This document shows, piece after piece, positions 1 through 64,000 of a DNA stretch of 64,000 bases. This DNA is from Candidatus Jettenia sp. AMX2. Its GTDB lineage: Bacteria > Planctomycetota > Brocadiia > Brocadiales > Brocadiaceae. The notes beneath the pieces are model-generated. The model saw nothing but the letters and a program-made list of their open reading frames with translations. It was not told the origin of the DNA and searched no databases. The DNA lies in the NCBI GenBank assembly GCA_030583665.1, contig CP129469.1, forward strand, positions 2,347,043 through 2,411,042, written 5' to 3'. Each line of letters starts with the position of its first letter. Positions within the stretch are counted from its first letter, which is position 1. The position numbers and the translations under genes were made by a program.

Positions 1-467
1 TCAATAGCAAAACTCTTTGTCCACCATATATTATTATGGAGTTTCCGAATCTGAATTAATGCCATTTGTGACGTTCCCCCTTTAAAGATAAATTCCGTGT
101 CAGGTACAGGGGTTTCATGTCCGGAATCTTTCACCGGTATATCTTTTATTATATTCCTGGCAACAATTCCTTCCCGTGAAGACCTGCGAAAAACCCGGGG
201 TCTTTGCAATACCTGAGCAACAGGAGGAGTTGTAAAACGTAATTCCATGAGTTCTGCGTCATTGAACTGTAGATCAGGAACTGGTGGCTTCCCCGTTCTC
301 AGTTTTCTGTCCATGGTATCCGATAACAATTGCAATTTTGCATCAACCTCATACGCTTCTCTGTTTAACAGTACCAAGGTATGAATTGTTGTATATATCA
401 GGTAACACAATACAACACCGAAAACAAATTTTTCCATATGCCTGAACAGGATATTTTTTATGTCCAT
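1..467 (-). CDS. Pilus-cluster membrane protein, PilP-position, cut by window edge
   Basis: An open frame starts at ATG 467 and runs off the left edge without a stop, so at least 155 residues are present and the C-terminus is missing. It lies 18 bp downstream of the PilO-like gene and is the third gene of the PilM/N - PilO cluster, the place where a PilP-type protein is often found. One hydrophobic segment sits at about residues 14-33, followed by a polar, proline-rich stretch, consistent with a short cytoplasmic tail, one membrane anchor and a periplasmic domain. No strong Shine-Dalgarno is seen; a second ATG at 437 (residue 11) is an alternative start. I do not recognise a specific family. 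Assignment to pilus or type II secretion assembly is inference from neighbours. Confidence 0.6.
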   Translation of the reverse strand, partial: MDIKNILFRHMEKFVFGVVLCYLIYTTIHTLVLLNREAYEVDAKLQLLSDTMDRKLRTGKPPVPDLQFNDAELMELRFTTPPVAQVLQRPRVFRRSSREGIVARNIIKDIPVKDSGHETPVPDTEFIFKGGTSQMALIQIRKLHNNIWWTKSFAI

Positions 468-485
468 GTTTTTATCAAAAACAGT

Positions 486-1373
486 TTATGCATTATAATC
501 AATAACATATACATCAAGAGTAACACCGACAACCGGATCAGGTAAGGAACCATCTACATCCTGAGTCAAAACATCCCCATGTTTCAAAGTAAAACCGGAA
601 TCATCGTTTTTATCCGTGCTTACAATAACAATGCCTTCTATAACAAACGGAATATCCGAGCCAAGAATCTCACGAAGAAGGAATTGAATGCGGCCCGCCT
701 GTAATTCAACCTTAAGGGTAAGGGGGATTGCAGTATAAAGTTGTGCAGGCGAAGGGTTATATGAATACGGTACCTCCCTGAAATTAATATTTTCGAGCTT
801 TGTTATTCCTTTGGTCTTTATCACAGCATTAATGAGCGTCTCTAAAATCCAGAACCTTTTTTGTGCAGGCAGGATGGCATCCCACGATGGAATATCAGAC
901 CCCCATTTCTGAAATGGTAGGGCATTTTCGTGAAAGATGATTTTGTTCTCTTGTATTTTTACTAACAGCGCAGAAGCCCTTTTTAAATATTCACTTCTCC
1001 AAAGCGCCTCGTCATCTATAGTAACATGACCCCTTTCAGGGTCTTCAATTACAAAAACGGCTTCCAGCAGATCGTCCTTCCTTTTCAGAAACGACCTGCA
1101 TTTTTCAACCTCTGCCTTATAAAGTTCAGTCTCTGCCTTTTTGGATTCAATCCAATGAGAATTATAAAGATCTTTTTTTAAGGCATACTTTTCTAAGGTA
1201 TCAGCCAAATCCTGTAAACCGTTATACCTCTTTGTACACTGTTTTGAAAGCGGGTAAACAACCAAAAGCAAAGAAACCATCAAGAGTAAAAAGATAATGC
1301 CTGTCAATATCCAGAAACGGAAGACTCTGGTAAAGAGGTCTGATAAAAACTTCCTGAGTTGTGAAGAATTCAT
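486..1373 (-). CDS. PilO/Amuc_1100-like pilus assembly protein
   Basis: This 295-residue protein has a short basic N-terminus, one transmembrane helix at about residues 20-42, then a charged, probably coiled-coil stretch (about 45-110) and a globular C-terminal domain. That is the architecture of PilO and the related Amuc_1100-type proteins, inner-membrane components that connect the cytoplasmic PilM/PilN platform to the secretin. It starts 6 bp after the stop of the PilM-PilN fusion, so the two are almost certainly co-transcribed and together form the inner-membrane alignment subcomplex of a type IV pilus or type II secretion machine. Family assignment rests on topology, size and position rather than on a sharp motif. 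Confidence 0.6.
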   Translation of the reverse strand: MNSSQLRKFLSDLFTRVFRFWILTGIIFLLLMVSLLLVVYPLSKQCTKRYNGLQDLADTLEKYALKKDLYNSHWIESKKAETELYKAEVEKCRSFLKRKDDLLEAVFVIEDPERGHVTIDDEALWRSEYLKRASALLVKIQENKIIFHENALPFQKWGSDIPSWDAILPAQKRFWILETLINAVIKTKGITKLENINFREVPYSYNPSPAQLYTAIPLTLKVELQAGRIQFLLREILGSDIPFVIEGIVIVSTDKNDDSGFTLKHGDVLTQDVDGSLPDPVVGVTLDVYVIDYNA

Positions 1374-1379
1374 ATTCTG

Positions 1380-3116
1380 TTACCTTTTCGACAACGATTC
1401 AATTTCAGTCCGGATTTCATCCGGTGTTTTTACAAGCCAGCGTATCTCAAAAGCGATATAACTTCCCGGTTCATCTTTTTGTCCTACCTGATAACTGGAA
1501 CCGGGGACAATCTCTACATTTCTGAATGCCGGAATGTTTTGATCAAAAAGGGTCAAACCCTGGATAGGCTTCAGGATATGCTCCCCCACAAATCCCATCC
1601 TCGGGTCCCTGCTTTCCCCTTTCATCTCCATAAGCAGTAATTTTCTAGGGGGTACAGATTTTTTTGGCGCCGGTGTCCTTCTTTGATTTTGAAAGAATTT
1701 AGGCTCCGTTTGCTTCGGCACCCCTTCACTTTTTAAAGTATTTTCATCTACCCATGAAGAACGAATGCTCGTTATAGATACATTATAGGGTATCAAAGGC
1801 AGCAGTCTGTCCAGTGTTTCCATCCAAAAAAACCTTGAAGAGTCAATAGAAGATATAACATTAAGTGCCGATTTATTTGCTTGTGCCTGAGTTTCAGCAA
1901 TTTTGTAGTTCCTTTCGAATTCCCTGACGTCTTGTAATTTCCTTTGATGATACTTATAAGAATTATCAAAATATTTAATTCTCGTATGCGAACCATAATA
2001 CTGCACAATAAGTGACAGGGCAAAACAAACAAGAGCAGCTATTGCATATGGTTTTTTTCTGGATATCTCGGCTGCTTTGAAAAGTTCCTGCGGCAATACA
2101 TTTGTTTTTATATGTCCGTACCCGATGCCCTGAAGTGCAAGTCCTAAAGCAACGGTAAGATTCATGAGGTTTCCATTGAAAAAATCGGGATCGATCTTAT
2201 CGGATAATTTTATATTATGCAGGGTGTCAATAACCTTTACCCCGGGTACAAAACTATCAGACAGCATTTTTCCGTTTAACGGATTTTTGAAGGCATTTCC
2301 CACCAGCACGATAGTTTTAAAAACCACTGCATCTTTTGTCAGTGATTTATAATATTCCACAGACCGCTGTATTTCTTTAACAAGGTCTGTATTTATAAGA
2401 GAAAGCGGAATGCTCCGCAACCATAAACGTTGACCATCGATAACAATCATATCTGTATTTTCAGTCTCGGCATTTATTATAATAGCAGGGCCATCTACTT
2501 GCTGGTCAAAAAGGACAAAGTTGTAAATGGCGAGAGGTGAAATTTGTAATGTCTTTATCTGATATTTAAGGGATATGATGTTTGCCAGTATATTGTCAAG
2601 TGTAACTCTCTTGGCTGCGAAAAGTCCTATCTCTATACCTTCTCCATGAGGATCAAGGTCTGACAATTGCTGGAAATCCCAGACAATCTCATCAAAATTA
2701 AAGGGAATTTGTTGTTTTGCTTCATACTGGATAACAGCCTTCAGTTGTTTTTTGCTAACAGGGGGAATAGTAGTAAATCTTGACAATATAAGGTGGCCGG
2801 GAACAGATACATGAATATTGTGAACTTTGTGAATCTGGTGCTTCAGCAAAAAGGCCCGGATAGCGTCTTTAATATGTATTGATTGTAAAAGATTTATGCC
2901 GGATGAAACAGTTGGGTATTCAATAATATCAATATCATCAACAAATACCGAATCCGAAATCTTTACGATCTTCACAGCCTTTAAAGCATGGCCGCCAATA
3001 TCCAGTCCCCAGGCAGTTTTCTGCTTCCCCTTTTTAAAGGCCTGGAGCAGTTTTGCTCTATGTATACCCGGCTTCTTAAACTTTATTGGGATATGTGGAA
3101 ATTTCATATATTTCAT
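1380..3116 (-). CDS. PilM-PilN fusion, type IV pilus assembly
   Basis: A 578-residue protein joins two usually separate proteins. Residues about 35-340 form an actin-like ATPase of the PilM type, with the phosphate-1 loop WGLDIGG at 36-42 and later VSVPGHLILSRF and EYYKSLT segments typical of PilM. A transmembrane helix follows at about 357-376, then a periplasmic PilN-like part with coiled coil. PilM normally docks on the cytoplasmic tail of PilN, so a fusion fixes that pairing. An upstream in-frame ATG at 3158 exists, but the terminator hairpin 3158-3208 abuts it, so I chose ATG 3116 (TGGAATAT upstream, weak Shine-Dalgarno). A c-di-GMP riboswitch lies just upstream, implying that the whole cluster is second-messenger controlled. 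Confidence 0.75.
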   Translation of the reverse strand: MKYMKFPHIPIKFKKPGIHRAKLLQAFKKGKQKTAWGLDIGGHALKAVKIVKISDSVFVDDIDIIEYPTVSSGINLLQSIHIKDAIRAFLLKHQIHKVHNIHVSVPGHLILSRFTTIPPVSKKQLKAVIQYEAKQQIPFNFDEIVWDFQQLSDLDPHGEGIEIGLFAAKRVTLDNILANIISLKYQIKTLQISPLAIYNFVLFDQQVDGPAIIINAETENTDMIVIDGQRLWLRSIPLSLINTDLVKEIQRSVEYYKSLTKDAVVFKTIVLVGNAFKNPLNGKMLSDSFVPGVKVIDTLHNIKLSDKIDPDFFNGNLMNLTVALGLALQGIGYGHIKTNVLPQELFKAAEISRKKPYAIAALVCFALSLIVQYYGSHTRIKYFDNSYKYHQRKLQDVREFERNYKIAETQAQANKSALNVISSIDSSRFFWMETLDRLLPLIPYNVSITSIRSSWVDENTLKSEGVPKQTEPKFFQNQRRTPAPKKSVPPRKLLLMEMKGESRDPRMGFVGEHILKPIQGLTLFDQNIPAFRNVEIVPGSSYQVGQKDEPGSYIAFEIRWLVKTPDEIRTEIESLSKR

Positions 3117-3157
3117 AAAAAATATTCCATACCCGATAATAGAAATATACAAAAACA

Positions 3158-3208
3158 AAAGGCCTTACCCGAAATATCTTATTCAGACATTAAGGAAGTA
3201 AGGCCTTT
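3158..3208 (-). terminator. Intrinsic terminator between riboswitch and pilus cluster
   Basis: Inverted repeat AAAGGCCTTAC (3208-3198) and GTAAGGCCTTT (3168-3158) is followed on the minus strand by TTTTGTTTTTG. It lies between the c-di-GMP riboswitch and the first pilus gene, so it could be the riboswitch expression platform. The 5' arm AAGGC could pair instead with GCCTT in the 3' part of the aptamer, a possible antiterminator (inference). A T run also follows on the plus strand, so it may act both ways. Confidence 0.7.
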
Positions 3209-3229
3209 CTTTTTATTTCTGGTTTATTT

Positions 3230-3326
3230 AACATTTTCGGTAGCAAGGCTATCTTTCAGCAAGGTTTTTGCCGGAAAGACCCTTTCCTTTGCGTCCCCTA
3301 ATCACTTAGGGTTTGCCTTTGTCGTT
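3230..3326 (-). promoter_or_regulatory. Cyclic-di-GMP-I (GEMM) riboswitch
   Basis: The minus strand reads AAAGGCAAACCC, a short hairpin loop, GGGGACGCAAAGG, a second variable stem, then ATAGCCTTGCTACCGAA. These are the conserved blocks of the GEMM class I c-di-GMP aptamer (GGCAAACC, GGGACGCAAAG and GGUUACCG-like 3' strand) in the right order and spacing. It lies downstream of miaA and directly upstream of the terminator and the PilM-PilN gene. GEMM control of pilus and surface-adhesion genes is well established in other bacteria; no covariance search could be run here. Confidence 0.85.
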
Positions 3327-3510
3327 ATGTATAGTTATGTTAGAACAAAATGCTGCTTTTAAAACTTTAGGAAGCCCTGTATTTTCTGACAAAATCTGTA
3401 ATACTTTATGACAGTTTATCTTGAGATCGCCATTATTACCATTCAAACCGCCTGCCTATATAACATGCATAGAATCTTATGTCAAATAAATTTTATGCAA
3501 CTTTGGCCAT

Positions 3511-4437
3511 TTATCGTATAAGCAATTCAGAAACTTTCTCTGCCAGAGATGACGTATTATTGTCAGCGGATGCGTGAATCCAATGAATATCCGGAAAACT
3601 TCGTAACCATGTCATCTGCCTTTTTGCAAACCTGCGGGTTCTTTTCTTAATCTCTGACTTAACCTCAGGAAGCGTATATTTTTCATACAAATAGTCAATA
3701 ACCTCTTTATACCCAAGTGCCTGGAAGGCTTGCTTACTTATCCCCAGAGGATTGCTTATCAACGTGCGGACTTCATCCACAAGCCCATGGAGAAACATGC
3801 GGTCAACGCGATCTTCAATACGTCTGTATAAAATGTCACGATCATATCCAACTGCTGCAATGGTACAATGATACCTGGGATTTTTATGGCCAAATTGAGT
3901 TTGAAAAGACGATATAGACTGTCCCGTTTTTTTAAAGACTTCAAGCGCCCGGATAATCCTCCTGTGATCACGCGAATGAAGCCTGGCAGCAGCTTCCGCA
4001 TCTACACTAGCAAGCATCTTGTGCAGGTATTCGGGGCCCTTTTCCAAAATAATAGACTTTAAATAGTCACGATATTTCCAATCTGCTGATGGTCCCTGAA
4101 ACAGGCCATTTACCATTACTTTCAGGTAGAGAGCGGTTCCGCCAACAACAATAAAAGGTTTGTTTTGCCTGCATAATCTCTGAACAACAACATCAAAATC
4201 TTTTATATACTGTCCTACACTATATTCTTCCCAGGGGTCCACAATATCGATCAAATGATGCGGAATCCTGTTTCTTAATGCAAGCGGGGGCTTTTCAGTA
4301 CCGATGTCCATACCCCGGTATACAAGCATAGAATCAGCCGAAACAATCTCTGCACCGGTTTTTTCTGCAATATGTATGGCTATGTCCGTTTTGCCACTTG
4401 CCGTTGGCCCGGTTAGTATACGGATGGGAAAGGTCAT
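3511..4437 (-). CDS. miaA: tRNA dimethylallyltransferase MiaA
   Basis: MiaA transfers a dimethylallyl group to N6 of adenosine 37 in tRNAs that read codons starting with U. The 308-residue length is normal. The N-terminal P-loop GPTASGKTDIA lies at about 10-20, followed by the family motifs SADSMLVYRGMDIGT, HHLIDIVDP and FIVVGGTALYLKV, and by the C-terminal KRTRRFAKRQMTWLRSF segment that contacts the tRNA. It starts 4 bp after the comEC-like gene, so the two are co-transcribed. The riboswitch and terminator downstream of its stop would end this transcript unit before the pilus cluster. Confidence 0.97.
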   Translation of the reverse strand: MTFPIRILTGPTASGKTDIAIHIAEKTGAEIVSADSMLVYRGMDIGTEKPPLALRNRIPHHLIDIVDPWEEYSVGQYIKDFDVVVQRLCRQNKPFIVVGGTALYLKVMVNGLFQGPSADWKYRDYLKSIILEKGPEYLHKMLASVDAEAAARLHSRDHRRIIRALEVFKKTGQSISSFQTQFGHKNPRYHCTIAAVGYDRDILYRRIEDRVDRMFLHGLVDEVRTLISNPLGISKQAFQALGYKEVIDYLYEKYTLPEVKSEIKKRTRRFAKRQMTWLRSFPDIHWIHASADNNTSSLAEKVSELLIR

Positions 4438-4441
4438 AGGA

Positions 4442-6943
4442 CTACTTCCTGAATGAAGAATAGTGTATTCCGTTTTTATCCAAGGTGAATGTTATAGCCC
4501 CTTCTTTGTGTGTCATCAAGGTCATAATACATCGATTCTCCAATAAATCAAGGGTATTGCTTGAAACAATACTGTCACTTGTATTAATAAAGGAATATGC
4601 AGGTTGTACAACATCAATGAATTTTTTCAGATTCCGTATCGATGAACCGTGATGGGGTATTTGAAGTATATCTGATTTAATTTCCGGAAACCTCGATAAA
4701 ATCAATTCTATACCTCTCTCTTCAATATCAGCACAAAGGATTATGGAGTACCCAAGGTATTCGATTTTCAACACACACGAATTGTCATTTGTTCGGGTAA
4801 AATCAGAAGCAAAGGGAAGAGGATTCAGTATCTTCACCACGGCAGGTTCGAAACCGGTTACCATTTCTCCATAAGAGATGGTTGCTGCAGGAATACGTTG
4901 CTTGTTAAGCAGGGAAAGTATTCTCTGGCCAGCCTTTGAGGCAAACAGATGAGGTTGTGAATAAACAGATTTTATAGTGAACCTTTCGGCAATCGCAGGC
5001 AAACCGTTCCAGTGGTCCTCATGCTCGTGCGATAAGATTACAAGGTCTATCAGTTTAATATTTCTGCTCCATAAAAATGGCGCAATGCTGTATCTTCCCA
5101 CATTGTTACTATGCCATGAGCCTGCATCATACAGGATATTTTTCCCGTTCGGAAACTGGATAAATATAGCTGCGCCATGCCCTGCATCGAGACACGTGAC
5201 CGTTAAAGAATTTCCCGGAGCCTTGACGATACCGGCAAAAACAAAAATATTTGCGCTCAGAAGGCCCCAGATAATAATCCTGCCGGGATCCAGTGATAAA
5301 TATGTATAAGAAAGAAGCAAGAGGAAAAACCCATAGTAAACAATGATCTCTGGCGGTGAAGGCCCTGTAACATAAAAATATGAATAGGGAATGGAAACAA
5401 GAAGCGAAACAAGGGACCCTAATGCAATATCTGCAATAGATGCCAGCCAGGCAAAAAAAGCAGCGAAAGGAGGGCATATTATCCCAAGCGTCAACAACAT
5501 AATACCACAGACGATAATAGCCCAGAAGAGCGGAAAAACAAGGATGTTTACGACGGGAACCAGTGGAGTAACAATATGAAAATAATAAGAGGTCAGTGGC
5601 AGGGTTGCCAAACATGCCGCGAGTGAGACACACAGGGATTTACGAAGATATTTTTTCAGGAAAAAGAACCGTCCTCTTTCAGCTTTTACCTGTAACGTAT
5701 CTACAAAAATAGCTGTTTTAAATAAAGTGCCTTCTATCTTTGATGAACCGTAGACAATACCCATCGTTGCCAATACCGATAACTGAAATCCAATATTAAA
5801 GAGATCGGAGGGGTTTCTCAGAAGGATAAAAAACATGGCGGTAAAGATACCGCTGGTAATATCCCATTGTCTCCGTATCAGAAAACTGCAGAAAAAAACA
5901 ATGGCCATCATGCCTGCGCGTAGTACCGGCGGATTAAGCCCTGTTAATAAGGCATAGAGAACGATAATTACCAGGATAATTCCTATTGCTGCCGTCTGAT
6001 TTAACGGTAACAAGCGTAAGGGTAAAAATATGGTAAAGATGACAATGCCAACATGGAGGCCGCTAATTGCTATAAAATGCATAATCCCGGTTTTCATGAA
6101 ATTATCGATTACTTCTCCCGGCAGGTCAACCCTGTTGCCTAACAACATGCTGCTGATCAGTGGAGCACTCCTACTGAAGGTATAGGTGTAAATAGTGTTG
6201 TTTAAGTAGTTTTTCAGGGCATATACGGAACTGTATATCCAATGGTTACCATAAATGCCCTTTGGTTTTATATTGTGGGTATTGACAACCGTCATTAAAC
6301 AGCGGACAGGAGGCATCTGTCTTCGTAAATAACTTTTGTAGTCAAATTCACCAGGATTACCCGGGGTACGGGGAAGAAAAGCACGTCCGAAAAGCTCTAC
6401 CCTTTGCCCGTAAACCAATTCACGCAGGATTGGCAAGATATTGTCTGCCATAAGAATTTCATCTTTTGATGGATATAAATTTACTTTGATATAGCCGGAT
6501 ATATCTTTCCATCCAGACACGGTTTCTATCTTCTCTGCACGGACAGTAAATGATATTTTATAACTGAACCTCCCCGGCATCTGTTCTGACTGAAGCCGGA
6601 GTAACCTGTTTTTGAGAATGTTTTCATCCAATACAACCGGAGGTTTTACAATTATACCTGTGATACGTTGCAGAGATTTGTCAGTGGTTAATAGATATTC
6701 AATATGATTTGCGGGGATAGATTCAGTGCGGTAGTCGTAATATGCCATTGATGTTGTTATAAGGAAGACAGAAAGACAGGGGATCAGTAATGCCGTGAAT
6801 TTATGCAGGCATAAGCAAAAGAGGCAAAACACCCAAAAGAAGAAAGCTATTACAAGGGTAACAGAAAGCGGGATGTCTGTCAGATATCCCAGATAAATAC
6901 CACAGACAAATAATAGAGTAATAACCACAATAGGACGTTGCAT
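4442..6943 (-). CDS. comEC: ComEC/Rec2-family DNA internalisation protein
   Basis: An 833-residue polytopic membrane protein with the three-part ComEC layout: N-terminal helices and a DUF4131-type OB-like region (about 1-230), the Competence domain with many transmembrane helices and the motif FIAISGLHVG (about 240-500), and a C-terminal metallo-beta-lactamase-like domain starting near DAGHGAAIF, with metal ligands in ILSHEHEDHWNG. In competent bacteria this protein forms the inner-membrane channel for single-stranded DNA; in non-competent species its role is unclear. The nearby PilM/N/O cluster could supply the pilus arm of an uptake system, but that link is inference. It ends in UAG four bases before miaA. 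Confidence 0.92.
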   Translation of the reverse strand: MQRPIVVITLLFVCGIYLGYLTDIPLSVTLVIAFFFWVFCLFCLCLHKFTALLIPCLSVFLITTSMAYYDYRTESIPANHIEYLLTTDKSLQRITGIIVKPPVVLDENILKNRLLRLQSEQMPGRFSYKISFTVRAEKIETVSGWKDISGYIKVNLYPSKDEILMADNILPILRELVYGQRVELFGRAFLPRTPGNPGEFDYKSYLRRQMPPVRCLMTVVNTHNIKPKGIYGNHWIYSSVYALKNYLNNTIYTYTFSRSAPLISSMLLGNRVDLPGEVIDNFMKTGIMHFIAISGLHVGIVIFTIFLPLRLLPLNQTAAIGIILVIIVLYALLTGLNPPVLRAGMMAIVFFCSFLIRRQWDITSGIFTAMFFILLRNPSDLFNIGFQLSVLATMGIVYGSSKIEGTLFKTAIFVDTLQVKAERGRFFFLKKYLRKSLCVSLAACLATLPLTSYYFHIVTPLVPVVNILVFPLFWAIIVCGIMLLTLGIICPPFAAFFAWLASIADIALGSLVSLLVSIPYSYFYVTGPSPPEIIVYYGFFLLLLSYTYLSLDPGRIIIWGLLSANIFVFAGIVKAPGNSLTVTCLDAGHGAAIFIQFPNGKNILYDAGSWHSNNVGRYSIAPFLWSRNIKLIDLVILSHEHEDHWNGLPAIAERFTIKSVYSQPHLFASKAGQRILSLLNKQRIPAATISYGEMVTGFEPAVVKILNPLPFASDFTRTNDNSCVLKIEYLGYSIILCADIEERGIELILSRFPEIKSDILQIPHHGSSIRNLKKFIDVVQPAYSFINTSDSIVSSNTLDLLENRCIMTLMTHKEGAITFTLDKNGIHYSSFRK

Positions 6944-7362
6944 AATTCAGGAAAGGCTTCCGGTTCAGAATTCAACGGTTAAAACACGGAACCACAGATT
7001 CCACAGATAAAAACCAGTTCACATAAATGGAAAATGTTTAAGTTTGGAGATGACTTAGGTATGTCTCTTATGCAAAACTTGTGATCAGGATATTCGTGTT
7101 TGGGTGAATACTCAATAACTATCCTGATTATTTCAACTTAGAGACAACAAAAAAAATTAATGTTTTTGAAGGTAAGATAAATTGTGGACAGTTCTTATTG
7201 TTTTTGTACAAAAAAGTCTTTTTGCCATGCCCAATAAACTACGCCTGCAAAACTTTTCTCCATAAAACCATCATAGATGGAAACAGGAAGCGGGAAAGGG
7301 GAATCAGGAAAATACAACGAGAGGTGTACGGTTGACTTTGTTATTCTCAGGCAAGCAAAATC
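6944..7362. other. Intergenic, no gene recognised
   Basis: This 420-bp gap lies between the MFS gene and comEC, both on the minus strand. I see no RNA motif or repeat shared with the rest of the window. The frame of the MFS gene stays open for 55 codons after its UAG stop (down to about 7196), but nothing in the predicted peptide is recognisable. Confidence 0.5.
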
Positions 7363-8616
7363 CTATACAATAATCTTAACGGTTTTCCTGGAAACAAACA
7401 TGGCAAGGCCTGTTCCAAAAAGGATAATAAGGATCATCCCCCATAACAAAAAGTGAGGTTTTACTTCCGCATCGAGGAGGATTCCGAAAATAAGCGGGGC
7501 TACTGCTGTAGAAAAAACGGTGATAGCTGACTGTAATCCCTTGAGAGAGCCAAGGTATTTAACACCGTAAAGTTCTGCCCATAAAGCACCTACGATTGTC
7601 ATATTAAGACCCATAGAAAGGCCGGCGCCTGTTAAATACACAAAAGCCCAGCATATGTCATTCCCCTTTACAAAACAGAGAATGCCAAGCCCCAGGGGAA
7701 TCAAAATAAGCGGGAACAGTGCCTTTGCGGAATAACGGTCGATAAGAGGACCTATCATGAGAGATACAAAAGCACGACCTGCTGCAAATGCGATGAATCC
7801 AGCAGAAACGGTTTGAATATTCCACCCTTTCCATGTTATCAGACTTGTCTGGTGGAAAAACAGGGCTGTCAGGAAAGCAGGCGTTATAAGGATGGGAACC
7901 TGCACAACATAATATCTCCAATCACGAATGACATCTCGTATCCTCCAGTCAAAATCCTCCGTTAACGTCTTTCCGTGCCTGTTATTGCTTCTTATTGCAT
8001 CCATTCCCGATTTTTTTGAAAAAATCCTGAATACTTTTTTTTCACGGTCTTTACGCAATAAAAACAATGCCGCAGGCGAAAAGAAGACAAGAATAAGTAC
8101 CGCAAGAAACATCCAGCCTGAACGCCATCCATATTTGAGTATCCAGGAAGAAACAAGAAAGGGGAATATCGCCTCACTTAAGGGATAACCTATGCTGGCA
8201 ATCCCTAACGCCTTACCTCTTACATTGCCAAATATTCTTGCCATGGTGGTAGACGATATCATCGTGAGGGTGCCCTGCCCCAGGTTGCGCACCAAAAGGA
8301 ATCCAAAGAATATGAACAGAAAATTCCGGCTTCCGCTTAAAAGCAAACAGCCCATGGCTAGGAGAAATCCCGCAGCAAGGGTGAACCATACAAGGCGAAC
8401 ACGGTCAAGCAGTCGTCCATGAATTGGCAAAATGCATGCAGAAACAAGGGTCGCGGCTGAATAAATGCTGGCAATTCCTGATTGGCTGTACCCGAACGTT
8501 TCGCGCATCGGCCCGATAAAAAGCGACACGAGGAAGGTTTGTCCGGGCCCACTGAATGCGGCGGTTAACAGACCAAACAGCAAAAGGTGAGGGTATTTTC
8601 TCAGAAGTTTAAACAT
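7363..8616 (-). CDS. MFS transporter
   Basis: A 417-residue protein with about twelve hydrophobic helices in two halves separated by a charged cytoplasmic loop (about 185-220), as in major facilitator superfamily permeases. The loop after helix 2 carries HGRLLDRVRLVW, an MFS motif A variant, and the second half has the matching GPLIDRYSAKAL. The overall look is closest to the oxalate/formate- or monocarboxylate-type MFS group (YnfM/OFA-like), but the substrate cannot be read from sequence. It is separated from comEC by more than 400 bp and from the next upstream gene by a long repeat-rich stretch, so it is probably transcribed alone. The stop codon is UAG. Confidence 0.9.
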   Translation of the reverse strand: MFKLLRKYPHLLLFGLLTAAFSGPGQTFLVSLFIGPMRETFGYSQSGIASIYSAATLVSACILPIHGRLLDRVRLVWFTLAAGFLLAMGCLLLSGSRNFLFIFFGFLLVRNLGQGTLTMISSTTMARIFGNVRGKALGIASIGYPLSEAIFPFLVSSWILKYGWRSGWMFLAVLILVFFSPAALFLLRKDREKKVFRIFSKKSGMDAIRSNNRHGKTLTEDFDWRIRDVIRDWRYYVVQVPILITPAFLTALFFHQTSLITWKGWNIQTVSAGFIAFAAGRAFVSLMIGPLIDRYSAKALFPLILIPLGLGILCFVKGNDICWAFVYLTGAGLSMGLNMTIVGALWAELYGVKYLGSLKGLQSAITVFSTAVAPLIFGILLDAEVKPHFLLWGMILIILFGTGLAMFVSRKTVKIIV

Positions 8617-8765
8617 ATTTTCAGAATAAAACTCTCTGTAAAATGTGATAGGTTAACACATTCAAATAAATGTATCAAGAAAGAAAATAGCTCTGGATTT
8701 TTCCATCTTTGTACAGTAAGTTATGGAAAACCCCAATCCAGCTTTGTGTTCTTCATAAACTTGGT

Positions 8766-8818
8766 ACTACTATCCATCAACTTCTTATTTTTTGTGCGTG
8801 TTTTTCAAAATGCATAAG
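8766..8818. repeat. Short repeat C, copy 1
   Basis: About 50 bp beginning CTATCCATCAACTTCTTA and ending near CAAAATGCATAAGC recurs at 40223-40272 with a few changes. Both copies are intergenic and each precedes a copy of the longer repeat B. Nothing suggests that it is translated. Confidence 0.7.
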
Positions 8819-9032
8819 CTTGATAAATACCCCTCCCTCGATGGGAGGGGTTAGGGGAGGGTGGGTCAATCAATCAATGCTTTTCTTATGACTTTTTTCT
8901 GCATCGGTGGGTCGTTTTCTGAGCATTTTTGCTCTATGCCGTAGTTCTTTTTTCAATTCTTATTCACCCCCACCTGGCCTCCCCCATCAAGCCTGCCTGT
9001 GCGTCACCGCACGCAGACAGGGGGGAGGAAAT

Positions 9033-9360
9033 TTTAGTATTTCGAATTTGGTTGCGGCCGAAGGCTGTGCCAAGCCCGAAGGGCTGACATGATTATAGTA
9101 AATAAACAATCAAAAACCAACAACCCCGAAGGGGTGACATGATTGTAAGATGATTGTGGGTTTCCTATGTCACCCCTTCGGGGTTAGAAATCTTTTGTAT
9201 GACTTTTGCTATAATCATGACATCCCTTCGGGATTAGAAAACAAAAAACAAATCGTAATAGTTCATCGCAAAGGCACAAAGAATGCATTTGAAATTGTTT
9301 CGTATTTCGTATTTCGAATTTGGTTGCGGCCGAAGGCCGCGCTGTGTGCTTCGTGGTAAA
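9033..9360. repeat. Intergenic repeat B, copy 1
   Basis: A roughly 300-bp unit that begins TTTCGAATTTGGTTGCGGCC and contains several short perfect hairpins built on AACCCCGAAGGGGTGACAT and its complement ATGTCACCCCTTCGGGGTT. Near-copies lie at 40340-40607 (same orientation) and 55431-55745 (inverted), and a partial copy is near 9885-9920. No open frame is conserved between copies. It looks like a non-autonomous or structured-RNA repeat family. Confidence 0.8.
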
Positions 9361-9377
9361 TTTGGCAGGCGGCGTGT

Positions 9378-9826
9378 AGGTGGGCACTGCCCACCAAATA
9401 AGACCGTTTCTGTTATTGCGAGGAGCAGAGATTCCTCGCCTGTCATTGTAAGGTCGCAGAGATTCCTCGCCTGTCATTGCGAGGAGCGAAGCGGTTGCGA
9501 GGAGCGAAAGCGACGAAGCAAACTAGGAGACTGCTTCGCTAACGCTCGCAGCAGGCTCCGCAATCTCTAAACAGGCTCGGAACAAGCTCCACCATCTCAT
9601 GGTCATGGAGGAGGGATTGCTTCGGGGATCCTGCGCTTCGTTACGAACCTCGCAATGACGTGCCCGAAAACCCTGACATGGTTCTCAACCCTGTCAGGGT
9701 TATTTAATCGCAATGACGTGCGGGGTAATGGCAAGCACGCGGTGATTATTGTTCGCGTAAGCGAAGCAATCTCTCATGACCTGCGGGATAGTTTTCTCGT
9801 CTATTGAAAATATGTTCGGTTTGATA
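9378..9826. repeat. Compound repeat A (REP/MITE-like) block
   Basis: This block begins with a short palindrome around GTGGGCACTGCCCACC and continues with tandem pieces such as TGTCATTGCGAGGAGCGAAG and GAAGCAATCTC, the typical unit of a bacterial REP-like family. A CCCTGACATGG/CCCTGTCAGGG piece follows. The final part, near 9763-9826, recurs near 14948-15010. Other copies are at 28862-29090, 35999-36290 and, inside genes, 34215-34285 and about 30895-30935. Apparent reading frames across it are low-complexity translations of the repeat. Confidence 0.8.
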
Positions 9827-9956
9827 CTTTGAGTACTATAGCGCCGTTAAATCCCCCTTCTGACGTGTGGATAACAATGAGAGATAACCCCGAAGGGGTG
9901 ATATGATTATAGTCAATCACAACATAAACGCTCTGCTATAAACGTAAAACTATTAT

Positions 9957-11093
9957 ATGAGAATTGCCATAAATACAACATCTGCCGTTGCAGGTGGTGG
10001 CATCACCTATCTAAAAAATCTTTTAAGGTGTTTATCAAAAACACCTGCCGGCCATCAATATCTTATAATAACAACACCTTTCGGGAAAGAAACCTTTCAT
10101 TTCCAGCACCCCGATTTTACATTCCTGTCTTTCAGCATACCCTCGAAGGGCCCTCTTTTACGAATCTTATGGGAACAATGTATACTCCCCTCCATTCTAA
10201 AAAAGGAAAGGGTGGATGTCCTCTTTTCTCCCGGAAATATATGCCCGCTTTTCTCGGCAATACCAAATGTTGTTCTGATACAGAACGCTGAGCCATTAAG
10301 CAATAATCCTTCTTTAAAGAAGAGTCTGTTTCAGAATATAAGATTACGATTATTAAAAAAATTAACCTTGTTTTCGGTTAAAAAGGCCAGGCGGGTTATT
10401 TTCCCCTCAGACATGGTGCGTATCCTTGTAGAAAAGATGGGAATTTCAGTTGAACATGCAGTGGTTATTTACCACGGCATCAACAAGGAAATATTTCACC
10501 TGCATTATGAAGATGATGTGTTGCATCTTTGTAAAAAGAAATACGGTTTAGAAAGGTTTATTCTGTATGTATCCCATATCCAGAGGTATAAAAATTTTAC
10601 GGAACTTATAAAAGCATTCATATTGCTGAAGGACAGGATAGATGATACAATCAAACTTGTCTTTGCCGGTGAATGTTTTGATAGCAACTATTATGATGAG
10701 ATGCAGGCTTTTATAGCGGAGCATAAGTATGGGGACCGGATTATCTTTTTAGGCAATGTTTCTTATACGGCATTACCTTATCTTTACTCAGCCTGTTTAC
10801 TGTTTGTTTATCCTTCAATCTGCGAATCATTCGGAATGACGCTAACAGAAGCTATGTCCTGTGGTGCTCCGATACTTGCTTCCCATGTCGAACCCATCCG
10901 GGAGATTTGTGCTGATGCCGCTGTCTATTTTGACCCAACTGACCCAGCAGCCATAGCAAAGGCGGTATTCAATACCCTTACCGATAATAATTTGATTTCC
11001 ACGTTAAAGATAAAATCATTGAAAAGGTCAGAAGAGTTTTCGTGGGAAAATACCGTAAAGAAAACCTTAAGTGCTTTTGAAGGTGTTATCTGA
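9957..11093 (+). CDS. Glycosyltransferase family 4 (GT-B fold)
   Basis: A 378-residue protein of normal size for a retaining GT-B glycosyltransferase. The N-terminal half has the start MRIAINTTSAVAGGGITYL and VDVLFSPGN. The C-terminal Glycos_transf_1 domain includes FILYVSHIQRYKNF, IIFLGNVSYTALPYLY and the nucleotide-sugar site ESFGMTLTEAMSCGAPILAS with the paired glutamates of the family. It would transfer a sugar from an NDP-sugar to a glycan or lipid acceptor at the cytoplasmic face. Start and stop are clear, and ATG 9957 needs no alternative. It stands alone on the plus strand beside repeat-rich DNA, so there is no pathway context and the acceptor is unknown. Confidence 0.93.
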   Translation: MRIAINTTSAVAGGGITYLKNLLRCLSKTPAGHQYLIITTPFGKETFHFQHPDFTFLSFSIPSKGPLLRILWEQCILPSILKKERVDVLFSPGNICPLFSAIPNVVLIQNAEPLSNNPSLKKSLFQNIRLRLLKKLTLFSVKKARRVIFPSDMVRILVEKMGISVEHAVVIYHGINKEIFHLHYEDDVLHLCKKKYGLERFILYVSHIQRYKNFTELIKAFILLKDRIDDTIKLVFAGECFDSNYYDEMQAFIAEHKYGDRIIFLGNVSYTALPYLYSACLLFVYPSICESFGMTLTEAMSCGAPILASHVEPIREICADAAVYFDPTDPAAIAKAVFNTLTDNNLISTLKIKSLKRSEEFSWENTVKKTLSAFEGVI

Positions 11094-11458
11094 AAATTTG
11101 GTTGTCCGGGTTGAATCAAGTATTGACCATTGCGCCTTATTAACCGCGGCTGAATCAGTAAATACCTTTGCCACATCAAGCTCAAGCATTACAACATTAC
11201 CTTCGCTACATTTTCCCTGTTCCAATGAACAGGGATGTCTAAGAACTACCTAACCTTTCGTCTTCCCAACCCTTCTGCCCTTGCATCCCATCCTTCCATG
11301 ATTCGCCCGCTTACTGCGCCACGTTAATCTTATTCTTCTCTTATCTCTCATAATCTCCCACCTCCTCTCAATCTCCTTAACGGTATACTGACTGATACAT
11401 TATTTTTGTTACAAATTATCAAAGACTGGTAAGGGTAAAATATTTTTTCCGGATTGAG
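11094..11458. other. Intergenic with a short hairpin
   Basis: The gap between the convergent glycosyltransferase and tatA genes holds a perfect hairpin TCCCTGTT-N-AACAGGGA near 11213-11236, without a T run. No coding or RNA gene is recognised here. Confidence 0.4.
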
Positions 11459-11680
11459 TTACTTACTCTCCTGCTTTGTCGTCTCTTTTTCAGCGTCTAA
11501 CTTTATGGAAGGTTGATTGCTTGCATTTTCAACCTCATCCTCAACACCCTTAATACCCTTTTTAAATTCAACAATCCCCTTGCCTAACGACTTCATTACC
11601 TCCGGTAGCCTTTTTCCGAAGATAAGAAGAGCTACAATCAAAATAATAATCCACTCCCAACCACCTGGCATACTAAACAT
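11459..11680 (-). CDS. tatA: Sec-independent translocase TatA/TatE
   Basis: A 73-residue protein with one short N-terminal transmembrane helix (about 8-22, WEWIIILIVALLIFG), the hinge KRLPE, an amphipathic helix VMKSLGKGIVEFKKGIKG and an acidic/polar tail. This is the TatA/E signature; TatA oligomers form the pore of the twin-arginine pathway for folded proteins, including many cofactor enzymes. A strong Shine-Dalgarno AGGAGG sits about eight bases before ATG 11680. No tatB or tatC is adjacent, so this is a solitary copy as in many Planctomycetes. TatE or a short TatB cannot be separated from TatA by sequence alone. Confidence 0.93.
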   Translation of the reverse strand: MFSMPGGWEWIIILIVALLIFGKRLPEVMKSLGKGIVEFKKGIKGVEDEVENASNQPSIKLDAEKETTKQESK

Positions 11681-11782
11681 AGCTTATGCCTCCTTAAATA
11701 TATAAAATATCCGGAATAACTGATTTTCATTAATTATATCGCCCCCAACTGATGAAAATCAACGAATTTAAAAAAATAAAGA

Positions 11783-12790
11783 TTACCTGTTATAATGTCT
11801 TACTTCCCTTAAGGTCTTTACAAGGCGGGATATATCCGGCGGGAGGTCTGCCTGAAATTCCATACTTCTCTTCTCTACAGGATGGAAGAACTCGATCTTA
11901 TATGCATGAAGCGCCTGTCTTTCTATAATGGGAACCTCTTCTGGCTCTTTTTCTTTCAATAAAAGGTCGGAAAGGTAGCAGGCATCGCTATTACTATACA
12001 GAAAATCTGCCACGACAGGGTGTCCTATTGCACGCATATGTACACGGATCTGGTGGGTTCTTCCTGTTTTTGGCATAACCTTTACCATCGTATAACCATG
12101 AAAGCGCTCTAATACCTCATAAACAGATATTGCCTCCTTACCAACGTCACGTCTTACTGCCATTTTTTGTGAGTCGGTCTTGTGTCTTCCTATGGGTAAA
12201 TTAATCTCATCAGAATCCAGCCGGACCTCACCCTCTACCACTGCAATGTATTCCTTTCTAATATATCTTTTTTCAAATTGCATGGCAATATGTGAGTGAA
12301 CAATATCGCTTTTGATTGATAACATAATTCCGCTGGTATCCCTGTCCAGCCGGTGTACAATACCTGCTTTTAGCGGCCCGTTAATTTGAGAAAGATTCTG
12401 ACAATAGAAGGTCAAAGCATTTACCAGCGTTCCGGAGGGGTGTCCTCCGGCAGGATGAACAACCATATCATACGGCTTGTTGATAAGCATCAAATAATCA
12501 TCTTCGTATACAATATTCAAGGGGATATCCTCAGGAATAATCTTGCTTTCCTCTAAGACAGGCAAACGAATAGAAATACTATCCCCCTTTTGAATATCGT
12601 AACTACTCTTAACTGCACGTCCGTTCACCAGGACGGCCCCTTCCTTAATTACTTTCTGAATAAAGGTCCTTGAGTAATCCGGAAGACGTGAGGCAAGGTA
12701 TCTGTCAATTCTCCGGTCATCAAACGTCTTTTTTATATCAAAAGTATATTCTTTTATTTTTTTATCTTCCTGCAGTACATCCATACTCAT
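11783..12790 (-). CDS. rluD: 23S rRNA pseudouridine synthase RluD family
   Basis: A 335-residue protein with an N-terminal S4 RNA-binding domain (about 20-85, including DRYLASRLPDYSRTFIQKVI) and a RsuA/RluA-type catalytic domain. The active-site motif is HRLDRDTSGIML, in which the aspartate attacks uridine, and GRTHQIRVHMRAIGHPVVAD is the second family motif. RluD makes pseudouridines in helix 69 of 23S rRNA; RluC-type specificity cannot be excluded. Its start overlaps the preceding small frame by four bases (ATGA), which suggests translational coupling within the unit that also carries the TPR protein. Confidence 0.93.
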   Translation of the reverse strand: MSMDVLQEDKKIKEYTFDIKKTFDDRRIDRYLASRLPDYSRTFIQKVIKEGAVLVNGRAVKSSYDIQKGDSISIRLPVLEESKIIPEDIPLNIVYEDDYLMLINKPYDMVVHPAGGHPSGTLVNALTFYCQNLSQINGPLKAGIVHRLDRDTSGIMLSIKSDIVHSHIAMQFEKRYIRKEYIAVVEGEVRLDSDEINLPIGRHKTDSQKMAVRRDVGKEAISVYEVLERFHGYTMVKVMPKTGRTHQIRVHMRAIGHPVVADFLYSNSDACYLSDLLLKEKEPEEVPIIERQALHAYKIEFFHPVEKRSMEFQADLPPDISRLVKTLREVRHYNR

Positions 12791-12990
12791 CTTAAACTAC
12801 CTCTTTCTGCCATTCCGGGCGAGGCAATCCCCTCACGCAGCGTCGTCACTGCGAGATATTTACAACAATAATGCAGAACTTCAAGGCAATTGCTATTCCC
12901 AGAGATTGTTTCGGCTCCGTCTTTCAATATCATCTCACTATTATCTTCATCCATTTTAGGCCGGATTGCCGGTATATATGTTTCTTTCAT
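12787..12990 (-). CDS. Small hypothetical ORF, partly repeat-derived
   Basis: A 67-codon frame fills the gap exactly between the TPR gene (TAAATG junction) and rluD (ATGA overlap), which is why it is listed. Its first half, with a Cys-rich HYCCKYL stretch, resembles nothing I know. Its second half (about VTTLREGIASPG) is a translation of a repeat A unit (GTGACGACGCTGCGTGAGG and on). It may be a real coupled small protein, or simply spacer DNA invaded by a repeat that happens to be open. No Shine-Dalgarno is evident. Confidence 0.3.
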   Translation of the reverse strand: MKETYIPAIRPKMDEDNSEMILKDGAETISGNSNCLEVLHYCCKYLAVTTLREGIASPGMAERGSLR

Positions 12991-13641
12991 TTACCGGATA
13001 ACAGATAAACGGTCTTGCGCCATCACAGCCCAATTACTTGCGGGGAAGAGTTCTCCTATCTTTGTATAAGAACGAATCGCATCGCTTGTCTGTCCGAGGT
13101 TTTCGTAGCAGCGTCCCGAATCCAACCGTGCCTGGGCGGCAAGAAAATTATTGTAACCTGCAACTCGCTCAAACTGTTGAATTGCTTCCGGTAAAAGCCC
13201 TTTTTCCTCATAAGCATACCCAAGTGATTGTCTTACAAGAGGAGCTATGGGATGACTGCCGTATTTATTCAGAAAATCGTTGTAGGACCGAATAGCATCA
13301 TCATAGTTTTTTAAGTTATAATAAACGATTCCCCTCTGGAACAACGCCCACGGTGCAGCGCTTGTAGAAGACGCAGTATCTATTATGTATTGGTAAGCAT
13401 CTGCTGCGGTGGATAGTGCAGCTTCTCTCTCTTTCCCTTCTTTTCCCATGCGTTCTATTGCTGTAGTTAAATCGTTATTTACTCTCCACAGACTTTGCCA
13501 TGCAGCTTCCGTCTTTCTTTCATTTATCGTCCTGTAGGAAAAAAAGCCGGCAATAGCGGCAATAGTAATGCCAGCGCCTATGCTTATAAAGATCTTGTAT
13601 TTATCCAGTATTCTTAAGAGATTAAAAATAGATTCGTTCAT
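12991..13641 (-). CDS. Membrane-anchored TPR protein, YfgM/BamD-like
   Basis: A 216-residue protein with one N-terminal transmembrane helix (about 17-36, FISIGAGITIAAIAGFFSY) followed by at least three tetratricopeptide repeats, seen as APWALFQRGIVYYNLKNYDDA, APLVRQSLGYAYEEKGLLPEA and AQARLDSGRCYENLGQTSDA. The design, inside-to-outside with exported TPRs, is that of YfgM (the ancillary SecYEG translocon subunit) and of BamD/CpoB-like proteins. It probably acts as a periplasmic protein-protein scaffold. It is the first clear gene of a short unit ending in rluD. A specific partner cannot be assigned. Confidence 0.75.
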   Translation of the reverse strand: MNESIFNLLRILDKYKIFISIGAGITIAAIAGFFSYRTINERKTEAAWQSLWRVNNDLTTAIERMGKEGKEREAALSTAADAYQYIIDTASSTSAAPWALFQRGIVYYNLKNYDDAIRSYNDFLNKYGSHPIAPLVRQSLGYAYEEKGLLPEAIQQFERVAGYNNFLAAQARLDSGRCYENLGQTSDAIRSYTKIGELFPASNWAVMAQDRLSVIR

Positions 13642-13666
13642 TTTTTCTTCTTTCTATAACTTAGAC

Positions 13667-14308
13667 TTACAGGCCAATTAAAATTTCCGCATCTTTAAAC
13701 ATTTCCAAAACATCATTCTCTTCCAGACCTGCTCCCCGGGCAATTTTCATGGCGCGGCAGCGGTCCAGCAAATCATCCGGTGTATGAGAATCGGAACCAA
13801 AAAGCAGTTTGGCCCCGGTTTTTTTTGCCATTTTAACTACATGCCCGTTTGCATAGGAGTGCCCTTTCCTGCCTGAGATTTCAAGTCTGACATTTCTGCT
13901 CTTTGCAAATCTTGCGTCCTCCTCTGTGATAAGGCCGGGATGCGCTAAAATATCTGCACCGGCCTCAATGGCTGCCCGGTTTGTTCCTGGCAATACCGGC
14001 TCAGTAATAGTCTCCCCGTGCACTATCACAAGAAAAGCCCCTAGCTCCCTCGCCCGTTGCACCATTGATTTTATATGCTCCGGCCGGAGATGCGTCAACT
14101 CTGCGCCTCCGTGTACCTTGATTTTTGAGACAGAAGTGATCTCCCTGCAAGCTTTTAACACATTAGGTATTACTATGTCTATATTTGAATAATCAACGTG
14201 GTCCGTTATCACCAGCCCGCGAAATCCCTTTGCCTCACAGCGCCGGGCTAACTCTGCGGGTAAAAGCACGCCATCGGAGAATAATGTATGGGTATGAAAA
14301 TCGATCAT
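13667..14308 (-). CDS. PHP-domain phosphoesterase
   Basis: A 213-residue PHP (polymerase and histidinol phosphatase) domain protein. The metal-binding blocks are in order: DFHTHTLFSDG at the N-terminus, VITDHVDY, HGGAELTHL, VIVHGETI, DILAHPG and the C-terminal GSDSHTPDDLLD. Such stand-alone PHP proteins hydrolyse phosphate esters with two or three divalent metals; the substrate here is unknown. An upstream in-frame start exists at 14368, but the residues before the HTH motif are unrelated to the family, so ATG 14308 was chosen. It precedes the TPR gene by 25 bp and may be co-transcribed with it. Confidence 0.88.
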   Translation of the reverse strand: MIDFHTHTLFSDGVLLPAELARRCEAKGFRGLVITDHVDYSNIDIVIPNVLKACREITSVSKIKVHGGAELTHLRPEHIKSMVQRARELGAFLVIVHGETITEPVLPGTNRAAIEAGADILAHPGLITEEDARFAKSRNVRLEISGRKGHSYANGHVVKMAKKTGAKLLFGSDSHTPDDLLDRCRAMKIARGAGLEENDVLEMFKDAEILIGL

Positions 14309-14564
14309 TTTGAACCAGCAATATGAATCAGTTTCTTCGCTTCGTTCTGAACCATTAATATCTGGCAATCAGAGGGTATGTCCCCAGGCAAAACCTACAG
14401 ATGCAAAGCAACTGAAGAATCTTTGTTTGAATTCCTATACGGTCAAATCAAATTTGTATGATGGGCATTGCCCACCATGCAAGAAGGCACGGACAGAGAG
14501 TTTGTACATGCAATCAAAAAAACCTGCTGAAATAAAACGAAATCTCTTATATCATAAAATTTAA

Positions 14565-14638
14565 TGCGCCCGAGACGATTTGAACGTCTGACCTACGGTT
14601 TAGGAAACCGTCGCTCTATCCTGCTGAGCTACGGGCGC
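14565..14638 (-). tRNA. tRNA-Arg (anticodon CCU)
   Basis: A 74-nt cloverleaf on the minus strand: acceptor GCGCCCG/CGGGCGC, D arm GCTC...GAGC, anticodon stem ACGGT/ACCGT with loop TTCCTAA giving anticodon CCU, T arm AGACG-TTCAAAT-CGTCT, and discriminator A. It decodes the AGG arginine codon. CCA is not encoded. Confidence 0.95.
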
Positions 14639-14723
14639 ATTCATTGTCTATCAATATTACAATATCGTTACATTTTATCGATAATAATCAACCGTTTGCC
14701 TTTTACTTCCTCTGTTGTGAAAT

Positions 14724-14909
14724 TTACAGCATTTTTTTACAAGATCGCTTTAAATATTTATTAATTATATTCTTTGCCTCGATCAAAGCCAAGGGATACG
14801 AAGCAACAAAGCATTCCCTACCTAAAATTCCTAAAATGAAAATTATACCTGGAATAACTCCCGTTTCAAGAAGAAACGTAAAAATCATTGGTTTGTGGTA
14901 TTGAGACAT
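14724..14909 (-). CDS. Possible small membrane protein
   Basis: A 61-codon frame from ATG 14909, preceded by CAGGATG as a weak Shine-Dalgarno. It encodes one likely transmembrane segment (about 8-30, IFTFLLETGVIPGIIFILGIL) followed by a basic C-terminal helix. I do not recognise it. The neighbours are a tRNA gene and repeat DNA, so it could equally be the remnant of a larger membrane-protein gene. Confidence 0.3.
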   Translation of the reverse strand: MSQYHKPMIFTFLLETGVIPGIIFILGILGRECFVASYPLALIEAKNIINKYLKRSCKKML

Positions 14910-15054
14910 AATACATCCTGAAAAAATGTCCTCTATGAAAAAGCTACGAGGCAATCTCTCATGACCGGAGGGATAGTTTTCCTGTCGATTGAAGATGTGT
15001 TAGGTTTGATGCTTAAATTTTCATAGATGCGGGCAAAAATGAAAATTTGTAACA

Positions 15055-15192
15055 AATTAGTTTTTTGAAAAATGCCAATAATAGCGATGTTTACCGCACG
15101 GTGTAGGGGCGAAGCATTTGCCGGTTTGGATATAAACGCATTATACCAATCTGTAGCAAATGCTTCGCCCCTACTTTTTCAAAAAACTAAAT
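15055..15192. repeat. MITE-like palindromic element
   Basis: A 138-bp unit with inverted ends AATTAGTTTTTTGAAAAA (15055-15072) and its near complement at 15175-15192, plus an inner perfect pair GTAGGGGCGAAGCATTTG / CAAATGCTTCGCCCCTAC. No coding frame is present. The structure is that of a non-autonomous transposable element or a long hairpin RNA. Confidence 0.75.
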
Positions 15193-15299
15193 TGTCATGA
15201 AAATTTTAATTCTTAGACAACCAACGGTATTTTCGAGCCAGAGGGGAATGGGTGGTCGCCTCAGATAACCGGCAAAAATCTGCCCCCACTATCATACTC

Positions 15300-15497
15300 T
15301 TACGCCCTGAATCTTTCAAGACACAGTTGACATTCAATATAGTTATCACCCGGACGTAAATTCGGCAAAATACTACTTTCAAACGTACGTAATCCAGCTT
15401 CCGGGGATTGGTAAATAACCTGGACATTGCTCGTGAATACCTTAAACTTTTCGTCATGCCCGCAATTCGGACACACAAAGAATGTACACGATCTCAA
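15300..15497 (-). CDS. Small zinc-ribbon protein
   Basis: A 65-residue protein with two Cys-x2-Cys knuckles, FVCPNCGHDE near the N-terminus and YIECQLCLERF at the C-terminus, 38 residues apart, a zinc-ribbon arrangement. The start chosen is TTG 15497, because AGGAGGAG lies nine bases upstream in the same frame; the longer frame to 15530 has no ribosome site. The function is unknown; such mini zinc ribbons often bind nucleic acid or act as adaptors. It is flanked by a MITE-like element and by the integron-like region. Confidence 0.6.
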   Translation of the reverse strand: MRSCTFFVCPNCGHDEKFKVFTSNVQVIYQSPEAGLRTFESSILPNLRPGDNYIECQLCLERFRA

Positions 15498-15679
15498 GAA
15501 TGCTCTCCTCCTTTTGTAAAACATTTTCAAAATATATACCGGGTAAAAAACATTTGCTGGTGTTATTATTATTAATATCGTAACACTATTCGTGCTGGTG
15601 TCAAGATATTTTATGAAAAGAATTCCGCTTGACTTGTCTCCAAAAGGAGAATAGACCGTGTTTACTATCTGAAAAATTA

Positions 15680-15752
15680 TTTACATCCTGGTTAGTTTGG
15701 CAGTAGGAGGATTATTTGGAGGCGCATTAATTCATCTCATACCAGAAGCAAA
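15680..15752 (+). pseudogene. Remnant of a ZIP-family metal transporter
   Basis: The 24-residue stretch KIIYILVSLAVGGLFGGALI followed by HLIPEA is a good match to a conserved transmembrane segment of bacterial ZIP zinc/iron permeases, including the metal-ligand histidine and glutamate. A stop codon precedes it directly, with a hint of the previous segment (LLSEKL) in another frame. Homology ends at about 15752, where an integron-type core site (AGCAAAC) begins. This is a decapitated and interrupted gene fragment rather than a working gene. Confidence 0.6.
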
Positions 15753-15828
15753 CGATAGCAGTAATTTTACGCGAAGTCCCTCGGGAAATTGGCGATTTTG
15801 GAATATTACTACATGCCGGATGTTATGC
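15747..15828 (-). other. Degenerate attC-like site
   Basis: The right box GTTATGC (15822-15828) has the integron R-box form and contains the stop codon of the adjoining cassette gene. The best partner on the left is AGCAAAC at 15747-15753, and AGCAGTAAT / ATTACTACAT can pair between them. Boxes and stem are imperfect, so this may be a secondary insertion site rather than a full attC. Confidence 0.45.
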
Positions 15829-16506
15829 GCCGTCTTCCATTGTGCGGACATCAACAAACACCTCGCCGATGTACTTGCTCAAGGGATTTCGATCGTTGAG
15901 TCCCAGGAGTTTTTTTACCACTGTGAGCGCGGCCTGCCATTCTGCCACCGACCCCGGCCCGCGGACATCGTCATCGCCGATGAAGTAAACGTATATCAGG
16001 TACGCCGGTACGTCGTTTATCTCACGCAACAAATAGAGATGCGCCAGTCGATTCGCATATTGGTACAGCGGCCCGGTCCAGTCTGTTGTGGGATCGACTC
16101 GGAGAAACGCCTTCGTCTCCATTAGACTTTGTTCAATCATACGCCACGAGGCCCAGGAGGCCGCCGTGCCTTGAGAGAGTATCTCCGGAATGTTCGCCTT
16201 TGCCTCGACAAGAAACACCTCACCACCGGCCGCCCGGCCAAGAGCATCCCATTGGGGCCCGAGCCTGGGCCAGAAACCCGAGAGGGTACGATTTGTCAAT
16301 GTTACGCCAAGCAGTTCGAGAAACTGTTCATCGCGATACTCCGCGTAATCATCGGCTCTGAGAGGTGAGAACCAGGAGATATCGGTAAACTCGCCCAGAC
16401 CGCACGCGCTACAGATCTCGTGGTTAAGCGTCGCAGCGTGTTCGTTCACTGCCTTTCGAATCCACTTCAGGCTCCCACGCGCCTCGCCTGGCTCAACTAC
16501 TCTCAT
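15823..16506 (-). CDS. Cassette protein, PD-(D/E)xK nuclease-like
   Basis: A 227-residue soluble protein without transmembrane segments. The stretch PQWDALGRAAGGEVFLVEAK has the spacing of a PD-(D/E)xK core (D, then E-x-K on the next strand), as in restriction-type and repair nucleases. The C-terminal half is Trp/Tyr-rich, with DVPAYLIYVYFIGD. ATG 16506 was preferred because GAGGA sits eight bases before it. Base composition is clearly GC-richer than the neighbouring chromosomal genes, and the stop codon lies within an integron-type R box, both signs of arrival as a gene cassette. Similar proteins are common hypothetical cassette products. A nuclease role is inference from the motif. Confidence 0.6.
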   Translation of the reverse strand: MRVVEPGEARGSLKWIRKAVNEHAATLNHEICSACGLGEFTDISWFSPLRADDYAEYRDEQFLELLGVTLTNRTLSGFWPRLGPQWDALGRAAGGEVFLVEAKANIPEILSQGTAASWASWRMIEQSLMETKAFLRVDPTTDWTGPLYQYANRLAHLYLLREINDVPAYLIYVYFIGDDDVRGPGSVAEWQAALTVVKKLLGLNDRNPLSKYIGEVFVDVRTMEDGA

Positions 16507-16533
16507 TGAGGTGTCCTCTTCACACAATCAGGC

Positions 16534-16592
16534 GCATAACGTGCAGATCAGCAGCGGCGCCATGTGCCATCCGCTGGATTTGATTGTTATAC
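16534..16592 (-). other. attC recombination site
   Basis: Box GCATAAC (16534-16540) and box GTTATAC (16586-16592) flank imperfectly paired arms GATCAGCAGCGG and CCGCTGGATTTGAT with unpaired bases, the usual folded attC form, 59 bp in all. The site closes the cassette carrying the DUF2283 gene, whose TAA stop lies inside the right-hand box. Confidence 0.7.
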
Positions 16593-16814
16593 GGTTTTTT
16601 TTAATTTAAGTATTTTGGCTTGTGTTGATTCCAGTATTGAGTCGCGAAGAAAAGAACTTGCTTCTAATATTTCTATGCCAATTAATTCACCGCTTTCGTT
16701 CAACTCGGCCGTAATGTTTGGGCTTAACTCAACGCTATCTGCTTCTTTTTCCTCAGAAATAACTATATGCAGAATGTCTTCATCTTTAAAATATGTCATT
16801 TTTGTTTTATCCAT
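16587..16814 (-). CDS. DUF2283 protein, probable antitoxin partner
   Basis: A 75-residue DUF2283 protein with the family pattern of an alternating strand-rich core (FKDEDILHIVISEEKEADSV) followed by ITAELNESGELIGIEILEAS. ATG 16814 is well supported by GGGAGG seven bases upstream; the longer frame to 16868 lacks a ribosome site. It overlaps the end of the upstream DUF4258-like gene by eight bases, so the two are translationally coupled. DUF2283 genes are often paired with DUF4258-type genes, and the arrangement suggests a toxin-antitoxin pair with this as the small partner. Function in this organism is inference. Confidence 0.75.
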   Translation of the reverse strand: MDKTKMTYFKDEDILHIVISEEKEADSVELSPNITAELNESGELIGIEILEASSFLRDSILESTQAKILKLKKTV

Positions 16815-17094
16815 ATATAAACCTCCCGGTTTTAAGCCTGAAATTAATTTGTTGACGTGTAGTGGCATGAATTGAGATGGGTATTATTTCACTTTCATGC
16901 TTCTCATATGGAATTATAACCAGTCTATCATCATGTTTACCTACAGCAATAAAACGTTGGGTTGCAGTATCGAAGTATATTTCTTCCGAATACCGTAATA
17001 TATTTTCAACCTTTGGAAGTTCAAACCCTCTTAATTCTGCCCTATACTTCATATAGTCAGTCCATACGATCTTTGACTTTTCAGGGGTTCTCAC
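16807..17094 (-). CDS. DUF4258-like protein, possible toxin
   Basis: A 95-residue protein: an N-terminal helix (KIVWTDYMKYRAELRG), a helix-turn with ENILRYSEEIYFD, then a compact beta region RFIAVGKHDDRLVIIPYE and the conserved end HATTRQQINFRLKTGRF. This matches my memory of the small basic proteins that sit upstream of DUF2283 and are annotated DUF4258-like; their fold resembles RelE/HigB-type RNase toxins. The start is GTG 17094 behind GGAGGGG. Overlap with DUF2283 and location between attC-like sites support a stabilising toxin-antitoxin cassette. Toxicity has not been shown for this protein. Confidence 0.6.
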   Translation of the reverse strand: MRTPEKSKIVWTDYMKYRAELRGFELPKVENILRYSEEIYFDTATQRFIAVGKHDDRLVIIPYEKHESEIIPISIHATTRQQINFRLKTGRFIYG

Positions 17095-17119
17095 ATCCCC
17101 TCCAATGTTTTATATTTAA

Positions 17120-17392
17120 TTATACCGATTCTCTGAAAACCGGATTTCTAAAAGGTTTGTCTATGACAAGGTCTACTTCACGTTCAAAAGTTGTTTCGGG
17201 TTGCTCTTTCAATTCAAAGTATTTATCAAACAAATCGATGTTTTCATCGGAATTAAAAACAACCAACACGTCCACATCGTTTTCCAACCCAAAATCCTGA
17301 GTTAAAGCGAACCCAAAAATCACAAGCCGTTTAAGAGGGAATTGTTTATAGACAAGCTCGATTTCCGATTTTAATTTTACTAAATCAATCAT
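17120..17392 (-). CDS. MNT-type minimal nucleotidyltransferase
   Basis: A 90-residue protein of the MNT/pol-beta nucleotidyltransferase fold. The catalytic strand LKRLVIFGFALTQDFGLEND followed by VDVLVVF carries the D-x-D metal ligands, and a third acid lies in EREVDLVI. The usual GSR before the first acids is GFA here, a change in the glycine-serine loop that might reduce activity. Such proteins act as antitoxins that AMPylate HEPN toxins in MntA-HepT pairs, but no HEPN gene adjoins this one. ATG 17392 was chosen; a TTG at 17428 in the same frame is possible. It lies 25 bp before the DUF4258-like gene in the same cassette. Confidence 0.75.
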   Translation of the reverse strand: MIDLVKLKSEIELVYKQFPLKRLVIFGFALTQDFGLENDVDVLVVFNSDENIDLFDKYFELKEQPETTFEREVDLVIDKPFRNPVFRESV

Positions 17393-17439
17393 AAAAGGAA
17401 TATTACCTATTCTTGCAGATTCTTTCAATATTTTTAATG

Positions 17440-17895
17440 TTAAAATTCAAAGGACACCATACTTAATTTTAGATGCATCTTTGGGCAAGGTTTCTGCTTA
17501 TAGGACATTCTCCCAAGGACACTTTCAAGCCAGGCAATAAAATATCCGTGCCCAGAGATACCCGGTTCGCTCGTGACGTCGAAACTTTTCAATTTCTTCA
17601 TCTGTGTACATATTCCTTTTTGACTTTTTATTTGATTAAGCGGTATAAGGCGCTGCTGAGCGGTGTGCCGGATGTTATGCCATAATTTTTTGCTTTCAGA
17701 TGGCAATCTATCTATAATAAGTTCCTCCAATTTTACTTTACTGCTGGCATTATCTATATCAATGCCTGCTAATTTTCCCACATCATCGTAATCAAGGACT
17801 ATTCCTTCTGAAATTTCCGTGCTTTCAACACTTGTTTTTTCTGAAAGGTCAATATAAAGAGATGCGAAACTACGGCTGTAAGCCGTCAGCTCCAA
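17440..17895 (-). pseudogene. Decapitated DUF2283 gene running through an attC
   Basis: The frame contains a recognisable DUF2283 domain (ASLYIDLSEKTSVESTEISE, then GIVLDYDDVGKLAGIDID) but begins in the middle of the first strand: the usual opening MKITYDPEAD is replaced by residues read from an attC-like sequence at 17864-17908. Beyond about residue 75 the frame reads through another degenerate attC (17643-17680) into unrelated DNA. The real gene therefore lost its start, most likely when the ACR3 cassette inserted beside it. It has no toxin partner and no credible ribosome site. Confidence 0.65.
17643..17680 (-). other. Degenerate attC remnant
   Basis: GTATAAG (17643-17649) and GTTATGC (17674-17680) enclose GGCGC...GTGCC arms; the right box and the following CC match those seen at 15822-15828. 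At 38 bp it is short and imperfect, and it is covered by the readthrough frame of the decapitated DUF2283 gene. Confidence 0.35.
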
Positions 17896-17908
17896 GCCTT
17901 TGTTAGGC
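17864..17908 (-). other. attC-like site behind the ACR3 gene
   Basis: Box GTTAGGC (17902-17908) fits the R consensus exactly. The partner GCGAAAC (17864-17870) is degenerate, but its arm continues TACGGCT against AGCCTTT. A strong inner hairpin ACGGCT-GTA-AGCCGT lies between. The end of the ACR3 reading frame is encoded by this site. Confidence 0.5.
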
Positions 17909-18884
17909 CGCGAGTGCCTTCAGGGAATAGCCCCTTGCGCTTTATCCACAGCAAAACTTGAGATATTAAGGCAAGTACCGGAAGCTCAATGAGCGGGCCA
18001 ATGACCAGTGCGAGCGCAATGAGTGGCTCGCCAGGGAAAGCAACAACGGCGATAGCCAAGGCAATCGGAGAATTCCTGGCCAGCGTCGTGTAGCTCAAGG
18101 ATACAAAGTTCTCGTAGTTGCTTTTAAGCCATTTGCTGACAACAAATGCGAGCGCTAAATTGCTGCCAAAGAAGAGTAAAATGGGCAACAGGAGGTGAAG
18201 CAATATCTGCGGCCTCTGCGTGATCGCCTGCCCTTCTGAGGCAAAGACCGCCACAATAGCCAGTGCAAGTAATACAATCTGGGCTGGCTGAACCAAAGGC
18301 AGCACTTTCTGGTCAAGCCAGTAATCCGGCATGTAACGAACGATAAGGTATCGGAGCGCATTCGCTGCAAAGAATGGCAGTAACAGTACGAGACCAATGC
18401 TTTCAAGAATGAGACCCCAGTTGAGTGGAAATACAGCGCCAGCCAACACGAATAGATAGACGGGTAGAAACAAGAGTTGCAGCACCAGGTTTACAGGTAG
18501 CAACGCCGTACTCAATGACAGATTGCCTTTGGAAATCCCTGTAAACACGAGATACCAATCGGTACAGGGCGTGACCATCAACATCAGGAATCCTACCCAT
18601 AGTGCCGGTTGGTTACTCAGAAACAGCCAGCCCAGCAGCCACGCGAAAAGAGGCGTCCATGCAAAGTTGATAACCAAACTGGCGATTGCGACACTACGAA
18701 ACTGAAATGCGTTTTTAAAATCGCGCAGCGGGACATGAAGAAACACGCCCATGAGCATGAGCATCAGCAGGGACAGGATAAAACTGGCTGCATTCTGTGC
18801 GACTACAGGGACATGTCCTAAAGCAAGCCCGACAAAGACCGCGACAAGGATTATGAATGATTGTGCTTTCTCTACGAACGTCAT
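17886..18884 (-). CDS. ACR3-type arsenite efflux permease
   Basis: A 332-residue integral membrane protein with about ten helices, of the bile acid/sodium symporter superfamily, closest to ACR3/ArsB-like arsenite exporters. Supporting motifs are [18 protein letters not shown], with the cysteine characteristic of ACR3 helix 4, and [16 protein letters not shown], with the conserved ARNSP segment. It would expel As(III), using the proton motive force. ATG 18884 starts at the family's usual N-terminus ([16 protein letters not shown]); an earlier ATG at 18920 reads through cassette DNA. No arsR or arsC adjoins it. Flanking attC sites make it a single-gene integron cassette. Confidence 0.85.
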
Positions 18885-18932
18885 GGATTTTTTGTTATTC
18901 CACTTGAAAGTAATGGGCATACGCTGATAGCG

Positions 18933-19062
18933 GCCTAACGAAAGCATAACCTGCGCGAGGATGAGAGAGCACTTGACCTGCTAACCAGAAATGAGTTGCG
19001 AGAGAACACCAAACCGATCCATTCAACCGCCGCCCTCGCGTCAGGTTGATGCGATGTTAGCC
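18933..19062 (-). other. attC recombination site, 130 bp
   Basis: Box GCCTAAC (18933-18939) and box GTTAGCC (19056-19062) are followed inwards by GCAT/ATGC and by AACCTGCGCGAGG against CCTCGCGTCAGGTT with one extra base. This is an excellent folded attC with a long loop, in the length range of superintegron-type repeats. It belongs to the DUF6883/DUF4926 cassette. Confidence 0.85.
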
Positions 19063-19170
19063 ATCGATTGACCGCTAAATCTTATTTGTAATCACTGGTC
19101 TTTGAAATCAGATCCTGACTTATACTGGATGCTTTAAATCTGTAGATTTTGCCGGTCGTCAGTGGTGTAG

Positions 19171-19401
19171 TCATACGGCAGAAGGATTTTCAATCGGTTC
19201 GTAGTGCAATAACATAATTTGCTCTGGACGTAATCCCACAGACTCATAAGTACGTCCTTCACGGTCAGAGAATTCCACTTCATATGCTTGCCCGTTGGCT
19301 AAAATTTCCACCACAGTGCCTACTTGCCCGCGCCATAAATTGTATTCAGGTAAGTCAACAGTAAGTGCTACAACATCCAGCAACTTGATTTTCTCTTTCA
19401 T
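19171..19401 (-). CDS. DUF4926 small protein
   Basis: A 76-residue protein with the DUF4926 pattern: KIKLLDVVALTVDLPE, then LWRGQVGTVVEIL and YEVEFSDREGRTYESVGL. This is a compact all-beta, SH3-like fold. GAGGTCACCT upstream of ATG 19401 is a good ribosome site. The gene follows the DUF6883 gene by 15 bp, and such pairs recur together in cyanobacteria and other mobile contexts, where they are suspected toxin-antitoxin or defence modules. No activity can be assigned from sequence. Confidence 0.75.
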   Translation of the reverse strand: MKEKIKLLDVVALTVDLPEYNLWRGQVGTVVEILANGQAYEVEFSDREGRTYESVGLRPEQIMLLHYEPIENPSAV

Positions 19402-19416
19402 AGGTGACCTCTAATT

Positions 19417-19749
19417 TTACGCAGGATAACAACTTGTCAATCTGGGTATTTCAGAACCATGTTCAATGATCCACCCACTTCGAATTTTAGCTCGTTTACC
19501 TTGCCATTCGAGTATAAAATCGACTGTATATCGTTGTTCATATTCATCGCGTCTACCCAGTTGGGCATCGCGGGTTTTGATTTCTGTCAATAGAATTTCG
19601 CGTAACTTCTCCGAATCATTAGCAGTCATACCCAATGCCTTCTCAAAAAGACGGGCCTTATGTTTACCTTCGTCATGCATTGGGTTAAGGCAGTAGTTGC
19701 GTAATTTGTGAATATTTACAACTGCACGGTCTGCGTTTGGAATCTTCAT
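19417..19749 (-). CDS. DUF6883 protein
   Basis: A 110-residue protein starting MKIPNADRAVVNIHKLRNYC and continuing LNPMHDEGKHKARLFEKALG, the hallmark opening of DUF6883. A beta-strand pair YTVDFILEWQGKRAKIRSGW follows, and the protein ends in EIPRLTSCYPA. The conserved GKHKARLF block and the C-terminal strands recall colicin-like or RNase-like small toxins. It is the first gene of a two-gene cassette with DUF4926, bounded by attC sites at 18933-19062 and 19924-20009. Functional assignment is inference from pairing and size. Confidence 0.7.
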   Translation of the reverse strand: MKIPNADRAVVNIHKLRNYCLNPMHDEGKHKARLFEKALGMTANDSEKLREILLTEIKTRDAQLGRRDEYEQRYTVDFILEWQGKRAKIRSGWIIEHGSEIPRLTSCYPA

Positions 19750-19923
19750 CGAGTTTCTGCGTTTAAACTGATACCGCCCAATAGACTATGCCCATCTTCT
19801 GGGTAGGATTCTGATGACCCAGATACGAAAAAATTACCATATTTTCGGGAAAGATGCAACTACCCATTTCGGTGTCGTTTACAGTAATTGGGTATTCCAA
19901 ATAATTGATCTTGTCGATGTAGT

Positions 19924-20009
19924 GGCTAACGACTATGGTAAACGGCGCGCGCTTTTTGTACGTCCGAGCCCGTGTTTTTTTACGGGCGATTTTGACCCGC
20001 TTGTTAGGT
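19924..20009 (-). other. attC recombination site, 86 bp
   Basis: GGCTAAC (19924-19930) and GTTAGGT (20003-20009) are good R boxes, and the inner part includes the stem GCCCGTGTTTTTTTACGGGC. It closes the cassette holding the following minus-strand frame. Confidence 0.7.
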
Positions 20010-20011
20010 TC

Positions 20012-20260
20012 TTATACACGAGTCCTCCAGAAATCCAATACCTTATGACCAAGATCAATAACGTCAATTTCAGTTACGCCAAGCTCAGTAGCCTCGTTAT
20101 TTTCTAAGTGTATTAGCAGTGGCTCATAAAAGACACCTTGCTCAAATACTCCCTCTTCATAAACACGAAACTTTTCAGTTCCAATAACGGAATTATGATG
20201 TTTTGCTTTAGCCTCAAAGTGTTTAGCACCATTTGCTATGTGCGAAGTAATTCTAAGCAA
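20012..20260 (-). CDS. Cassette ORF, N-terminus probably cut by IS1380
   Basis: An 82-codon frame whose stop lies just beside an attC, as expected for a cassette gene. It has a histidine/lysine-rich stretch AKHFEAKAKHHNSVIGTEKF and an acidic C-terminal half. The only start is TTG 20260, thirteen bases from the left end of the IS1380 element, so the true N-terminus may have been removed by that insertion. No family is recognised. Confidence 0.45.
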   Translation of the reverse strand: MLRITSHIANGAKHFEAKAKHHNSVIGTEKFRVYEEGVFEQGVFYEPLLIHLENNEATELGVTEIDVIDLGHKVLDFWRTRV

Positions 20261-20272
20261 AGCCGAACTAGA

Positions 20273-22010
20273 CCTTATCCAAGCGTGATTTTTTTACCGA
20301 GAGAGGTGAAGTTGGTTGAAATGCCCGAATTTACTGGTTAAAATGGGATTTGCAAAAAAACCAACAACCAGAAAAAGGGGCATTTCAGATGAGCAAAAAA
20401 TCAGAACAGAAGTATAACAAAATACTCAGCAGAAGGAAACAAAAAATCGAAAGGCGACTGGGGCGGAAGCAGTGGGAAAAGCAAGACCGACCGATGTTCA
20501 GAGCGAGGAACATTCATTACGAGATAGCAGAAAGGAACCAGGCAATAAACTGTGGAGGGATAGGAGCAATCCATCAGATGGTGCTAAAATGCGGGTTAGT
20601 AAAAGAGATTGACGAGAAACTTGAATTGTTGAAGATGCACATGCCCTACCATGAATCAGATCATGTATTGAACATAGCGTATAATGTTCTTTCAGGGAAT
20701 ATACGATTAGAGGATATAGAGCTGAATCGTCAGGATGAGGGGTATCTGAACGCAGTGGGAGCGCAGAGGATACCAGACCCGACGACAGCCGGAGATTTTA
20801 CCCGGCGGTTCAGGAGAGAAGATATTCTAAAGCTGATGGAGTGCATCAATACAGGTCGGCTTCGTGTATGGAAAGAAGCGAGAAAGGAGATCCTTGAAGA
20901 AGCGCTGGTTGATATAGACGGTACGATAGCGAAGACATATGGTGGATGTAAAGAGGGGATGGACATATCGTACAAAGGGATATGGGGATATGCACCGTTA
21001 ATCATATCGTTGTGGAATACGAAAGAGGTGTTGTATCTGGTAAATAGACCTGGTAACAAGCCGAGCCATGATGGGTGTGTGGAGTGGGTAGACCGTGCGA
21101 TAGGATTGGTGAAGCCGTATGCCAGGCGGATATGTGTGAGAGGAGACACGGACTTTTCGCTGACGGAGAATTTTGATCGGTGGTCACGGGAGGTAGACTT
21201 TGTTTTTGGGATGGATGCACATAAGGTTCTGGTAAGACATGCAGAGGAGTTACCGGGGAAAGCATGGAGGGTGTTAAGCCGTAAACCGAAATATAGGGTA
21301 AAGACCAAGGAGAGAAGCAAGCCGGAAAAGGTAAAAGAGCGGATCGTGAAGGAACGAGAATATAAGGATATTCGTTTGGCGAGTGAGCATGTGTCGGAGT
21401 TTGAGTATCGGCCAATGAAGTGTAAACAGAGCTATCGGGTAATTGTGCTGATGAAAAACCTGAGTGTAGAAAAGGGCGAGAAGGTGTTGCTTGATGATAT
21501 ACGATACTTTTTTTACATTACTACCCGGCGGGATATGACGGCAGAGGAATTGGTGGAGTTGGCAAACGGGCGCTGTGATCAGGAGAATGTGGTAGAGCAG
21601 TTGAAGAACGGTGTAAATGCGATGAAGATGCCGGTAAGGGATTTGGAGAGCAACTGGGCGTATATGGTCATGGCAGCGCTGGCGTGGAATTTAAAGTCAT
21701 GGTTTGGGTTGTTGATGCCCAACGCGGTGAGGGGAATGCAGGTACAGAAGATGGAATTTCGACGGTTTCTGAATACCCTGATTTTACTTCCCTGTCAAAT
21801 CCTGAAAACGGGGAGGAAGATCGTATACCGAATCCTTAGATATAATGACTGGCTGAAGGATTTCTTTGCCACGTGGGAGCGGATCCGTAGGCTGAAGATG
21901 TGCATGAGAGAATAACAGATATAGGTGATAAAAGATGCAGGAAATGAAGCGGGAACGGGAGCGGTACCTTATCACTTTGCGATCATCCCCGATTTTATTT
22001 TCCGATAAGG
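20273..22010 (+). mobile_element. IS1380-family insertion sequence
   Basis: About 1.74 kb, bounded by CCTTATC (20273-20279) and GATAAGG (22004-22010), which fits the normal size of this family. It has one transposase gene with a hairpin pair TGAAATGCCC / GGGGCATTTCA just before the start codon, at a position that could limit translation of impinging transcripts. A target duplication could not be identified, so the exact ends are provisional. Confidence 0.65.
20389..21915 (+). CDS. IS1380-family transposase
   Basis: A full-length DDE transposase of 508 residues from ATG 20389, which has AGGGG eight bases upstream; an earlier in-frame ATG at 20350 lies inside the leader hairpin. Catalytic-type acids are visible in ALVDIDGTIAKTYGG, CVRGDTDFSL and the late CDQENVVEQLKNGVNA, the region with the conserved glutamate in IS1380 and IS4-type enzymes. 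The N-terminus is strongly basic and the C-terminus is intact. The gene has no frameshift, so the element may still be able to move. It interrupts the cassette array immediately behind a minus-strand cassette gene. Confidence 0.92.
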   Translation: MSKKSEQKYNKILSRRKQKIERRLGRKQWEKQDRPMFRARNIHYEIAERNQAINCGGIGAIHQMVLKCGLVKEIDEKLELLKMHMPYHESDHVLNIAYNVLSGNIRLEDIELNRQDEGYLNAVGAQRIPDPTTAGDFTRRFRREDILKLMECINTGRLRVWKEARKEILEEALVDIDGTIAKTYGGCKEGMDISYKGIWGYAPLIISLWNTKEVLYLVNRPGNKPSHDGCVEWVDRAIGLVKPYARRICVRGDTDFSLTENFDRWSREVDFVFGMDAHKVLVRHAEELPGKAWRVLSRKPKYRVKTKERSKPEKVKERIVKEREYKDIRLASEHVSEFEYRPMKCKQSYRVIVLMKNLSVEKGEKVLLDDIRYFFYITTRRDMTAEELVELANGRCDQENVVEQLKNGVNAMKMPVRDLESNWAYMVMAALAWNLKSWFGLLMPNAVRGMQVQKMEFRRFLNTLILLPCQILKTGRKIVYRILRYNDWLKDFFATWERIRRLKMCMRE

Positions 22011-22123
22011 GTATTTTTCTTGTGAGTGGAGTCTTGATGCCGATTAAAATGAAAAAAAGTATCGAGAGTAGAAAAAATAATACAAATAATAGTACCCATT
22101 ACCGATTAAAACAGTGATAAGAG

Positions 22124-22151
22124 GCGAGGTTTATAAAACCTCGCTTGTTTT
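22124..22151 (+). terminator. Hairpin with T-rich tail
   Basis: GCGAGGTTT (22124-22132) and AAACCTCGC (22136-22144) form a tight stem followed by TTGTTTT. It may end transcription from the IS1380 side; it may also be the core of a decayed attC (AAAACA/TGTTTTA on its outer flanks) for the adjoining minus-strand cassette. Confidence 0.5.
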
Positions 22152-22349
22152 AGGACTAGAACGGAGTTGGGTTCTTTTGTCTTTATTGTCAGGATGCACC
22201 CAGTCCACTAAATGTTCTGCGGTTACAAAAAAATCAAAAGCAGCATATTGATCTTGAGGAGAGTTTTCCATGCGTTTTATATCGTGTTCTAGTTTATTGA
22301 GTAGATCACGTGGTACTTTTAGTTCGCCAAATCCCTTATAGGTGCTCAT
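22131..22349 (-). CDS. Cassette ORF, probably truncated
   Basis: A 72-residue protein from ATG 22349: MSTYKGFGELKVPRDLLNKL, then AAFDFFVTAEHLVDWVHPD. The FFVTAEHLxDWxHP block is a motif I recall from longer, unnamed conserved proteins in mobile regions. Here the last dozen residues come from the hairpin or attC-like sequence, so the C-terminus of the ancestral protein is missing. It is the gene next to the attC at 22368-22502. Confidence 0.5.
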   Translation of the reverse strand: MSTYKGFGELKVPRDLLNKLEHDIKRMENSPQDQYAAFDFFVTAEHLVDWVHPDNKDKRTQLRSSPKTSEVL

Positions 22350-22367
22350 ATCATTTTCTTTATGTAA

Positions 22368-22502
22368 ACCTAACATTAAGTATTTTATCCGTAGTTAAGC
22401 TGAATAATAATGCCGTACCGGTTTTATCTGAATTTGCGAAAAAAGAAAGAAGCTTATCATTCCCTCTCCGCAAGCTCAATTACGGATAAAATACCGTTGA
22501 AC
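22368..22502 (-). other. attC site, 135 bp, copy 1 of a duplicated site
   Basis: ACCTAAC (22368-22374) and GTTGAAC (22496-22502) fit the R-box consensus, and the arms GTATTTTATCCGTAGTTAAGCT / AGCTCAATTACGGATAAAATAC (quoted lengthwise in two parts by position: 22380-22401 and 22473-22494) pair over more than 20 bp. The same 135-bp site recurs at 25288-25422, and identity continues to about 22556, including the hairpin CCCCACACCATGGGG. Confidence 0.8.
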
Positions 22503-22730
22503 AAGCCGCTATCCCCACACCATGGGGATTCAATCATACGGTTTCTGTGGAAAAAGAAAAGGTCATGGGGTCAAAAACAGGGCAATCGCATCAAAATAAG
22601 GGTTGTGCAGTGATTGAATACACTCAAGAAACAACAAGATAGAGAAATAGTAGTAACAAAAGGGATTGCAAAAGGTTAAGTCATCCTCTATGCTATAATA
22701 ACTTCAAGAATTATCATAGGGAGAGAGAAA

Positions 22731-23475
22731 ATGGCAAGACAGAAACCAACCCTTACGGTATTTTTTTCCAGGCTAGAAGATCCCAGAGTCCCCGGCAGAA
22801 CAGCACATAGACTTTTAGACATACTTGTTATAACAATCTGCGCAGTCCTCAGTGGTGCAGAGAGTTGGGTAGATGTAGAAATGTATGGGAAAGAGAAAAG
22901 AGAGTTTCTCCGCAAATATCTTCGCTTACCCCATGGCATACCAAGTCATGATACCTTTGGACGGGTATTTTCACTCATACACCCGGAAAAGATACAAAAG
23001 TGTTTTATCGAATGGGTACAATCAGTAATGAACCATTCAAAGGGAGAAATAATTGCGATCGATGGTAAGACAGCCCGCAGATCATTTGACAACAAGAAAG
23101 GAACAAGTGCACTGCACATGATCAGTGCATGGGCAACGGCAAATGGAGTGGTATTAGGTCAGCGCAAATGCGATGAGAAGTCAAATGAGATTACAGCAAT
23201 ACCGGAGTTATTGCGTTTGTTGGATATCCATGGATGTATTGTTACAACGGATGCTATGGGATGCCAAAAGGAGATTGCCAAGCAGATAACAGAGCAGGGA
23301 GGAGATTATGTATTTTGTGTAAAAGGGAATCAGGGCAACACGCACAAAGATATAAAAGAACTCTTTGCCAAGGCGCAGCAGAAGAAATTCAAGGGATATA
23401 AGCACAGCTATTATGAGACAAGGGAACAGGGACACGGCAGAGAAGAGGTCAGGAGATACTGGACACTTGAAGAAA
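22731..23475 (+). pseudogene. ISAs1-family transposase, 3' end lost
   Basis: The first 248 or so codons match an ISAs1 transposase: FFSRLEDPRVPGRTAHRLLD and AVLSGAESWVDVEMYGKEK at the N-terminus, then the catalytic blocks IAIDGKTARRS, VTTDAMGCQKEIA and REQGHGREEVRRYWTLEE. A full protein has about 370 residues; here homology stops at about 23475 and the remaining third is missing. The frame then reads into the left end of the Y1 transposase element at 23484. ATG 22731 has GGGAGAGAG upstream, so the start is natural. The copy is inactive. Confidence 0.85.
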
Positions 23476-23483
23476 AAGGTCAT

Positions 23484-24520
23484 GGGGTCAAACCTTCATT
23501 ATTCATTAACAAATTGTTTTTTTAATACTTCGATTTCTTTCCTGAATTTACCTTCTCTTTTTATCCTGGTCTCCACTCTCTTAAGAGCTTCACTTACTGT
23601 TGACCCCTGTATACCAAAATACCTCCCAATTTCTGTATTCTTCGCATTACTCATGATTTTTGATACATATATCGCTGCTTGTCTTTCCCTTTTTCCCTTC
23701 CCTTTTCTCAACTCCTCTTCCTTTTTGCCGTAATACTTACAACAACCTTTGATAACTTTCTCTACAGGAATTATTTCCTGGAGTTTTTTCAACTGAGGAA
23801 TCTCTTCATCGGGTTTTCGTCTCTGTAACATCCTCCTTATTTGTGCTACGAACATTTCACTACCGAGGAGAACTCCAGCTACCATATCGTCCATGGGATT
23901 ATTTCTTTCCCCTATACCTTCCAAGACAAACTCTTTGTATGCCTTCATTGCAGCATATTTTGTCTTTGAAAAGTATGAAAGAGTTTCTGCGATATCTACC
24001 ATTGATTCTTTTCCCTTACAAGCGCCTATGTATTCCCTGTAGCTTGTCCATCTATAATCCTCAGGGCTTTCCACCATCCTGGCTCGTACCGGATTTAAGT
24101 GAATGTATCTGGATAGGACAATTAAATATGTTTCCTTGTCCACAATTATTCCCTTAAATCTCCCTTGAAAGAGATGACCAAATCTCTTATGCCTTTTATT
24201 TATATAAACTGTATAACTTGTGTTAATATTTTGCATGATCTGAGAGATATTTGCCTTTGGTGTTTCAAGAAAAAGGTGGTAGTGATTTTCCATCAAGGCA
24301 TATGCATGGAGGAGGTATCCATATCTCTCCTTTGTTCTTCTTAAGATATCCAAAAACTTTTCCCTGTCTTTATCATCAAAGAATATTCTGTCTCTCAGAT
24401 TGCCCCTTGATGTAATATGATAAAAAGCACCTTCAAATTCCAATCGTAATGATCTTGCCATAACGCATCATTTTATCCATTACCCGGAGTTTGTCAATTG
24501 AATTATGAAGGTTTGACCCC
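23484..24520 (-). mobile_element. Y1 (REP-type) transposase element with inverted ends
   Basis: The unit is 1,037 bp long and bounded by GGGGTCAAACCTTCAT (23484-23499) and ATGAAGGTTTGACCCC (24505-24520), a perfect inverted pair. Part of the outer flank, AAAGGTCATGGGGTCAAA, also occurs alone at 22559-22576. It sits exactly where the ISAs1 transposase and the next attC are each cut, so its arrival or an associated deletion explains both truncations. Confidence 0.8.
23499..24461 (-). CDS. Y1_Tnp (IS200-like/REP-associated) transposase
   Basis: A 320-residue protein starting MARSLRLEFEGAFYHITSRG, the standard opening of REP-associated tyrosine transposases. The HUH motif is seen in MENHYHLFLETPK and the nucleophile region in RYIHLNPVRARMVE. 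The C-terminal part (about 215-320) carries a DnaA/helix-turn-helix-like domain (IYVSKIMSNAKNTEIGRYFG, then IQGSTVSEALKRV), which is common in the long form of this family. Such enzymes cut and rejoin single-stranded DNA at hairpin-bearing ends. The gene is intact and fills the element bounded by the inverted ends. Confidence 0.93.
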   Translation of the reverse strand: MARSLRLEFEGAFYHITSRGNLRDRIFFDDKDREKFLDILRRTKERYGYLLHAYALMENHYHLFLETPKANISQIMQNINTSYTVYINKRHKRFGHLFQGRFKGIIVDKETYLIVLSRYIHLNPVRARMVESPEDYRWTSYREYIGACKGKESMVDIAETLSYFSKTKYAAMKAYKEFVLEGIGERNNPMDDMVAGVLLGSEMFVAQIRRMLQRRKPDEEIPQLKKLQEIIPVEKVIKGCCKYYGKKEEELRKGKGKRERQAAIYVSKIMSNAKNTEIGRYFGIQGSTVSEALKRVETRIKREGKFRKEIEVLKKQFVNE

Positions 24521-24595
24521 TTGATCATTTCGGCGGGCATTACGGCTCGGATCAAGCGTAGCGTAGACCCCGTCAGCTTGAAACGCTTGTTAGGC
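24521..24595 (-). other. attC half-site cut by the Y1 element
   Basis: GTTAGGC (24589-24595) preceded by AAACGCTT fits the right part of an attC, and the inner GTCAGCTTG sequence resembles common cassette ends. No matching left box occurs before the end of the Y1 element at 24520, so the left part appears to be lost. Confidence 0.5.
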
Positions 24596-24604
24596 AGGGA
24601 AGGA

Positions 24605-25274
24605 CTAGCGTGAGCGAATTGAACTGCGGAACTTGTCAAGAGGCGAAGGTATGCTGACGAGCGAATAGAAGTCGTCTATTACGGCTACGGCAGTGTCGAC
24701 CGCCCAGGCTGCTCTTGACGCGCTGAGGGCGATGCGGGAAGAACTCCAATCCTGCGGAGTAAAAGGGCGCCTTCGGCAACCGTTGTTTCTCAAGTGCCGC
24801 CATCAGATTCTTCCGTTCGTACTCGGCACCCCATCGGGACTTGTAGTGGACGATTTCGTTACGTAGCCGTACGAGCAATCCCGCATCCTGCCATGGCTGC
24901 CGTCCACGGCACAAGGGGGGACGGTTGAGGAGATGCAGAATGGTTGCGAAACGCGAGAGGACGTCCTGCCCATCAATGAGTTCTGCCAATGGCCGGAGGA
25001 AGTCTCTCGCCTGCTGATCGAATCCACCTGATCCTAAGTGATTACCAGGGCCATGATGGAGGATTTCCCATGTCTCCGTCTCAAGCGCGGACACTGACTC
25101 AGTGATGGCCCCAATGACATAACCCACATAGCCCACGCGGTCGTCATTGGTCAGTTCCGACTCCGGCCGCGTCTCAATCTCGAAGGCTAGGCGGGATAGT
25201 ACGCCCGCTCCACCCAGCAGGTGATAGGTAAGCGAGTGCCTTGTGTCAATTGAACGTGGAGCGAAATCTGCCAC
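24605..25274 (-). pseudogene. HEPN-like cassette protein, frameshifted
   Basis: From GTG 25274 (AAGGAG upstream) the frame encodes a mostly helical protein of about 222 residues if one frameshift is corrected. The segment GLLVRLRNEIVHYKSRWG has the R-x4-H spacing of HEPN RNase-type proteins. The frame breaks near 24769, where the sequence has four T residues; reading three would continue KAPF-TPQDWSSSRIALSAS and end naturally at UAG 24605. As it stands, the protein ends at 24636 with an unrelated tail. GC content is high compared with neighbours, as for a recently acquired cassette. HEPN assignment is tentative. Confidence 0.55.
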
Positions 25275-25287
25275 TGGTGTCTCCTTT

Positions 25288-25422
25288 GCCTAACATTAAG
25301 TATTTTATCAGTAGTTGAGTTGAATAATAATGCCGTACCGATTTTATCTGAATTTGCGAAAAAAGAAAGAAGCTTATCATTCCCTATCCGCAAGCTCAAT
25401 TACGGATAAAATACCGTTGAAC
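25288..25422 (-). other. attC site, 135 bp, copy 2 of a duplicated site
   Basis: GCCTAAC (25288-25294) and GTTGAAC (25416-25422) enclose the same arms as the site at 22368-22502. Identity with that copy continues to about 25475, past the hairpin CCCCATACTATGGGG. It closes a cassette whose gene body has been replaced by the IS3 element. Confidence 0.8.
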
Positions 25423-25553
25423 GAAGCCGCTATCCCCATACTATGGGGATTCAATCATACGGTTTCTGTGGAAAATACTGTTTCTCTCCTCACCATCCTG
25501 TCCGTCGGAATGTGTCAATGAAAATTAGACATTTTTTTAAAGAATTTAGACTC

Positions 25554-26549
25554 TCACGATAGTGTATTTTCCCGTTTTGGTTGATTAATCCATGCAGCCT
25601 GTGGTAAACGTGGAGGTTCAGGTACTTTTCCCTTGAACCGTTCCGGATGTTTTTCAAAAGCGGTCTTTAACACACGGCTTCGTTCTTTCACAATATGATC
25701 TGTACGTCCATAATGAACAGATTCGGGAGTAAAGAGTCCGATGCCTGAATGATAGTGTTCCGTATTGTACCAGAGAAAGAAATTCTTACAGAATATTCTG
25801 GAAGATTCAATAGAGGTAAAAAATCCAGGGAATTCAGGATGATACTTAAGGGTTTTAAACTGTGATTCAGAATAGGGATTATCATTACTGACGTAAGGCC
25901 TGGAGTGGCTTTTTGTAATCCCCAGGTCAGAGAGCAGAAAGGCAACTGGTTTAGAAGTCATACTTGATCCCCGGTCAGCATGAATAATCAGTTGTCCAGG
26001 TTGAATACCCTGTTTGTTGGCAGTCTCACGTATCAACCTTTCAGCCAGAGCCGCTTGTTCCCTGTGTGCAACCATCCAGCCGACCACATAGCGACTGAAG
26101 ATGTCAAGGATCACATAGAGATAAAAATAACTCCATTTTGTTGGCCCTTTCAGTTTTGTGATATCCCAGGACCATACCTGATTGGGAGCAGTTGCCAGGA
26201 GTTCAGGTTTCTGATATACGGGGTGACGTAACAGGTTTCTTCGTTCCCTTACCTCGTGGTGTTTTTCCAGGAGACGATACAGAGTTCTTACAGAACACAG
26301 ATAGACCCCTTCATCCAGGAGGGTTGTATATACTTGCCGGGGAGACTTATCACAAAAACGCTCAGAGTGTAAGGTATCAAGTATGATGTGTTCCTCCGTG
26401 GGAGACAATGCCAGAGGTGGTTTTACCGTGATACGCCTTTGCTGAATATTTTTCTGGTAGTAGTAATAACTTGCCCGTGGGATGCCCAACGTTTCACAGG
26501 CATTTTTCATACGAATCTCTTTGGCAAGTGATTCAACGGCAAGCATCAT
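25554..26549 (-). CDS. IS3-family transposase OrfB
   Basis: The 331-residue catalytic subunit of an IS3-type transposase with the rve integrase core. The DDE residues are in QVWSWDITKLKG, LIIHADRGSSMTSK and the late SESQFKTLKYHPEFPG. An N-terminal HTH_21-like segment (LHSERFCDKSPRQVYTTLLD) precedes the core, which is followed by the C-terminal YNTEHYHSGIG motif of the family. The first codons overlap the end of orfA, so the two polypeptides are made separately by coupled translation. The gene appears intact. Confidence 0.95.
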   Translation of the reverse strand: MMLAVESLAKEIRMKNACETLGIPRASYYYYQKNIQQRRITVKPPLALSPTEEHIILDTLHSERFCDKSPRQVYTTLLDEGVYLCSVRTLYRLLEKHHEVRERRNLLRHPVYQKPELLATAPNQVWSWDITKLKGPTKWSYFYLYVILDIFSRYVVGWMVAHREQAALAERLIRETANKQGIQPGQLIIHADRGSSMTSKPVAFLLSDLGITKSHSRPYVSNDNPYSESQFKTLKYHPEFPGFFTSIESSRIFCKNFFLWYNTEHYHSGIGLFTPESVHYGRTDHIVKERSRVLKTAFEKHPERFKGKVPEPPRLPQAAWINQPKRENTLS

Positions 26550-27034
26550 CTGTTTTCTCCTATCAGAGTGGAATGGATATTCAACATTTCTGAGATTTTT
26601 TTTTGAATCTCGATAATGGTTTCAGCCTGTTTGAGCCTTTGCTGAAGAGAATTAATTTCGCATTCAAGTTCTTTGATACGTCGTGCTGCCGGATCAGATT
26701 TTTTCTCCTTTGGTCCGCGTCGTTTTGGAGAAAGCGCCTCCAGGGTGCCACGTTCCAGTTGACGGCGCCAGGTAGTGAGATTAGACGAATAAAGACCTTC
26801 CCTTCTCAAGAGTGCTCCAATCTGCCCGAGATTTGTGCAGGCATCGGCCTCCCGAAGGATGCGAATCTTATACTGTGCAGTAAACTTACGTCTTGCTGCT
26901 TTTTCTGACACCTCTGGGTCGGGGACACAATTGCCAGCAGGAGCGTTGGTGGAACCTCCGTTCGCCCTACGGGCTCTCTCCGGTTCCACCAACGCTTGTA
27001 AAGTATTTTCTTTGCTTTTCTCATTATTTTTCAT
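26546..27034 (-). CDS. IS3-family OrfA
   Basis: A 162-residue DNA-binding subunit with a helix-turn-helix domain RKFTAQYKIRILREADACTN, LRREGLYSSNLTTWRRQLER and a C-terminal leucine-zipper-type coiled coil RIKELECEINSLQQRLKQAE that mediates assembly with OrfB. The N-terminal part is unusual: residues about 18-34 are encoded by a perfect 15-bp inverted repeat (26942-26956 and 26982-26996) that looks like an inserted hairpin. The helix-turn-helix and coiled coil are unaffected. Confidence 0.92.
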   Translation of the reverse strand: MKNNEKSKENTLQALVEPERARRANGGSTNAPAGNCVPDPEVSEKAARRKFTAQYKIRILREADACTNLGQIGALLRREGLYSSNLTTWRRQLERGTLEALSPKRRGPKEKKSDPAARRIKELECEINSLQQRLKQAETIIEIQKKISEMLNIHSTLIGENR

Positions 27035-27097
27035 AGTTGTTTTCCTCCTCGCCCTACACTAAACTATTACAAGGAAAATGTCCAACTATTATAGACA

Positions 27098-27390
27098 CAG
27101 AGGGCGTTCCACAACAAGGTCACATCAGGGGATCAATTCTGGTAAGCCTGGTAAATAATTCTTCCCGTCTCTCTGGTGATTTCCTCAAAAGCCTGGTAGG
27201 GGCAACCATATGTCTCGGATATGCCTTTTTACAAAATTACTCAAACAACGCAAAACAAAAGTACTTTAGTATAGGAATTCCTAATTGTCCAGCAAATAAA
27301 GGAAAATCTCAGGGTAAAGTCTTGAAATGCCCGTTTTCAAAAGGACAAATACATTATTCTCTATGAGTAAAGCTACCGCAAAGCGGTTCC
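27098..27390. other. Gap between IS3 and attC, no gene recognised
   Basis: This 290-bp AT-rich stretch lies between the IS3 right end and the next attC. It probably holds the tail of the cassette interrupted by the IS element, but neither strand shows a frame that I can support. Confidence 0.4.
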
Positions 27391-27458
27391 GTTCAACGAT
27401 GAAGCTGAGCCGCGTTTTCGCCAAAGGCGAGGCCGTCGGTTCCAGCGTATTGTTGGAC
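27391..27458 (-). other. attC recombination site, 68 bp
   Basis: GTTCAAC (27391-27397) and GTTGGAC (27452-27458) fit the R consensus; the arms GCTGAGCCGCG and CGTCGGTTCCAGC pair with extra bases. It closes the DUF6998-like cassette, the right-most of the array. Confidence 0.75.
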
Positions 27459-27467
27459 CTCTTCAGC

Positions 27468-28136
27468 TCACACCTCGCTCAAGCTCTTGATGACATGGCT
27501 ACCGAGCTGGCGTGTGTTGAAGGGATTCCCGCTGTCGTTCAGCAGGCTCAGTTTGAGCCTTCTCGCCAACTCCCGCAGCGCCGGCTTTGCCGGAACCACA
27601 AGCATGTCTGCCCGCTCGACTTCGATACTGCCATTCTCCAATTCCCGAACGGTGTAGTCCTCGAAGCTCGCCTCCCGCAGAGTCTTCAAATCACTTCTCG
27701 ACCGCTCCTTCCGGACAAGGCGCCCAAGCGGTAAGCTATGCTTCCCACCTCGATCACGTGACATAAGCCGCAACGCCTCCGCCACCGGAGCGTTCAACAG
27801 CGTCTCGATCTGCATCTCTTCGGTGTTAATCCGGAGAATGATCACCCGGTCTACAAGTTCTAAGGAGTTCGGATTGAAGGAGACGTGACAACCAATGCCC
27901 ATAGTAGCAGTGGTCTTGACGGAGATCCTTTCGCCGTCACCGCTGACGACATCATACCCCTGCTGGTTGACCTCGGTAGCCATTTGTCCGTTGGTGATCA
28001 ACGCGGCGTACAGCTCGCCAATGCGCCCGCAAAGATGGCGCAGCTCGGTCGGCGGCACCCCCCAATTGAGCTCGCGTTCAAACCAAGCCATTGCTTCTCC
28101 AAGCGACTGGATGAGTTGCATTTGTGTCAGTGCCAT
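27468..28136 (-). CDS. DUF6998-type nuclease-fold cassette protein
   Basis: A 222-residue protein starting MALTQMQLIQSLGEAMAWFE, then VPPTELRHLCGRIGELYAAL, and QGYDVVSGDGERISVKTTA. The order E (in GRIGELYAAL), D (GYDVVS) and x-V-K (RISVKT) is that of a PD-(D/E)xK restriction-type fold, and the whole matches what I recall as DUF6998. Base composition is GC-rich relative to the chromosome, and an attC lies ten bases after the stop, so it came in as a cassette. A defence or DNA-processing role is plausible but unproven. Confidence 0.65.
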   Translation of the reverse strand: MALTQMQLIQSLGEAMAWFERELNWGVPPTELRHLCGRIGELYAALITNGQMATEVNQQGYDVVSGDGERISVKTTATMGIGCHVSFNPNSLELVDRVIILRINTEEMQIETLLNAPVAEALRLMSRDRGGKHSLPLGRLVRKERSRSDLKTLREASFEDYTVRELENGSIEVERADMLVVPAKPALRELARRLKLSLLNDSGNPFNTRQLGSHVIKSLSEV

Positions 28137-28861
28137 ACAGCCTCAGCTATTCATGCAGGTACAACCTTAATCAGATTGACCCACATAATATGTGGAACAT
28201 AGATTCATTATACCTATAACATGCACTTGATATGGCAAGTACTATATTACTAAGCATTTTAAAAACCACTACTTATATCTCTTTTCACTTTTATCATGCC
28301 GTATTATGCAGGTCAGTATAAAATCCTTTTAATGATCATGTTTGAACTTATGGGTACGGAATAAGCTTACTGAACGTTCTTCTCCCGCGGCAAAGATAAT
28401 CAGAGATCATCATTTACCTCTTTGCAATGGAGAGATGACAGGAAATTACTTTTCTTAAAAAAAGATTATTACAAAAGCGAAGAAGAATGCAAGCTTTTTT
28501 CGATTTTTCTTGGGGAAGAACGGGGTCGAATCGTTCCCTGTCATCCGAGAATTGATGTTGAAGGTACTATACATAACGACATACATAATGCCTGAAATCT
28601 TTGACATTATGAAAAACCGAACAATACCTTACGGAAATTATGCGGCATTATTTAAGTCGCTATACAAAACAAACAACGGGAATAAAGCCCCGGGAGAGCG
28701 GCGTGTTTCATGTGTTTTATATACCGCTCATAAAGAGGCATTTCAGGTTTAAAACAGTTCGCTCTGCACCGGAGTGCGGATGCTCCCTATGATCCCGGAG
28801 TAGGGAGCATTCCCGATTTTTTGAAATCGTTCATGGGAGCAAAGTTCAGCGATGAATAAAA
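28137..28861. other. Intergenic, weak ORF only
   Basis: Between the last cassette and the repeat block there is a 725-bp stretch with one 80-codon plus-strand frame (28510-28752). It lacks a ribosome site and resembles no family. There is no attC and no RNA motif that I recognise. Confidence 0.4.
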
Positions 28862-29090
28862 CAACCCTGACAGGGTTCAGAACCCTGTCAGGGTTAACAC
28901 TCCACCTGCCAAAAATAAGCTGACAAAATGTTTACATATGTTATTGTCATTGCAAGCGACAGCGAAGCAATCTGAAGGCTTTATGGAATAAGAGATTGCG
29001 GAGCCTGCTGTGAGCGTTAGCGAAGCAGTCTCCGAGTTTGCTTCGTCGCTTTCGCTCCTCGCAATGACATTCGTTTTTGTATAGTTTTTT
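28862..29090. repeat. Repeat A block, copy near cobN
   Basis: An inverted pair AACCCTGACAGGGTT / AACCCTGTCAGGGTT (28862-28896) is followed by a repeat A unit with GTCATTGCAAGCGACAGC at the start and CTTTCGCTCCTCGCAATGAC at the end (about 28945-29072). The same layout occurs at 9411-9720 and 35999-36250. Confidence 0.8.
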
Positions 29091-29103
29091 ATGAAACGTT
29101 GTT

Positions 29104-32100
29104 CTATTGTCCAATCCTTCTCCTGAATCCCCACACAATAAGTCCTGCAAACGTCAGAAAACCAATAAGAAACAGATACGGTACCGGTGCAGGTGCATAC
29201 GATAGATCTGATATCATACTCACATCCTGCATTTCATAGCCTTCCACTGTTTTGTCAGTACCGTCGTCAGGAGCGGATGCAAATCGTTCATCTGCCGGTT
29301 GTTCTTTCTGCTCCGCTATGTTGCCCGGATGCTCCGGATTTCTCATTTTATCCAGCGCATCTCTAAATTCCTGCGCCTGACTTTTTAGAGCCGGCACCGA
29401 CGTTAAAACATCTGCTGTAAATTCCGCAAGCAACAGGTTATTGCACGTAAGGCTGCTGCATGCAAGGCCAACCTCTTTTACGCTCTCTGCATATTCCTTT
29501 GCCAGTGTCTCTACAACCTCCTTATCGGCTTTCCAATAATTTTTTCGAATAGTTTCAAGCATTCTCGCCACAATGGATTGATAAGCCCATGCATTCTTTG
29601 CCTGCCTGAACATCTCTTTTATATTCAAACCATTCCTGTCGAGAACATGCGTCTCATACATTTCATTCCACTTTGCAGCATCAACTGCCTCCGGCACCGT
29701 TACCTGCCATCCCCACAGGTGTTCTACTACGGTATCAATAAACCTTGCACCTGCATAACCTTCTTTCATCATCGCCTTTATCCATTCAGGGTTAAGATAC
29801 CTCGATCGCATCTCCCGGCCCATGAATTTTTCAAGGGTTTCCTGTCTTGGCATTGCAGGATTGGACATATTGGTAACGTAAACTTCCGGTGTCTTTCCGT
29901 CAACAGCACGAATTGCCATTGCAGTGCCGCCAAGGTATTGAAAAAAGTCGTCGTTATCAAGAGTCGCATAAAGATTGCCTGAACGGCTGTGAACTGCAAT
30001 CTTTGAACCTGAAAGCGCATTTTTAAAAAGTACGAGGCTAATATCCATCTGTTCCCTGTCTTCTATTCCCTCAACTTTGTCCCCCCAAAACCCCTGACCG
30101 TACAGATGGCTCATTCTCATAAAATAGACATCTGCAACCTGCTTTTCATCATCCCATGTATCTGACAGAGGTATCACCTTATCAAGATTTGTCCCGTAAG
30201 CTCCTGACGGTTGGGTAAATAATCTTACCGATGCCAGCCGTTCTGCCTTGTCTTCATCCATACCCTTTTCTGTGAGCATCTTCTTTGTTTTTATGACATT
30301 TGCCCTTAAAATATTATCCTCTTCATCCTGCTCCTTTGCCAGGCTCACCGCCTTATCGAGCAATGCCATAAGATCCGGGAATAAATCCCTGTAAAGACCT
30401 GAAGGCGCAACGGTTACATCAATCCTTGCCCTGCCGATTTCTTTTCCCGGTATAGCCTCTACCCCTATCACCCTTCCCCTTTCATCCCATCCGGGTTTTA
30501 TGCCCATGAGATACATAATCTGCGACTCCATAACTCCCTCATGCCTGATGGTCTCCACACCCCATACATTGAATGTGAGTTTATCCGGATATATTCCATG
30601 TCTCTGTTTATACCCCTCTATCAGTTCCTTTGCCAGCTTTACTCCACTTTCATACACCCCTTTCGACGGTATCCTCCTCGAATCAACTGAATAAAAATTC
30701 TTGCCTGTCGGAAGGGAATCAGGATTTCTTATCGGATCATTGCCCTGACCGGCGGGAATGTATCCGCCATCAAGGGCAGCAGCAAAGGAATCGAGCTCCC
30801 TCCGGGCTGACCGGATTATTCTCTGTTCGATCTCTGAAATTTCCTTTTTTCGTACATCCTCATTGTGAACGAAAGATGAATCAGGTATGTCGTTTTGAGA
30901 TTGAGCCGTCTCTTCGCTCGTTGCAATGACATTTTGCGGGGACTTATCAGTTCGTTCAAGAGACAGAATTGCCTCTGCCGTACTTTTTCTGTATTTTTCT
31001 TCAGGTAATTTTCCGAAGGTGTGAAGTCCGAATGGAGTCTGTTTTTCTGCTATTTCTTTTATATAATGCTCAAGTTCTTCAATCTCATCTTCCGTTTCAA
31101 TGTGTCTCAGCTTTAAATCGGTAAGAATGCCGGTCTTTCTTGCCTGTTTGTTTATCTCCGAAAGTTTTACTTCTGCAAGATACTGGCTTTTGTCCTTCGA
31201 CACATTGTAATCATTAATCAGGGCCCGTAGTTCCCTCAGCTCCTTATTCATTCCTGCCTTATCAAACGGTGGTGTCATGTGATCAATGATTACTGCCATA
31301 CCGCGCCTTTTCGCCTGAAGACCCTCGCCCACATTGTCGACAATATAGGGATAGATATTGGGTAAATCCTGAATCAGCGCTTCAGGAGGGTCATCCTCTG
31401 TAAAACCCGCCTCTTTTCCCGATAGCCATTCGTGTGTCCCATGTGTGCCGATGTGTGCAATAGCATCCGCCTGAAATTCATTTTTGAGCCATAGATAGAA
31501 AGCAACATACTGGTGATGTGGTGAAATGCTTACATCATGATACAGTTTTTCCGTATCCTGCTCCCAACCCCTTGATGGCTGAGGTGTAAAGAGAATATTG
31601 CCATATTTTACAACAGGAATGACTATATATTTGGTTCCGTTTGCTCCCTCCCATGTCATAATGCTGCCGTTTTCAGGTTCACCCCAATCTCTGACAACGG
31701 AGTTTTTAAAACCATCCGGCAATTCATCAAACCACTTTTTATAGATATCAATCGGAATCAGTACCGGCCTTCCACTTTTCACAAGCCTGTCAATCTCTCC
31801 GGATGCCCAATTGCCAATATTTCTCGCATAATTGTGGATATCGTCAAAAAGCCTTTCTTTCGCAAATTCTTTTTTAGTCCAATATTCCGTTTCTCCAACA
31901 TCATATCCTTCCTGCTTCAGCCTGTTCAGTATCTCCCACAGGCTTTCCGGCAGCACATTAAGATATGAAGCGCCTATATTCTGCTTGCCGGGCGGATAGT
32001 TGTAATAGATAATTGCAATGTTCTTATCTTTATTTTGCTTTTCCTGAAGATTGACCCATGCCTTTACCCTCTCAACAAGCCTGTTTATCCTTTCCGGCAC

Positions 32101-33213
32101 AGGCCTTTCCTCTATGTATTCAATGCCTGAATCTTTATCTGTCACCTTTTCCTTTGATGCAATAACAGTCGGTTGAATTATTCCACCAAGTTCCGGAAGG
32201 GTCAGTTGCCAGGTTCTCTCAAATATATCAAGGCCAACCCGGGATTTTCTCCATTCATCCTCTGATTGACCGTAAAGGGTGATGGCATTAATTACCGGTA
32301 CATTAAGCCTGTTAAACAGAGGTATGGCAATCTGCGGGTTTAAACCGACCTTCAATGACATGCCAACCACTGCCCTTACCCTGCTGTTTCCTTTTTCATC
32401 AAAGAAAAACCTTTCTACGGACGTCTCTGCCGGAGAACCATATACCGGCAGGACATTAAAGCCATTCTGTTCAAACTTTTTGATAACCGCATCAAGGCTA
32501 TTGGTCTGGCCTGATTCAAAGGTGTTTTTATAAAAGACAATACCTACCCATGGCCTGTTTTCTCTGTAGGGTGCATAGGCGCTTTTATATTCTTCGAAAT
32601 TATCAAAAATCCTTTTCGCACTGCGCCCGTATATACCGAATTCAGGGAGGCTGACTACTTCACCATAAGAAACATCAAGTCCAAAATCCTTTTTTAATGC
32701 GTAAAGAACCATATTTTTAAAGTTCTCTGTGCCTCCATGCCGATAATACTCTATGATATTTTCATCAACCAATATCCCCATCTCCCTGTGATCATCATCG
32801 TATGTCCCGCCGAATGCATAGACTATTCCGCCATTTTTGATAACTTCTTCTATTTCCGGATGCACCGTATCAATCAACTGCCTCCCCATTATCTGAATTA
32901 TTACAAGCTTTGATTCCTTGAGATGTGTAAGGTTTCTGTTTCGTATATCTTTTGACGGATAAACTTTAAATAAGATATCCTTTGCCGCAGGCAGTTGATT
33001 CCTTACTGTCTTTATCGCTTCCACAGCGGTCTTTGAATGTGTGTCGCCAGGAACAATACTCACTTTTAATTGCTCAGCATACACAGCATCCCTGAATAAA
33101 AAACAAAAAAGAAAAAGGCATGAGAATGAGAGAATAAGAAAACATCTGAAAAAATACTTCCCCTCTTCCCACTCTCCCGGCTTCTTAATCTCTTTCAGTC
33201 TATTCCGGCACAT
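29104..33213 (-). CDS. Exported, membrane-anchored CobN/HmuS-like chelatase
   Basis: A 1,369-residue CobN/Mg-chelatase-H family protein from ATG 33213 (GGGAGGG seven bases upstream). The family core is clear: HIGTHGTHEWLSGKEAGFT, then LPNIYPYIVDNVGEGLQAKR and the C-terminal NIKEMFRQAKNAWAYQSIVA region. Unlike cytosolic CobN it has an N-terminal signal peptide (hydrophobic 22-40, likely cleavage after VYA46) and a C-terminal transmembrane helix followed by RRRIGQ, so the bulk should face the periplasm. Neighbouring ExbB, DUF2149 and DUF2162 genes match the Bacteroidetes hmuSTUV arrangement, in which the CobN-like HmuS handles haem metal. No CobS/CobT ATPases are present. Insertion or removal of metal in a corrinoid is inference. 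Residues near 770-790 derive from a repeat. Confidence 0.8.
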   Translation of the reverse strand: MCRNRLKEIKKPGEWEEGKYFFRCFLILSFSCLFLFCFLFRDAVYAEQLKVSIVPGDTHSKTAVEAIKTVRNQLPAAKDILFKVYPSKDIRNRNLTHLKESKLVIIQIMGRQLIDTVHPEIEEVIKNGGIVYAFGGTYDDDHREMGILVDENIIEYYRHGGTENFKNMVLYALKKDFGLDVSYGEVVSLPEFGIYGRSAKRIFDNFEEYKSAYAPYRENRPWVGIVFYKNTFESGQTNSLDAVIKKFEQNGFNVLPVYGSPAETSVERFFFDEKGNSRVRAVVGMSLKVGLNPQIAIPLFNRLNVPVINAITLYGQSEDEWRKSRVGLDIFERTWQLTLPELGGIIQPTVIASKEKVTDKDSGIEYIEERPVPERINRLVERVKAWVNLQEKQNKDKNIAIIYYNYPPGKQNIGASYLNVLPESLWEILNRLKQEGYDVGETEYWTKKEFAKERLFDDIHNYARNIGNWASGEIDRLVKSGRPVLIPIDIYKKWFDELPDGFKNSVVRDWGEPENGSIMTWEGANGTKYIVIPVVKYGNILFTPQPSRGWEQDTEKLYHDVSISPHHQYVAFYLWLKNEFQADAIAHIGTHGTHEWLSGKEAGFTEDDPPEALIQDLPNIYPYIVDNVGEGLQAKRRGMAVIIDHMTPPFDKAGMNKELRELRALINDYNVSKDKSQYLAEVKLSEINKQARKTGILTDLKLRHIETEDEIEELEHYIKEIAEKQTPFGLHTFGKLPEEKYRKSTAEAILSLERTDKSPQNVIATSEETAQSQNDIPDSSFVHNEDVRKKEISEIEQRIIRSARRELDSFAAALDGGYIPAGQGNDPIRNPDSLPTGKNFYSVDSRRIPSKGVYESGVKLAKELIEGYKQRHGIYPDKLTFNVWGVETIRHEGVMESQIMYLMGIKPGWDERGRVIGVEAIPGKEIGRARIDVTVAPSGLYRDLFPDLMALLDKAVSLAKEQDEEDNILRANVIKTKKMLTEKGMDEDKAERLASVRLFTQPSGAYGTNLDKVIPLSDTWDDEKQVADVYFMRMSHLYGQGFWGDKVEGIEDREQMDISLVLFKNALSGSKIAVHSRSGNLYATLDNDDFFQYLGGTAMAIRAVDGKTPEVYVTNMSNPAMPRQETLEKFMGREMRSRYLNPEWIKAMMKEGYAGARFIDTVVEHLWGWQVTVPEAVDAAKWNEMYETHVLDRNGLNIKEMFRQAKNAWAYQSIVARMLETIRKNYWKADKEVVETLAKEYAESVKEVGLACSSLTCNNLLLAEFTADVLTSVPALKSQAQEFRDALDKMRNPEHPGNIAEQKEQPADERFASAPDDGTDKTVEGYEMQDVSMISDLSYAPAPVPYLFLIGFLTFAGLIVWGFRRRIGQ

Positions 33214-33538
33214 AAATAACCCTCCCGTCTTTAAGCTGATATGCAATTCCAAGCCTCTGCCCATCGCCGCTCACCTTTCTATCAGTAACTTTTTTCGCTT
33301 TTATCTCTTTGCCTTTCTTTGTGATTATCTCTATCTTCCCATCAGCAGTCTTCTTTGTAATAGTCAGCTCCGATTTCGGATCAAGCAGGTCAAGCATGTT
33401 GTAAGCTATAAAAAGGGCTATCATCATGCTTACGATAAAAACAATGCTCGCATCAAAGAGGTTTGCAACGCCTGCTATCGGGTCTTCAATAGGCTGTTCG
33501 TATTTTTCAAACCTTCTCCGCCTTTTCATAAATCTCAT
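33200..33538 (-). CDS. DUF2149 protein (HmuV-like)
   Basis: A 112-residue protein from ATG 33538, well supported by AAGGAGGAGAATT upstream. A basic N-terminus is followed by the family core PIAGVANLFDASIVFIVSMM, a transmembrane helix, and a small periplasmic domain ending VIYVPE. DUF2149 proteins accompany ExbB-like and CobN-like genes in methanogens and in hmu operons, and their layout resembles ExbD: a short cytoplasmic tail, one helix with an aspartate (FDAS) in or near it, and an external domain. It overlaps both its neighbours, the ExbB-like frame upstream and cobN downstream, which indicates tight co-expression. Confidence 0.85.
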   Translation of the reverse strand: MRFMKRRRRFEKYEQPIEDPIAGVANLFDASIVFIVSMMIALFIAYNMLDLLDPKSELTITKKTADGKIEIITKKGKEIKAKKVTDRKVSGDGQRLGIAYQLKDGRVIYVPE

Positions 33539-34183
33539 AATTCTCCTCCTTTTCCATCCTTTCATGACAAACCAGAGGCGAGACGATTTTCTTATTTTGG
33601 GATTGCATCTTCGCTTCAGTCCCTGCAAAAACATATTCACCTGAACCCCGGAGCGCCAGTTCTGTCATATATTCCATCTCCCTCATATCCGCCCTTACCC
33701 ATTTTTCCTTCACCATTGACATCAGATATGCAACCATACCGCATGCAAGACCAACGACGGTTGTGGTAAATGCCGTAACCTGCTGCCTGCCATCTTCGGC
33801 ATATCACCCTGAGCAAGGGCTGAAAGCGCTATGCCCATAGGAATTAATGTTCCCATTAAGCCAAGGGTAGGGCCAACACGAATTGCAAATCTGATTTTAT
33901 CAAGGGATTTAATCAGCTCAAGCTCTGCGCTCTGCAGCAATCTTTCAAGGTTTACATCGAAAACATCTGATGCGGCTGATTGTTCAACACTTGAGGCTAT
34001 TGTGCCTTTATATTTCGTTACCTGATAAGAAATCCCACGCCTTCTTTCCAGATACTCATTCAGGAAACCACCAAAGAATATGACCACCCAGAATACAAGC
34101 AAAACCAGCCCCGCCACTACCGGGAAAAAAATGGCGGATGATATTACATAAATAAACGTTTGAAGTCCTGCAAAAATATTCAT
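33507..34183 (-). pseudogene. ExbB/TolQ/MotA-type proton channel, one-base frameshift
   Basis: The first 130 codons from 34183 give a TolQ/ExbB-type protein: a transmembrane helix (about 14-36), then the family block FAIRVGPTLGLMGTLIPMGI. After MPKMAG the frame goes off into an unrelated tail ending at 33722. In the next frame the expected continuation VTAFTTTVVGLACGMVAYLM runs on to 33507, giving about 225 residues if one base is added near 33785-33790. This may be a real mutation, a sequencing error in GGCAGCAGG, or recoding. The channel would energise the CobN-like/DUF2149 assembly with the proton gradient. All neighbouring genes are intact. Confidence 0.8.
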
Positions 34184-35028
34184 TTTTTCACCTCCGATTC
34201 TTTTGTGCCATCCTTTGTCATTGCAAATGTTGGCGAAGCAATCTTATTCCTGATTGCAACATTGCTTCCCTCCTCACAATGACATGATACAATGCGTTTT
34301 TTATTTGCAAAGTAACCGGCAACCAATGCCGCCAGAAGCAGCGCCAGTACACCTACCTTGTTATCGATTTCAATCTTGCCGCCTTCTGTCAGAAAAGATT
34401 GATAAACACCTTTCGCATCCTCAATCTTTGCCGGAAGAAACAAAGAAGCAATAAAATAAAATCCCACAACGATCATGCTCAATCCTAACCCTATTCCGGA
34501 TATCTGCTTCTGCTTTAGCCTCGCCATGAGAACAACAGTAAGGGTCAAGGTCCCAAATACTGCGCCTAATCCCAATCCAACAAGAATTGACGGCAGCCTG
34601 ACTACATTCACCATTGCCCATGTGGAACAAATCATGACAACAAGGCAGATTGGGCAAGGAGTCATCAACAACAGTGAATAGGGTGAGAGTTTTTGAGGCC
34701 GAGATGTTGAGATATTCTTATCTTCACAACTTCTTATCCACATACTTTTTGTCTTCTGTCTTCTGAGCAAAGTGATTCCCCATGCAATCATTCCCATTGC
34801 CATAATTACGTGCAAAAAAGGACCTTTTTTCAGCGCAGGCTCAAGTATCTTCATCAGTTGTTCCAGGAGTATTACAATCAGCACAAATAAAATAAGATAC
34901 GTGGAAAGAGCAGATGCTATCCCTTTCCAGCGTATTCCGCTAAAACTGATGCCAATACCTGCTTTTATAGCGAATATGCCCAGGCTGACGAATATGCCTC
35001 CGTACCATAAGATGATATTGAGATCCAT
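34180..35028 (-). CDS. DUF2162 membrane protein (HmuT-position)
   Basis: A 282-residue polytopic protein with about seven hydrophobic segments. The segment LLLMTPCPICLVVMICSTWA (a CPxC motif inside a membrane helix) followed by LGAVFGTLTLTVVLMA is typical of DUF2162, a predicted transporter found beside CobN-like genes in methanogens and in hmu-type clusters. The CPIC pair could bind metal or thiol. ATG 35028 was chosen; a GTG at 35037 overlaps the cbiZ stop. The last 35 or so residues, including VSCHCEEGSNVAIRNKIASP, are encoded by a complete repeat A element inserted in frame at 34215-34285, so the natural C-terminus was probably shorter. Confidence 0.75.
   Translation of the reverse strand: MDLNIILWYGGIFVSLGIFAIKAGIGISFSGIRWKGIASALSTYLILFVLIVILLEQLMKILEPALKKGPFLHVIMAMGMIAWGITLLRRQKTKSMWIRSCEDKNISTSRPQKLSPYSLLLMTPCPICLVVMICSTWAMVNVVRLPSILVGLGLGAVFGTLTLTVVLMARLKQKQISGIGLGLSMIVVGFYFIASLFLPAKIEDAKGVYQSFLTEGGKIEIDNKVGVLALLLAALVAGYFANKKRIVSCHCEEGSNVAIRNKIASPTFAMTKDGTKESEVKK
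34215..34285. repeat. Repeat A unit inside DUF2162 coding sequence
   Basis: Ends GTCATTGCAAATG and CCTCACAATGACAT are inverted relative to each other, and GAAGCAATCTTATT lies inside, as in the intergenic repeat A copies. It is read through in frame and supplies the end of the DUF2162 protein. Confidence 0.8.
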
Positions 35029-35033
35029 ATCTG

Positions 35034-35921
35034 TCACTCGGCCCCGCTGACGACATCGATATCCGGCTTCTCGAATCCATTCTGTTTTTCCAGCGCCTTC
35101 ATCGTGGCTTCATAAACTGCCTTTCCGATTAACTCGCCTATTTTGCTGTGTCCTCCTGTGTAGGTAACCTTTGGTCCGCCAGTGCCTGAAACAACAGTGA
35201 CAGTATCCGTACCGGTGCCTGTCGCCTGTGCATTTTTCGTATAGCTGCTTGGAACCTTTAAATCCTCAAATGCAGCCGTCTTTGCCTCTGTTGCAGTCAC
35301 AATCGCCCTTGCCATTGCCCCGTCCGTTAACCTCGTGTTTGTCAGTATGAGAATATTTACCGTTCCCTTTGACTCTTCACCTTCGATGTATCTGCCTTCA
35401 TCAAGTCCGGTTCTCAGGGCGTTTGTCCTTGCCCCTGCCGTCACCAAGGCAGTAATTGTGAAAGGTTCGTGTATTTTGGTCTTGATCGCAATATTATCCA
35501 TATCCACCGCAGTTGCCATTTTTGCAATATCCTCACTTCTTATGCCGAACTCACCGGCAATCCGTTTTTTGATAATTCTGCTATAAACCTTCCCGCCAAC
35601 CTCTTCCTTTGTCTTCATATCATGACAAACCTTTTTCCATAATTCAGGATGGGCAGAGTGATTCACCACCGACATTGCATCAACAAAACCATCATTAGTA
35701 GATAATACCCTTCTTCTCTCCGGGAATTTAACAATCAGACTTTTTTCCCAAAAACCGTCTCTTTCAGATTTGATTACGTAAGCGATTGCATTAATACCCT
35801 GAGGCAGGTTAATATCGGCTCCCATAACGATAGACGGCAGTAATACGGTTAAAGCAATCAGCCATGCCAGAAATATTTTTACTCTTTTAGAATTTAAAAT
35901 GGTCATATCCTTTCCCCCCAT
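35034..35921 (-). CDS. cbiZ: CbiZ-like adenosylcobinamide amidohydrolase with signal peptide
   Basis: A 295-residue protein of the CbiZ family, which cuts the aminopropanol arm from (adenosyl)cobinamide so that corrinoids can be re-routed to cobyric acid. Family segments include AGARTNALRTGLDEGRYIEG, ILILTNTRLTDGAMARAIVT and the late YTGGHSKIGELIGKAVYEA. The N-terminus KIFLAWLIALTVLLPSIVMG with A-D after it is a signal peptide, so this copy should act outside the cytoplasm, unlike known CbiZ enzymes. ATG 35921 has GGAAGGA five bases upstream; ATG 35906 is also possible. Its stop overlaps the DUF2162 start. The product cobyric acid would need uptake before use. Confidence 0.85.
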   Translation of the reverse strand: MGGKDMTILNSKRVKIFLAWLIALTVLLPSIVMGADINLPQGINAIAYVIKSERDGFWEKSLIVKFPERRRVLSTNDGFVDAMSVVNHSAHPELWKKVCHDMKTKEEVGGKVYSRIIKKRIAGEFGIRSEDIAKMATAVDMDNIAIKTKIHEPFTITALVTAGARTNALRTGLDEGRYIEGEESKGTVNILILTNTRLTDGAMARAIVTATEAKTAAFEDLKVPSSYTKNAQATGTGTDTVTVVSGTGGPKVTYTGGHSKIGELIGKAVYEATMKALEKQNGFEKPDIDVVSGAE

Positions 35922-35998
35922 AAATGTCCTTCCCCAATCGGGTATTCCTGAACTATAGTACTCTACAGATGAAACCGAACACCTCCACAAGACTCACT

Positions 35999-36290
35999 CC
36001 TCTGTCATTGCGAGGGCCTTTTCCGAAGCAATCCCCTTCTGCCGCAACCGTCATTGCGAAGGCGAGGCCTGAAGCAATCCCTCCCCATGACCATGAGATT
36101 GCGGAGCCTGCTGCGAGCGTTAGCAAAGCAGTCTCCGAGTTTGCTTCGTCGCTTTCGCTCCTCGCAACCGCTTCGATCTTCGCAATGACAGACGAAAAAT
36201 CTCAGCGACCTTACAATGACAGGCGAGGAATCTTCGCTCCTCGCAATGACAAAAACGGTCTTATTTGGTGGGTAATGCCCACCCTACATG
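35999..36290. repeat. Repeat A block upstream of cbiZ
   Basis: Several repeat A pieces in tandem (TGTCATTGCGAGGGCC, CGTCATTGCGAAGGCGAGG, CTTCGCAATGACAGACG) end in a short palindrome TGGGTAATGCCCACC. This last part is the inverted counterpart of the sequence near 9378-9410. It separates the receptor gene from cbiZ. Confidence 0.8.
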
Positions 36291-36304
36291 AATTCAGACA
36301 AATC

Positions 36305-38281
36305 TCAAAATCTGAACTCGAATCCCATGTATGCCGTAAAACCAAGCGAGCTGTAACCCGTCACCTCTTCATAGTCGTAATCAAAAAGATTCTCAAACCT
36401 GGCATACGCAGTCATTGATTTTGTAATGTCATAGCTGGATACCACGTTGGTTGTCCAATAATTATCCATCTCTGTACCATCGCTATCTATCCTGTCCCTG
36501 ACCATAATTCCGGTCATAGTAATATTAAGCTTTTCTGCTGGTTGTGTTGTAATCCCAAGCGTTGCCCTGTTTCTCGGTCTTCTTGGCAGTTGTTGATCCT
36601 TTTCCCTGTCTCTTGTTTCTGTATAGGTATAAGTGCCCATAAAAGAAAGCCCGGGGAGCGGTCTGTAAATTAATATAGTCTCAATCCCTTCCGCCTTTGC
36701 CTTATTGACATTTTCTGCCAAAAAACTACCGTCAGCTTGTCTTGCAGAGGCAATCAGATTGGTAAAATCGTTTTGAAAATAGGTAACATCCATAATAAGC
36801 CGGTCTTTAAGGATTTTTTTCTCAATACCGAAATCCCACCCCCTACTCTTCTCCGAATTAAGATTTGGGTTGCCAAAGAAGGGGAAAAAGAGTTCGTTCA
36901 GACTCGGGGCACGAAAACCCGTTCCCCATGATCCGTGGAACCGGGTATCGATCTCATCTATGTTGTATGAGGCCGTTGTTCTGTAACTAAGATTATTTCC
37001 GAACGTACTATATTCGTCGTAACGCAAACCGGCTGTCCAGTTGAGCGAATCAAACAGCTTTATCTGATTTTGCAGGAAAAAAGAACTGCTCCGGAAGGTC
37101 TTGTCAAATTTGCCAACATTCTCACCCTCCTGTTTTTCGTATTCATACCCTACCGTTACGGTGTTGATATCGAAAAGAGAAAAATCAGACTGATGCTCGA
37201 ACCTCCAGACCCTTGTAAGAATACGATATACTGCTGATGCATCCGTCGGATGAAAACCCTTCAGTTCTGTATCATTAACAGAAACCAATACCGATGGTGT
37301 CCAGAAATCAAAAAAGGTTTTATGTATTCTTGTTGAAAAAAGAACCTCATCCGTTGTTTGTCGCCGGTCAGGATCATCTACGGGGCCAACTCTAAACTGA
37401 AATTTATCGAGTTCAAGGTCAGCATGTGACCCCCTCACAACCGTATCAATCCTTCCCTCTTCCAGAAAATTCCAACCAAGCCGTGCCGAGCCGGTAAAAT
37501 TTTTGTAACCATCCCTTTCATCACCGCTGCTTGCATGAGATATGCCGCCAGTTTTAAAATATGAGCCTCCCACAGAATAATCAAATCTCTCTTCTCCGCC
37601 TGAAACGTTAAGAGTCCCCCTGTAGGTATCACGCATCCCGTACTCTGTTCCTAGGGAAACTTTGGTCTTTTCCCTGCCCCTTTTCGTAAAGATATTAACA
37701 ACGCCACCCATAGCTTCTGAACCGTACAAGGTACTTTGGGGGCCGCGCAGGATCTCAATCCGCTCAATGTTATCCGTGGTAAGGTCTGCAAAATTAAATG
37801 CGCCTGTTGTGGTGCTGTTCATTTGGACGCCATCTATAAAGACGAGCGTTTGGGCAGAAGATGCCCCTCTGATAAACATACTGGTAGTTCCGCCAATCAT
37901 ACCTGTTCTGGCAACTTCAAGTCCGGGCGCCTGCCGTAACACATCAAGCAGTAGTGGCGCCCTGCTGTTTCTGATATCCTTCTCTGTAATAACAGTTACC
38001 GAACTACCGGTATCTTTTAATAATTGAGGTGTTCGTGTGGCAGATACAACGATCTCCCGAAGCTCTACCGTATTTACCGGTTCCTTGGCTGGAGTGATAA
38101 CAATCCTGCCGTTATCACTACCACGATTCCAACCCGTTTCTTTCTCTTTGTTCTCTCTTCCGTTTTCATTCCGGGATTCATCTTCATCTTTATGACTTGT
38201 CTGCACCAATGGTTCTGCATAACAGTACAAAGTCATTACGGGCAAAACCAGTAGAGATAAAAATACATATATCAACTTCAT
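36305..38281 (-). CDS. btuB: TonB-dependent outer-membrane receptor, BtuB-like
   Basis: A 658-residue outer-membrane receptor: signal peptide (about 1-22, cut after CYA), TonB-box-like segment ELREIVVSATRTP, plug domain with ITEKDIRNSRAPLLLDVLRQ, IRGASSAQTLVFIDGVQ and IERIEILRGPQSTLYGSEAM, then a beta-barrel ending in the terminal aromatic GFEFRF. The size and plug fit BtuB-type vitamin B12 receptors, and the cobalamin riboswitch immediately upstream makes a corrinoid the likely ligand. It heads the cluster that continues with cbiZ, DUF2162, ExbB-like, DUF2149 and cobN-like genes. A TonB gene is not in the window. Confidence 0.92.
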   Translation of the reverse strand: MKLIYVFLSLLVLPVMTLYCYAEPLVQTSHKDEDESRNENGRENKEKETGWNRGSDNGRIVITPAKEPVNTVELREIVVSATRTPQLLKDTGSSVTVITEKDIRNSRAPLLLDVLRQAPGLEVARTGMIGGTTSMFIRGASSAQTLVFIDGVQMNSTTTGAFNFADLTTDNIERIEILRGPQSTLYGSEAMGGVVNIFTKRGREKTKVSLGTEYGMRDTYRGTLNVSGGEERFDYSVGGSYFKTGGISHASSGDERDGYKNFTGSARLGWNFLEEGRIDTVVRGSHADLELDKFQFRVGPVDDPDRRQTTDEVLFSTRIHKTFFDFWTPSVLVSVNDTELKGFHPTDASAVYRILTRVWRFEHQSDFSLFDINTVTVGYEYEKQEGENVGKFDKTFRSSSFFLQNQIKLFDSLNWTAGLRYDEYSTFGNNLSYRTTASYNIDEIDTRFHGSWGTGFRAPSLNELFFPFFGNPNLNSEKSRGWDFGIEKKILKDRLIMDVTYFQNDFTNLIASARQADGSFLAENVNKAKAEGIETILIYRPLPGLSFMGTYTYTETRDREKDQQLPRRPRNRATLGITTQPAEKLNITMTGIMVRDRIDSDGTEMDNYWTTNVVSSYDITKSMTAYARFENLFDYDYEEVTGYSSLGFTAYMGFEFRF

Positions 38282-38317
38282 CTTTTTCCCCTCGGAAATA
38301 TGAATTCATAAAATAAT

Positions 38318-38478
38318 GTCCGAATAGGTCTCCTGGCTCCCGGGTCTACCTACTTTCTGCGCCTTCCCATTCCATGACAAATAATATTTCGGAACAGTGG
38401 CCTAGTGCAGATTTCGTCACCGGTTACAGTTGCGGGGCAGCTCCGTTTCTACGGATTCCCTTGCATTCGAACTAAAAT
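38318..38478 (-). promoter_or_regulatory. Cobalamin riboswitch upstream of btuB
   Basis: The minus strand carries the conserved B12 aptamer blocks in order: AAGGGAATCCG, GAGCTGCCCCGCAACTGTAA, GCCACTG, GGGAAGGCGCAG and finally GAGCCAGGAGACCTATTC. Only about 37 bases separate it from the btuB start, so control is probably by hiding the ribosome site GAGGGG rather than by a terminator. Confidence 0.95.
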
Positions 38479-38626
38479 AAAAAGCTGGGATTTTCTTTTA
38501 GTCCCGATATACGGGACACCTGTATACGTAATTTATCTACCTAAAATTTTACTTTACATACTATGCTCCTTTCAGAATCCGGATAATTACGGTTATTTTT
38601 GGCAGGCACTGCCTGCCCTACTTGGT

Positions 38627-40195
38627 TCATAATTTAAGTATATGATAAATCATATTCATATTCATATTCATGCGAACGGTACCGGATAACTCCTGATATT
38701 TCTGTTCTTTTCTATTTTTAGAAACTACGTCGCCTGCAGACGGTGTTAATCCTTTTCTTACTTTTAAGTGATTCAGAAGTTTCGACCGGAACTCATCGTT
38801 ATCAAAAATACCATGGATATAGGTACCCATAACGGTACCGGAAGCAGATATACATCCATCCGTAATATCCGTAATCTTTCCCGCACGCTCAATAATCCTT
38901 GCAAAGGGTTTCGCGGAATCATACCCATTATATGTTGTTTCTCCCATGTGGATCTCATAACCAATAAGTTCTTCGTTCACGGGAAACGGGCAACTCTGTT
39001 CGAACAAACGGGCCTTCACCTGATAGGTCTGCTTTTCCCTGGCAAAGGTGGTAACAATATTTAACAGACCCATGCCCCTGATACTGGTCTTTGATGATTC
39101 GACATGATGCGGGTCATTAATCTGCCTTCCCAGCATCTGATATCCGCCACAAACACCAAATATTGTACTACCGTCCTTTGACAACTTTATAATTTCTTCG
39201 GAAATACCCCTCTCCCTCAAAAACAGTAAATCACCAATGGTATTTTTTGTACCCGGAATAATAAGTAAGTCTGGCCTGCTGATATCATTTACATTATCTG
39301 CAAATCTCAACCTTACATCCTTTTCATGGGAAAATATCGTAAAATCAGTAAAATTTGATATGTGGGGTAATTTGATTACTACAATGTCTATGAATCCGTT
39401 TCTGGTATTATCAGTATTGCCATCAAATAATTTTCCCTTGTGAGAAAATCTGCTGTCAGCATCTCCATACTGAAGAGACACAGAATCCTCATCGTCTATG
39501 TCAAGATTGTGGATATATGGGACTACACCAACTACCGGCTTGCTTATCCGATCCTCAAGCATATCCAGCCCGGGCTTTAATATACTCTTATCTCCACGGA
39601 ATTTATTGAAAATAATACCTTTCACAAGATTTCTCTCGTTTGCGGTTAACAACTCCAACGTACCGACAATCCATGCAAAGGAACCGCCGCGGTCTATATC
39701 CGTCACCAAGAGCACAGGCGCTGATACCATCTGTGCCATCCCCATATTGACGATATCATCATCCTTCAGGTTTATCTCGGCAGGACTACCTGCCCCTTCA
39801 ATAATAATAATATCAAATTGATTTCTCAGGGTATCGTAAGCATCCTTTATAACCGAAACAAACTCATTTTTCCTTTGATAATATTCTCTGGCGGTCATAT
39901 TCCCTACCGGTTTGCCCATAATAATAACCTGCGAACCGCAATCTCCCGTCGGTTTAAGAAGTACAGGGTTCATCTCCACACGCGGGACAACACCGGCAGC
40001 CTCTGCCTGCGCTACCTGTGCCCGTCCCATTTCTTTTCCATCTTCCGTTACAAATGAATTCAAGGCCATGTTTTGCGCTTTAAAGGGTGCAACGCGATAA
40101 CCGTCCTGTTTCAAAATGCGGCACAGGGCACACACGATGATGCTCTTGCCTACATGCGATCCTGTACCTTGTATCATAAGGTTTCTGTTTGTCAT
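38627..40195 (-). CDS. cobQ: Cobyric acid synthase
   Basis: A 522-residue CobQ/CbiP amidotransferase that converts adenosylcobyrinic acid a,c-diamide to cobyric acid, using glutamine and ATP for four amidations. The N-terminal synthetase domain has MIQGTGSHVGKSIIVCALCR; the triad-type glutaminase domain has IFGVCGGYQMLGRQI with the nucleophile cysteine, YEIHMGETTY, and the C-terminal GTYIHGIFDN histidine. The start is ATG 40195 (a GTG at 40201 is in frame). It is separated by repeats from cobD, but both serve the late part of cobalamin synthesis. Exported CbiZ upstream would also yield cobyric acid, so the two routes converge. Confidence 0.96.
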   Translation of the reverse strand: MTNRNLMIQGTGSHVGKSIIVCALCRILKQDGYRVAPFKAQNMALNSFVTEDGKEMGRAQVAQAEAAGVVPRVEMNPVLLKPTGDCGSQVIIMGKPVGNMTAREYYQRKNEFVSVIKDAYDTLRNQFDIIIIEGAGSPAEINLKDDDIVNMGMAQMVSAPVLLVTDIDRGGSFAWIVGTLELLTANERNLVKGIIFNKFRGDKSILKPGLDMLEDRISKPVVGVVPYIHNLDIDDEDSVSLQYGDADSRFSHKGKLFDGNTDNTRNGFIDIVVIKLPHISNFTDFTIFSHEKDVRLRFADNVNDISRPDLLIIPGTKNTIGDLLFLRERGISEEIIKLSKDGSTIFGVCGGYQMLGRQINDPHHVESSKTSIRGMGLLNIVTTFAREKQTYQVKARLFEQSCPFPVNEELIGYEIHMGETTYNGYDSAKPFARIIERAGKITDITDGCISASGTVMGTYIHGIFDNDEFRSKLLNHLKVRKGLTPSAGDVVSKNRKEQKYQELSGTVRMNMNMNMIYHILKL

Positions 40196-40222
40196 AATCA
40201 CTCATTCCATAAACTTCTTCGC

Positions 40223-40272
40223 ACTACTATCCATCAATTTCTTGTTTTTTTGCGTGTTTTTCAAAATACATA
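40223..40272. repeat. Short repeat C, copy 2
   Basis: CTATCCATCAATTTCTTG through CAAAATACATAACC matches the copy at 8766-8818. It lies just upstream of cobQ. Confidence 0.7.
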
Positions 40273-40339
40273 ACCGTAAGGCATTAATTAGATAAGGATA
40301 AATTATAGTTTAGAGCTTTGAGTATTTGTCATTTGAAAT

Positions 40340-40607
40340 TATTTCGAATTTGGTTGCACCAAGCCCGAAGGGCTGACATGATTATAGTAAATGAACAAGC
40401 AAAAACCAACAACCCCGAAGGGGTGGCATGATGGTAAGATGATTGTGGGTTTCCTATGTCACCCCTTCGGGATTAGAAAACAAAACATAAATCGTAATAG
40501 TTCACCGAAAAGGTGCAAAGAACGCATTTGAAATTGTTCCGAAATCCGAAATCCGCAATCCGAATTTGGTTGCGGCCAAAGGCCGCTCCAGGGCCTTCGT
40601 GGTGAAA
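40340..40607. repeat. Intergenic repeat B, copy 2
   Basis: Same orientation as the copy at 9033-9360: starts ATTTCGAATTTGGTTGC, holds CCCGAAGGGCTGACATG, AACCCCGAAGGGGTGGCATG and CACCCCTTCGGGATTAG, and ends near GCGGCCAAAGGCCGC. It fills the gap between cobQ and cobD. Confidence 0.85.
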
Positions 40608-40665
40608 AAAATTTTACACCTTTCCATCCTTCCATCCTTCCAGTTACTACTTAGAGCATTTTGTT

Positions 40666-41829
40666 TTAATCCTTAAACCTGAAACCTTTGCGTTCTTTGC
40701 GACTTTGCAGTAAACCATTACGTATCTGGCAGTTTTCACCACCCGGAAATTGATTCATTACATTACTCAGTTGATCAATAAGCTTCCTATTCTCCTCACG
40801 TGTCCTTACTGCCACCCGGAAATACGTATCATTAAGTCCTATAAAATTTGAACAATCACGAATGGCAATACCTGAAGTTAACAGTCTTTCATATAAAAAA
40901 GAAGAGGTCATGCCTGTAACGGCTATCTTAGCAAGGATGTAATTAGCTGCAGGCAGATAGGGAAAGAGCCCACGGATATGAGATAATTCGTTAAACAAGT
41001 ATGCACGTTCCTTTAGCATAAATTCCCTGCTTTGAGAAATAAACACTTTATCTTTCAAAGCAGCTACTGCAGCGCTTTGGGCTAAGGCATTCACAGACCA
41101 TGGTTCCTTATACTGCATTATCTTTCCTGCCAAATCCTTGCTGGTAACCATATACCCGACCCTTAAACCTGGAAAACCATAAAACTTTGTAAGAGATCTG
41201 ACCACAATCACGTTGCATACAATCCCTGCATCTTTTATAACACTATACTTACCGGGATATTCAACAAAATCCATAAACGCCTCATCAATAACAAATGTTA
41301 TGCCGGGGTGTTGTCTTGCCATATCCAGGATACTATGCCTTTCTACTAATTGTCCTGTAGGGTTGTTTGGATTACACAGGAAGGCAATCCCTGATTTTCC
41401 ATCAGAAAAGTATTCTTTGCTATAGACAAATCGAAACTGATTCTCTTCCTTCAGCACGTTATGAATCACCTCCGCGTGACTGCACTTCAGTGCCTCGGCA
41501 AACTCACTAAAGGTAGGGTTAAAAACAACTCCTTTCTCAGGTCTTAATGCACGGGGAATCAAATAAAACAGTTCTGTAGAACCATTTCCTATGATAATTT
41601 CGTCGCATGACCGCCCTATTTCCTGTGCAATATGTTGTCTCAAATGAGAACAATCAATATCGGGATAATGCAATATGTCATCAAGCTTTTCCTGTATAAC
41701 CCTTCGAACATTTTCAGGATATCCAAGAGGATTAATACTTGCACTAAAATCCAGGATATCATCTTTCTTCCTCCCTGTTTTGATGTCTGAGGGTAAGTGT
41801 CTTATATTTCCACCATGACCTTTAAACAT
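40666..41829 (-). CDS. cobD: Threonine-phosphate decarboxylase
   Basis: A 387-residue PLP enzyme of the HisC-like aminotransferase fold that makes (R)-1-amino-2-propanol phosphate, the linker of the nucleotide loop of cobalamin. Family markers are ILDFSASINPLGYPENV at the N-terminus, EIIIGNGSTELFYLIPRA, FLCNPNNPTGQ and the PLP-lysine segment VRSLTKFYGFPGLRVGYM. HisC is similar, but the opening motif and the position next to cbiO point to CobD (also named CobC in aerobic pathways). It overlaps the end of cbiO by eight bases and is therefore the last gene of the cobalt-transport operon. Confidence 0.93.
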   Translation of the reverse strand: MFKGHGGNIRHLPSDIKTGRKKDDILDFSASINPLGYPENVRRVIQEKLDDILHYPDIDCSHLRQHIAQEIGRSCDEIIIGNGSTELFYLIPRALRPEKGVVFNPTFSEFAEALKCSHAEVIHNVLKEENQFRFVYSKEYFSDGKSGIAFLCNPNNPTGQLVERHSILDMARQHPGITFVIDEAFMDFVEYPGKYSVIKDAGIVCNVIVVRSLTKFYGFPGLRVGYMVTSKDLAGKIMQYKEPWSVNALAQSAAVAALKDKVFISQSREFMLKERAYLFNELSHIRGLFPYLPAANYILAKIAVTGMTSSFLYERLLTSGIAIRDCSNFIGLNDTYFRVAVRTREENRKLIDQLSNVMNQFPGGENCQIRNGLLQSRKERKGFRFKD

Positions 41830-42661
41830 AATTCTTTAACTCACGAACCAGAAATTTCCTCGCTTCTCCAATAGTAAGAGGTAAGGCATCCATTGGGATA
41901 TTATCCTTATCCCTCAGTATTTGCATTAACTGAGCAACCTGTGGAAGTTCTAAACTGGCATCCATTATTTCAGCAACATTTGAAAATACATATTCAGGTG
42001 TACCAACCCTAAGTATACTGCCATGATACATAATTGCCAGCCGGTCCATATAAACAGGCACCAGATCAACGGTATTTGTTGCCATAACAACCGTAATACC
42101 ATGGGTATTATTCAACTCTTTTAACAACACCATAAGAGAAGTTACTCCGGCGGGGTCGAGTCCGCAGGTAGGTTCGTCAAGAACAAGTATCTCCGGTCTC
42201 ATTGCAAGTACTCCGGCAATACAAATTCGCTTCTTCTGGCCGAAACTCAGGGCATCAACGGCTTTCTTTGCATACGGTGTCATTCCAACCATCGACAATG
42301 CCTCCTCCACCCTGCGGGTTAGCTCAATCTCTGAAAGGCCCAGGTTCATTGGTCCAAAGGCCACATCATCCCACACCGATGGGGCAAATAACTGATCGTT
42401 TGGATCCTGGAATACCATACCAACCCTTTGGAACACATCCTTTGACGGGTAGTGTGACAAAGGTTTCTCTGCTAACAATATTTCTCCATCCGCAGGCTTT
42501 AACAGACCATTGAGATGCTTCAGCAGTGTCGTCTTGCCAGACCCGTTTGGACCGAGTATAGCCAGTAATTCCCCTTTTACAATATCCATACAGATGCCAC
42601 GTAATGCATATGTCCCGTCATGATATCGATATCGGATATTTTTGATTCTCAGTATTACCAT
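41822..42661 (-). CDS. cbiO: Cobalt ECF transporter ATPase CbiO
   Basis: A 279-residue ABC ATPase from ATG 42661; an upstream in-frame start at 42724 lies inside cbiQ and adds a non-family tail. Walker A GPNGSGKTT is at 37-45, the Q-loop FQDPNDQ at 84-90, the signature LSFGQKK at 138-144 and Walker B ILVLDEPTCGLDP at 158-170. The H-loop is altered: the usual THD reads TNT (residues 195-197), so the switch histidine is replaced by asparagine N196. It energises CbiMNQ for Co2+ import. Start and stop overlap both neighbours. Confidence 0.95.
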   Translation of the reverse strand: MVILRIKNIRYRYHDGTYALRGICMDIVKGELLAILGPNGSGKTTLLKHLNGLLKPADGEILLAEKPLSHYPSKDVFQRVGMVFQDPNDQLFAPSVWDDVAFGPMNLGLSEIELTRRVEEALSMVGMTPYAKKAVDALSFGQKKRICIAGVLAMRPEILVLDEPTCGLDPAGVTSLMVLLKELNNTHGITVVMATNTVDLVPVYMDRLAIMYHGSILRVGTPEYVFSNVAEIMDASLELPQVAQLMQILRDKDNIPMDALPLTIGEARKFLVRELKNYV

Positions 42662-43443
42662 ATTCTGATATTTCCTGTATAAACAAAAAGAGGTATGATG
42701 AAAACTAATCCTGTGATAAGACAATATTCGCGCCTTCCCCAGGAAGGCAAGTGCATTGTCAGTATGTTGCCACCCTCATAACCTCTCACACGCATTGCCT
42801 CATGAATTCTTTCTGCCCTTTCAAAGGCACGAATAAGAAGCATTCCACCCAGCATTCCGTACGATCTTATTGTTTTTTGCCATGAGGTATGGCCAAGACG
42901 TGATTTCTGGGCAACCCTTATTGTCGATACTTCATCTAATAAAAGGAAAATATAGCGGTAGATAAACGCCAGCAATTCAGTAATGGTGTCTGGTATGTGA
43001 AACCACTTTAATCCTGCGCACAACTGGCTTATTGTCATGGTAAAGGAAAGGAGAATTACCAGTGAAATGCCGCCGAGCACCTTACTAAAGATATGGAGTC
43101 CGTTCCGTAATCCTTCTTCTTTCAAAACGAAGTTGTATCCTACAACCGAAAAGGAGATCCATTCATCATTGCCTTCATGCAAACCTTTTATGAGGAGTAG
43201 TAATGTTGCAAATAGTATTGGTATGACCATTCTCCGGAGTATCAAAACAACGGGAATCCTTATGGAAAGGAGTAAGAAGAGAGACACAAAAAGGAAAAAT
43301 AACGGAATACCCCTATTCTTCGCTAATAAATTTATTAAAAGTAATGAAGCGATGTAGAGCAGCTTTATCCGGACATCAATCCTTGTCAGCCAATTATCCC
43401 TGCGGGCATAGGTATCAGAAAATGTCTGGTGTAAAAAACCCAT
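42655..43443 (-). CDS. cbiQ: Cobalt ECF transporter T component CbiQ
   Basis: A 262-residue membrane protein with about five or six helices and the EcfT family motifs: WLTRIDVRIKLLYIASLLLI near the N-terminus, and the two coupling segments MLGGMLLIRAFERAERIHEA and MRVRGYEGG, whose Ala-Arg-Gly pattern docks on the ATPase grooves. It links CbiM with CbiO. It begins directly after cbiN (one-base spacing) and its stop overlaps the cbiO start. Confidence 0.95.
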   Translation of the reverse strand: MGFLHQTFSDTYARRDNWLTRIDVRIKLLYIASLLLINLLAKNRGIPLFFLFVSLFLLLSIRIPVVLILRRMVIPILFATLLLLIKGLHEGNDEWISFSVVGYNFVLKEEGLRNGLHIFSKVLGGISLVILLSFTMTISQLCAGLKWFHIPDTITELLAFIYRYIFLLLDEVSTIRVAQKSRLGHTSWQKTIRSYGMLGGMLLIRAFERAERIHEAMRVRGYEGGNILTMHLPSWGRREYCLITGLVFIIPLFVYTGNIRIW

Positions 43444-43794
43444 TTAATCCTCTTTTTTGATCAACTCGCCAGGGTTATTTTCACAAAAAAACTTACGTGC
43501 ATAAAAGCCTATTACTAAACCGCCCATTACGCCTGCAAGGGTAAACACAAAAAGCAGTAAATCACCCTGGTCTGTATTAATATAGGGGTCACGGGGTGGA
43601 CGTCCATATTTTGCGGCATATTTACCTACAATACTCACATCAGTACCTGTCCAAGGTACTTTATCTTCCTGCGCAGCAGGAATGCCGGCCTTCTCCAAAT
43701 GTTCTTCTGCAAACACTCCCAGGGGAAAAAATATCATGAACAGAGAAATGATTGAAAGAAATCTGGCACTAGGCCTGAACATCTTTTTCAGCAT
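43444..43794 (-). CDS. cbiN: CbiN-like small cobalt transporter subunit
   Basis: A 116-residue protein with an N-terminal signal or transmembrane segment (about 11-28), an external loop with AAKYGRPPRDPYINTDQGDL, and a C-terminal helix LLFVFTLAGVMGGLVIGFYA. CbiN normally has this two-helix form with a short loop that helps metal insertion into CbiM. The loop here is longer than usual, and the protein is recognised mainly by its place between cbiM and cbiQ and by the final helix. It overlaps the end of cbiM by 26 bases. Confidence 0.75.
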   Translation of the reverse strand: MLKKMFRPSARFLSIISLFMIFFPLGVFAEEHLEKAGIPAAQEDKVPWTGTDVSIVGKYAAKYGRPPRDPYINTDQGDLLLFVFTLAGVMGGLVIGFYARKFFCENNPGELIKKED

Positions 43795-44464
43795 CTTTCA
43801 TAACCCCCAAACTAAACAAGATATCTGGTCTCCGTCTATAAATAAAGACCAGAATGGACCCCACGACAATACCTTCAACGATACAGAGAATCCCTTGGGA
43901 TGTTACGATAAATGCCCCAAAAATCTCTGCGGTTGCTCTCAGGAACGAATCGCTTTTATTAATCACGAGCAGTCCCAAAGCAACAGATGTACCCAAATAC
44001 GTAAACAGATCAGATATCGCTCCGGCAAGAAACCCACACCAAAATAAACTCAATTTACATCGCTGAGCTGTTTTAAATACGAAGTAACCGGAAAAAGAAC
44101 CAAGAATACCCATAGAAAATATATTTCCACCAAGGGTAGTTAATCCGCCGTGGGCAAGAAACAGGGCCTGAATAAGTAAGGCAATGGCTGCAATAACCAC
44201 ACTCACGAATGGCCCCAGCAGCACCGCACTCAGGCCTGTACCACACGGATGCGATGTTGCCATTCCCTGCAGGGCAATTACCGGAATGGGAAAACACGAA
44301 AATACAAATACAGCCGCTCCCAGCATGCCTGCCAAGGGTATATAGCCAGGGATGGTTTTCTTCTTCTGTTTGATATGGTATATCCCGATTCCCACAAATG
44401 GTAAGGATACCCCAAACCAAGTAAAAACCCACTGGGGAGGTAAAATCCCTTCTGTTATGTGCAT
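43769..44464 (-). CDS. cbiM: Cobalt-binding S component CbiM
   Basis: A 231-residue membrane protein beginning MHITEGILPPQW. The N-terminal Met-His pair is the metal ligand of CbiM/NikM proteins, and the GMATSHPCGTGLSAVLLGPF region carries the further conserved histidine. About seven helices are visible. It binds Co2+ outside and works with CbiN, CbiQ and CbiO. It is the first gene of the operon and stands behind a cobalamin riboswitch and a terminator, so cobalt import is repressed when cobalamin is ample. Nickel specificity is less likely given the riboswitch and cobD. Confidence 0.95.
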   Translation of the reverse strand: MHITEGILPPQWVFTWFGVSLPFVGIGIYHIKQKKKTIPGYIPLAGMLGAAVFVFSCFPIPVIALQGMATSHPCGTGLSAVLLGPFVSVVIAAIALLIQALFLAHGGLTTLGGNIFSMGILGSFSGYFVFKTAQRCKLSLFWCGFLAGAISDLFTYLGTSVALGLLVINKSDSFLRATAEIFGAFIVTSQGILCIVEGIVVGSILVFIYRRRPDILFSLGVMKDAEKDVQA

Positions 44465-44514
44465 AGAGTTACCCGTCCTTCAAAAATAAAATACTCTATT
44501 CGTTATGAAACAAA

Positions 44515-44550
44515 AAAACCCATATCTCCGCAAGGAAGATATGGGTTTAA
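44515..44550 (-). terminator. Terminator between B12 riboswitch and cbiM
   Basis: AAACCCATATCTTCC and GGAGATATGGGTTT form a stem of about 13 bp, followed on the minus strand by TTTTTTTG. Its position 160 bp after the aptamer and 50 bp before cbiM suggests transcriptional attenuation. Confidence 0.85.
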
Positions 44551-44721
44551 ATACTTATCAGTACCAGTAGACTTATAACTACTGCAGAAAATAACCACGC
44601 ATGATGCAGACGGAAAGAAAATATGGATTATTCCACGTTACGTTTGTTATTTCCAAAATCTGCAGTTATTTTACTGTTATCCCTTCACCTTCTTTACCAT
44701 CGAAGATACTGTGAAGCAATT

Positions 44722-44866
44722 ACAGGCAGGTCTTCTGGCTCCTGGATCATCCTACCCATCACCCTTCCCGCCATATTACCATATGGCAGTGGCTTGTGAT
44801 ATTCGTCCCCAGTTACAGCGGCGGGTCCGCTCCTCATCTTGCCTTTTACCTATAAATACACAAAGC
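44722..44866 (-). promoter_or_regulatory. Cobalamin riboswitch upstream of cbiMNQO-cobD
   Basis: The minus strand shows the B12 aptamer blocks AAAGGCAAGATGAGG, CGCCGCTGTAACTGGGG, AAGCCACTGCCATATGG, GGGAAGGGTGATGGG and GAGCCAGAAGACCTGCC. It controls the cobalt-transport operon through the hairpin at 44515-44550. Confidence 0.93.
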
Positions 44867-45346
44867 AAAATATGGATTCCCTTTTATTTTCCGTTGCCAC
44901 AGGAATGGCAATAAATCATTTTCAACATAATTTTATTTATTATGCCATCAAATTTATCATTTGCTATAGCAACAGAAAAACCTGTAATTGTATTTTTAAA
45001 TAATAGAAAAAGAACAGCACCATAGAAAGGTAGCGCGATTGTACATGAGGCATTTACATTTGTCAAACAAAATAATTTTTGCCTCAACCGGATTATTCTT
45101 GCTATTTCACAGCTTGAATTCACTAAGTATTTAATAACTTGTTTATTTTTTCCTTTGATTCTCCTCTCCAGGAATTATAAAATACTGCCTGTATCAACCC
45201 ATAATCCCCCGATTACCGGTTGCTCTGTAAAACCCAATCATCGTATACAGATATAATGTAATAATTTGTTTTCATGTTCAGGTGTCTGCCTCTAACGGGA
45301 AGAGGTAGCGATTCCTTAAACACTATAGATTGAAGGAAACGTATCT
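44867..45346. other. Divergent intergenic region
   Basis: The 480-bp stretch between the cbiM riboswitch (leftward) and mltA (rightward) must hold both promoters. No coding frame is supported, and I see no structured RNA apart from the riboswitch. Confidence 0.5.
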
Positions 45347-46495
45347 ATGAGAATAAAAAAGAATGTTTTAAAAGGTTTGCTGGTATCTGTACTTTTATTT
45401 ACCATTTTCGGGTCTGGCTGTGCAGCGGTAAAGAGAAGGCCGCTCCTGTCGCCAAGAGCGCCAGGTGATACGCTGGTAGAGATTACAGACCCAAAATTAC
45501 TTCCAAATTTCAGGGATGATCACAGCAAACAATCCCTTTTAATTTCTCTTGATAACAATCTGGACTATTTCAGGAAGGTTAAATCAAACCCTTATGGTTT
45601 TCAAATGGCCGGATTTTCAAATCAAAACCTGGAGGATACCCTGAGATTTTTCCGTCAGGGTTTTGTTAATAGTAGAAATACAGAAGAACTTAACCGGTTT
45701 ATCATAGAAAACTTCAGGGTTTTTCAGGCAATAGGAAACCAGTATGAAGGTCAGGTGCATTTTACCGGTTATGCCACACCCATTTATGACGGGAGTCTGA
45801 TACCAACTGCCGAATTCCGATATCCCATCTATAAAAAACCGGCGGATTTCAGGAAACCATACTATACCCGGCGTGAGATTGAAGAAAAAAATCTTTTAAG
45901 AGGAAATGAAATTGCCTACCTCAGATCAAAACTTGATGCATATCTTATCCACGTTCAGGGGTCGGGGCAGATCAGACTCCCATCAGGGGAAATGATCTAT
46001 ATTGGTTATGCCGCCGATTCCGGCCATACCTATATCAGTATAGGGAGGCTTTTGGTTATGGACGGAAAGATTCCGGAAAAGGAATTAACCCTTTCGAATC
46101 TCATAAGATATTTTGAACGGAACCCCCATGAACTGGATTCCTATCTGAAAAGAAACGACCGTTTTATTTTCTTTAAAGTGGTACCCTATGCAACGCCTCA
46201 CGGCTCTATTGGAGTACCGGTTACTCCGATGAGAAGCATTGCCACGGACAAAACGGTGTTCCCTGCCGGTGGACTGGCCTTCGCTGTTATCGAGCCAAGA
46301 GAACAAAAAAAATCCTGGGCCTTTTGGAAAAAAAAGGAAATTGACACATCATTTTTTACTTTAGACCAGGACACCGGAAGTGCAATTAAAACCCCCGCAA
46401 GAGCCGATGTCTATTTTGGAATTGGAGATCAGGCGATGTTCGAAGCGGGAAATTTAAATACCTACGGCAGACTCTATTATCTTTTAAAGCGATAG
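45347..46495 (+). CDS. mltA: Membrane-bound lytic transglycosylase MltA
   Basis: A 382-residue lipoprotein. The signal ends in the lipobox FGSGC, so the mature protein is anchored at Cys-25 to the outer membrane. The MltA domain (GQVHFTGYATPIYDGSLIPT and the following beta barrel) and the C-terminal 3D domain (FGIGDQAMFEAGNLNTYGRL, with three aspartate-type positions including the conserved DVYFG) are both present. MltA cleaves the glycan backbone with formation of 1,6-anhydro ends. The segment AYLIHVQGSGQIRLPSG holds the conserved HVQGSG block. Its presence agrees with peptidoglycan in this lineage. The gene appears to be monocistronic. Confidence 0.95.
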   Translation: MRIKKNVLKGLLVSVLLFTIFGSGCAAVKRRPLLSPRAPGDTLVEITDPKLLPNFRDDHSKQSLLISLDNNLDYFRKVKSNPYGFQMAGFSNQNLEDTLRFFRQGFVNSRNTEELNRFIIENFRVFQAIGNQYEGQVHFTGYATPIYDGSLIPTAEFRYPIYKKPADFRKPYYTRREIEEKNLLRGNEIAYLRSKLDAYLIHVQGSGQIRLPSGEMIYIGYAADSGHTYISIGRLLVMDGKIPEKELTLSNLIRYFERNPHELDSYLKRNDRFIFFKVVPYATPHGSIGVPVTPMRSIATDKTVFPAGGLAFAVIEPREQKKSWAFWKKKEIDTSFFTLDQDTGSAIKTPARADVYFGIGDQAMFEAGNLNTYGRLYYLLKR

Positions 46496-46506
46496 TTTTC
46501 TTTTGC

Positions 46507-46536
46507 TTGACATAAATTATATTTATTAGATATAAT
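46507..46536 (+). promoter_or_regulatory. Near-consensus sigma70 promoter
   Basis: TTGACA (46507-46512) and TATAAT (46531-46536) are both perfect, with an 18-bp spacer. They stand 58 bp before the hemerythrin gene start and just after mltA. The strength suggests high constitutive expression unless a repressor binds here. Confidence 0.85.
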
Positions 46537-46594
46537 TTTCCTAAGACATAAGTCACAGTTTATTTTGGAACACCATAATAAAAGGAGGATGTTT

Positions 46595-47392
46595 TTGGAA
46601 AATGTACTAAATAAAGAAATAAAGGATATTATCGCATCCTATCCGGAAGTGGGCCGCATCCTTGAAGAATATGGTATCGGTTGTACCCCTTGTTCAGTCG
46701 GAAGTTGTTTATTAAAAGACGTTGTTGGGATTCATAGTCTTGATCCCCAGCAAGAAGCAACGCTGATGTACAGAATAGAAAAAGCTATTTACCCGGAAAG
46801 GGACATTCCGGAACCGAAAGTGGATCTGACAAAACAATCTGAACCCAAGAAAATTACTTACTCCCCACCTGTAAAAAAACTCGTGGATGAGCATGTACTC
46901 ATAAAAAGACTTCTGGCCTTAATTCCTCATATTGCAGAATATATAGAAACCAGCGTCAGGGTAGATAAAGAGATGGTTCTGAAATGCGTCGATTTTATCC
47001 GTACCTATGCCGATAAATATCACCATATGAAGGAAGAGGATATCCTGTTTAAATATATTGATAATAAAGCAGAAATTATCCAAATCATGTACAAAGATCA
47101 TGATACAGGAAGAGGCCATGTAAGGCAAGTAGTAGAAGGTGCTGAAACAGGAAATAAAGCGCAGATTAAAGAACATCTTCTTGCTTATCGGGAGTTATTA
47201 ACACAGCATATCAAAAAAGAAGATGAAATTCTGTACCCATGGATTGATCGTCAGTTATCCGTAGCACAGGTGGGTGAAATGTTCCGTGCATGTAATGAAG
47301 CGGACGCCTCGGTAGGAGACGAGCTACCGAAAAAGTATGAAAAGTTTATTGATGAATTAGAAGAAAAATTTTTACAGGAGGTTACAAAATGA
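46595..47392 (+). CDS. Hemerythrin-domain protein with DUF1858-like N-terminus
   Basis: A 265-residue protein. The most likely start is TTG 46595, six bases after AAAGGAGG; the upstream ATGs either overlap that site or lie before it. The N-terminal part (about 1-65) with SYPEVGRILEEYGIGCTPCS resembles DUF1858/ScdA-type domains with conserved cysteines. The C-terminal hemerythrin domain has the iron-ligand pattern in DEHVLIKRLL, YHHMKEEDILF, DHDTGRGHVRQV and QHIKKEDEILYPW. Such proteins bind a di-iron centre and act in NO or oxygen sensing and in Fe-S repair. It overlaps the next gene by four bases (ATGA). It is driven by the promoter at 46507-46536. Confidence 0.9.
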   Translation: MENVLNKEIKDIIASYPEVGRILEEYGIGCTPCSVGSCLLKDVVGIHSLDPQQEATLMYRIEKAIYPERDIPEPKVDLTKQSEPKKITYSPPVKKLVDEHVLIKRLLALIPHIAEYIETSVRVDKEMVLKCVDFIRTYADKYHHMKEEDILFKYIDNKAEIIQIMYKDHDTGRGHVRQVVEGAETGNKAQIKEHLLAYRELLTQHIKKEDEILYPWIDRQLSVAQVGEMFRACNEADASVGDELPKKYEKFIDELEEKFLQEVTK

Positions 47393-47850
47393 GCGGATGT
47401 CCAGGATCAAGAACTATTGATTTTAGTGAAAATGTAAATCAGGAAGGTAACGAAACAGGAAAGCGCCCCTCACAACTGAGACAGTGGCCAATACAATTAC
47501 ATTTGGTTTCGCCTATGGCACCTTATTTTCATGGAAAGGACATATTGCTTGCCGCAGATTGCGTAGCTTTTGCTTTGGGGGATTTCCACAAAGATTATCT
47601 GAAAGGAAAAAGTATTGCCATAGCGTGTCCGAAGTTAGATTCGGATCAGGAAGTATATGTTGAAAAAATAAAGGCATTAATTGATGATGCAAAAATCAAT
47701 ACCTTGACAATCATGATTATGCAGGTACCCTGTTGCTTTGGACTGGTACAAATTGCAAAGGAGGGCATAGAAAAGGCCTCCCGTAAAATTCCCGCCAAGC
47801 AAATCGTTGTTGGGTTGGAAGGCAATATTCTGTCTGAAGAATGGATTTAA
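47389..47850 (+). CDS. Small Fe-S/cysteine protein downstream of hemerythrin
   Basis: A 153-residue protein starting MSGCPGSRTIDF and continuing with LRQWPIQLHLVSPMAPYFHG, ILLAADCVAFALGDFHKDYL and IAIACPKLDSDQEVYVEKIK. It ends IMQVPCCFGLVQIAKEGI. The cysteines in GCPG, ADC, ACP and PCCF are regularly placed. The same sequence pattern occurs at the end of many 4Fe-4S ferredoxin-like proteins of anaerobes, here without the ferredoxin part. It probably binds a metal or Fe-S centre and works with the hemerythrin protein, since the genes overlap. The specific reaction is unknown. A strong terminator follows. Confidence 0.75.
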   Translation: MSGCPGSRTIDFSENVNQEGNETGKRPSQLRQWPIQLHLVSPMAPYFHGKDILLAADCVAFALGDFHKDYLKGKSIAIACPKLDSDQEVYVEKIKALIDDAKINTLTIMIMQVPCCFGLVQIAKEGIEKASRKIPAKQIVVGLEGNILSEEWI

Positions 47851-47876
47851 GAGGTATTCAGTACCTTGTAAAAGTA

Positions 47877-47919
47877 AAAAAAATTCCCTGAGAAAAAAAC
47901 TTCTCAGGGAATTTTTTTC
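47877..47919. terminator. Strong bidirectional terminator
   Basis: AAAAAAATTCCCTGAGAA and TTCTCAGGGAATTTTTTT form a perfect stem with T runs on both strands. It separates the hemerythrin operon from the convergent 191-residue gene. Confidence 0.95.
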
Positions 47920-47922
47920 TAT

Positions 47923-48498
47923 TCACGTTTTCCGACTTATTGCCTCTATGGCTACGAAAGAGGCAAGATCAAAAACTATACGCTGTGCTTTTGTACTCTT
48001 ACCGCGTCTTAAATCCAGCATTATTTCACTTCCTTTACCGATAAACTCATACACTAGTTTTCCTCCCTCTTGTTCTGAATGACTTGTAAACAAGATTCTT
48101 CCGGAAACAGTCTTACCATCCAAGCTCGCAGCAATAATCTGTAATGGCAAACAACAGGCAGAATAAAAAATCAATTTATCGGAAAACAACAAAAGCCTTG
48201 TATAATGAGGTTTACGAATCCCCTTTTGTCTTAAATTCATACTGAAAACATCCAATGAAGACTCCGTGTCGCTTACAGGCCGGATCTCAACCATATATTT
48301 TTCTTTCGCATCTATAATGTTCTCCCTGCATAAATTAACTTCCAAATCTGCAAGTTTTAGAATCCTTAAAGCATCCTCGATGTCCTGAGAAAAAGCTTCA
48401 TCCGGGTTATCGCTCCCTATTCTGCTCCTTCTACTCAACACCCTTGGGGCAGACAGGTCAACTAAAGGTAGTTTTTCGTATTTATATGCTGTTTCCAT
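47923..48498 (-). CDS. Unrecognised protein, 191 aa
   Basis: A soluble 191-residue protein without signal peptide or membrane helix. The N-terminal part is polar (SAPRVLSRRSRIGSDNPDEA) and is followed by an acidic helix DALRILKLADLEVNL and a beta-rich C-terminal half (IRPVSDTESSLDVFSM, LLLFSDKLIFYSACCLPLQI). I recognise no family. It is preceded by the 850-residue gene with a 14-bp gap, so both probably act together. Base use is like that of chromosomal neighbours, so it is not obviously foreign. It may be specific to this lineage. Confidence 0.7.
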   Translation of the reverse strand: METAYKYEKLPLVDLSAPRVLSRRSRIGSDNPDEAFSQDIEDALRILKLADLEVNLCRENIIDAKEKYMVEIRPVSDTESSLDVFSMNLRQKGIRKPHYTRLLLFSDKLIFYSACCLPLQIIAASLDGKTVSGRILFTSHSEQEGGKLVYEFIGKGSEIMLDLRRGKSTKAQRIVFDLASFVAIEAISRKT

Positions 48499-48512
48499 AG
48501 AAAATTTTATCT

Positions 48513-51065
48513 TTAAAATGCATTAGACTTTTCATTACTGTAATATTTTCTGACTATCATCCTTTTTCCAATTTCTTTCATTAAATCTTCAAAGTCCTCT
48601 TTTTTGGGTTCCTTAAATGTTTCTCCTACTTGATATTGGAATATTGTATCAACACATTCAGTAAACATTTGTTCCAGAGACGGGGTCTTATCTGTCATCC
48701 GAATATCTATATTACTCAGTATATATGTGATCTGATCGAAAAGTACACTGGATGCTACCCCTGAGTGAATAAAAGAATGGAGATGTAAATAACTTTCGAT
48801 ATCATTCATAAAACCATACATTTGGGCAATTTGATTTTGTAAGAGCAAAATTGACTTTTCCAGATTTCTTCTTGTTAAATGAGAGTTCTTTAAATAATTA
48901 ATATGAACATCAGGTTCTCTGGTAATCTTATTGGCCTCGCTCCGCACGCATGACGAAATCTGTACATCGATATGCTTCGCTTCATCAATCAGTGAATCAA
49001 AGCTTTTTTCAATCTTTTCAAATTCTGATATATTTTTGTAATAGCAAGCGCCTCTTAATTTTCCATGGAATTGGATAATACGTGCCAAAAAGTCCTCCAA
49101 TTCTTTCGCGCTGTATGAAAAAAAGGGCGTTTCGTTCTTAAAAGTATCAATTTTTTGCACCTGAGCCTCATTTTTCATAATATTTTGAATACTTATCTTA
49201 ATATCGATAATATTTTTCAAAATCGGATTTTGGCTCAATTTTGATACGAAGATAAAAACATCATTACTTTTCTCTGAAGCAGACCCTTTTTTACTTATAA
49301 TAAAATCTTCTAAAAATTGTATTTTATTAAGAATTTCAGGATAAACATCTTCCTTCAGGGGTTTCAGAAAAAGAAGTCTTTGCAAATCTGTTAATATGCC
49401 GTGCATTTGATCCTTTTCCGAACTTGTCTCTAAAATTCCCAGATTGTTCAACTCTTTATAAAGGATTTCAAATTTGTTAAATTCTGTAAAGATCGAGCTA
49501 AAAGGGTCCTCCGTGGTTACTTTATTTTCTATATCTCTGGTCAATTTCTTGAGCTGGTCCAGTATATCAGACAATTTTGTTAATTGAGGCACACACTTTC
49601 TTGCCATTAAAAACGCATCTTCACCAGTGCTGGATTGTAATCCTGATACCTTTTTTACATCTTCCTGGAATTTTACGATAAGTTTTTGCAAATCCTTCTC
49701 CCAATCGTTTTTTAAATTCTGCTGCTCCTGATGGAAAAATGGTCTTGTAGATACTTCTATTGAAACCGAAAAAGTTGATTCAATAAATTTCTTTACCCTT
49801 TTAACAAATTTCTTTGACGATTCTCCGACAATATTTACAGCATCCTGAATATTATCGGATGGAGTACCGGCGGCCGTTGCATCGCGTATCGTTAAAAAAT
49901 CCAGATACGCAAGTAATTTACTAAAAGAATTTAATAACTCCTGATAATCATTTTGAAACAAAGGATGATTTGAAACACCCTGTAATTTTTTTAATTCATT
50001 GTAATTTGCTGTTAAATTATTCAATTCATTCCTGAAATCTGATTTATTCCTGAGTACTTTTTTCATTAATTTTGCAATAAACTTTTCAATACACTGGATA
50101 TATGTCAAAAAAAGACTATATTCTTCTAAAAATTTAAATTGACCATCCAACTTCTTTGCAGCAGAAAAAACGTACCCTGCATATGCAGGAACAGCCTTCC
50201 AGTTATTGCTCTCAATAACATGTCCAATTTTCATTAAATCCAGAAATAGCGCTTCATTCTGCAAAAATGGATTATCCTTTGAAGTAAGGTGGTTAAAAAT
50301 GTCGGAAAAGAAACCAAGCTCATCGATCTTTTCCTCTACTATTTTGAGATCGTTTTCCAATGAAAGAAAGGTTCTCAGTCTTAGATACTGTTGTTCCAGC
50401 TCAAGCTTAAGGATTAATAAAATAAAATTGAGATTTACATAAATCTCTTTTAATCCAGTAGTTGTAAAAACCCGGTTCTTTGTCTCAATTGTATTGAATC
50501 GTAACTCCCTCCCTATACTTTCAGCCGTAAGCGGTACACCATTGAATATCAGATAATCTCCTAACCTTCCCGTATATTTCTCACAAACTTCGGCAGAGGT
50601 TACATAATTATGATGAATATAATCCGGTGTAAAACCATCCAGTTGATTTTGTTCTTCATCGTCAATTATGAGCAGATTACTTGCACCTTTTATAATCCCC
50701 TGCCTACAATGAAGTACCGTATGTGGTTTCATCAGAAAACGAATAAGAGCTTCAACCTCTTTCAGTGTCGAAATGAAGTGTGCTTCTACCATATCATGTT
50801 CTTTAAAGCTATAAAGATATTGTAATTTCCCTTTGCTAAAGAGACGTTTCGAGACAATTTTCAGTGTTTTTTCGAAAGAACAACCAACAACCTTCCCCTG
50901 GAATTTCACCGTAAAAGATTTAACGGGTTCTTTCATAACCGTTGCCTTTATACTTTCCTTTATTGTATTTATCTGGTCACGAACGGTTTCTGAAGTATGA
51001 TATTTCTTTCTTAATAGCTCGTAAAAATAATTTTCAGTAGTAGAGGTATTCGTTTTCATATTCAT
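48513..51065 (-). CDS. Unrecognised large coiled-coil-rich protein, 850 aa
   Basis: An 850-residue protein without a clear signal peptide or membrane helix. The N-terminal 230 residues look globular (FTVKFQGKVVGCSFEKTLKI, then NLLIIDDEEQNQLDGFTPDY and VFTTTGLKEIYVNLNFILL). The rest is dominated by long Leu/Lys/Glu-rich helices, for example KIVEEKIDELGFFSDIF and LKKLTRDIENKVTTEDPFSS, typical of extended helical bundles. No enzyme motif is visible. ATG 51065 or 51059 could be the start. It is followed by the 191-residue gene and preceded by 1.08 kb without genes. A structural or scaffolding role is only a guess. Confidence 0.7.
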   Translation of the reverse strand: MNMKTNTSTTENYFYELLRKKYHTSETVRDQINTIKESIKATVMKEPVKSFTVKFQGKVVGCSFEKTLKIVSKRLFSKGKLQYLYSFKEHDMVEAHFISTLKEVEALIRFLMKPHTVLHCRQGIIKGASNLLIIDDEEQNQLDGFTPDYIHHNYVTSAEVCEKYTGRLGDYLIFNGVPLTAESIGRELRFNTIETKNRVFTTTGLKEIYVNLNFILLILKLELEQQYLRLRTFLSLENDLKIVEEKIDELGFFSDIFNHLTSKDNPFLQNEALFLDLMKIGHVIESNNWKAVPAYAGYVFSAAKKLDGQFKFLEEYSLFLTYIQCIEKFIAKLMKKVLRNKSDFRNELNNLTANYNELKKLQGVSNHPLFQNDYQELLNSFSKLLAYLDFLTIRDATAAGTPSDNIQDAVNIVGESSKKFVKRVKKFIESTFSVSIEVSTRPFFHQEQQNLKNDWEKDLQKLIVKFQEDVKKVSGLQSSTGEDAFLMARKCVPQLTKLSDILDQLKKLTRDIENKVTTEDPFSSIFTEFNKFEILYKELNNLGILETSSEKDQMHGILTDLQRLLFLKPLKEDVYPEILNKIQFLEDFIISKKGSASEKSNDVFIFVSKLSQNPILKNIIDIKISIQNIMKNEAQVQKIDTFKNETPFFSYSAKELEDFLARIIQFHGKLRGACYYKNISEFEKIEKSFDSLIDEAKHIDVQISSCVRSEANKITREPDVHINYLKNSHLTRRNLEKSILLLQNQIAQMYGFMNDIESYLHLHSFIHSGVASSVLFDQITYILSNIDIRMTDKTPSLEQMFTECVDTIFQYQVGETFKEPKKEDFEDLMKEIGKRMIVRKYYSNEKSNAF

Positions 51066-52147
51066 AATTTAACAAGCTCCTGAACAGTAAAATCACTGAT
51101 AAAGAAGAAAAATATTGGTTAATTTAACAATCCACTTTTAGGAATAGAACCAGGAAAAGATAATAATCACTGTTATTTTATTGCCTTTACTATAAAATAA
51201 GTTCCTTTATGTGTCAACGTAATATATGCATTTCCCGCAAAGCTTTCATTTTCTCTATAGTAAATAATTAATGAAGACTGATAATTTAAGAAAGCAAAAT
51301 TACCGAATCATCTTCAGGAAGCTTATCTTGAAAGGATTAGAAATCTGAGGAAGGCTTTGTAAAAGCAGAAATAAAATGGTCATGCAATCGTGGTTTATAT
51401 CCTGTTTTCTTTGGCTATCAATATCAATACCTTTTAAGGAGCTGGGAGCAGTTTTATATTCTATAAGGAATACAATCAGGCGCAACCCATGCATTGTCTT
51501 CCCGGTACGCTTTATACGTACCACCATGCACCTTTTTGTGCGCCGTTGGGAACGTCTAACCCGACATAACTGCTCCCAGCAATTTCCATTATTATACAAC
51601 GAAAACAAATTTATTCAACTATAAGTACCTTAACACACATTTTTCTTTACCTAATGTTAAGGAACAAGGCAAAGAATCGTGGTTTTGAATGGTTTCTCTG
51701 GAAACACAGATAAGCCAGTTGGCAGGCTGGTCGTCATAGAAATGCAATGAGATTTTATTTTGACATTCCATACATTAAAAAACAATATGTTATTCAATAT
51801 GTTATTAAAGTTTTGTAACACTACTTCCGTTCTTATCCCAGGTACCACGGATGGCTTAAAATCTCATATAAAAGGCTTGAAATTATCGCTGTTTTTGTTA
51901 ACATTATAAATAAAGTGGAAATTTTCTATCATCTAAATCAGTATAATTCATATTGTTACGGCTAAAAAAAGGCCCGTAATTTCATTGACAATATTAATAC
52001 CACCGTATTATCCTTCGATACGCCGGGTTCATATAAAAATGTGTATCAATACAGAAAATCTTTTAAATTATTAAATATTTATGAAGATAGATCTTTAAGA
52101 GGAAAATCTCCGGATAGTAAAAGCTTTCGGATTGAAAAGAAACAATT
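51066..52147. other. Long intergenic region with a perfect inverted repeat
   Basis: This 1.08-kb AT-rich stretch has no supported gene. GCTGGGAGCAGTT (51441-51453) and AACTGCTCCCAGC (51568-51580) are perfect complements 114 bp apart and enclose the smaller hairpin GTACGCTTTATACGTAC. It could be a small non-autonomous element or a structured RNA. A short minus-strand frame (51300-51608) overlaps it but has no credible features. Confidence 0.5.
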
Positions 52148-53176
52148 ATGAATAACGTCAGATATTTTACCTGGTCATTTTTTGTAACAATCGCCGGTTT
52201 AATTGGAGCATTTTTTATCGGAGGATCGCATGCGGTATTCATTGTTACGGTACTATGCATTCTGGAAATTTCGCTATCATTTGACAATGCTGTTGTCAAT
52301 GCCAAAGTGCTCAAAGACCTGGATGAGATTTGGCGAAGACGATTTCTCACATGGGGCATGCTCATAGCTGTTTTTGGAATGCGATTAACATTCCCCCTTC
52401 TGATAGTCGGTATAGTGGCTAATTTGGGTCTGTTAGAAACCCTTAACTTAGCTATGAACAATCCGGACGAGTATTCAAAACACTTACATGATGCTCATTA
52501 TATGATCTCAGCTTTCGGTGGTTCATTTTTAATGATGATTGGCCTTAAGTATTTTTTTGACGTTGAAAAAGATGTTCACTGGATTAGTGTAATAGAAAAA
52601 CCCTTATCAAAATTCAGTAAGATCGAAGCAGTAGAAATTGCAATCGTTATGGTATTATTATGGATAACTACCAATTTTATTCCGCAAGCAGTAAAGGCTG
52701 AGTTTGTAATAGCCGGCATGCTAGGACTTATAATGTATGTAGCAGTTGACGGATTTGGTTCATTTATGGAACAATATACGGGAAGGCTGGCTATTAAACA
52801 GCATGCAATTAGCACTACAGCAAAAAACGGATTGGCATTATTTTTATATTTGCAAGTACTTGATGCGTCATTCAGTTTTGATGGAGTAATTGGTGCATTT
52901 GCAATTAGTAACAACCTGTTTATAATTGCAATCGGACTCGGTGTCGGAGCAATGTTTGTCCGTTCCCTGACGATAATGATGGTCAATAAAGGTACATTGT
53001 CAGAATATCGATACTTAGAACACGGAGCGTTTTATGCGATACTTATATTGGCCGGCATTATGTTCCTGAAAACCTTTGTCGAAGTACCGGAAGTAGTAAC
53101 GGGGTTACTGAGTGCCGGATTCATTGGATTGGCCTTTTTATCATCAGTCAAATCCGCTAATAAAGGAATTTGTTAA
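52148..53176 (+). CDS. DUF475/TerC-family membrane protein
   Basis: A 342-residue polytopic protein with about nine helices and the TerC-superfamily duplication: EISLSFDNAVVNAKVL in the first half and LDASFSFDGVIGAFAIS in the second. The intramembrane aspartates of FDN/FDG are the family's conserved charged residues, thought to bind metal ions. DUF475 members are linked to tellurite resistance regions and more generally to metal-ion efflux at the Sec machinery; the substrate is not known. There are no ter genes around it here. It is monocistronic and convergent with the HAO-like gene. The ribosome site is weak. Confidence 0.9.
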   Translation: MNNVRYFTWSFFVTIAGLIGAFFIGGSHAVFIVTVLCILEISLSFDNAVVNAKVLKDLDEIWRRRFLTWGMLIAVFGMRLTFPLLIVGIVANLGLLETLNLAMNNPDEYSKHLHDAHYMISAFGGSFLMMIGLKYFFDVEKDVHWISVIEKPLSKFSKIEAVEIAIVMVLLWITTNFIPQAVKAEFVIAGMLGLIMYVAVDGFGSFMEQYTGRLAIKQHAISTTAKNGLALFLYLQVLDASFSFDGVIGAFAISNNLFIIAIGLGVGAMFVRSLTIMMVNKGTLSEYRYLEHGAFYAILILAGIMFLKTFVEVPEVVTGLLSAGFIGLAFLSSVKSANKGIC

Positions 53177-53232
53177 TTTTCCGCAAAGAAAAACATTCCA
53201 TTCAGTAGCCAGCTACCTTCGCTGAATCCTGG

Positions 53233-54915
53233 TTATTCCCCCCATTCTTTCCTTTTCCATCCCAATAACATATCCGTATATTCTCCATGTCTCCAGAAAG
53301 GATATGCGGCATGTTCAACGCCTATTTTTTCTTCAATTTCTGCGAAGCGTTTCATCTTGCTGGCTTCATCTTTAATCTGAATAAGCCAGCGGTCCTGTGC
53401 CCATTCCCAATATCCATAAACAGGGCTGTAATAGGCATTATGGGATTTTGCTTTGTAAATGCCTCCAATAATGTCAACCAACATTTCGCAAGTCAATCTC
53501 TCTATATTCGAAACGTTATATTTCCGCATCTCACCTTTGCCGGGTAATAGGCTAAAGATATTGTGACCACGGGAATCAGGGGCAAGATCACCGGGCATGG
53601 GATCGATCATATTATCCTTATACAGATTCATTACAATACCCATTGCCTCACGGTACTTTGTGAAGCTCAATTTGACAGCCTCATCCATAGCCTCCAGATG
53701 GTCTTTGGCAAACCTTTGGGAATGACAGCCTTTACAGGTATTAATCCATGCATCCCTCGCTGCCTTGTAACGATAAGCCCCCCGATCCACAAGGGAAGTA
53801 CCCATATAAGTATAGACCGTGGACATCCTGGTAACATTATGTTCTCCATCGGGCATATGGCAGTATGCACATGTTGGAACTACATAATTTTTAGCATTCA
53901 ATGGTTTTGTCCAATCCCACATCTGTCCTTCTCCCTGATAAACCATACCATGATACGACTGCATGTACATCTCATACTCATATTGTTCCGGACCCGAATG
54001 GCATACACCACAGCTAGTAGGTTTCCTGGCCTCGGCCGCTGAGAAACGATGCCGTGTATGACAGCCATCACAACGGTTCTCTGCAATAGCATGACAGGCA
54101 AGACAAGCGGCTGTCTCCCCGGCAGGTTTTTCCATCTGACATCCCTAGTCTATGATGTCCAGATGATAGGCTTGTGCATGAGACCCCCTGCCACCATCCC
54201 TGTGACCTTTCATTTGATTTTCATGACATTCGCCACAAAGGGTATGCGAAGGCATAAAAAGCTTTTCATGATTCCTGCCATGACAACGGTCACATCCAAC
54301 AACTTCTTTCCCTTCAGGCGGTGTACCATGTTTGCTTTGTTTCCACTGCGTAACAATGCCAGGGCTTTCTATCATATGACAGGTCGTGCATTGCTCGTTT
54401 GTGTATTCACCGATTACCATACTGCCCGGATGAAAACCTTCAGAATTAAAATAATATTCCGGATCATACCATCGTACCACGGGTAAAAATTTATAGAAAT
54501 GGCCGAGCTTCCCCTTGCCCGGGAATAGCTCTTTAGGACCGGTATAGTAACTTGCAAGCCCGCCAGCATGATAAACATCCCCGGAATTGTCGGGTCCGAA
54601 CTTTTCTCTCAGAAGATCCGCCATCTCATGGCGGAATCCCATATTACCCAATATCTTACGGGGAGTTGCATTCGTTTTGACTGGCGAAGTTTCACTGGCA
54701 GGATGGTTTATACCCCCGGCTGGGAGCGGATAGGAATAAACAGACATTTGAGGAAGAGAAAGTACGCATACAGATAAAAGAGGAATAAAGAATTTTCTTA
54801 TATCGCAAAAAGCTTCTGTTTTTCGAAAAATGCCGGCTAAATTTCTGGTGTTTATTGCTGGATTAAGCACCGGGAACCTGACTTTTCTGGCTATGCTACG
54901 ATAGAATTTATTCAT
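53233..54915 (-). pseudogene. HAO-family octaheme cytochrome c with internal UAG
   Basis: Read across one UAG, the frame encodes about 560 residues, the size of hydroxylamine oxidoreductase-family proteins. Before the stop there are three haem sites (CTTCH, CDRCH, CGECH), after it five (CLACH, CDGCH, CGVCH, CAYCH, CKGCH), eight in total. The UAG is codon 257 (54145-54147); the next codons GCQ-M and the CLACH site stay in the same frame. The start ATG 54915 has GGGAG seven bases upstream, and a hydrophobic export signal lies at about 42-62. The C-terminal YYSPVYGYWEWAQDRW holds tyrosines where HAO crosslinks its catalytic haem. Anammox genomes carry many HAO paralogues for hydroxylamine or hydrazine oxidation; which one this is cannot be told. 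An alternative is two separate proteins. Confidence 0.85.
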
Positions 54916-54981
54916 ACATAATCTCCCATTAAAATCTGTTTTATCGAAAAGGAAATGAATAATTCTTTCTATCTGCGTTTG

Positions 54982-55371
54982 TTATTCAGCAGCAGCGGCA
55001 ATTGTCCTGTATTGATCCGGATCTAATAGATTGGCAAACTCCTCTTTATTCGATATTTCCATTTGGAAAAACCACCCTTCACCGTAAGGGTCTTCATTTA
55101 CAAGCTGTGGATTCTCGTGAACCTTTTGGTTAATTTTGGTAACCTTACCGGAGACCGGAGCATAAATATCATATGCAGCCTTCACAGACTCCACAACAGC
55201 ACATGGTGCACCTGCCTTTAATACTTTACCTGGAGAAGGCAATTCGACAAAAACAATATCTTTGAGCTGTTTCTGAGCAAGATCAGTGATACCTACAACG
55301 ATCTCTTTGTCGTTTATCCTGCTTACCCATTCATGGGTTTTTGTGTAAAATAGGCCATCCGGTATCTTCAC
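54982..55371 (-). CDS. gcvH: Glycine cleavage system H protein
   Basis: A 129-residue lipoyl carrier that shuttles the aminomethyl group between the P and T proteins. The lipoylation site is the lysine in VVESVKAAYDIYAPVSG, with the usual flanking ESVKA. The N-terminus (YTKTHEWVSRINDKEIVVGI) and the C-terminal GWFFQMEISNKEEFANLLD are standard, and the length is normal. It lies on the same strand as gcvT, separated by a repeat B copy. The gcvP genes are not in the window. H protein also serves as a lipoyl donor in some organisms. Confidence 0.97.
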   Translation of the reverse strand: MKIPDGLFYTKTHEWVSRINDKEIVVGITDLAQKQLKDIVFVELPSPGKVLKAGAPCAVVESVKAAYDIYAPVSGKVTKINQKVHENPQLVNEDPYGEGWFFQMEISNKEEFANLLDPDQYRTIAAAAE

Positions 55372-55430
55372 TGTTTACCTCAGTTCTGGAAAAGTAAGGT
55401 ATAAAACTATGTCAGGAAAACCTGGCGCGG

Positions 55431-55745
55431 CCTTTGGCTGCAACCAAATTCGGATTTCGGATTTCGGAACAATTTCAAATGCGTTCTTTGCACCTTTTCG
55501 ATGAACTATTACGATTTATTTTTTGTTTTCTAATCCCGAAGGGATGTCATGATTATAGCAAAAGTCATACAAAAAATTTCTAACCCCGAAGGGGTGACAT
55601 AGAAAACCCACGATCATCTTATCATCATGCCACCCCTTCGGGGTTGTTGGTTTTTGCTTGTTCATTTACTATAATCATGTCAGCCCTTCGGGCTTGGTGC
55701 AACCAAATTCAAATTTCGAAATTCGAAATAATTTCAATTGCGGAT
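55431..55745. repeat. Intergenic repeat B, copy 3 (inverted)
   Basis: The repeat B sequence appears in reverse orientation: GCGGCCTTTGGCTGCAACC at the left, AACCCCGAAGGGGTGACAT, CACCCCTTCGGGGTTGTTGG, and GCACCAAATTC-type ends (TGCAACCAAATTC) at the right. It separates gcvT from gcvH. Confidence 0.85.
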
Positions 55746-55792
55746 TATTCTGCAACCCGCAGTTTACGCAAATTAATTTAAATCAAACAAAA

Positions 55793-56899
55793 TTAAGAAG
55801 AGCCTGTTTTTTTAACCTTACTATAAAATGGAATTTCTACTCCACGTGCATTATACAACTTATCCCTGATCTGAACAAGAAACTCCTCCCCTACCCTTGC
55901 ATAAGGATTTTTAACAAGACATAAGCCAATACATTTGTTTGTAGAGGGGCTAAAGGATCCGCTGGTAACCTTGCCGATAATATCATTTCCTTTCTTTACA
56001 TAGTTTCCGTGACGGGGAATACCCCGGTCTGCCATTTCAAACCCAACCATTTTTCTTTCGACTCCCTTCTCTTTCTGTTTTAACAAGGATTCCCTGCCTA
56101 TAAAATAATCCTTATCAAACTTCACGGTCCAACCGATAGTTGTTTCAAGAGGGGTTATTGTTTCATCTATATCGTTCCCGTACAGGAGGAAACATGCCTC
56201 TAGCCGTAATGTATCCCTCGCACCAAGACCTATTGGTCTCAGGCCATTCTGCTTATATTCTACCAGAAAATAATTCCATAATTCCTCCACCTGTTTTGCA
56301 TCCACAAATATCTCAAAACCATCTTCCCCCGTATATCCGGTACGAGAAACAGTTAGCTGCATGCCCCCCATGGTAAAATTATCAAAATAAAAACGTTTTA
56401 AGGAATCAAGTTTACAATTGAGTGCGGTTTCAAGTATCTGACTTGATAAAGGACCTTGTATTGCAAGAAGAGATAAGCTATCAGTCATATCCTTTATTTC
56501 CAATGGCTGATACTTTTGTGAATGATTTTGCAGCCATAAAAAATCTTTTTCTCTATTCCCACAATTAACAACCATCGAAAAACGCCTCTCGTGCCATTTA
56601 TATATGAGAATATCGTCTATTATACCACCTTGTTCATTACAGACGGGGGTATAGAGCGCTTGTTTTTCTGTAAGCCTACCCGCATTGTTCGTAATAATCT
56701 CCTGGATGAACGGGAATGCCTTGTCTCCTGAAATTTCAATTCTTCCCATATGGGATATATCAAAAAGACCGGCATTCCTTCTGACACAATGATGCTCATT
56801 GATGATTGTATCATATTGCAGAGGCATTAAATAGTCATGAAAAGGAACCATCGTTGCATTAAGTTTACGATGGACGTTATAAAGTGGCGTTTTTTTCAT
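55793..56899 (-). CDS. gcvT: Aminomethyltransferase (glycine cleavage T protein)
   Basis: A 368-residue folate-dependent enzyme of normal length that moves the aminomethyl carbon to tetrahydrofolate with release of ammonia. Conserved blocks are MVPFHDYLMPLQY, AGLFDISHMGRIEISG, LLAIQGPLSSQ, SRTGYTGEDGFEIF, the key LGARDTLRLEACFLLYGND and VTSGSFSPSTNKCIGL. It starts six bases after the stop of the YkgJ-like gene, so those two may be co-transcribed. With gcvH nearby it supplies one-carbon units, which matter in anammox bacteria that fix CO2 by the acetyl-CoA route. Confidence 0.97.
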   Translation of the reverse strand: MKKTPLYNVHRKLNATMVPFHDYLMPLQYDTIINEHHCVRRNAGLFDISHMGRIEISGDKAFPFIQEIITNNAGRLTEKQALYTPVCNEQGGIIDDILIYKWHERRFSMVVNCGNREKDFLWLQNHSQKYQPLEIKDMTDSLSLLAIQGPLSSQILETALNCKLDSLKRFYFDNFTMGGMQLTVSRTGYTGEDGFEIFVDAKQVEELWNYFLVEYKQNGLRPIGLGARDTLRLEACFLLYGNDIDETITPLETTIGWTVKFDKDYFIGRESLLKQKEKGVERKMVGFEMADRGIPRHGNYVKKGNDIIGKVTSGSFSPSTNKCIGLCLVKNPYARVGEEFLVQIRDKLYNARGVEIPFYSKVKKTGSS

Positions 56900-56905
56900 G
56901 ATATG

Positions 56906-57268
56906 TTAATACTTATAGCCGCATGTTGACCTGATATGATAGAAAAAATCACTCTCATTATAGGGATAAAGTGAACACATATGTGGCTTTCTATCATATA
57001 TCTTACATAGGGAGAGTCCATTCTCATCGTATGCGAGATGCTGGCATCTGAATGAGGCATGGCAGCAACGTCCGCACCGCATGCAGTTTCCTTTTCTTTT
57101 TTCCAAAGAGCTATACACTTCACGCTTGTTAAAAATGTAATAAAGCCTTCTCCATGTCTGAAGCAGAAGGGCAGAACAAAATATGTCAATCCTCATTGCC
57201 ATCTGATTAATCTTTTGTAGAAAACGGTCAATCTTCTTTGCTTCAAATTTACTGATTAGTTCTATCAT
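56906..57268 (-). CDS. YkgJ-family cysteine-cluster protein
   Basis: A 120-residue protein with the cysteine cluster of the YkgJ/CxxCxxCC family: CMRCGRCCHASFRCQHLAYD, then LCKIYDRKPHMCSLYPYNES and the final STCGYKY. The family binds zinc or iron at these cysteines and is of unknown function, although Fe-S ligation has been suggested. The N-terminal part (1-60) is helical and basic. The gene lies just upstream of gcvT, which seems fortuitous. Confidence 0.85.
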   Translation of the reverse strand: MIELISKFEAKKIDRFLQKINQMAMRIDIFCSALLLQTWRRLYYIFNKREVYSSLEKRKGNCMRCGRCCHASFRCQHLAYDENGLSLCKIYDRKPHMCSLYPYNESDFFYHIRSTCGYKY

Positions 57269-57527
57269 AAATCTTCATCCCCTTTGAAAAATTAGAAACC
57301 TGGAAAAACATTCATATCTCATATCAAATTTACATGTTACAGTCAAGATAAATGACAACAAATCCAAAATTATTATCAATTCAGTGAATCGCTCCTGTAT
57401 GCCTTCTACTCCCTCCCTGAAAAGAAAAATCTTTAATGACTATCTTTGGCAATTATTTTTCTGATAATAAAAAATGCAAAAAATTTACCATTGACTTCCA
57501 AAAAACCATCTGGAATAATTCATGATT

Positions 57528-57842
57528 ATGAATACTATCTCTCTTGCCTCATATGCACCAAAGTTACTCAAAACCGGAGCCGTGTTATTTTGTCTGATGT
57601 GTCTTTTCTTTGCCACTCATATGGCTTCTAACTATGAACATCAGAAGGCAGAGACTGAAATTTACAGAAACAAGACCAGGGAACTCGAAGAAAAAATACG
57701 TGAATTGTCTGTTGCAAACAGAGAACTTCAGCAGATACGTCATCACCTGGTACAGGAAAAAGAGTTGCTTTCAAAAGAAATTGATTCATTGCAGCAAAAA
57801 TGTTCAACAATGGAAGAATGGAAGCTTACGACAAAAAACTAA
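57528..57842 (+). CDS. Small single-helix membrane protein with coiled coil
   Basis: A 104-residue protein from ATG 57528 with one transmembrane helix (about 15-35, TGAVLFCLMCLFFATHM) and then a long coiled coil (about 38-100, AETEIYRNKTRELEEKIREL, SVANRELQQIRHHLVQEKEL). This is the layout of FtsL/DivIC- or FtsB-like proteins, though no specific match is evident. It is the only plus-strand gene here, between minus-strand genes. Coding is supported by the regular heptads rather than by homology. Confidence 0.55.
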   Translation: MNTISLASYAPKLLKTGAVLFCLMCLFFATHMASNYEHQKAETEIYRNKTRELEEKIRELSVANRELQQIRHHLVQEKELLSKEIDSLQQKCSTMEEWKLTTKN

Positions 57843-57899
57843 CATCTGCTTCCTCAGGACATTCAAAAGTCAGCGGAACATTATATATCCAATTCAGCA

Positions 57900-58979
57900 C
57901 TATAGGTACTGGAGAACCCTCAACCTGCCCCCCTCCCTTTTCCCCTCCACAATCTTTATAGCACCAAGGTGTACTTCTCCTATCCCATCGGTATTCAGTA
58001 CTGGTGTAAAAAGAGTTAGTTTGTTGCTTTGTGGGTTCAAGTCAACAATCACTCCAAGACCAAGGGTGTTATTGTTATCATCATTCAGACCAACAAGAAG
58101 ATTTTTTATTTCAGATTTATCAATAAATACCACTGAAGTAACTCCAAATATTTTTTTAAGTTCACAGAAAGGCAATTCTTCATCAGGCCGGTCAGCTATT
58201 ATTAAAAGTTCTGATCCGCATTTTTCCAGATAGGGATAATTTATAGCAATCTTACCCTGAATCTTCTCAGGCAACTCATGAGGAAACACCCGTTGTCCAG
58301 TACCTAAAATACAGAATGGGAATGCGACCTTGTGTATGGAACACACTACCGGCTTTGCCTCTTTAAAATAATCCTTGTATTTTTGATTTCTGTAATCCAA
58401 CCTTTCTACCTGGGATCTTGTTACTACCATTTTTGAACATGCAAGGCGGATCACTTCCCTGCCCATTTTTTCGTATCCCTTTAAAAGATGTTCTATTTCC
58501 TCTTTCTTTTGTAAGGCAATAATCCACTGAGGTTTGAGCATTTCTATCTTATATAATTTAAGAATGCGGGCAACGGGACCATCAACAAAGCCTGTTGTAT
58601 CCACCAGAGTAATTTCTGCACCGTATTGATGTGATTTCTCAACAGTCAATTTTATTGCATGGAGGGTTTGTAATAAAAAGCCTTCCGGGGAGGTATTCCC
58701 TACAAAGTGAAAACTGGTAAAATGTAAATATTCATCTGGTTTTGGGGGGTTGCTAAAAATCTTTACTGCTACCGTAGCAGGCTGGCCAATAGTTGATTGT
58801 CCTAAATCACTATCAACATACCCAACACGTATTCCCGAAGATGTCCAGTGATGAACCAGGAATTTGCACAGCGTACTCTTTCCACTATCGGTCCTCCCAA
58901 GAACAATACATATCTTTGTATTATATTTTATCTTCTCAGCAGCCTGTTTCCACTCCGGAGGAATACAAATATTGTCCAT
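57900..58979 (-). CDS. Clp1/Grc3-type polynucleotide 5'-kinase
   Basis: A 359-residue P-loop protein of the CLP1_P family. Walker A GRTDSGKST is at 28-36, and GYVDSDLGQSTIGQPATVAV is the D-x-D-x-G-Q block that binds metal and positions the nucleic-acid end. VDTTGFVDG resembles Walker B. In eukaryotes and archaea these enzymes phosphorylate 5'-hydroxyl RNA ends; bacterial members are few and poorly studied. The gene overlaps the recJ stop by one base (TAATG), so they are co-expressed, which suggests a role in DNA or RNA end repair next to the 5'-exonuclease. That link is inference. The C-terminal third is family-specific. Confidence 0.85.
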   Translation of the reverse strand: MDNICIPPEWKQAAEKIKYNTKICIVLGRTDSGKSTLCKFLVHHWTSSGIRVGYVDSDLGQSTIGQPATVAVKIFSNPPKPDEYLHFTSFHFVGNTSPEGFLLQTLHAIKLTVEKSHQYGAEITLVDTTGFVDGPVARILKLYKIEMLKPQWIIALQKKEEIEHLLKGYEKMGREVIRLACSKMVVTRSQVERLDYRNQKYKDYFKEAKPVVCSIHKVAFPFCILGTGQRVFPHELPEKIQGKIAINYPYLEKCGSELLIIADRPDEELPFCELKKIFGVTSVVFIDKSEIKNLLVGLNDDNNNTLGLGVIVDLNPQSNKLTLFTPVLNTDGIGEVHLGAIKIVEGKREGGRLRVLQYL

Positions 58980-60709
58980 TATTCATCAAATTTTATATCT
59001 TTAACCTCTAGTTCAAGGTTATCACAATCCATCCAATTGTTTAATTTTACGGTGAAGGCCAGTGAGCATGCTCTTCCATTCTGTTTAATCCTGTCTATAC
59101 GCTCTCCCATTCCAAAAGCTATAGCCCTTATAGCAACATCCTCCTGTTTCACATAAAAACTTAAATGTTGCCCTTTTGAACCAATGCGGCGTGGCTGGCC
59201 AACAATTTTTACATTCTTTGCAGCAAATATTGGAACGGGATTACTTTCGCCATAGGGAGAAAGGCGTGCAAGTTCTGACACCAACGCCTTAGACAGCATC
59301 GGAAGTGTTACTTCTGCATCTATATGCAAGACAGGAATAAGATCTGTTCTTTGTATTCTCTGAGATATTGCAACGTTAAGCATATCACGAAACTCATTAA
59401 TATTATCCGGGTGTATCTTTAATCCGGCAGCCTGCGCATGGCCACCGACAGAGAGTAATTTACTCCTGCAGAACTGCAAGGCATCAAGAATGTGAAAAGA
59501 CGGAATGGAACGTGCTGATCCATGACCTACATCATCTGTTATTGCAATCATCACGGTAGGCCGGTTAAATTCCTCCACAATTTTAGACGCAATAATCCCA
59601 ACAACCCCTGGATGCCAGGCTTGGTCCGCCAATACAATAGCCGTAGTTTCATCAAGGTCTATTTCATTGATAACCTTCTTTCTGGCGGATGCCATAATAT
59701 CAATCTGAATATCCTGCCTCCTTTTATTTTCTTGTTCCAGGAAGTTAGCAATTTCTACCGCTCTTTCTTTACAGGTAGTCGTTAACATTTCGACAACAAT
59801 CCCGGCATTTCCAATACGCCCTGGCGCATTCAGGCGTGGTCCCAAACGATATCCCACATGAAAAACATCAAGATTGGTCCTGGAGAGATCAGCTGCATTA
59901 AGAAGCGCCCTCAGTCCTGGTATCTCTGTATGCTGCAGTGCTGTAAGCCCGTATTTTGTCAGGATTCGGTTCTCCCCTGTGAGAGGAACAACATCGGCAA
60001 TTGTTCCCAGAGATACAAGCCCTATTGCACCGAGTAAAAAATCCTTAAACTCTGTGGATACCTTCTTCTGAGGTGAATAGTGTTGCCCAATCGCCCATGC
60101 CAGCTTGAAAGCAATACCAACTCCGGAAAGATCTTTAAAGGCAGAGGGAGATGTCTCTAACTTCGGATTGATTACTGCAAAAGCATCGGGCACTTTCAAA
60201 CCGGGATGATGATGATCGGTTATAATCAGGTCAATGCCATACATGCGGGCAATATCTGCCTCATAACAAGAATTTATGCCACAATCAACCGTCAGAAGAA
60301 CATCTGCTCCACTTTCCCTTAGTCTTTTTATAGCATCTGCATTCAGGCCGTACCCTTCTTCCAGCCTTTCAGGGATATAATAACTTACCTGTGCTCCCAA
60401 CAACTTCAAACAACGATACATAACAGCGGTAGCCGTCAGCCCGTCAACGTCATAATCACCATAAATAACAATCTTTTCTCCCTTCTGTACTGCCTCATAA
60501 ACCCGGATTGATGCTTTTTCCATGCCATAAAGGAGGGAAGGGTCTCCCAATGATGAGATTTGTGGCTGGAGAAAATCCCTTGCTGATGAAACATCAGTTA
60601 TTCCACGGTTAACAAGAACCTGAGCCAGGAGTTGTGATATTTTAAGTCTGTTTGCAATCTCTACCCCTATTGTTTTATTAAGAGGGTAAAATATCCATCT
60701 TTTACTCAT
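58979..60709 (-). CDS. recJ: Single-stranded-DNA exonuclease RecJ
   Basis: A 576-residue RecJ of normal size that degrades single-stranded DNA 5' to 3' in recombination and mismatch repair. The DHH-family motifs are GDYDVDGLTATAVMYRCL, LLTVDCGINSCYEADIARM, LIITDHHHPG and GRIGNAGIVVEML in the catalytic part, and the DHHA1 motif VGGHAQAAGLKI; the OB-fold follows (AAKNVKIVGQPRRIGSKGQH). ATG 60709 was chosen. It overlaps the Clp1-like gene and is divergent from uvrA, so repair genes cluster here. Confidence 0.97.
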   Translation of the reverse strand: MSKRWIFYPLNKTIGVEIANRLKISQLLAQVLVNRGITDVSSARDFLQPQISSLGDPSLLYGMEKASIRVYEAVQKGEKIVIYGDYDVDGLTATAVMYRCLKLLGAQVSYYIPERLEEGYGLNADAIKRLRESGADVLLTVDCGINSCYEADIARMYGIDLIITDHHHPGLKVPDAFAVINPKLETSPSAFKDLSGVGIAFKLAWAIGQHYSPQKKVSTEFKDFLLGAIGLVSLGTIADVVPLTGENRILTKYGLTALQHTEIPGLRALLNAADLSRTNLDVFHVGYRLGPRLNAPGRIGNAGIVVEMLTTTCKERAVEIANFLEQENKRRQDIQIDIMASARKKVINEIDLDETTAIVLADQAWHPGVVGIIASKIVEEFNRPTVMIAITDDVGHGSARSIPSFHILDALQFCRSKLLSVGGHAQAAGLKIHPDNINEFRDMLNVAISQRIQRTDLIPVLHIDAEVTLPMLSKALVSELARLSPYGESNPVPIFAAKNVKIVGQPRRIGSKGQHLSFYVKQEDVAIRAIAFGMGERIDRIKQNGRACSLAFTVKLNNWMDCDNLELEVKDIKFDE

Positions 60710-60715
60710 AATCAA

Positions 60716-61119
60716 CTTACAAAAGAAAAGAAGGGAATCAGGATAAAACCCAACTGATTTAACTATAACAAGTTAATACAAAATTACTTATTCCTGGGAT
60801 TTAGGACTTCTTTCCGGACCATTTAATGTTTATCATTTTACTTTGATTCTCAAGGCTTTCAAGAAAATTTAATTATTTTTACTTTGAAGGATTATATAGT
60901 CTCCATTTTAACCCTTGACGGCTGTACTAAAAATCTTTTATTGAAAAACCTTTCGTGTTGTGATACCCTTACATTTTTCATATTCACATCCTGAAATGAA
61001 TACGGAACGTTCCTGCATACTATTTTTATGTATATCAGAAATTCAGAAAATAGGTAACAAGCTCATTCACTCGTATTGTCATAACAGCACTCTCGCGCCG
61101 ATTACCTTCTTGCCAAATC
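60716..61119. other. Divergent recJ-uvrA intergenic region
   Basis: These 400 bp must carry the promoters of recJ (leftward) and uvrA (rightward). I find no convincing LexA-type palindrome or other operator. It is AT-rich without open frames. Confidence 0.5.
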
Positions 61120-63945
61120 ATGAAAAAATCAATTGTAGCCCGTGGTATACGGGTACATAATTTAAAAAATATCACGGTTGAAATCCCTCACAAGAAATTT
61201 GTAGTAATTACAGGAGTGAGTGGTTCGGGTAAGTCAAGCCTGGCATTTGATACCCTCTTTGCGGAAGGGCAAAGGCGATATATTGAATCTTTTTCTGCCT
61301 ATGCACGCCAGTTTCTTGATAAAATGGATAAACCGGATGTGGACCACATTGAGGGAATCCCTCCCGCAATAGCCATCCAGCAAAAAAATCCGGTAAAAAA
61401 CCGGCGTTCTACCGTCGGGACAGCCACAGAAATTAATGATTATCTGAGATTGCTATTTGCACGAATTGGCAAGACCTGTTGCAGTAATTGTAAACGCCAT
61501 GTACAAATAGATACTGTGCCCTTTATAGTTGAAACCATCCTCTCATTGCCCGAAGGAACCAGATTCCTTGTAACATTTCCTCTTACCATAAGCCAGAATG
61601 TTCCGTGTCAGACGCAGGTCAACCTTCTTAAAGAGCGTGGATTGATAAGGCTACTGGTTGATAATACTATCATCGATATTACTGCGGAGACAAGAGACTA
61701 CGATATCCGTTCAGCAAAGATGGTTTATGGGATTATTGACCGTTTAGTTGTTAGAGATGTTATTAAAGAGCGGCTTGTAGATGCCATTGAAACTGCATAT
61801 CGCATGGGCGCCGGCCATTTAAGTATTATCTACAACATCCCAACCGCTTCTGCACCCTGCAGATTGCAGGGATCTTCCATCGAGATCCAAGGTTCCAAAT
61901 GGATCGAATTAAAATACAGCAAACAGTTTTTTTGCAGCTATTGTAATATTGAATATCCGGAACCTGTCCCGGCTTTATTCTCATTTAATAATCCGGTCGG
62001 AGCTTGTCCTGTGTGCCAGGGTTTTGGAAATACCATTGCAATTAATCTGGATACTGTTATTCCGGATAAAGAAAAAACCCTGAATCAGGGGGCTATTGCA
62101 CCGTGGAATACACCTGCCTACAGCATAATGTTTGAATCAATGAAAAAGGCAGCTTCCGCATATAACATCCCTTTAAATCTCCCTTTCCAAAAACTGTCAA
62201 ATGAGCAAGTGAAATTAATTTTAGAGGGGACAAAGGATTTCTGCGGTATCTATGAATTCTTCCGGAAGCTGGAGCAACAAAAATATAAGATGCATATTCG
62301 TGTATTCCTAAGTAAATACAGAGGATATACCTTGTGCCAGCATTGTAAGGGAACCCGTCTTAAGAAACAGGCACTAAATGTCCTGATTAAAAACAAAAAC
62401 ATTCAGGATATTTGCACCATGACTGTCGATAAAGCCCATCAGTTTTTTGGAGAACTTCAGCTTACTGATTACGAAAGCGGTGTTGCCCATTTGCTCTTGC
62501 AGGAGATTAAAAAAAGGCTTGCTTATATGATTAAAGTAGGGCTGGAATACCTTACGCTCGATCGTATGACGCGTACACTTTCGGGTGGAGAAGCACAGAG
62601 AGTCAACCTAACGGCCTCACTTGGCTCTTCATTGGTAAATACCCTCTATATCCTGGATGAACCAAGTGTTGGGCTCCATCCAAAGGATACTGACAGGTTA
62701 ATACACATCCTGAAGCAGTTACAGAATATCGGGAATACCATTGTTGTTGTGGAACATGAAAAGGAGGTCATCAGGAAAGCAGACAAAATTATTGATATCG
62801 GACCAGGCGCAGGGGAAAACGGAGGTACCATTGTTTATCAGGGATCATTTGACAAATTACCTGCCAATAATTCTTCGCTTACCGGACAATATTTAAAAGG
62901 GAATAAAGATATTAAAATACCCAAAATCCGGAGAAAGTTTTCTAAAAGGGCAGCAATTGTACTGCGCGGTGCTTCGCAAAATAATCTTAAAGGAATAGAT
63001 GTTGTTTTTCCTCTTCATATGCTTGTATGCATAACGGGTGTTTCAGGATCCGGGAAAAGCACCCTTGTGCAGGATACCCTCTATGGAGCAATAAAAAAGA
63101 AGAAAATGCAAAGATGCACAGGATTTGATGGAAAATATGAAAGCATAGAAGGTACACAATTGATTAGCGATGTTATTCTTGTAGATCAGACTCCTATAGG
63201 GCGAACACCCCGGTCAAATCCCGTTACCTACCTAAAGATATTTGATGAAATCAGAAAGCTTTTTGCATCAACCAGAGACGCCAGGCTACGGAAACTCGAC
63301 ATCGGTTCCTTCTCTTTCAACGTAGCAGGCGGAAGATGCGAGCATTGTGAAGGAGCAGGCTACATTACCGTTGATATGCAATTTCTCGCAGATATTGATA
63401 TTACTTGCGATAAATGCGGTGGGAAGCGATTCAGCAAAAGAGTACTTGATGTAAAATATAAGAATAAAAATATTCATGAAGTATTGGAAATGACTGTAGA
63501 CGAGGCTATCATCTTCTTTTACGACTCCCCGCGAATTACCAAAGGATTGCGGTTTCTTGAAGACACAGGATTAAGCTACCTGAAGTTAGGCCAGCCTGCC
63601 ACAACCTTGTCTGGCGGTGAGGCACAACGGTTGAAGATTTCCGCCCATATGGCGCAGGAAGAGGCGGACTCAATGCTCTTTATCTTTGATGAGCCTACTA
63701 CAGGATTACATATGGATGATATTCAAAAATTGCTCGCTTCCTTTCAGAAATTGATTGGAGCAGGCCACTCTTTAATTGTTGTAGAACATAATCTTGATAT
63801 AATTAAGTCAGCAGATTATATTATAGATATGGGACCCGAAGGAGGAAATGCAGGCGGATATATCGTTGCATGCGGCACACCGGAACAGATAGCTCAAGCA
63901 GAAACAAGCTATACAGGCAATTACCTGAAACCATACTTCCCGTAA
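61120..63945 (+). CDS. uvrA: Excinuclease ABC subunit A
   Basis: A 941-residue UvrA, the damage-recognition ATPase of nucleotide excision repair. Both ABC halves are intact: Walker A GVSGSGKSSLAFDTLFAEGQ near residue 28 and GVSGSGKSTLVQDTLYG near 650, with signatures LSGGEAQRVNL and LSGGEAQRLKI and Walker B YILDEPSVGLHP and FIFDEPTTGLH. Zinc modules are present: CSNC...CSYC/CPVC in the first half, and CEHCEGAGYITVDMQFLAD with CDKCGGKRF in the second. Start, length and stop are normal. It stands divergently from recJ. Confidence 0.98.
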   Translation: MKKSIVARGIRVHNLKNITVEIPHKKFVVITGVSGSGKSSLAFDTLFAEGQRRYIESFSAYARQFLDKMDKPDVDHIEGIPPAIAIQQKNPVKNRRSTVGTATEINDYLRLLFARIGKTCCSNCKRHVQIDTVPFIVETILSLPEGTRFLVTFPLTISQNVPCQTQVNLLKERGLIRLLVDNTIIDITAETRDYDIRSAKMVYGIIDRLVVRDVIKERLVDAIETAYRMGAGHLSIIYNIPTASAPCRLQGSSIEIQGSKWIELKYSKQFFCSYCNIEYPEPVPALFSFNNPVGACPVCQGFGNTIAINLDTVIPDKEKTLNQGAIAPWNTPAYSIMFESMKKAASAYNIPLNLPFQKLSNEQVKLILEGTKDFCGIYEFFRKLEQQKYKMHIRVFLSKYRGYTLCQHCKGTRLKKQALNVLIKNKNIQDICTMTVDKAHQFFGELQLTDYESGVAHLLLQEIKKRLAYMIKVGLEYLTLDRMTRTLSGGEAQRVNLTASLGSSLVNTLYILDEPSVGLHPKDTDRLIHILKQLQNIGNTIVVVEHEKEVIRKADKIIDIGPGAGENGGTIVYQGSFDKLPANNSSLTGQYLKGNKDIKIPKIRRKFSKRAAIVLRGASQNNLKGIDVVFPLHMLVCITGVSGSGKSTLVQDTLYGAIKKKKMQRCTGFDGKYESIEGTQLISDVILVDQTPIGRTPRSNPVTYLKIFDEIRKLFASTRDARLRKLDIGSFSFNVAGGRCEHCEGAGYITVDMQFLADIDITCDKCGGKRFSKRVLDVKYKNKNIHEVLEMTVDEAIIFFYDSPRITKGLRFLEDTGLSYLKLGQPATTLSGGEAQRLKISAHMAQEEADSMLFIFDEPTTGLHMDDIQKLLASFQKLIGAGHSLIVVEHNLDIIKSADYIIDMGPEGGNAGGYIVACGTPEQIAQAETSYTGNYLKPYFP

Positions 63946-64000
63946 TTCTCCTTTGTTAAAGATTAAAATTATATAAAACAATTCCACGCATCACCCGAAA

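Follow-up and report, generated by a model that had tools for sequence, protein, structure and literature searches.

Why would a locus under cobalamin control encode, behind an outer-membrane receptor, a CbiZ amidohydrolase and a CobN-like protein that both carry export signals? The question is raised by a 64,000-nucleotide stretch of the genome of Candidatus Jettenia sp. AMX2, probably an anammox bacterium; this whole stretch is called the window and all coordinates refer to it. Rfam and Pfam searches agree with the gene order given in a preliminary description of the window, namely a cobalamin riboswitch followed by genes for a BtuB-like receptor, CbiZ, DUF2162, an ExbB-like channel, DUF2149 and a CobN-like protein. 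The features are as follows.

38306-38485 (-): cobalamin riboswitch ahead of BtuB (Rfam RF00174, 86.6 bits, E 5.5e-20)
36305-38281 (-): BtuB-like TonB-dependent receptor (Pfam; best NCBIfam match TonB-B12)
35034-35906 (-): CbiZ, adenosylcobinamide amidohydrolase family, with signal peptide (PF01955, E 1.3e-51)
35820-35906 (-): putative CbiZ signal peptide (hydropathy; alignment with L007 and L013)
34180-35037 (-): DUF2162 protein, about 7 TM helices, in the HmuT slot (PF09930, E 5.3e-53)
33722-34183 (-): ExbB-like protein, N-terminal part before a frameshift (PF01618, MotA_ExbB, 3.7e-5; three-frame translation)
33507-33805 (-): ExbB-like protein, C-terminal part, in another frame
33200-33538 (-): DUF2149 protein, in the HmuV slot (PF09919, E 1.4e-31)
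29104-33213 (-): CobN-like protein, predicted to be exported and anchored, 1369 residues (PF02514, 1078 bits, E 0)
33076-33213 (-): putative CobN-like signal peptide
29134-29190 (-): CobN-like C-terminal membrane anchor
38627-40201 (-): CobQ, cobyric acid synthase, upstream neighbour (NF001989, 640 bits, above cut-off)
41822-44464 (-): cobalt importer genes cbiO, cbiQ, cbiN (by position) and cbiM
44708-44927 (-): second cobalamin riboswitch, ahead of cbiM (RF00174, 76.6 bits)

Ortholog alignment and Shine-Dalgarno sites place the likely true starts of CbiZ, DUF2149 and the CobN-like protein at 35906, 33538 and 33213. The overlap is 4 nt between CbiZ and DUF2162 and between DUF2162 and ExbB, and 14 nt between DUF2149 and the CobN-like gene; these genes are therefore tightly coupled, unlike BtuB and CbiZ, which are separated by 398 nt. 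The ExbB-like gene described earlier is present, but its frame is not intact here, being broken by a one-base frameshift, whereas orthologues have a single open frame. CobQ likewise adjoins the module in three related loci (L055, L059, L063).

Export of CbiZ and the CobN-like protein was deduced from hydropathy, AXA-type sites and conservation. The N-terminus of the CobN-like protein resembles a signal peptide, running through FLILSFSCLFLFCFLFRDAVYA to a putative site followed by EQ, and its C-terminus consists of a 19-residue hydrophobic helix and RRR. Both elements recur across phyla (36/36 exported CobN-like proteins examined), and the C-terminal helix is missing from all four canonical CobN/BchH proteins compared. 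CbiZ, a full-length domain (profile positions 1-191 of 191 covered), likewise begins with a signal-peptide-like segment, FLAWLIALTVLLPSIVMG before AD; exported orthologues occur in L007 and L013, and three module loci (L024, L068, L069) encode exported BtuF-CbiZ fusions. The signal peptides and the fusions support the view that CbiZ would act outside the cytoplasm. The export signals proposed in the preliminary description are thus kept in orthologues, and the same evidence bears out the extracytoplasmic location that it had assigned to the system. A search for further CbiZ proteins on plasmids gave one record only, and CbiZ is missing from many related loci.

In DUF2162 a PCPxC motif is invariant, and a structural search returned no significant match. 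DUF2149 has an ExbD-like layout, in which a single TM helix precedes a small beta domain on the periplasmic side; an Asp within or adjoining the helix is invariant. The predicted structure of DUF2149 (58 pLDDT) is too weak for use.

The closest parallel is the Hmu haem system of Bacteroidota, composed of the dechelatase HmuS and HmuTUV (PMC12583661, PMC13227078), in which a receptor, a CobN-like protein, a membrane protein, ExbB and DUF2149 are likewise encoded in one operon; DUF2162 fills the HmuT slot here, and the HmuT proteins tested had no Pfam match. HmuS, 9d26, is also the solved structure nearest to the CobN-like protein and shares its N- and C-terminal membrane anchoring. The HmuS motif HFG(T/A)HG with His-538 is present as HIGTHGTHEW and the haem ligand Met-79 of site 1 is retained, whereas His-254 (His-Gly-Arg) is absent. 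His-1209 and Glu-1212 (LSLDHxxEFMGG) are missing as well: the corresponding segment reads LDNDDFFQYLGG, with D and Q as aligned residues, and where HmuS has its second active-site His with the partnering Glu, a CobN-like DNDDFFQ motif stands. HmuS chemistry is therefore not simply transferable. Nor is the methionine-rich insertion of HmuS present; the insert here has 52 residues, none of them Met, and orthologues have about 25. The present locus also departs from Hmu in having a B12 riboswitch rather than a haem context, in encoding BtuB and CbiZ where Hmu has HmuY, and in the separate clade of its CobN-like protein.

Other relatives have been described. A CobN-TonB cluster is already known from a 2012 Geobacter paper, which noted a CobN-exbB-exbD-tonB arrangement on pSZ77 of Trichlorobacter (Geobacter) lovleyi, remarked that CobS/T were lacking and raised a possible part in transporting corrinoids (PMC3403914); the available part of that report makes no mention of export, the Hmu parallel or CbiZ. 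The pSZ77 cluster is orthologous, with receptor, DUF2162, ExbB, DUF2149, a CobN 59% identical to the one here and cobalamin riboswitches, but unlike here no CbiZ is annotated. PA1922-PA1925 of Pseudomonas aeruginosa share the receptor, CobN-like, ExbB/ExbD-type and DUF2149 genes and are controlled by zinc starvation (Zur) rather than by a B12 riboswitch (PMC4542158, PMC9431628); related modules are found in such Zur-regulated loci and in hydrogenase loci. BtuB and CbiZ are also common to BtuB-BtuCDF uptake with CbiZ remodelling, and the BtuF-CbiZ fusions add a BtuF-like domain; unlike in that pathway, CbiZ is exported, the cluster contains no BtuCDF genes and a search of the genome found no BtuC-type (FecCD) permease, the sole match being a sub-cut-off ZnuB-like protein. 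True FecCD permeases occur in only 2/33 genomes of the host's family. Their absence is not general among module carriers, since 10 of the 17 module-bearing genomes outside the family have them.

A riboswitch-controlled BtuB together with an exported CbiZ and an exported, anchored CobN-like protein with motor-like partners points to processing of corrinoids outside the cytoplasm, much like that of haem in gut Bacteroides. Judging from the sequences, we take the module for a variant of Hmu that handles corrinoids. It is likely that it represents a B12-riboswitch-controlled periplasmic corrinoid-processing system of the HmuSTUV type, whether cobalt is stripped or the ring handed over. When AdoCbl is low, BtuB would bring corrinoids into the periplasm, where CbiZ would remove the nucleotide loop and leave a cobyric-acid-like ring resembling the normal release product of CobN. 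This ring might then be bound by the CobN-like protein at the inner membrane, with the ExbB-DUF2149 pair supplying proton-motive energy through a presumed coupling. This reading is weakened by the lack of CbiZ in many related loci, by the FecCD permeases of many carriers outside the family and by the broken ExbB frame of the present locus. Of the extracytoplasmic machine envisaged in the preliminary description, the location, the B12 control and the lack of a chelatase ATPase partner (neither CobT nor ChlD in the genome) are supported, and its proton drive and metal insertion or removal are presumptive; its action should be placed in the periplasm, after outer-membrane uptake, and not before uptake.

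For the final step, cobalt removal is slightly favoured as a tentative choice: CbiMNQO, encoded next to the module, and/or DUF2162 might then import the Co2+ to feed de novo B12 synthesis. A possible but doubtful option close behind is that the ring is passed on whole through the inner membrane. Cobalt recovery is favoured by the adjoining cbiMNQO genes and by CbiC in 31/36 carrier genomes. Counted against it, CbiC is not module-specific: it occurs in 23/23 good-quality genomes of the host's family, with or without the module, so the association is uninformative within the family. No enzyme that takes cobalt out of a corrin is known to us. It is conceivable, if rather unlikely, that a proton-driven periplasmic machine strips cobalt from trimmed corrinoids and belongs to a broader group of exported CobN/ExbB/DUF2149 systems, each matched to its own metal (haem iron, zinc, nickel or cobalt).

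Annotation transfers would make the CobN-like protein a standard CobN that works in the cytoplasm in aerobic B12 synthesis and whose start, like that of CbiZ, was mis-called. It matches the full CobN family profile (E 0), shares the DxDD..Q motif with canonical CobNST and is named CobN by NCBIfam, though under every cut-off. This reading is hardly credible and was rejected: the export signal and anchor are kept across phyla, the tree sets the protein apart from canonical CobN with full support, and the complete genome, in which it is the one CobN homologue, has CbiX for early cobalt insertion and neither CobT nor ChlD (the best ChlD match scored 44 bits, the cut-off being 499.6). The earlier observation that no CobS/CobT ATPases adjoin thus extends, for CobT and ChlD, to the whole genome. 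A haem iron-acquisition (hmu) system lying near B12 genes by chance would account for the same four-gene set as hmuSTUV and for HmuS as nearest solved relative. It is very improbable and was likewise rejected, given the cobalamin riboswitches, CbiZ, BtuB, the missing HmuS-defining residues and the separate clade.

More weight, although still unlikely, may be given to a module in which the CobN-like protein binds corrinoids passively in the periplasm and ExbB-DUF2149 serves only to energise BtuB-mediated transport across the outer membrane, a part also proposed for HmuU/HmuV. An EMBO J 2025 model has HmuU/V energise HmuR, and TonB genes lie within several clusters (L005, L007, L024); against this, a separate canonical ExbB-ExbD-TonB set stands alongside ExbB-DUF2149 in L056, L061 and L078, and hhalign gave DUF2149 and ExbD a match probability of 0.2%, on a comparison of shallow profiles. 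Moreover, Methanosarcina acetivorans, which has no outer membrane, possesses the DUF2149, ExbB and CobN families, scored by presence in its genome. Less probable again is a non-corrin cobalt chelate as cargo, in which case the receptor would import a cobalt metallophore, from which the CobN-like protein would free the metal. The Zur-regulated and hydrogenase contexts suggest metals as a common theme, and B12-producing carriers need cobalt; exported CbiZ and the BtuF-CbiZ fusions nevertheless indicate a corrinoid, and the best-scoring receptor model is TonB-B12, though at 317 bits under its cut-off of 599.7.

If corrinoid processing in the periplasm is correct, cobamide remodelling and chelatase chemistry would be located outside the cytoplasm, which suggests what use BtuB could be to a cell lacking a BtuC-type permease and would give a function to CobN homologues annotated as B12-synthesis enzymes yet lacking CobST. 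The role of HmuTUV in the haem system would also become testable by comparing two module versions with different ligands.

The module layout is kept in Nitrospirota, Desulfobacterota and Planctomycetota. Among the relatives, control is by B12 and not by haem: a cobalamin riboswitch stands at the start of 19/21 B12-clade loci with enough upstream DNA, compared with 0/9 loci that belong to HmuS-type or other exported clades. The BtuB-like receptor is common to the whole host family (about 66-75% identity). Behind the same BtuB, relatives carry a diverged module, which the other module genes seen here probably replaced after horizontal acquisition; a search beside BtuB found no remnants of the family-type module. 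The putatively acquired block lies between two copies of a dispersed repeat that are 97% identical.

36095-36167 (+): 73-nt dispersed repeat on one flank of the putatively acquired block
28992-29064 (+): 73-nt dispersed repeat on the opposite flank of that block

The gene order of the preliminary description, in which a cobalamin riboswitch is followed on the minus strand by genes for a BtuB-like receptor, CbiZ, DUF2162, an ExbB-like protein, DUF2149 and a CobN-like protein, was borne out:

38306-38485, minus strand: cobalamin riboswitch preceding the BtuB-like receptor

Ortholog alignment shifted the starts of CbiZ, DUF2149 and the CobN-like gene to 35906, 33538 and 33213, respectively. As had been claimed, signal-peptide-like segments are predicted at the N-termini of both CbiZ and the CobN-like protein, and a putative anchor, a hydrophobic helix followed by arginines, closes the latter. 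The ExbB-like frame, intact in relatives, is split by a one-base frameshift (33722-33805) that could stem from faulty assembly or be a recent defect; should it be real, this strain may lack a working proton-channel step.

The gene set equals that of the hmu operon (hmuSTUV, haem system), and the nearest solved structure to the CobN-like protein is the haem dechelatase HmuS. The defining features of HmuS, His-254, His-1209, Glu-1212 and a Met-rich insert (PMC12583661), are absent from the window's protein, whereas His-538 is retained; its second motif is LDNDDFFQY, which resembles DSDDYYQ of CobN. In the tree, canonical CobN/BchH stand apart from all exported forms, and HmuS stands apart from the B12 clade, which includes the window's protein. 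In 36/36 exported forms the N-terminus begins hydrophobic and the C-terminus carries a helix, and the helix is absent in all four canonical CobN/BchH; for hydropathy of the N-terminus taken by itself there is a slight overlap with an internal BchH stretch. The module may therefore work in the manner of Hmu, but the CobN-like protein is not HmuS. A 2012 paper noted a CobN-ExbB-ExbD-TonB cluster of T. lovleyi lacking CobST and raised a corrinoid role as possible (PMC3403914). Most other homologues are left without assignment in PMC12583661. No description of exported CbiZ or of a B12 version of Hmu was found in the open-licence literature searched.

Related CobN-like proteins, mostly 58-68% identical to the window's, were found at loci in Nitrospirota, Desulfobacterota and others, with DUF2162, ExbB, DUF2149 and CobN contiguous. 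In the B12 clade, at loci covered far enough upstream, the leading receptor is headed by a cobalamin riboswitch in the window and in L005, L007, L011, L012, L013, L015, L019, L024, L055, L056, L057, L058, L059, L062, L063, L067, L068 and L078, and none was found in L016 and L065; it was found in 0/9 loci belonging to the HmuS type or to further exported clades. Two riboswitches, mostly tandem, lie upstream of BtuB in L055, L056, L057, L059, L062, L063 and L067, and one in the window. The L016 contig carries a Marinifilum (Bacteroidota) label, yet its CobN groups inside Nitrospirota, and it is probably a mislabelled MAG. CbiZ signal peptides are predicted in L007 and L013 too, and in L024, L068 and L069 a periplasmic binding domain is fused to CbiZ after a signal-peptide-like start.

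Regulation, export signals, gene linkage and missing ATPase partners are backed directly by sequence. In the proposed mechanism, CbiZ would trim corrinoids in the periplasm, the CobN-like protein would bind the corrinoid and ExbB-DUF2149 would provide energy. Canonical ExbB-ExbD-TonB sets share loci with ExbB-DUF2149 in L056, L061 and L078, which suggests that the latter is more than a TonB energiser. The last step could tentatively be cobalt recovery. This reading is favoured by the homology to HmuS, by the presence of cbiMNQO, by the ability of carriers to make corrins de novo (31/36, uninformative within the window's family) and by the occurrence of related modules under Zur regulation (PMC4542158, PMC9431628) and in hydrogenase contexts. 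Hand-over of the ring, judged only slightly less likely as the last step, would fit the presence of CbiZ, the BtuF fusions and the absence of the HmuS catalytic pair from the CobN-like protein.

A Runella plasmid (L081:896-8930) carries, in a hydrogenase maturation cluster, a receptor, a NicO/DsbD-like membrane protein (weak matches), ExbB, DUF2149 and an exported CobN-like protein, which suggests a nickel version. A CbiK-type cobalt chelatase lies directly 3' of the CobN-like gene in another relative (L019:14042-14827).

The one-contig assembly (3.46 Mb, 99.99% complete) holds a single CobN-family gene; across the whole genome CobT was not found and ChlD gave no match over the cut-off. Given this and the presence of CbiX and CbiC, the early pathway is the expected route of cobalt insertion in B12 synthesis. 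The CbiX and CbiC matches adjoin on one strand (G000:C1:1613628-1614593) with equal 353-aa open frames, probably one fused protein. A search aimed at FecCD, one of several known kinds of corrinoid inner-membrane carrier beside ECF CbrT, BtuM and SbmA-like proteins, found no BtuC-type permease in the genome; the lone match, below cut-off, reads as a ZnuB-like protein, and true FecCD occurs in only 2/33 family genomes. Neighbours of the module are cobQ, cobD and cbiMNQO, the last with a second riboswitch. An HAO-like multihaem gene, together with the position of the family, suggests an anammox planctomycete as host; the gene (53233-54915) appears as a pair of neighbouring ORFs that share one frame, with an in-frame stop between.

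The receptor BtuB is shared across the window's family (about 66-75% identity), as are the riboswitches, in many cases next to cobQ; what follows it there is a diverged set of CobN (40-42%), ExbB and DUF2149, in which a DUF4430 protein is also frequent. Small exported proteins lie between BtuB and CobN (L058:4511-4897, L059:16098-16559, L060:14923-15315, L062:4186-4602); both of the two checked match DUF4430, a transcobalamin-like family, and they are possible periplasmic corrinoid binders. Only this genome among the 33 has the Nitrospirota-like module type, and the tree places its CobN-like protein beside Nitrospirota sequences (97% SH-aLRT). A dispersed repeat lies on both sides of the block:

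28992-29064: 73-nt dispersed repeat, one side of the block
36095-36167: 73-nt dispersed repeat, other side of the block
9495-9568: 73-nt dispersed repeat, third copy

We infer that the module was replaced horizontally behind a resident receptor, which argues for receptor and module working together. A number of genes for transposases follow downstream of the module (20350-27034), and a c-di-GMP-I riboswitch is located at 3236-3327 on the minus strand.
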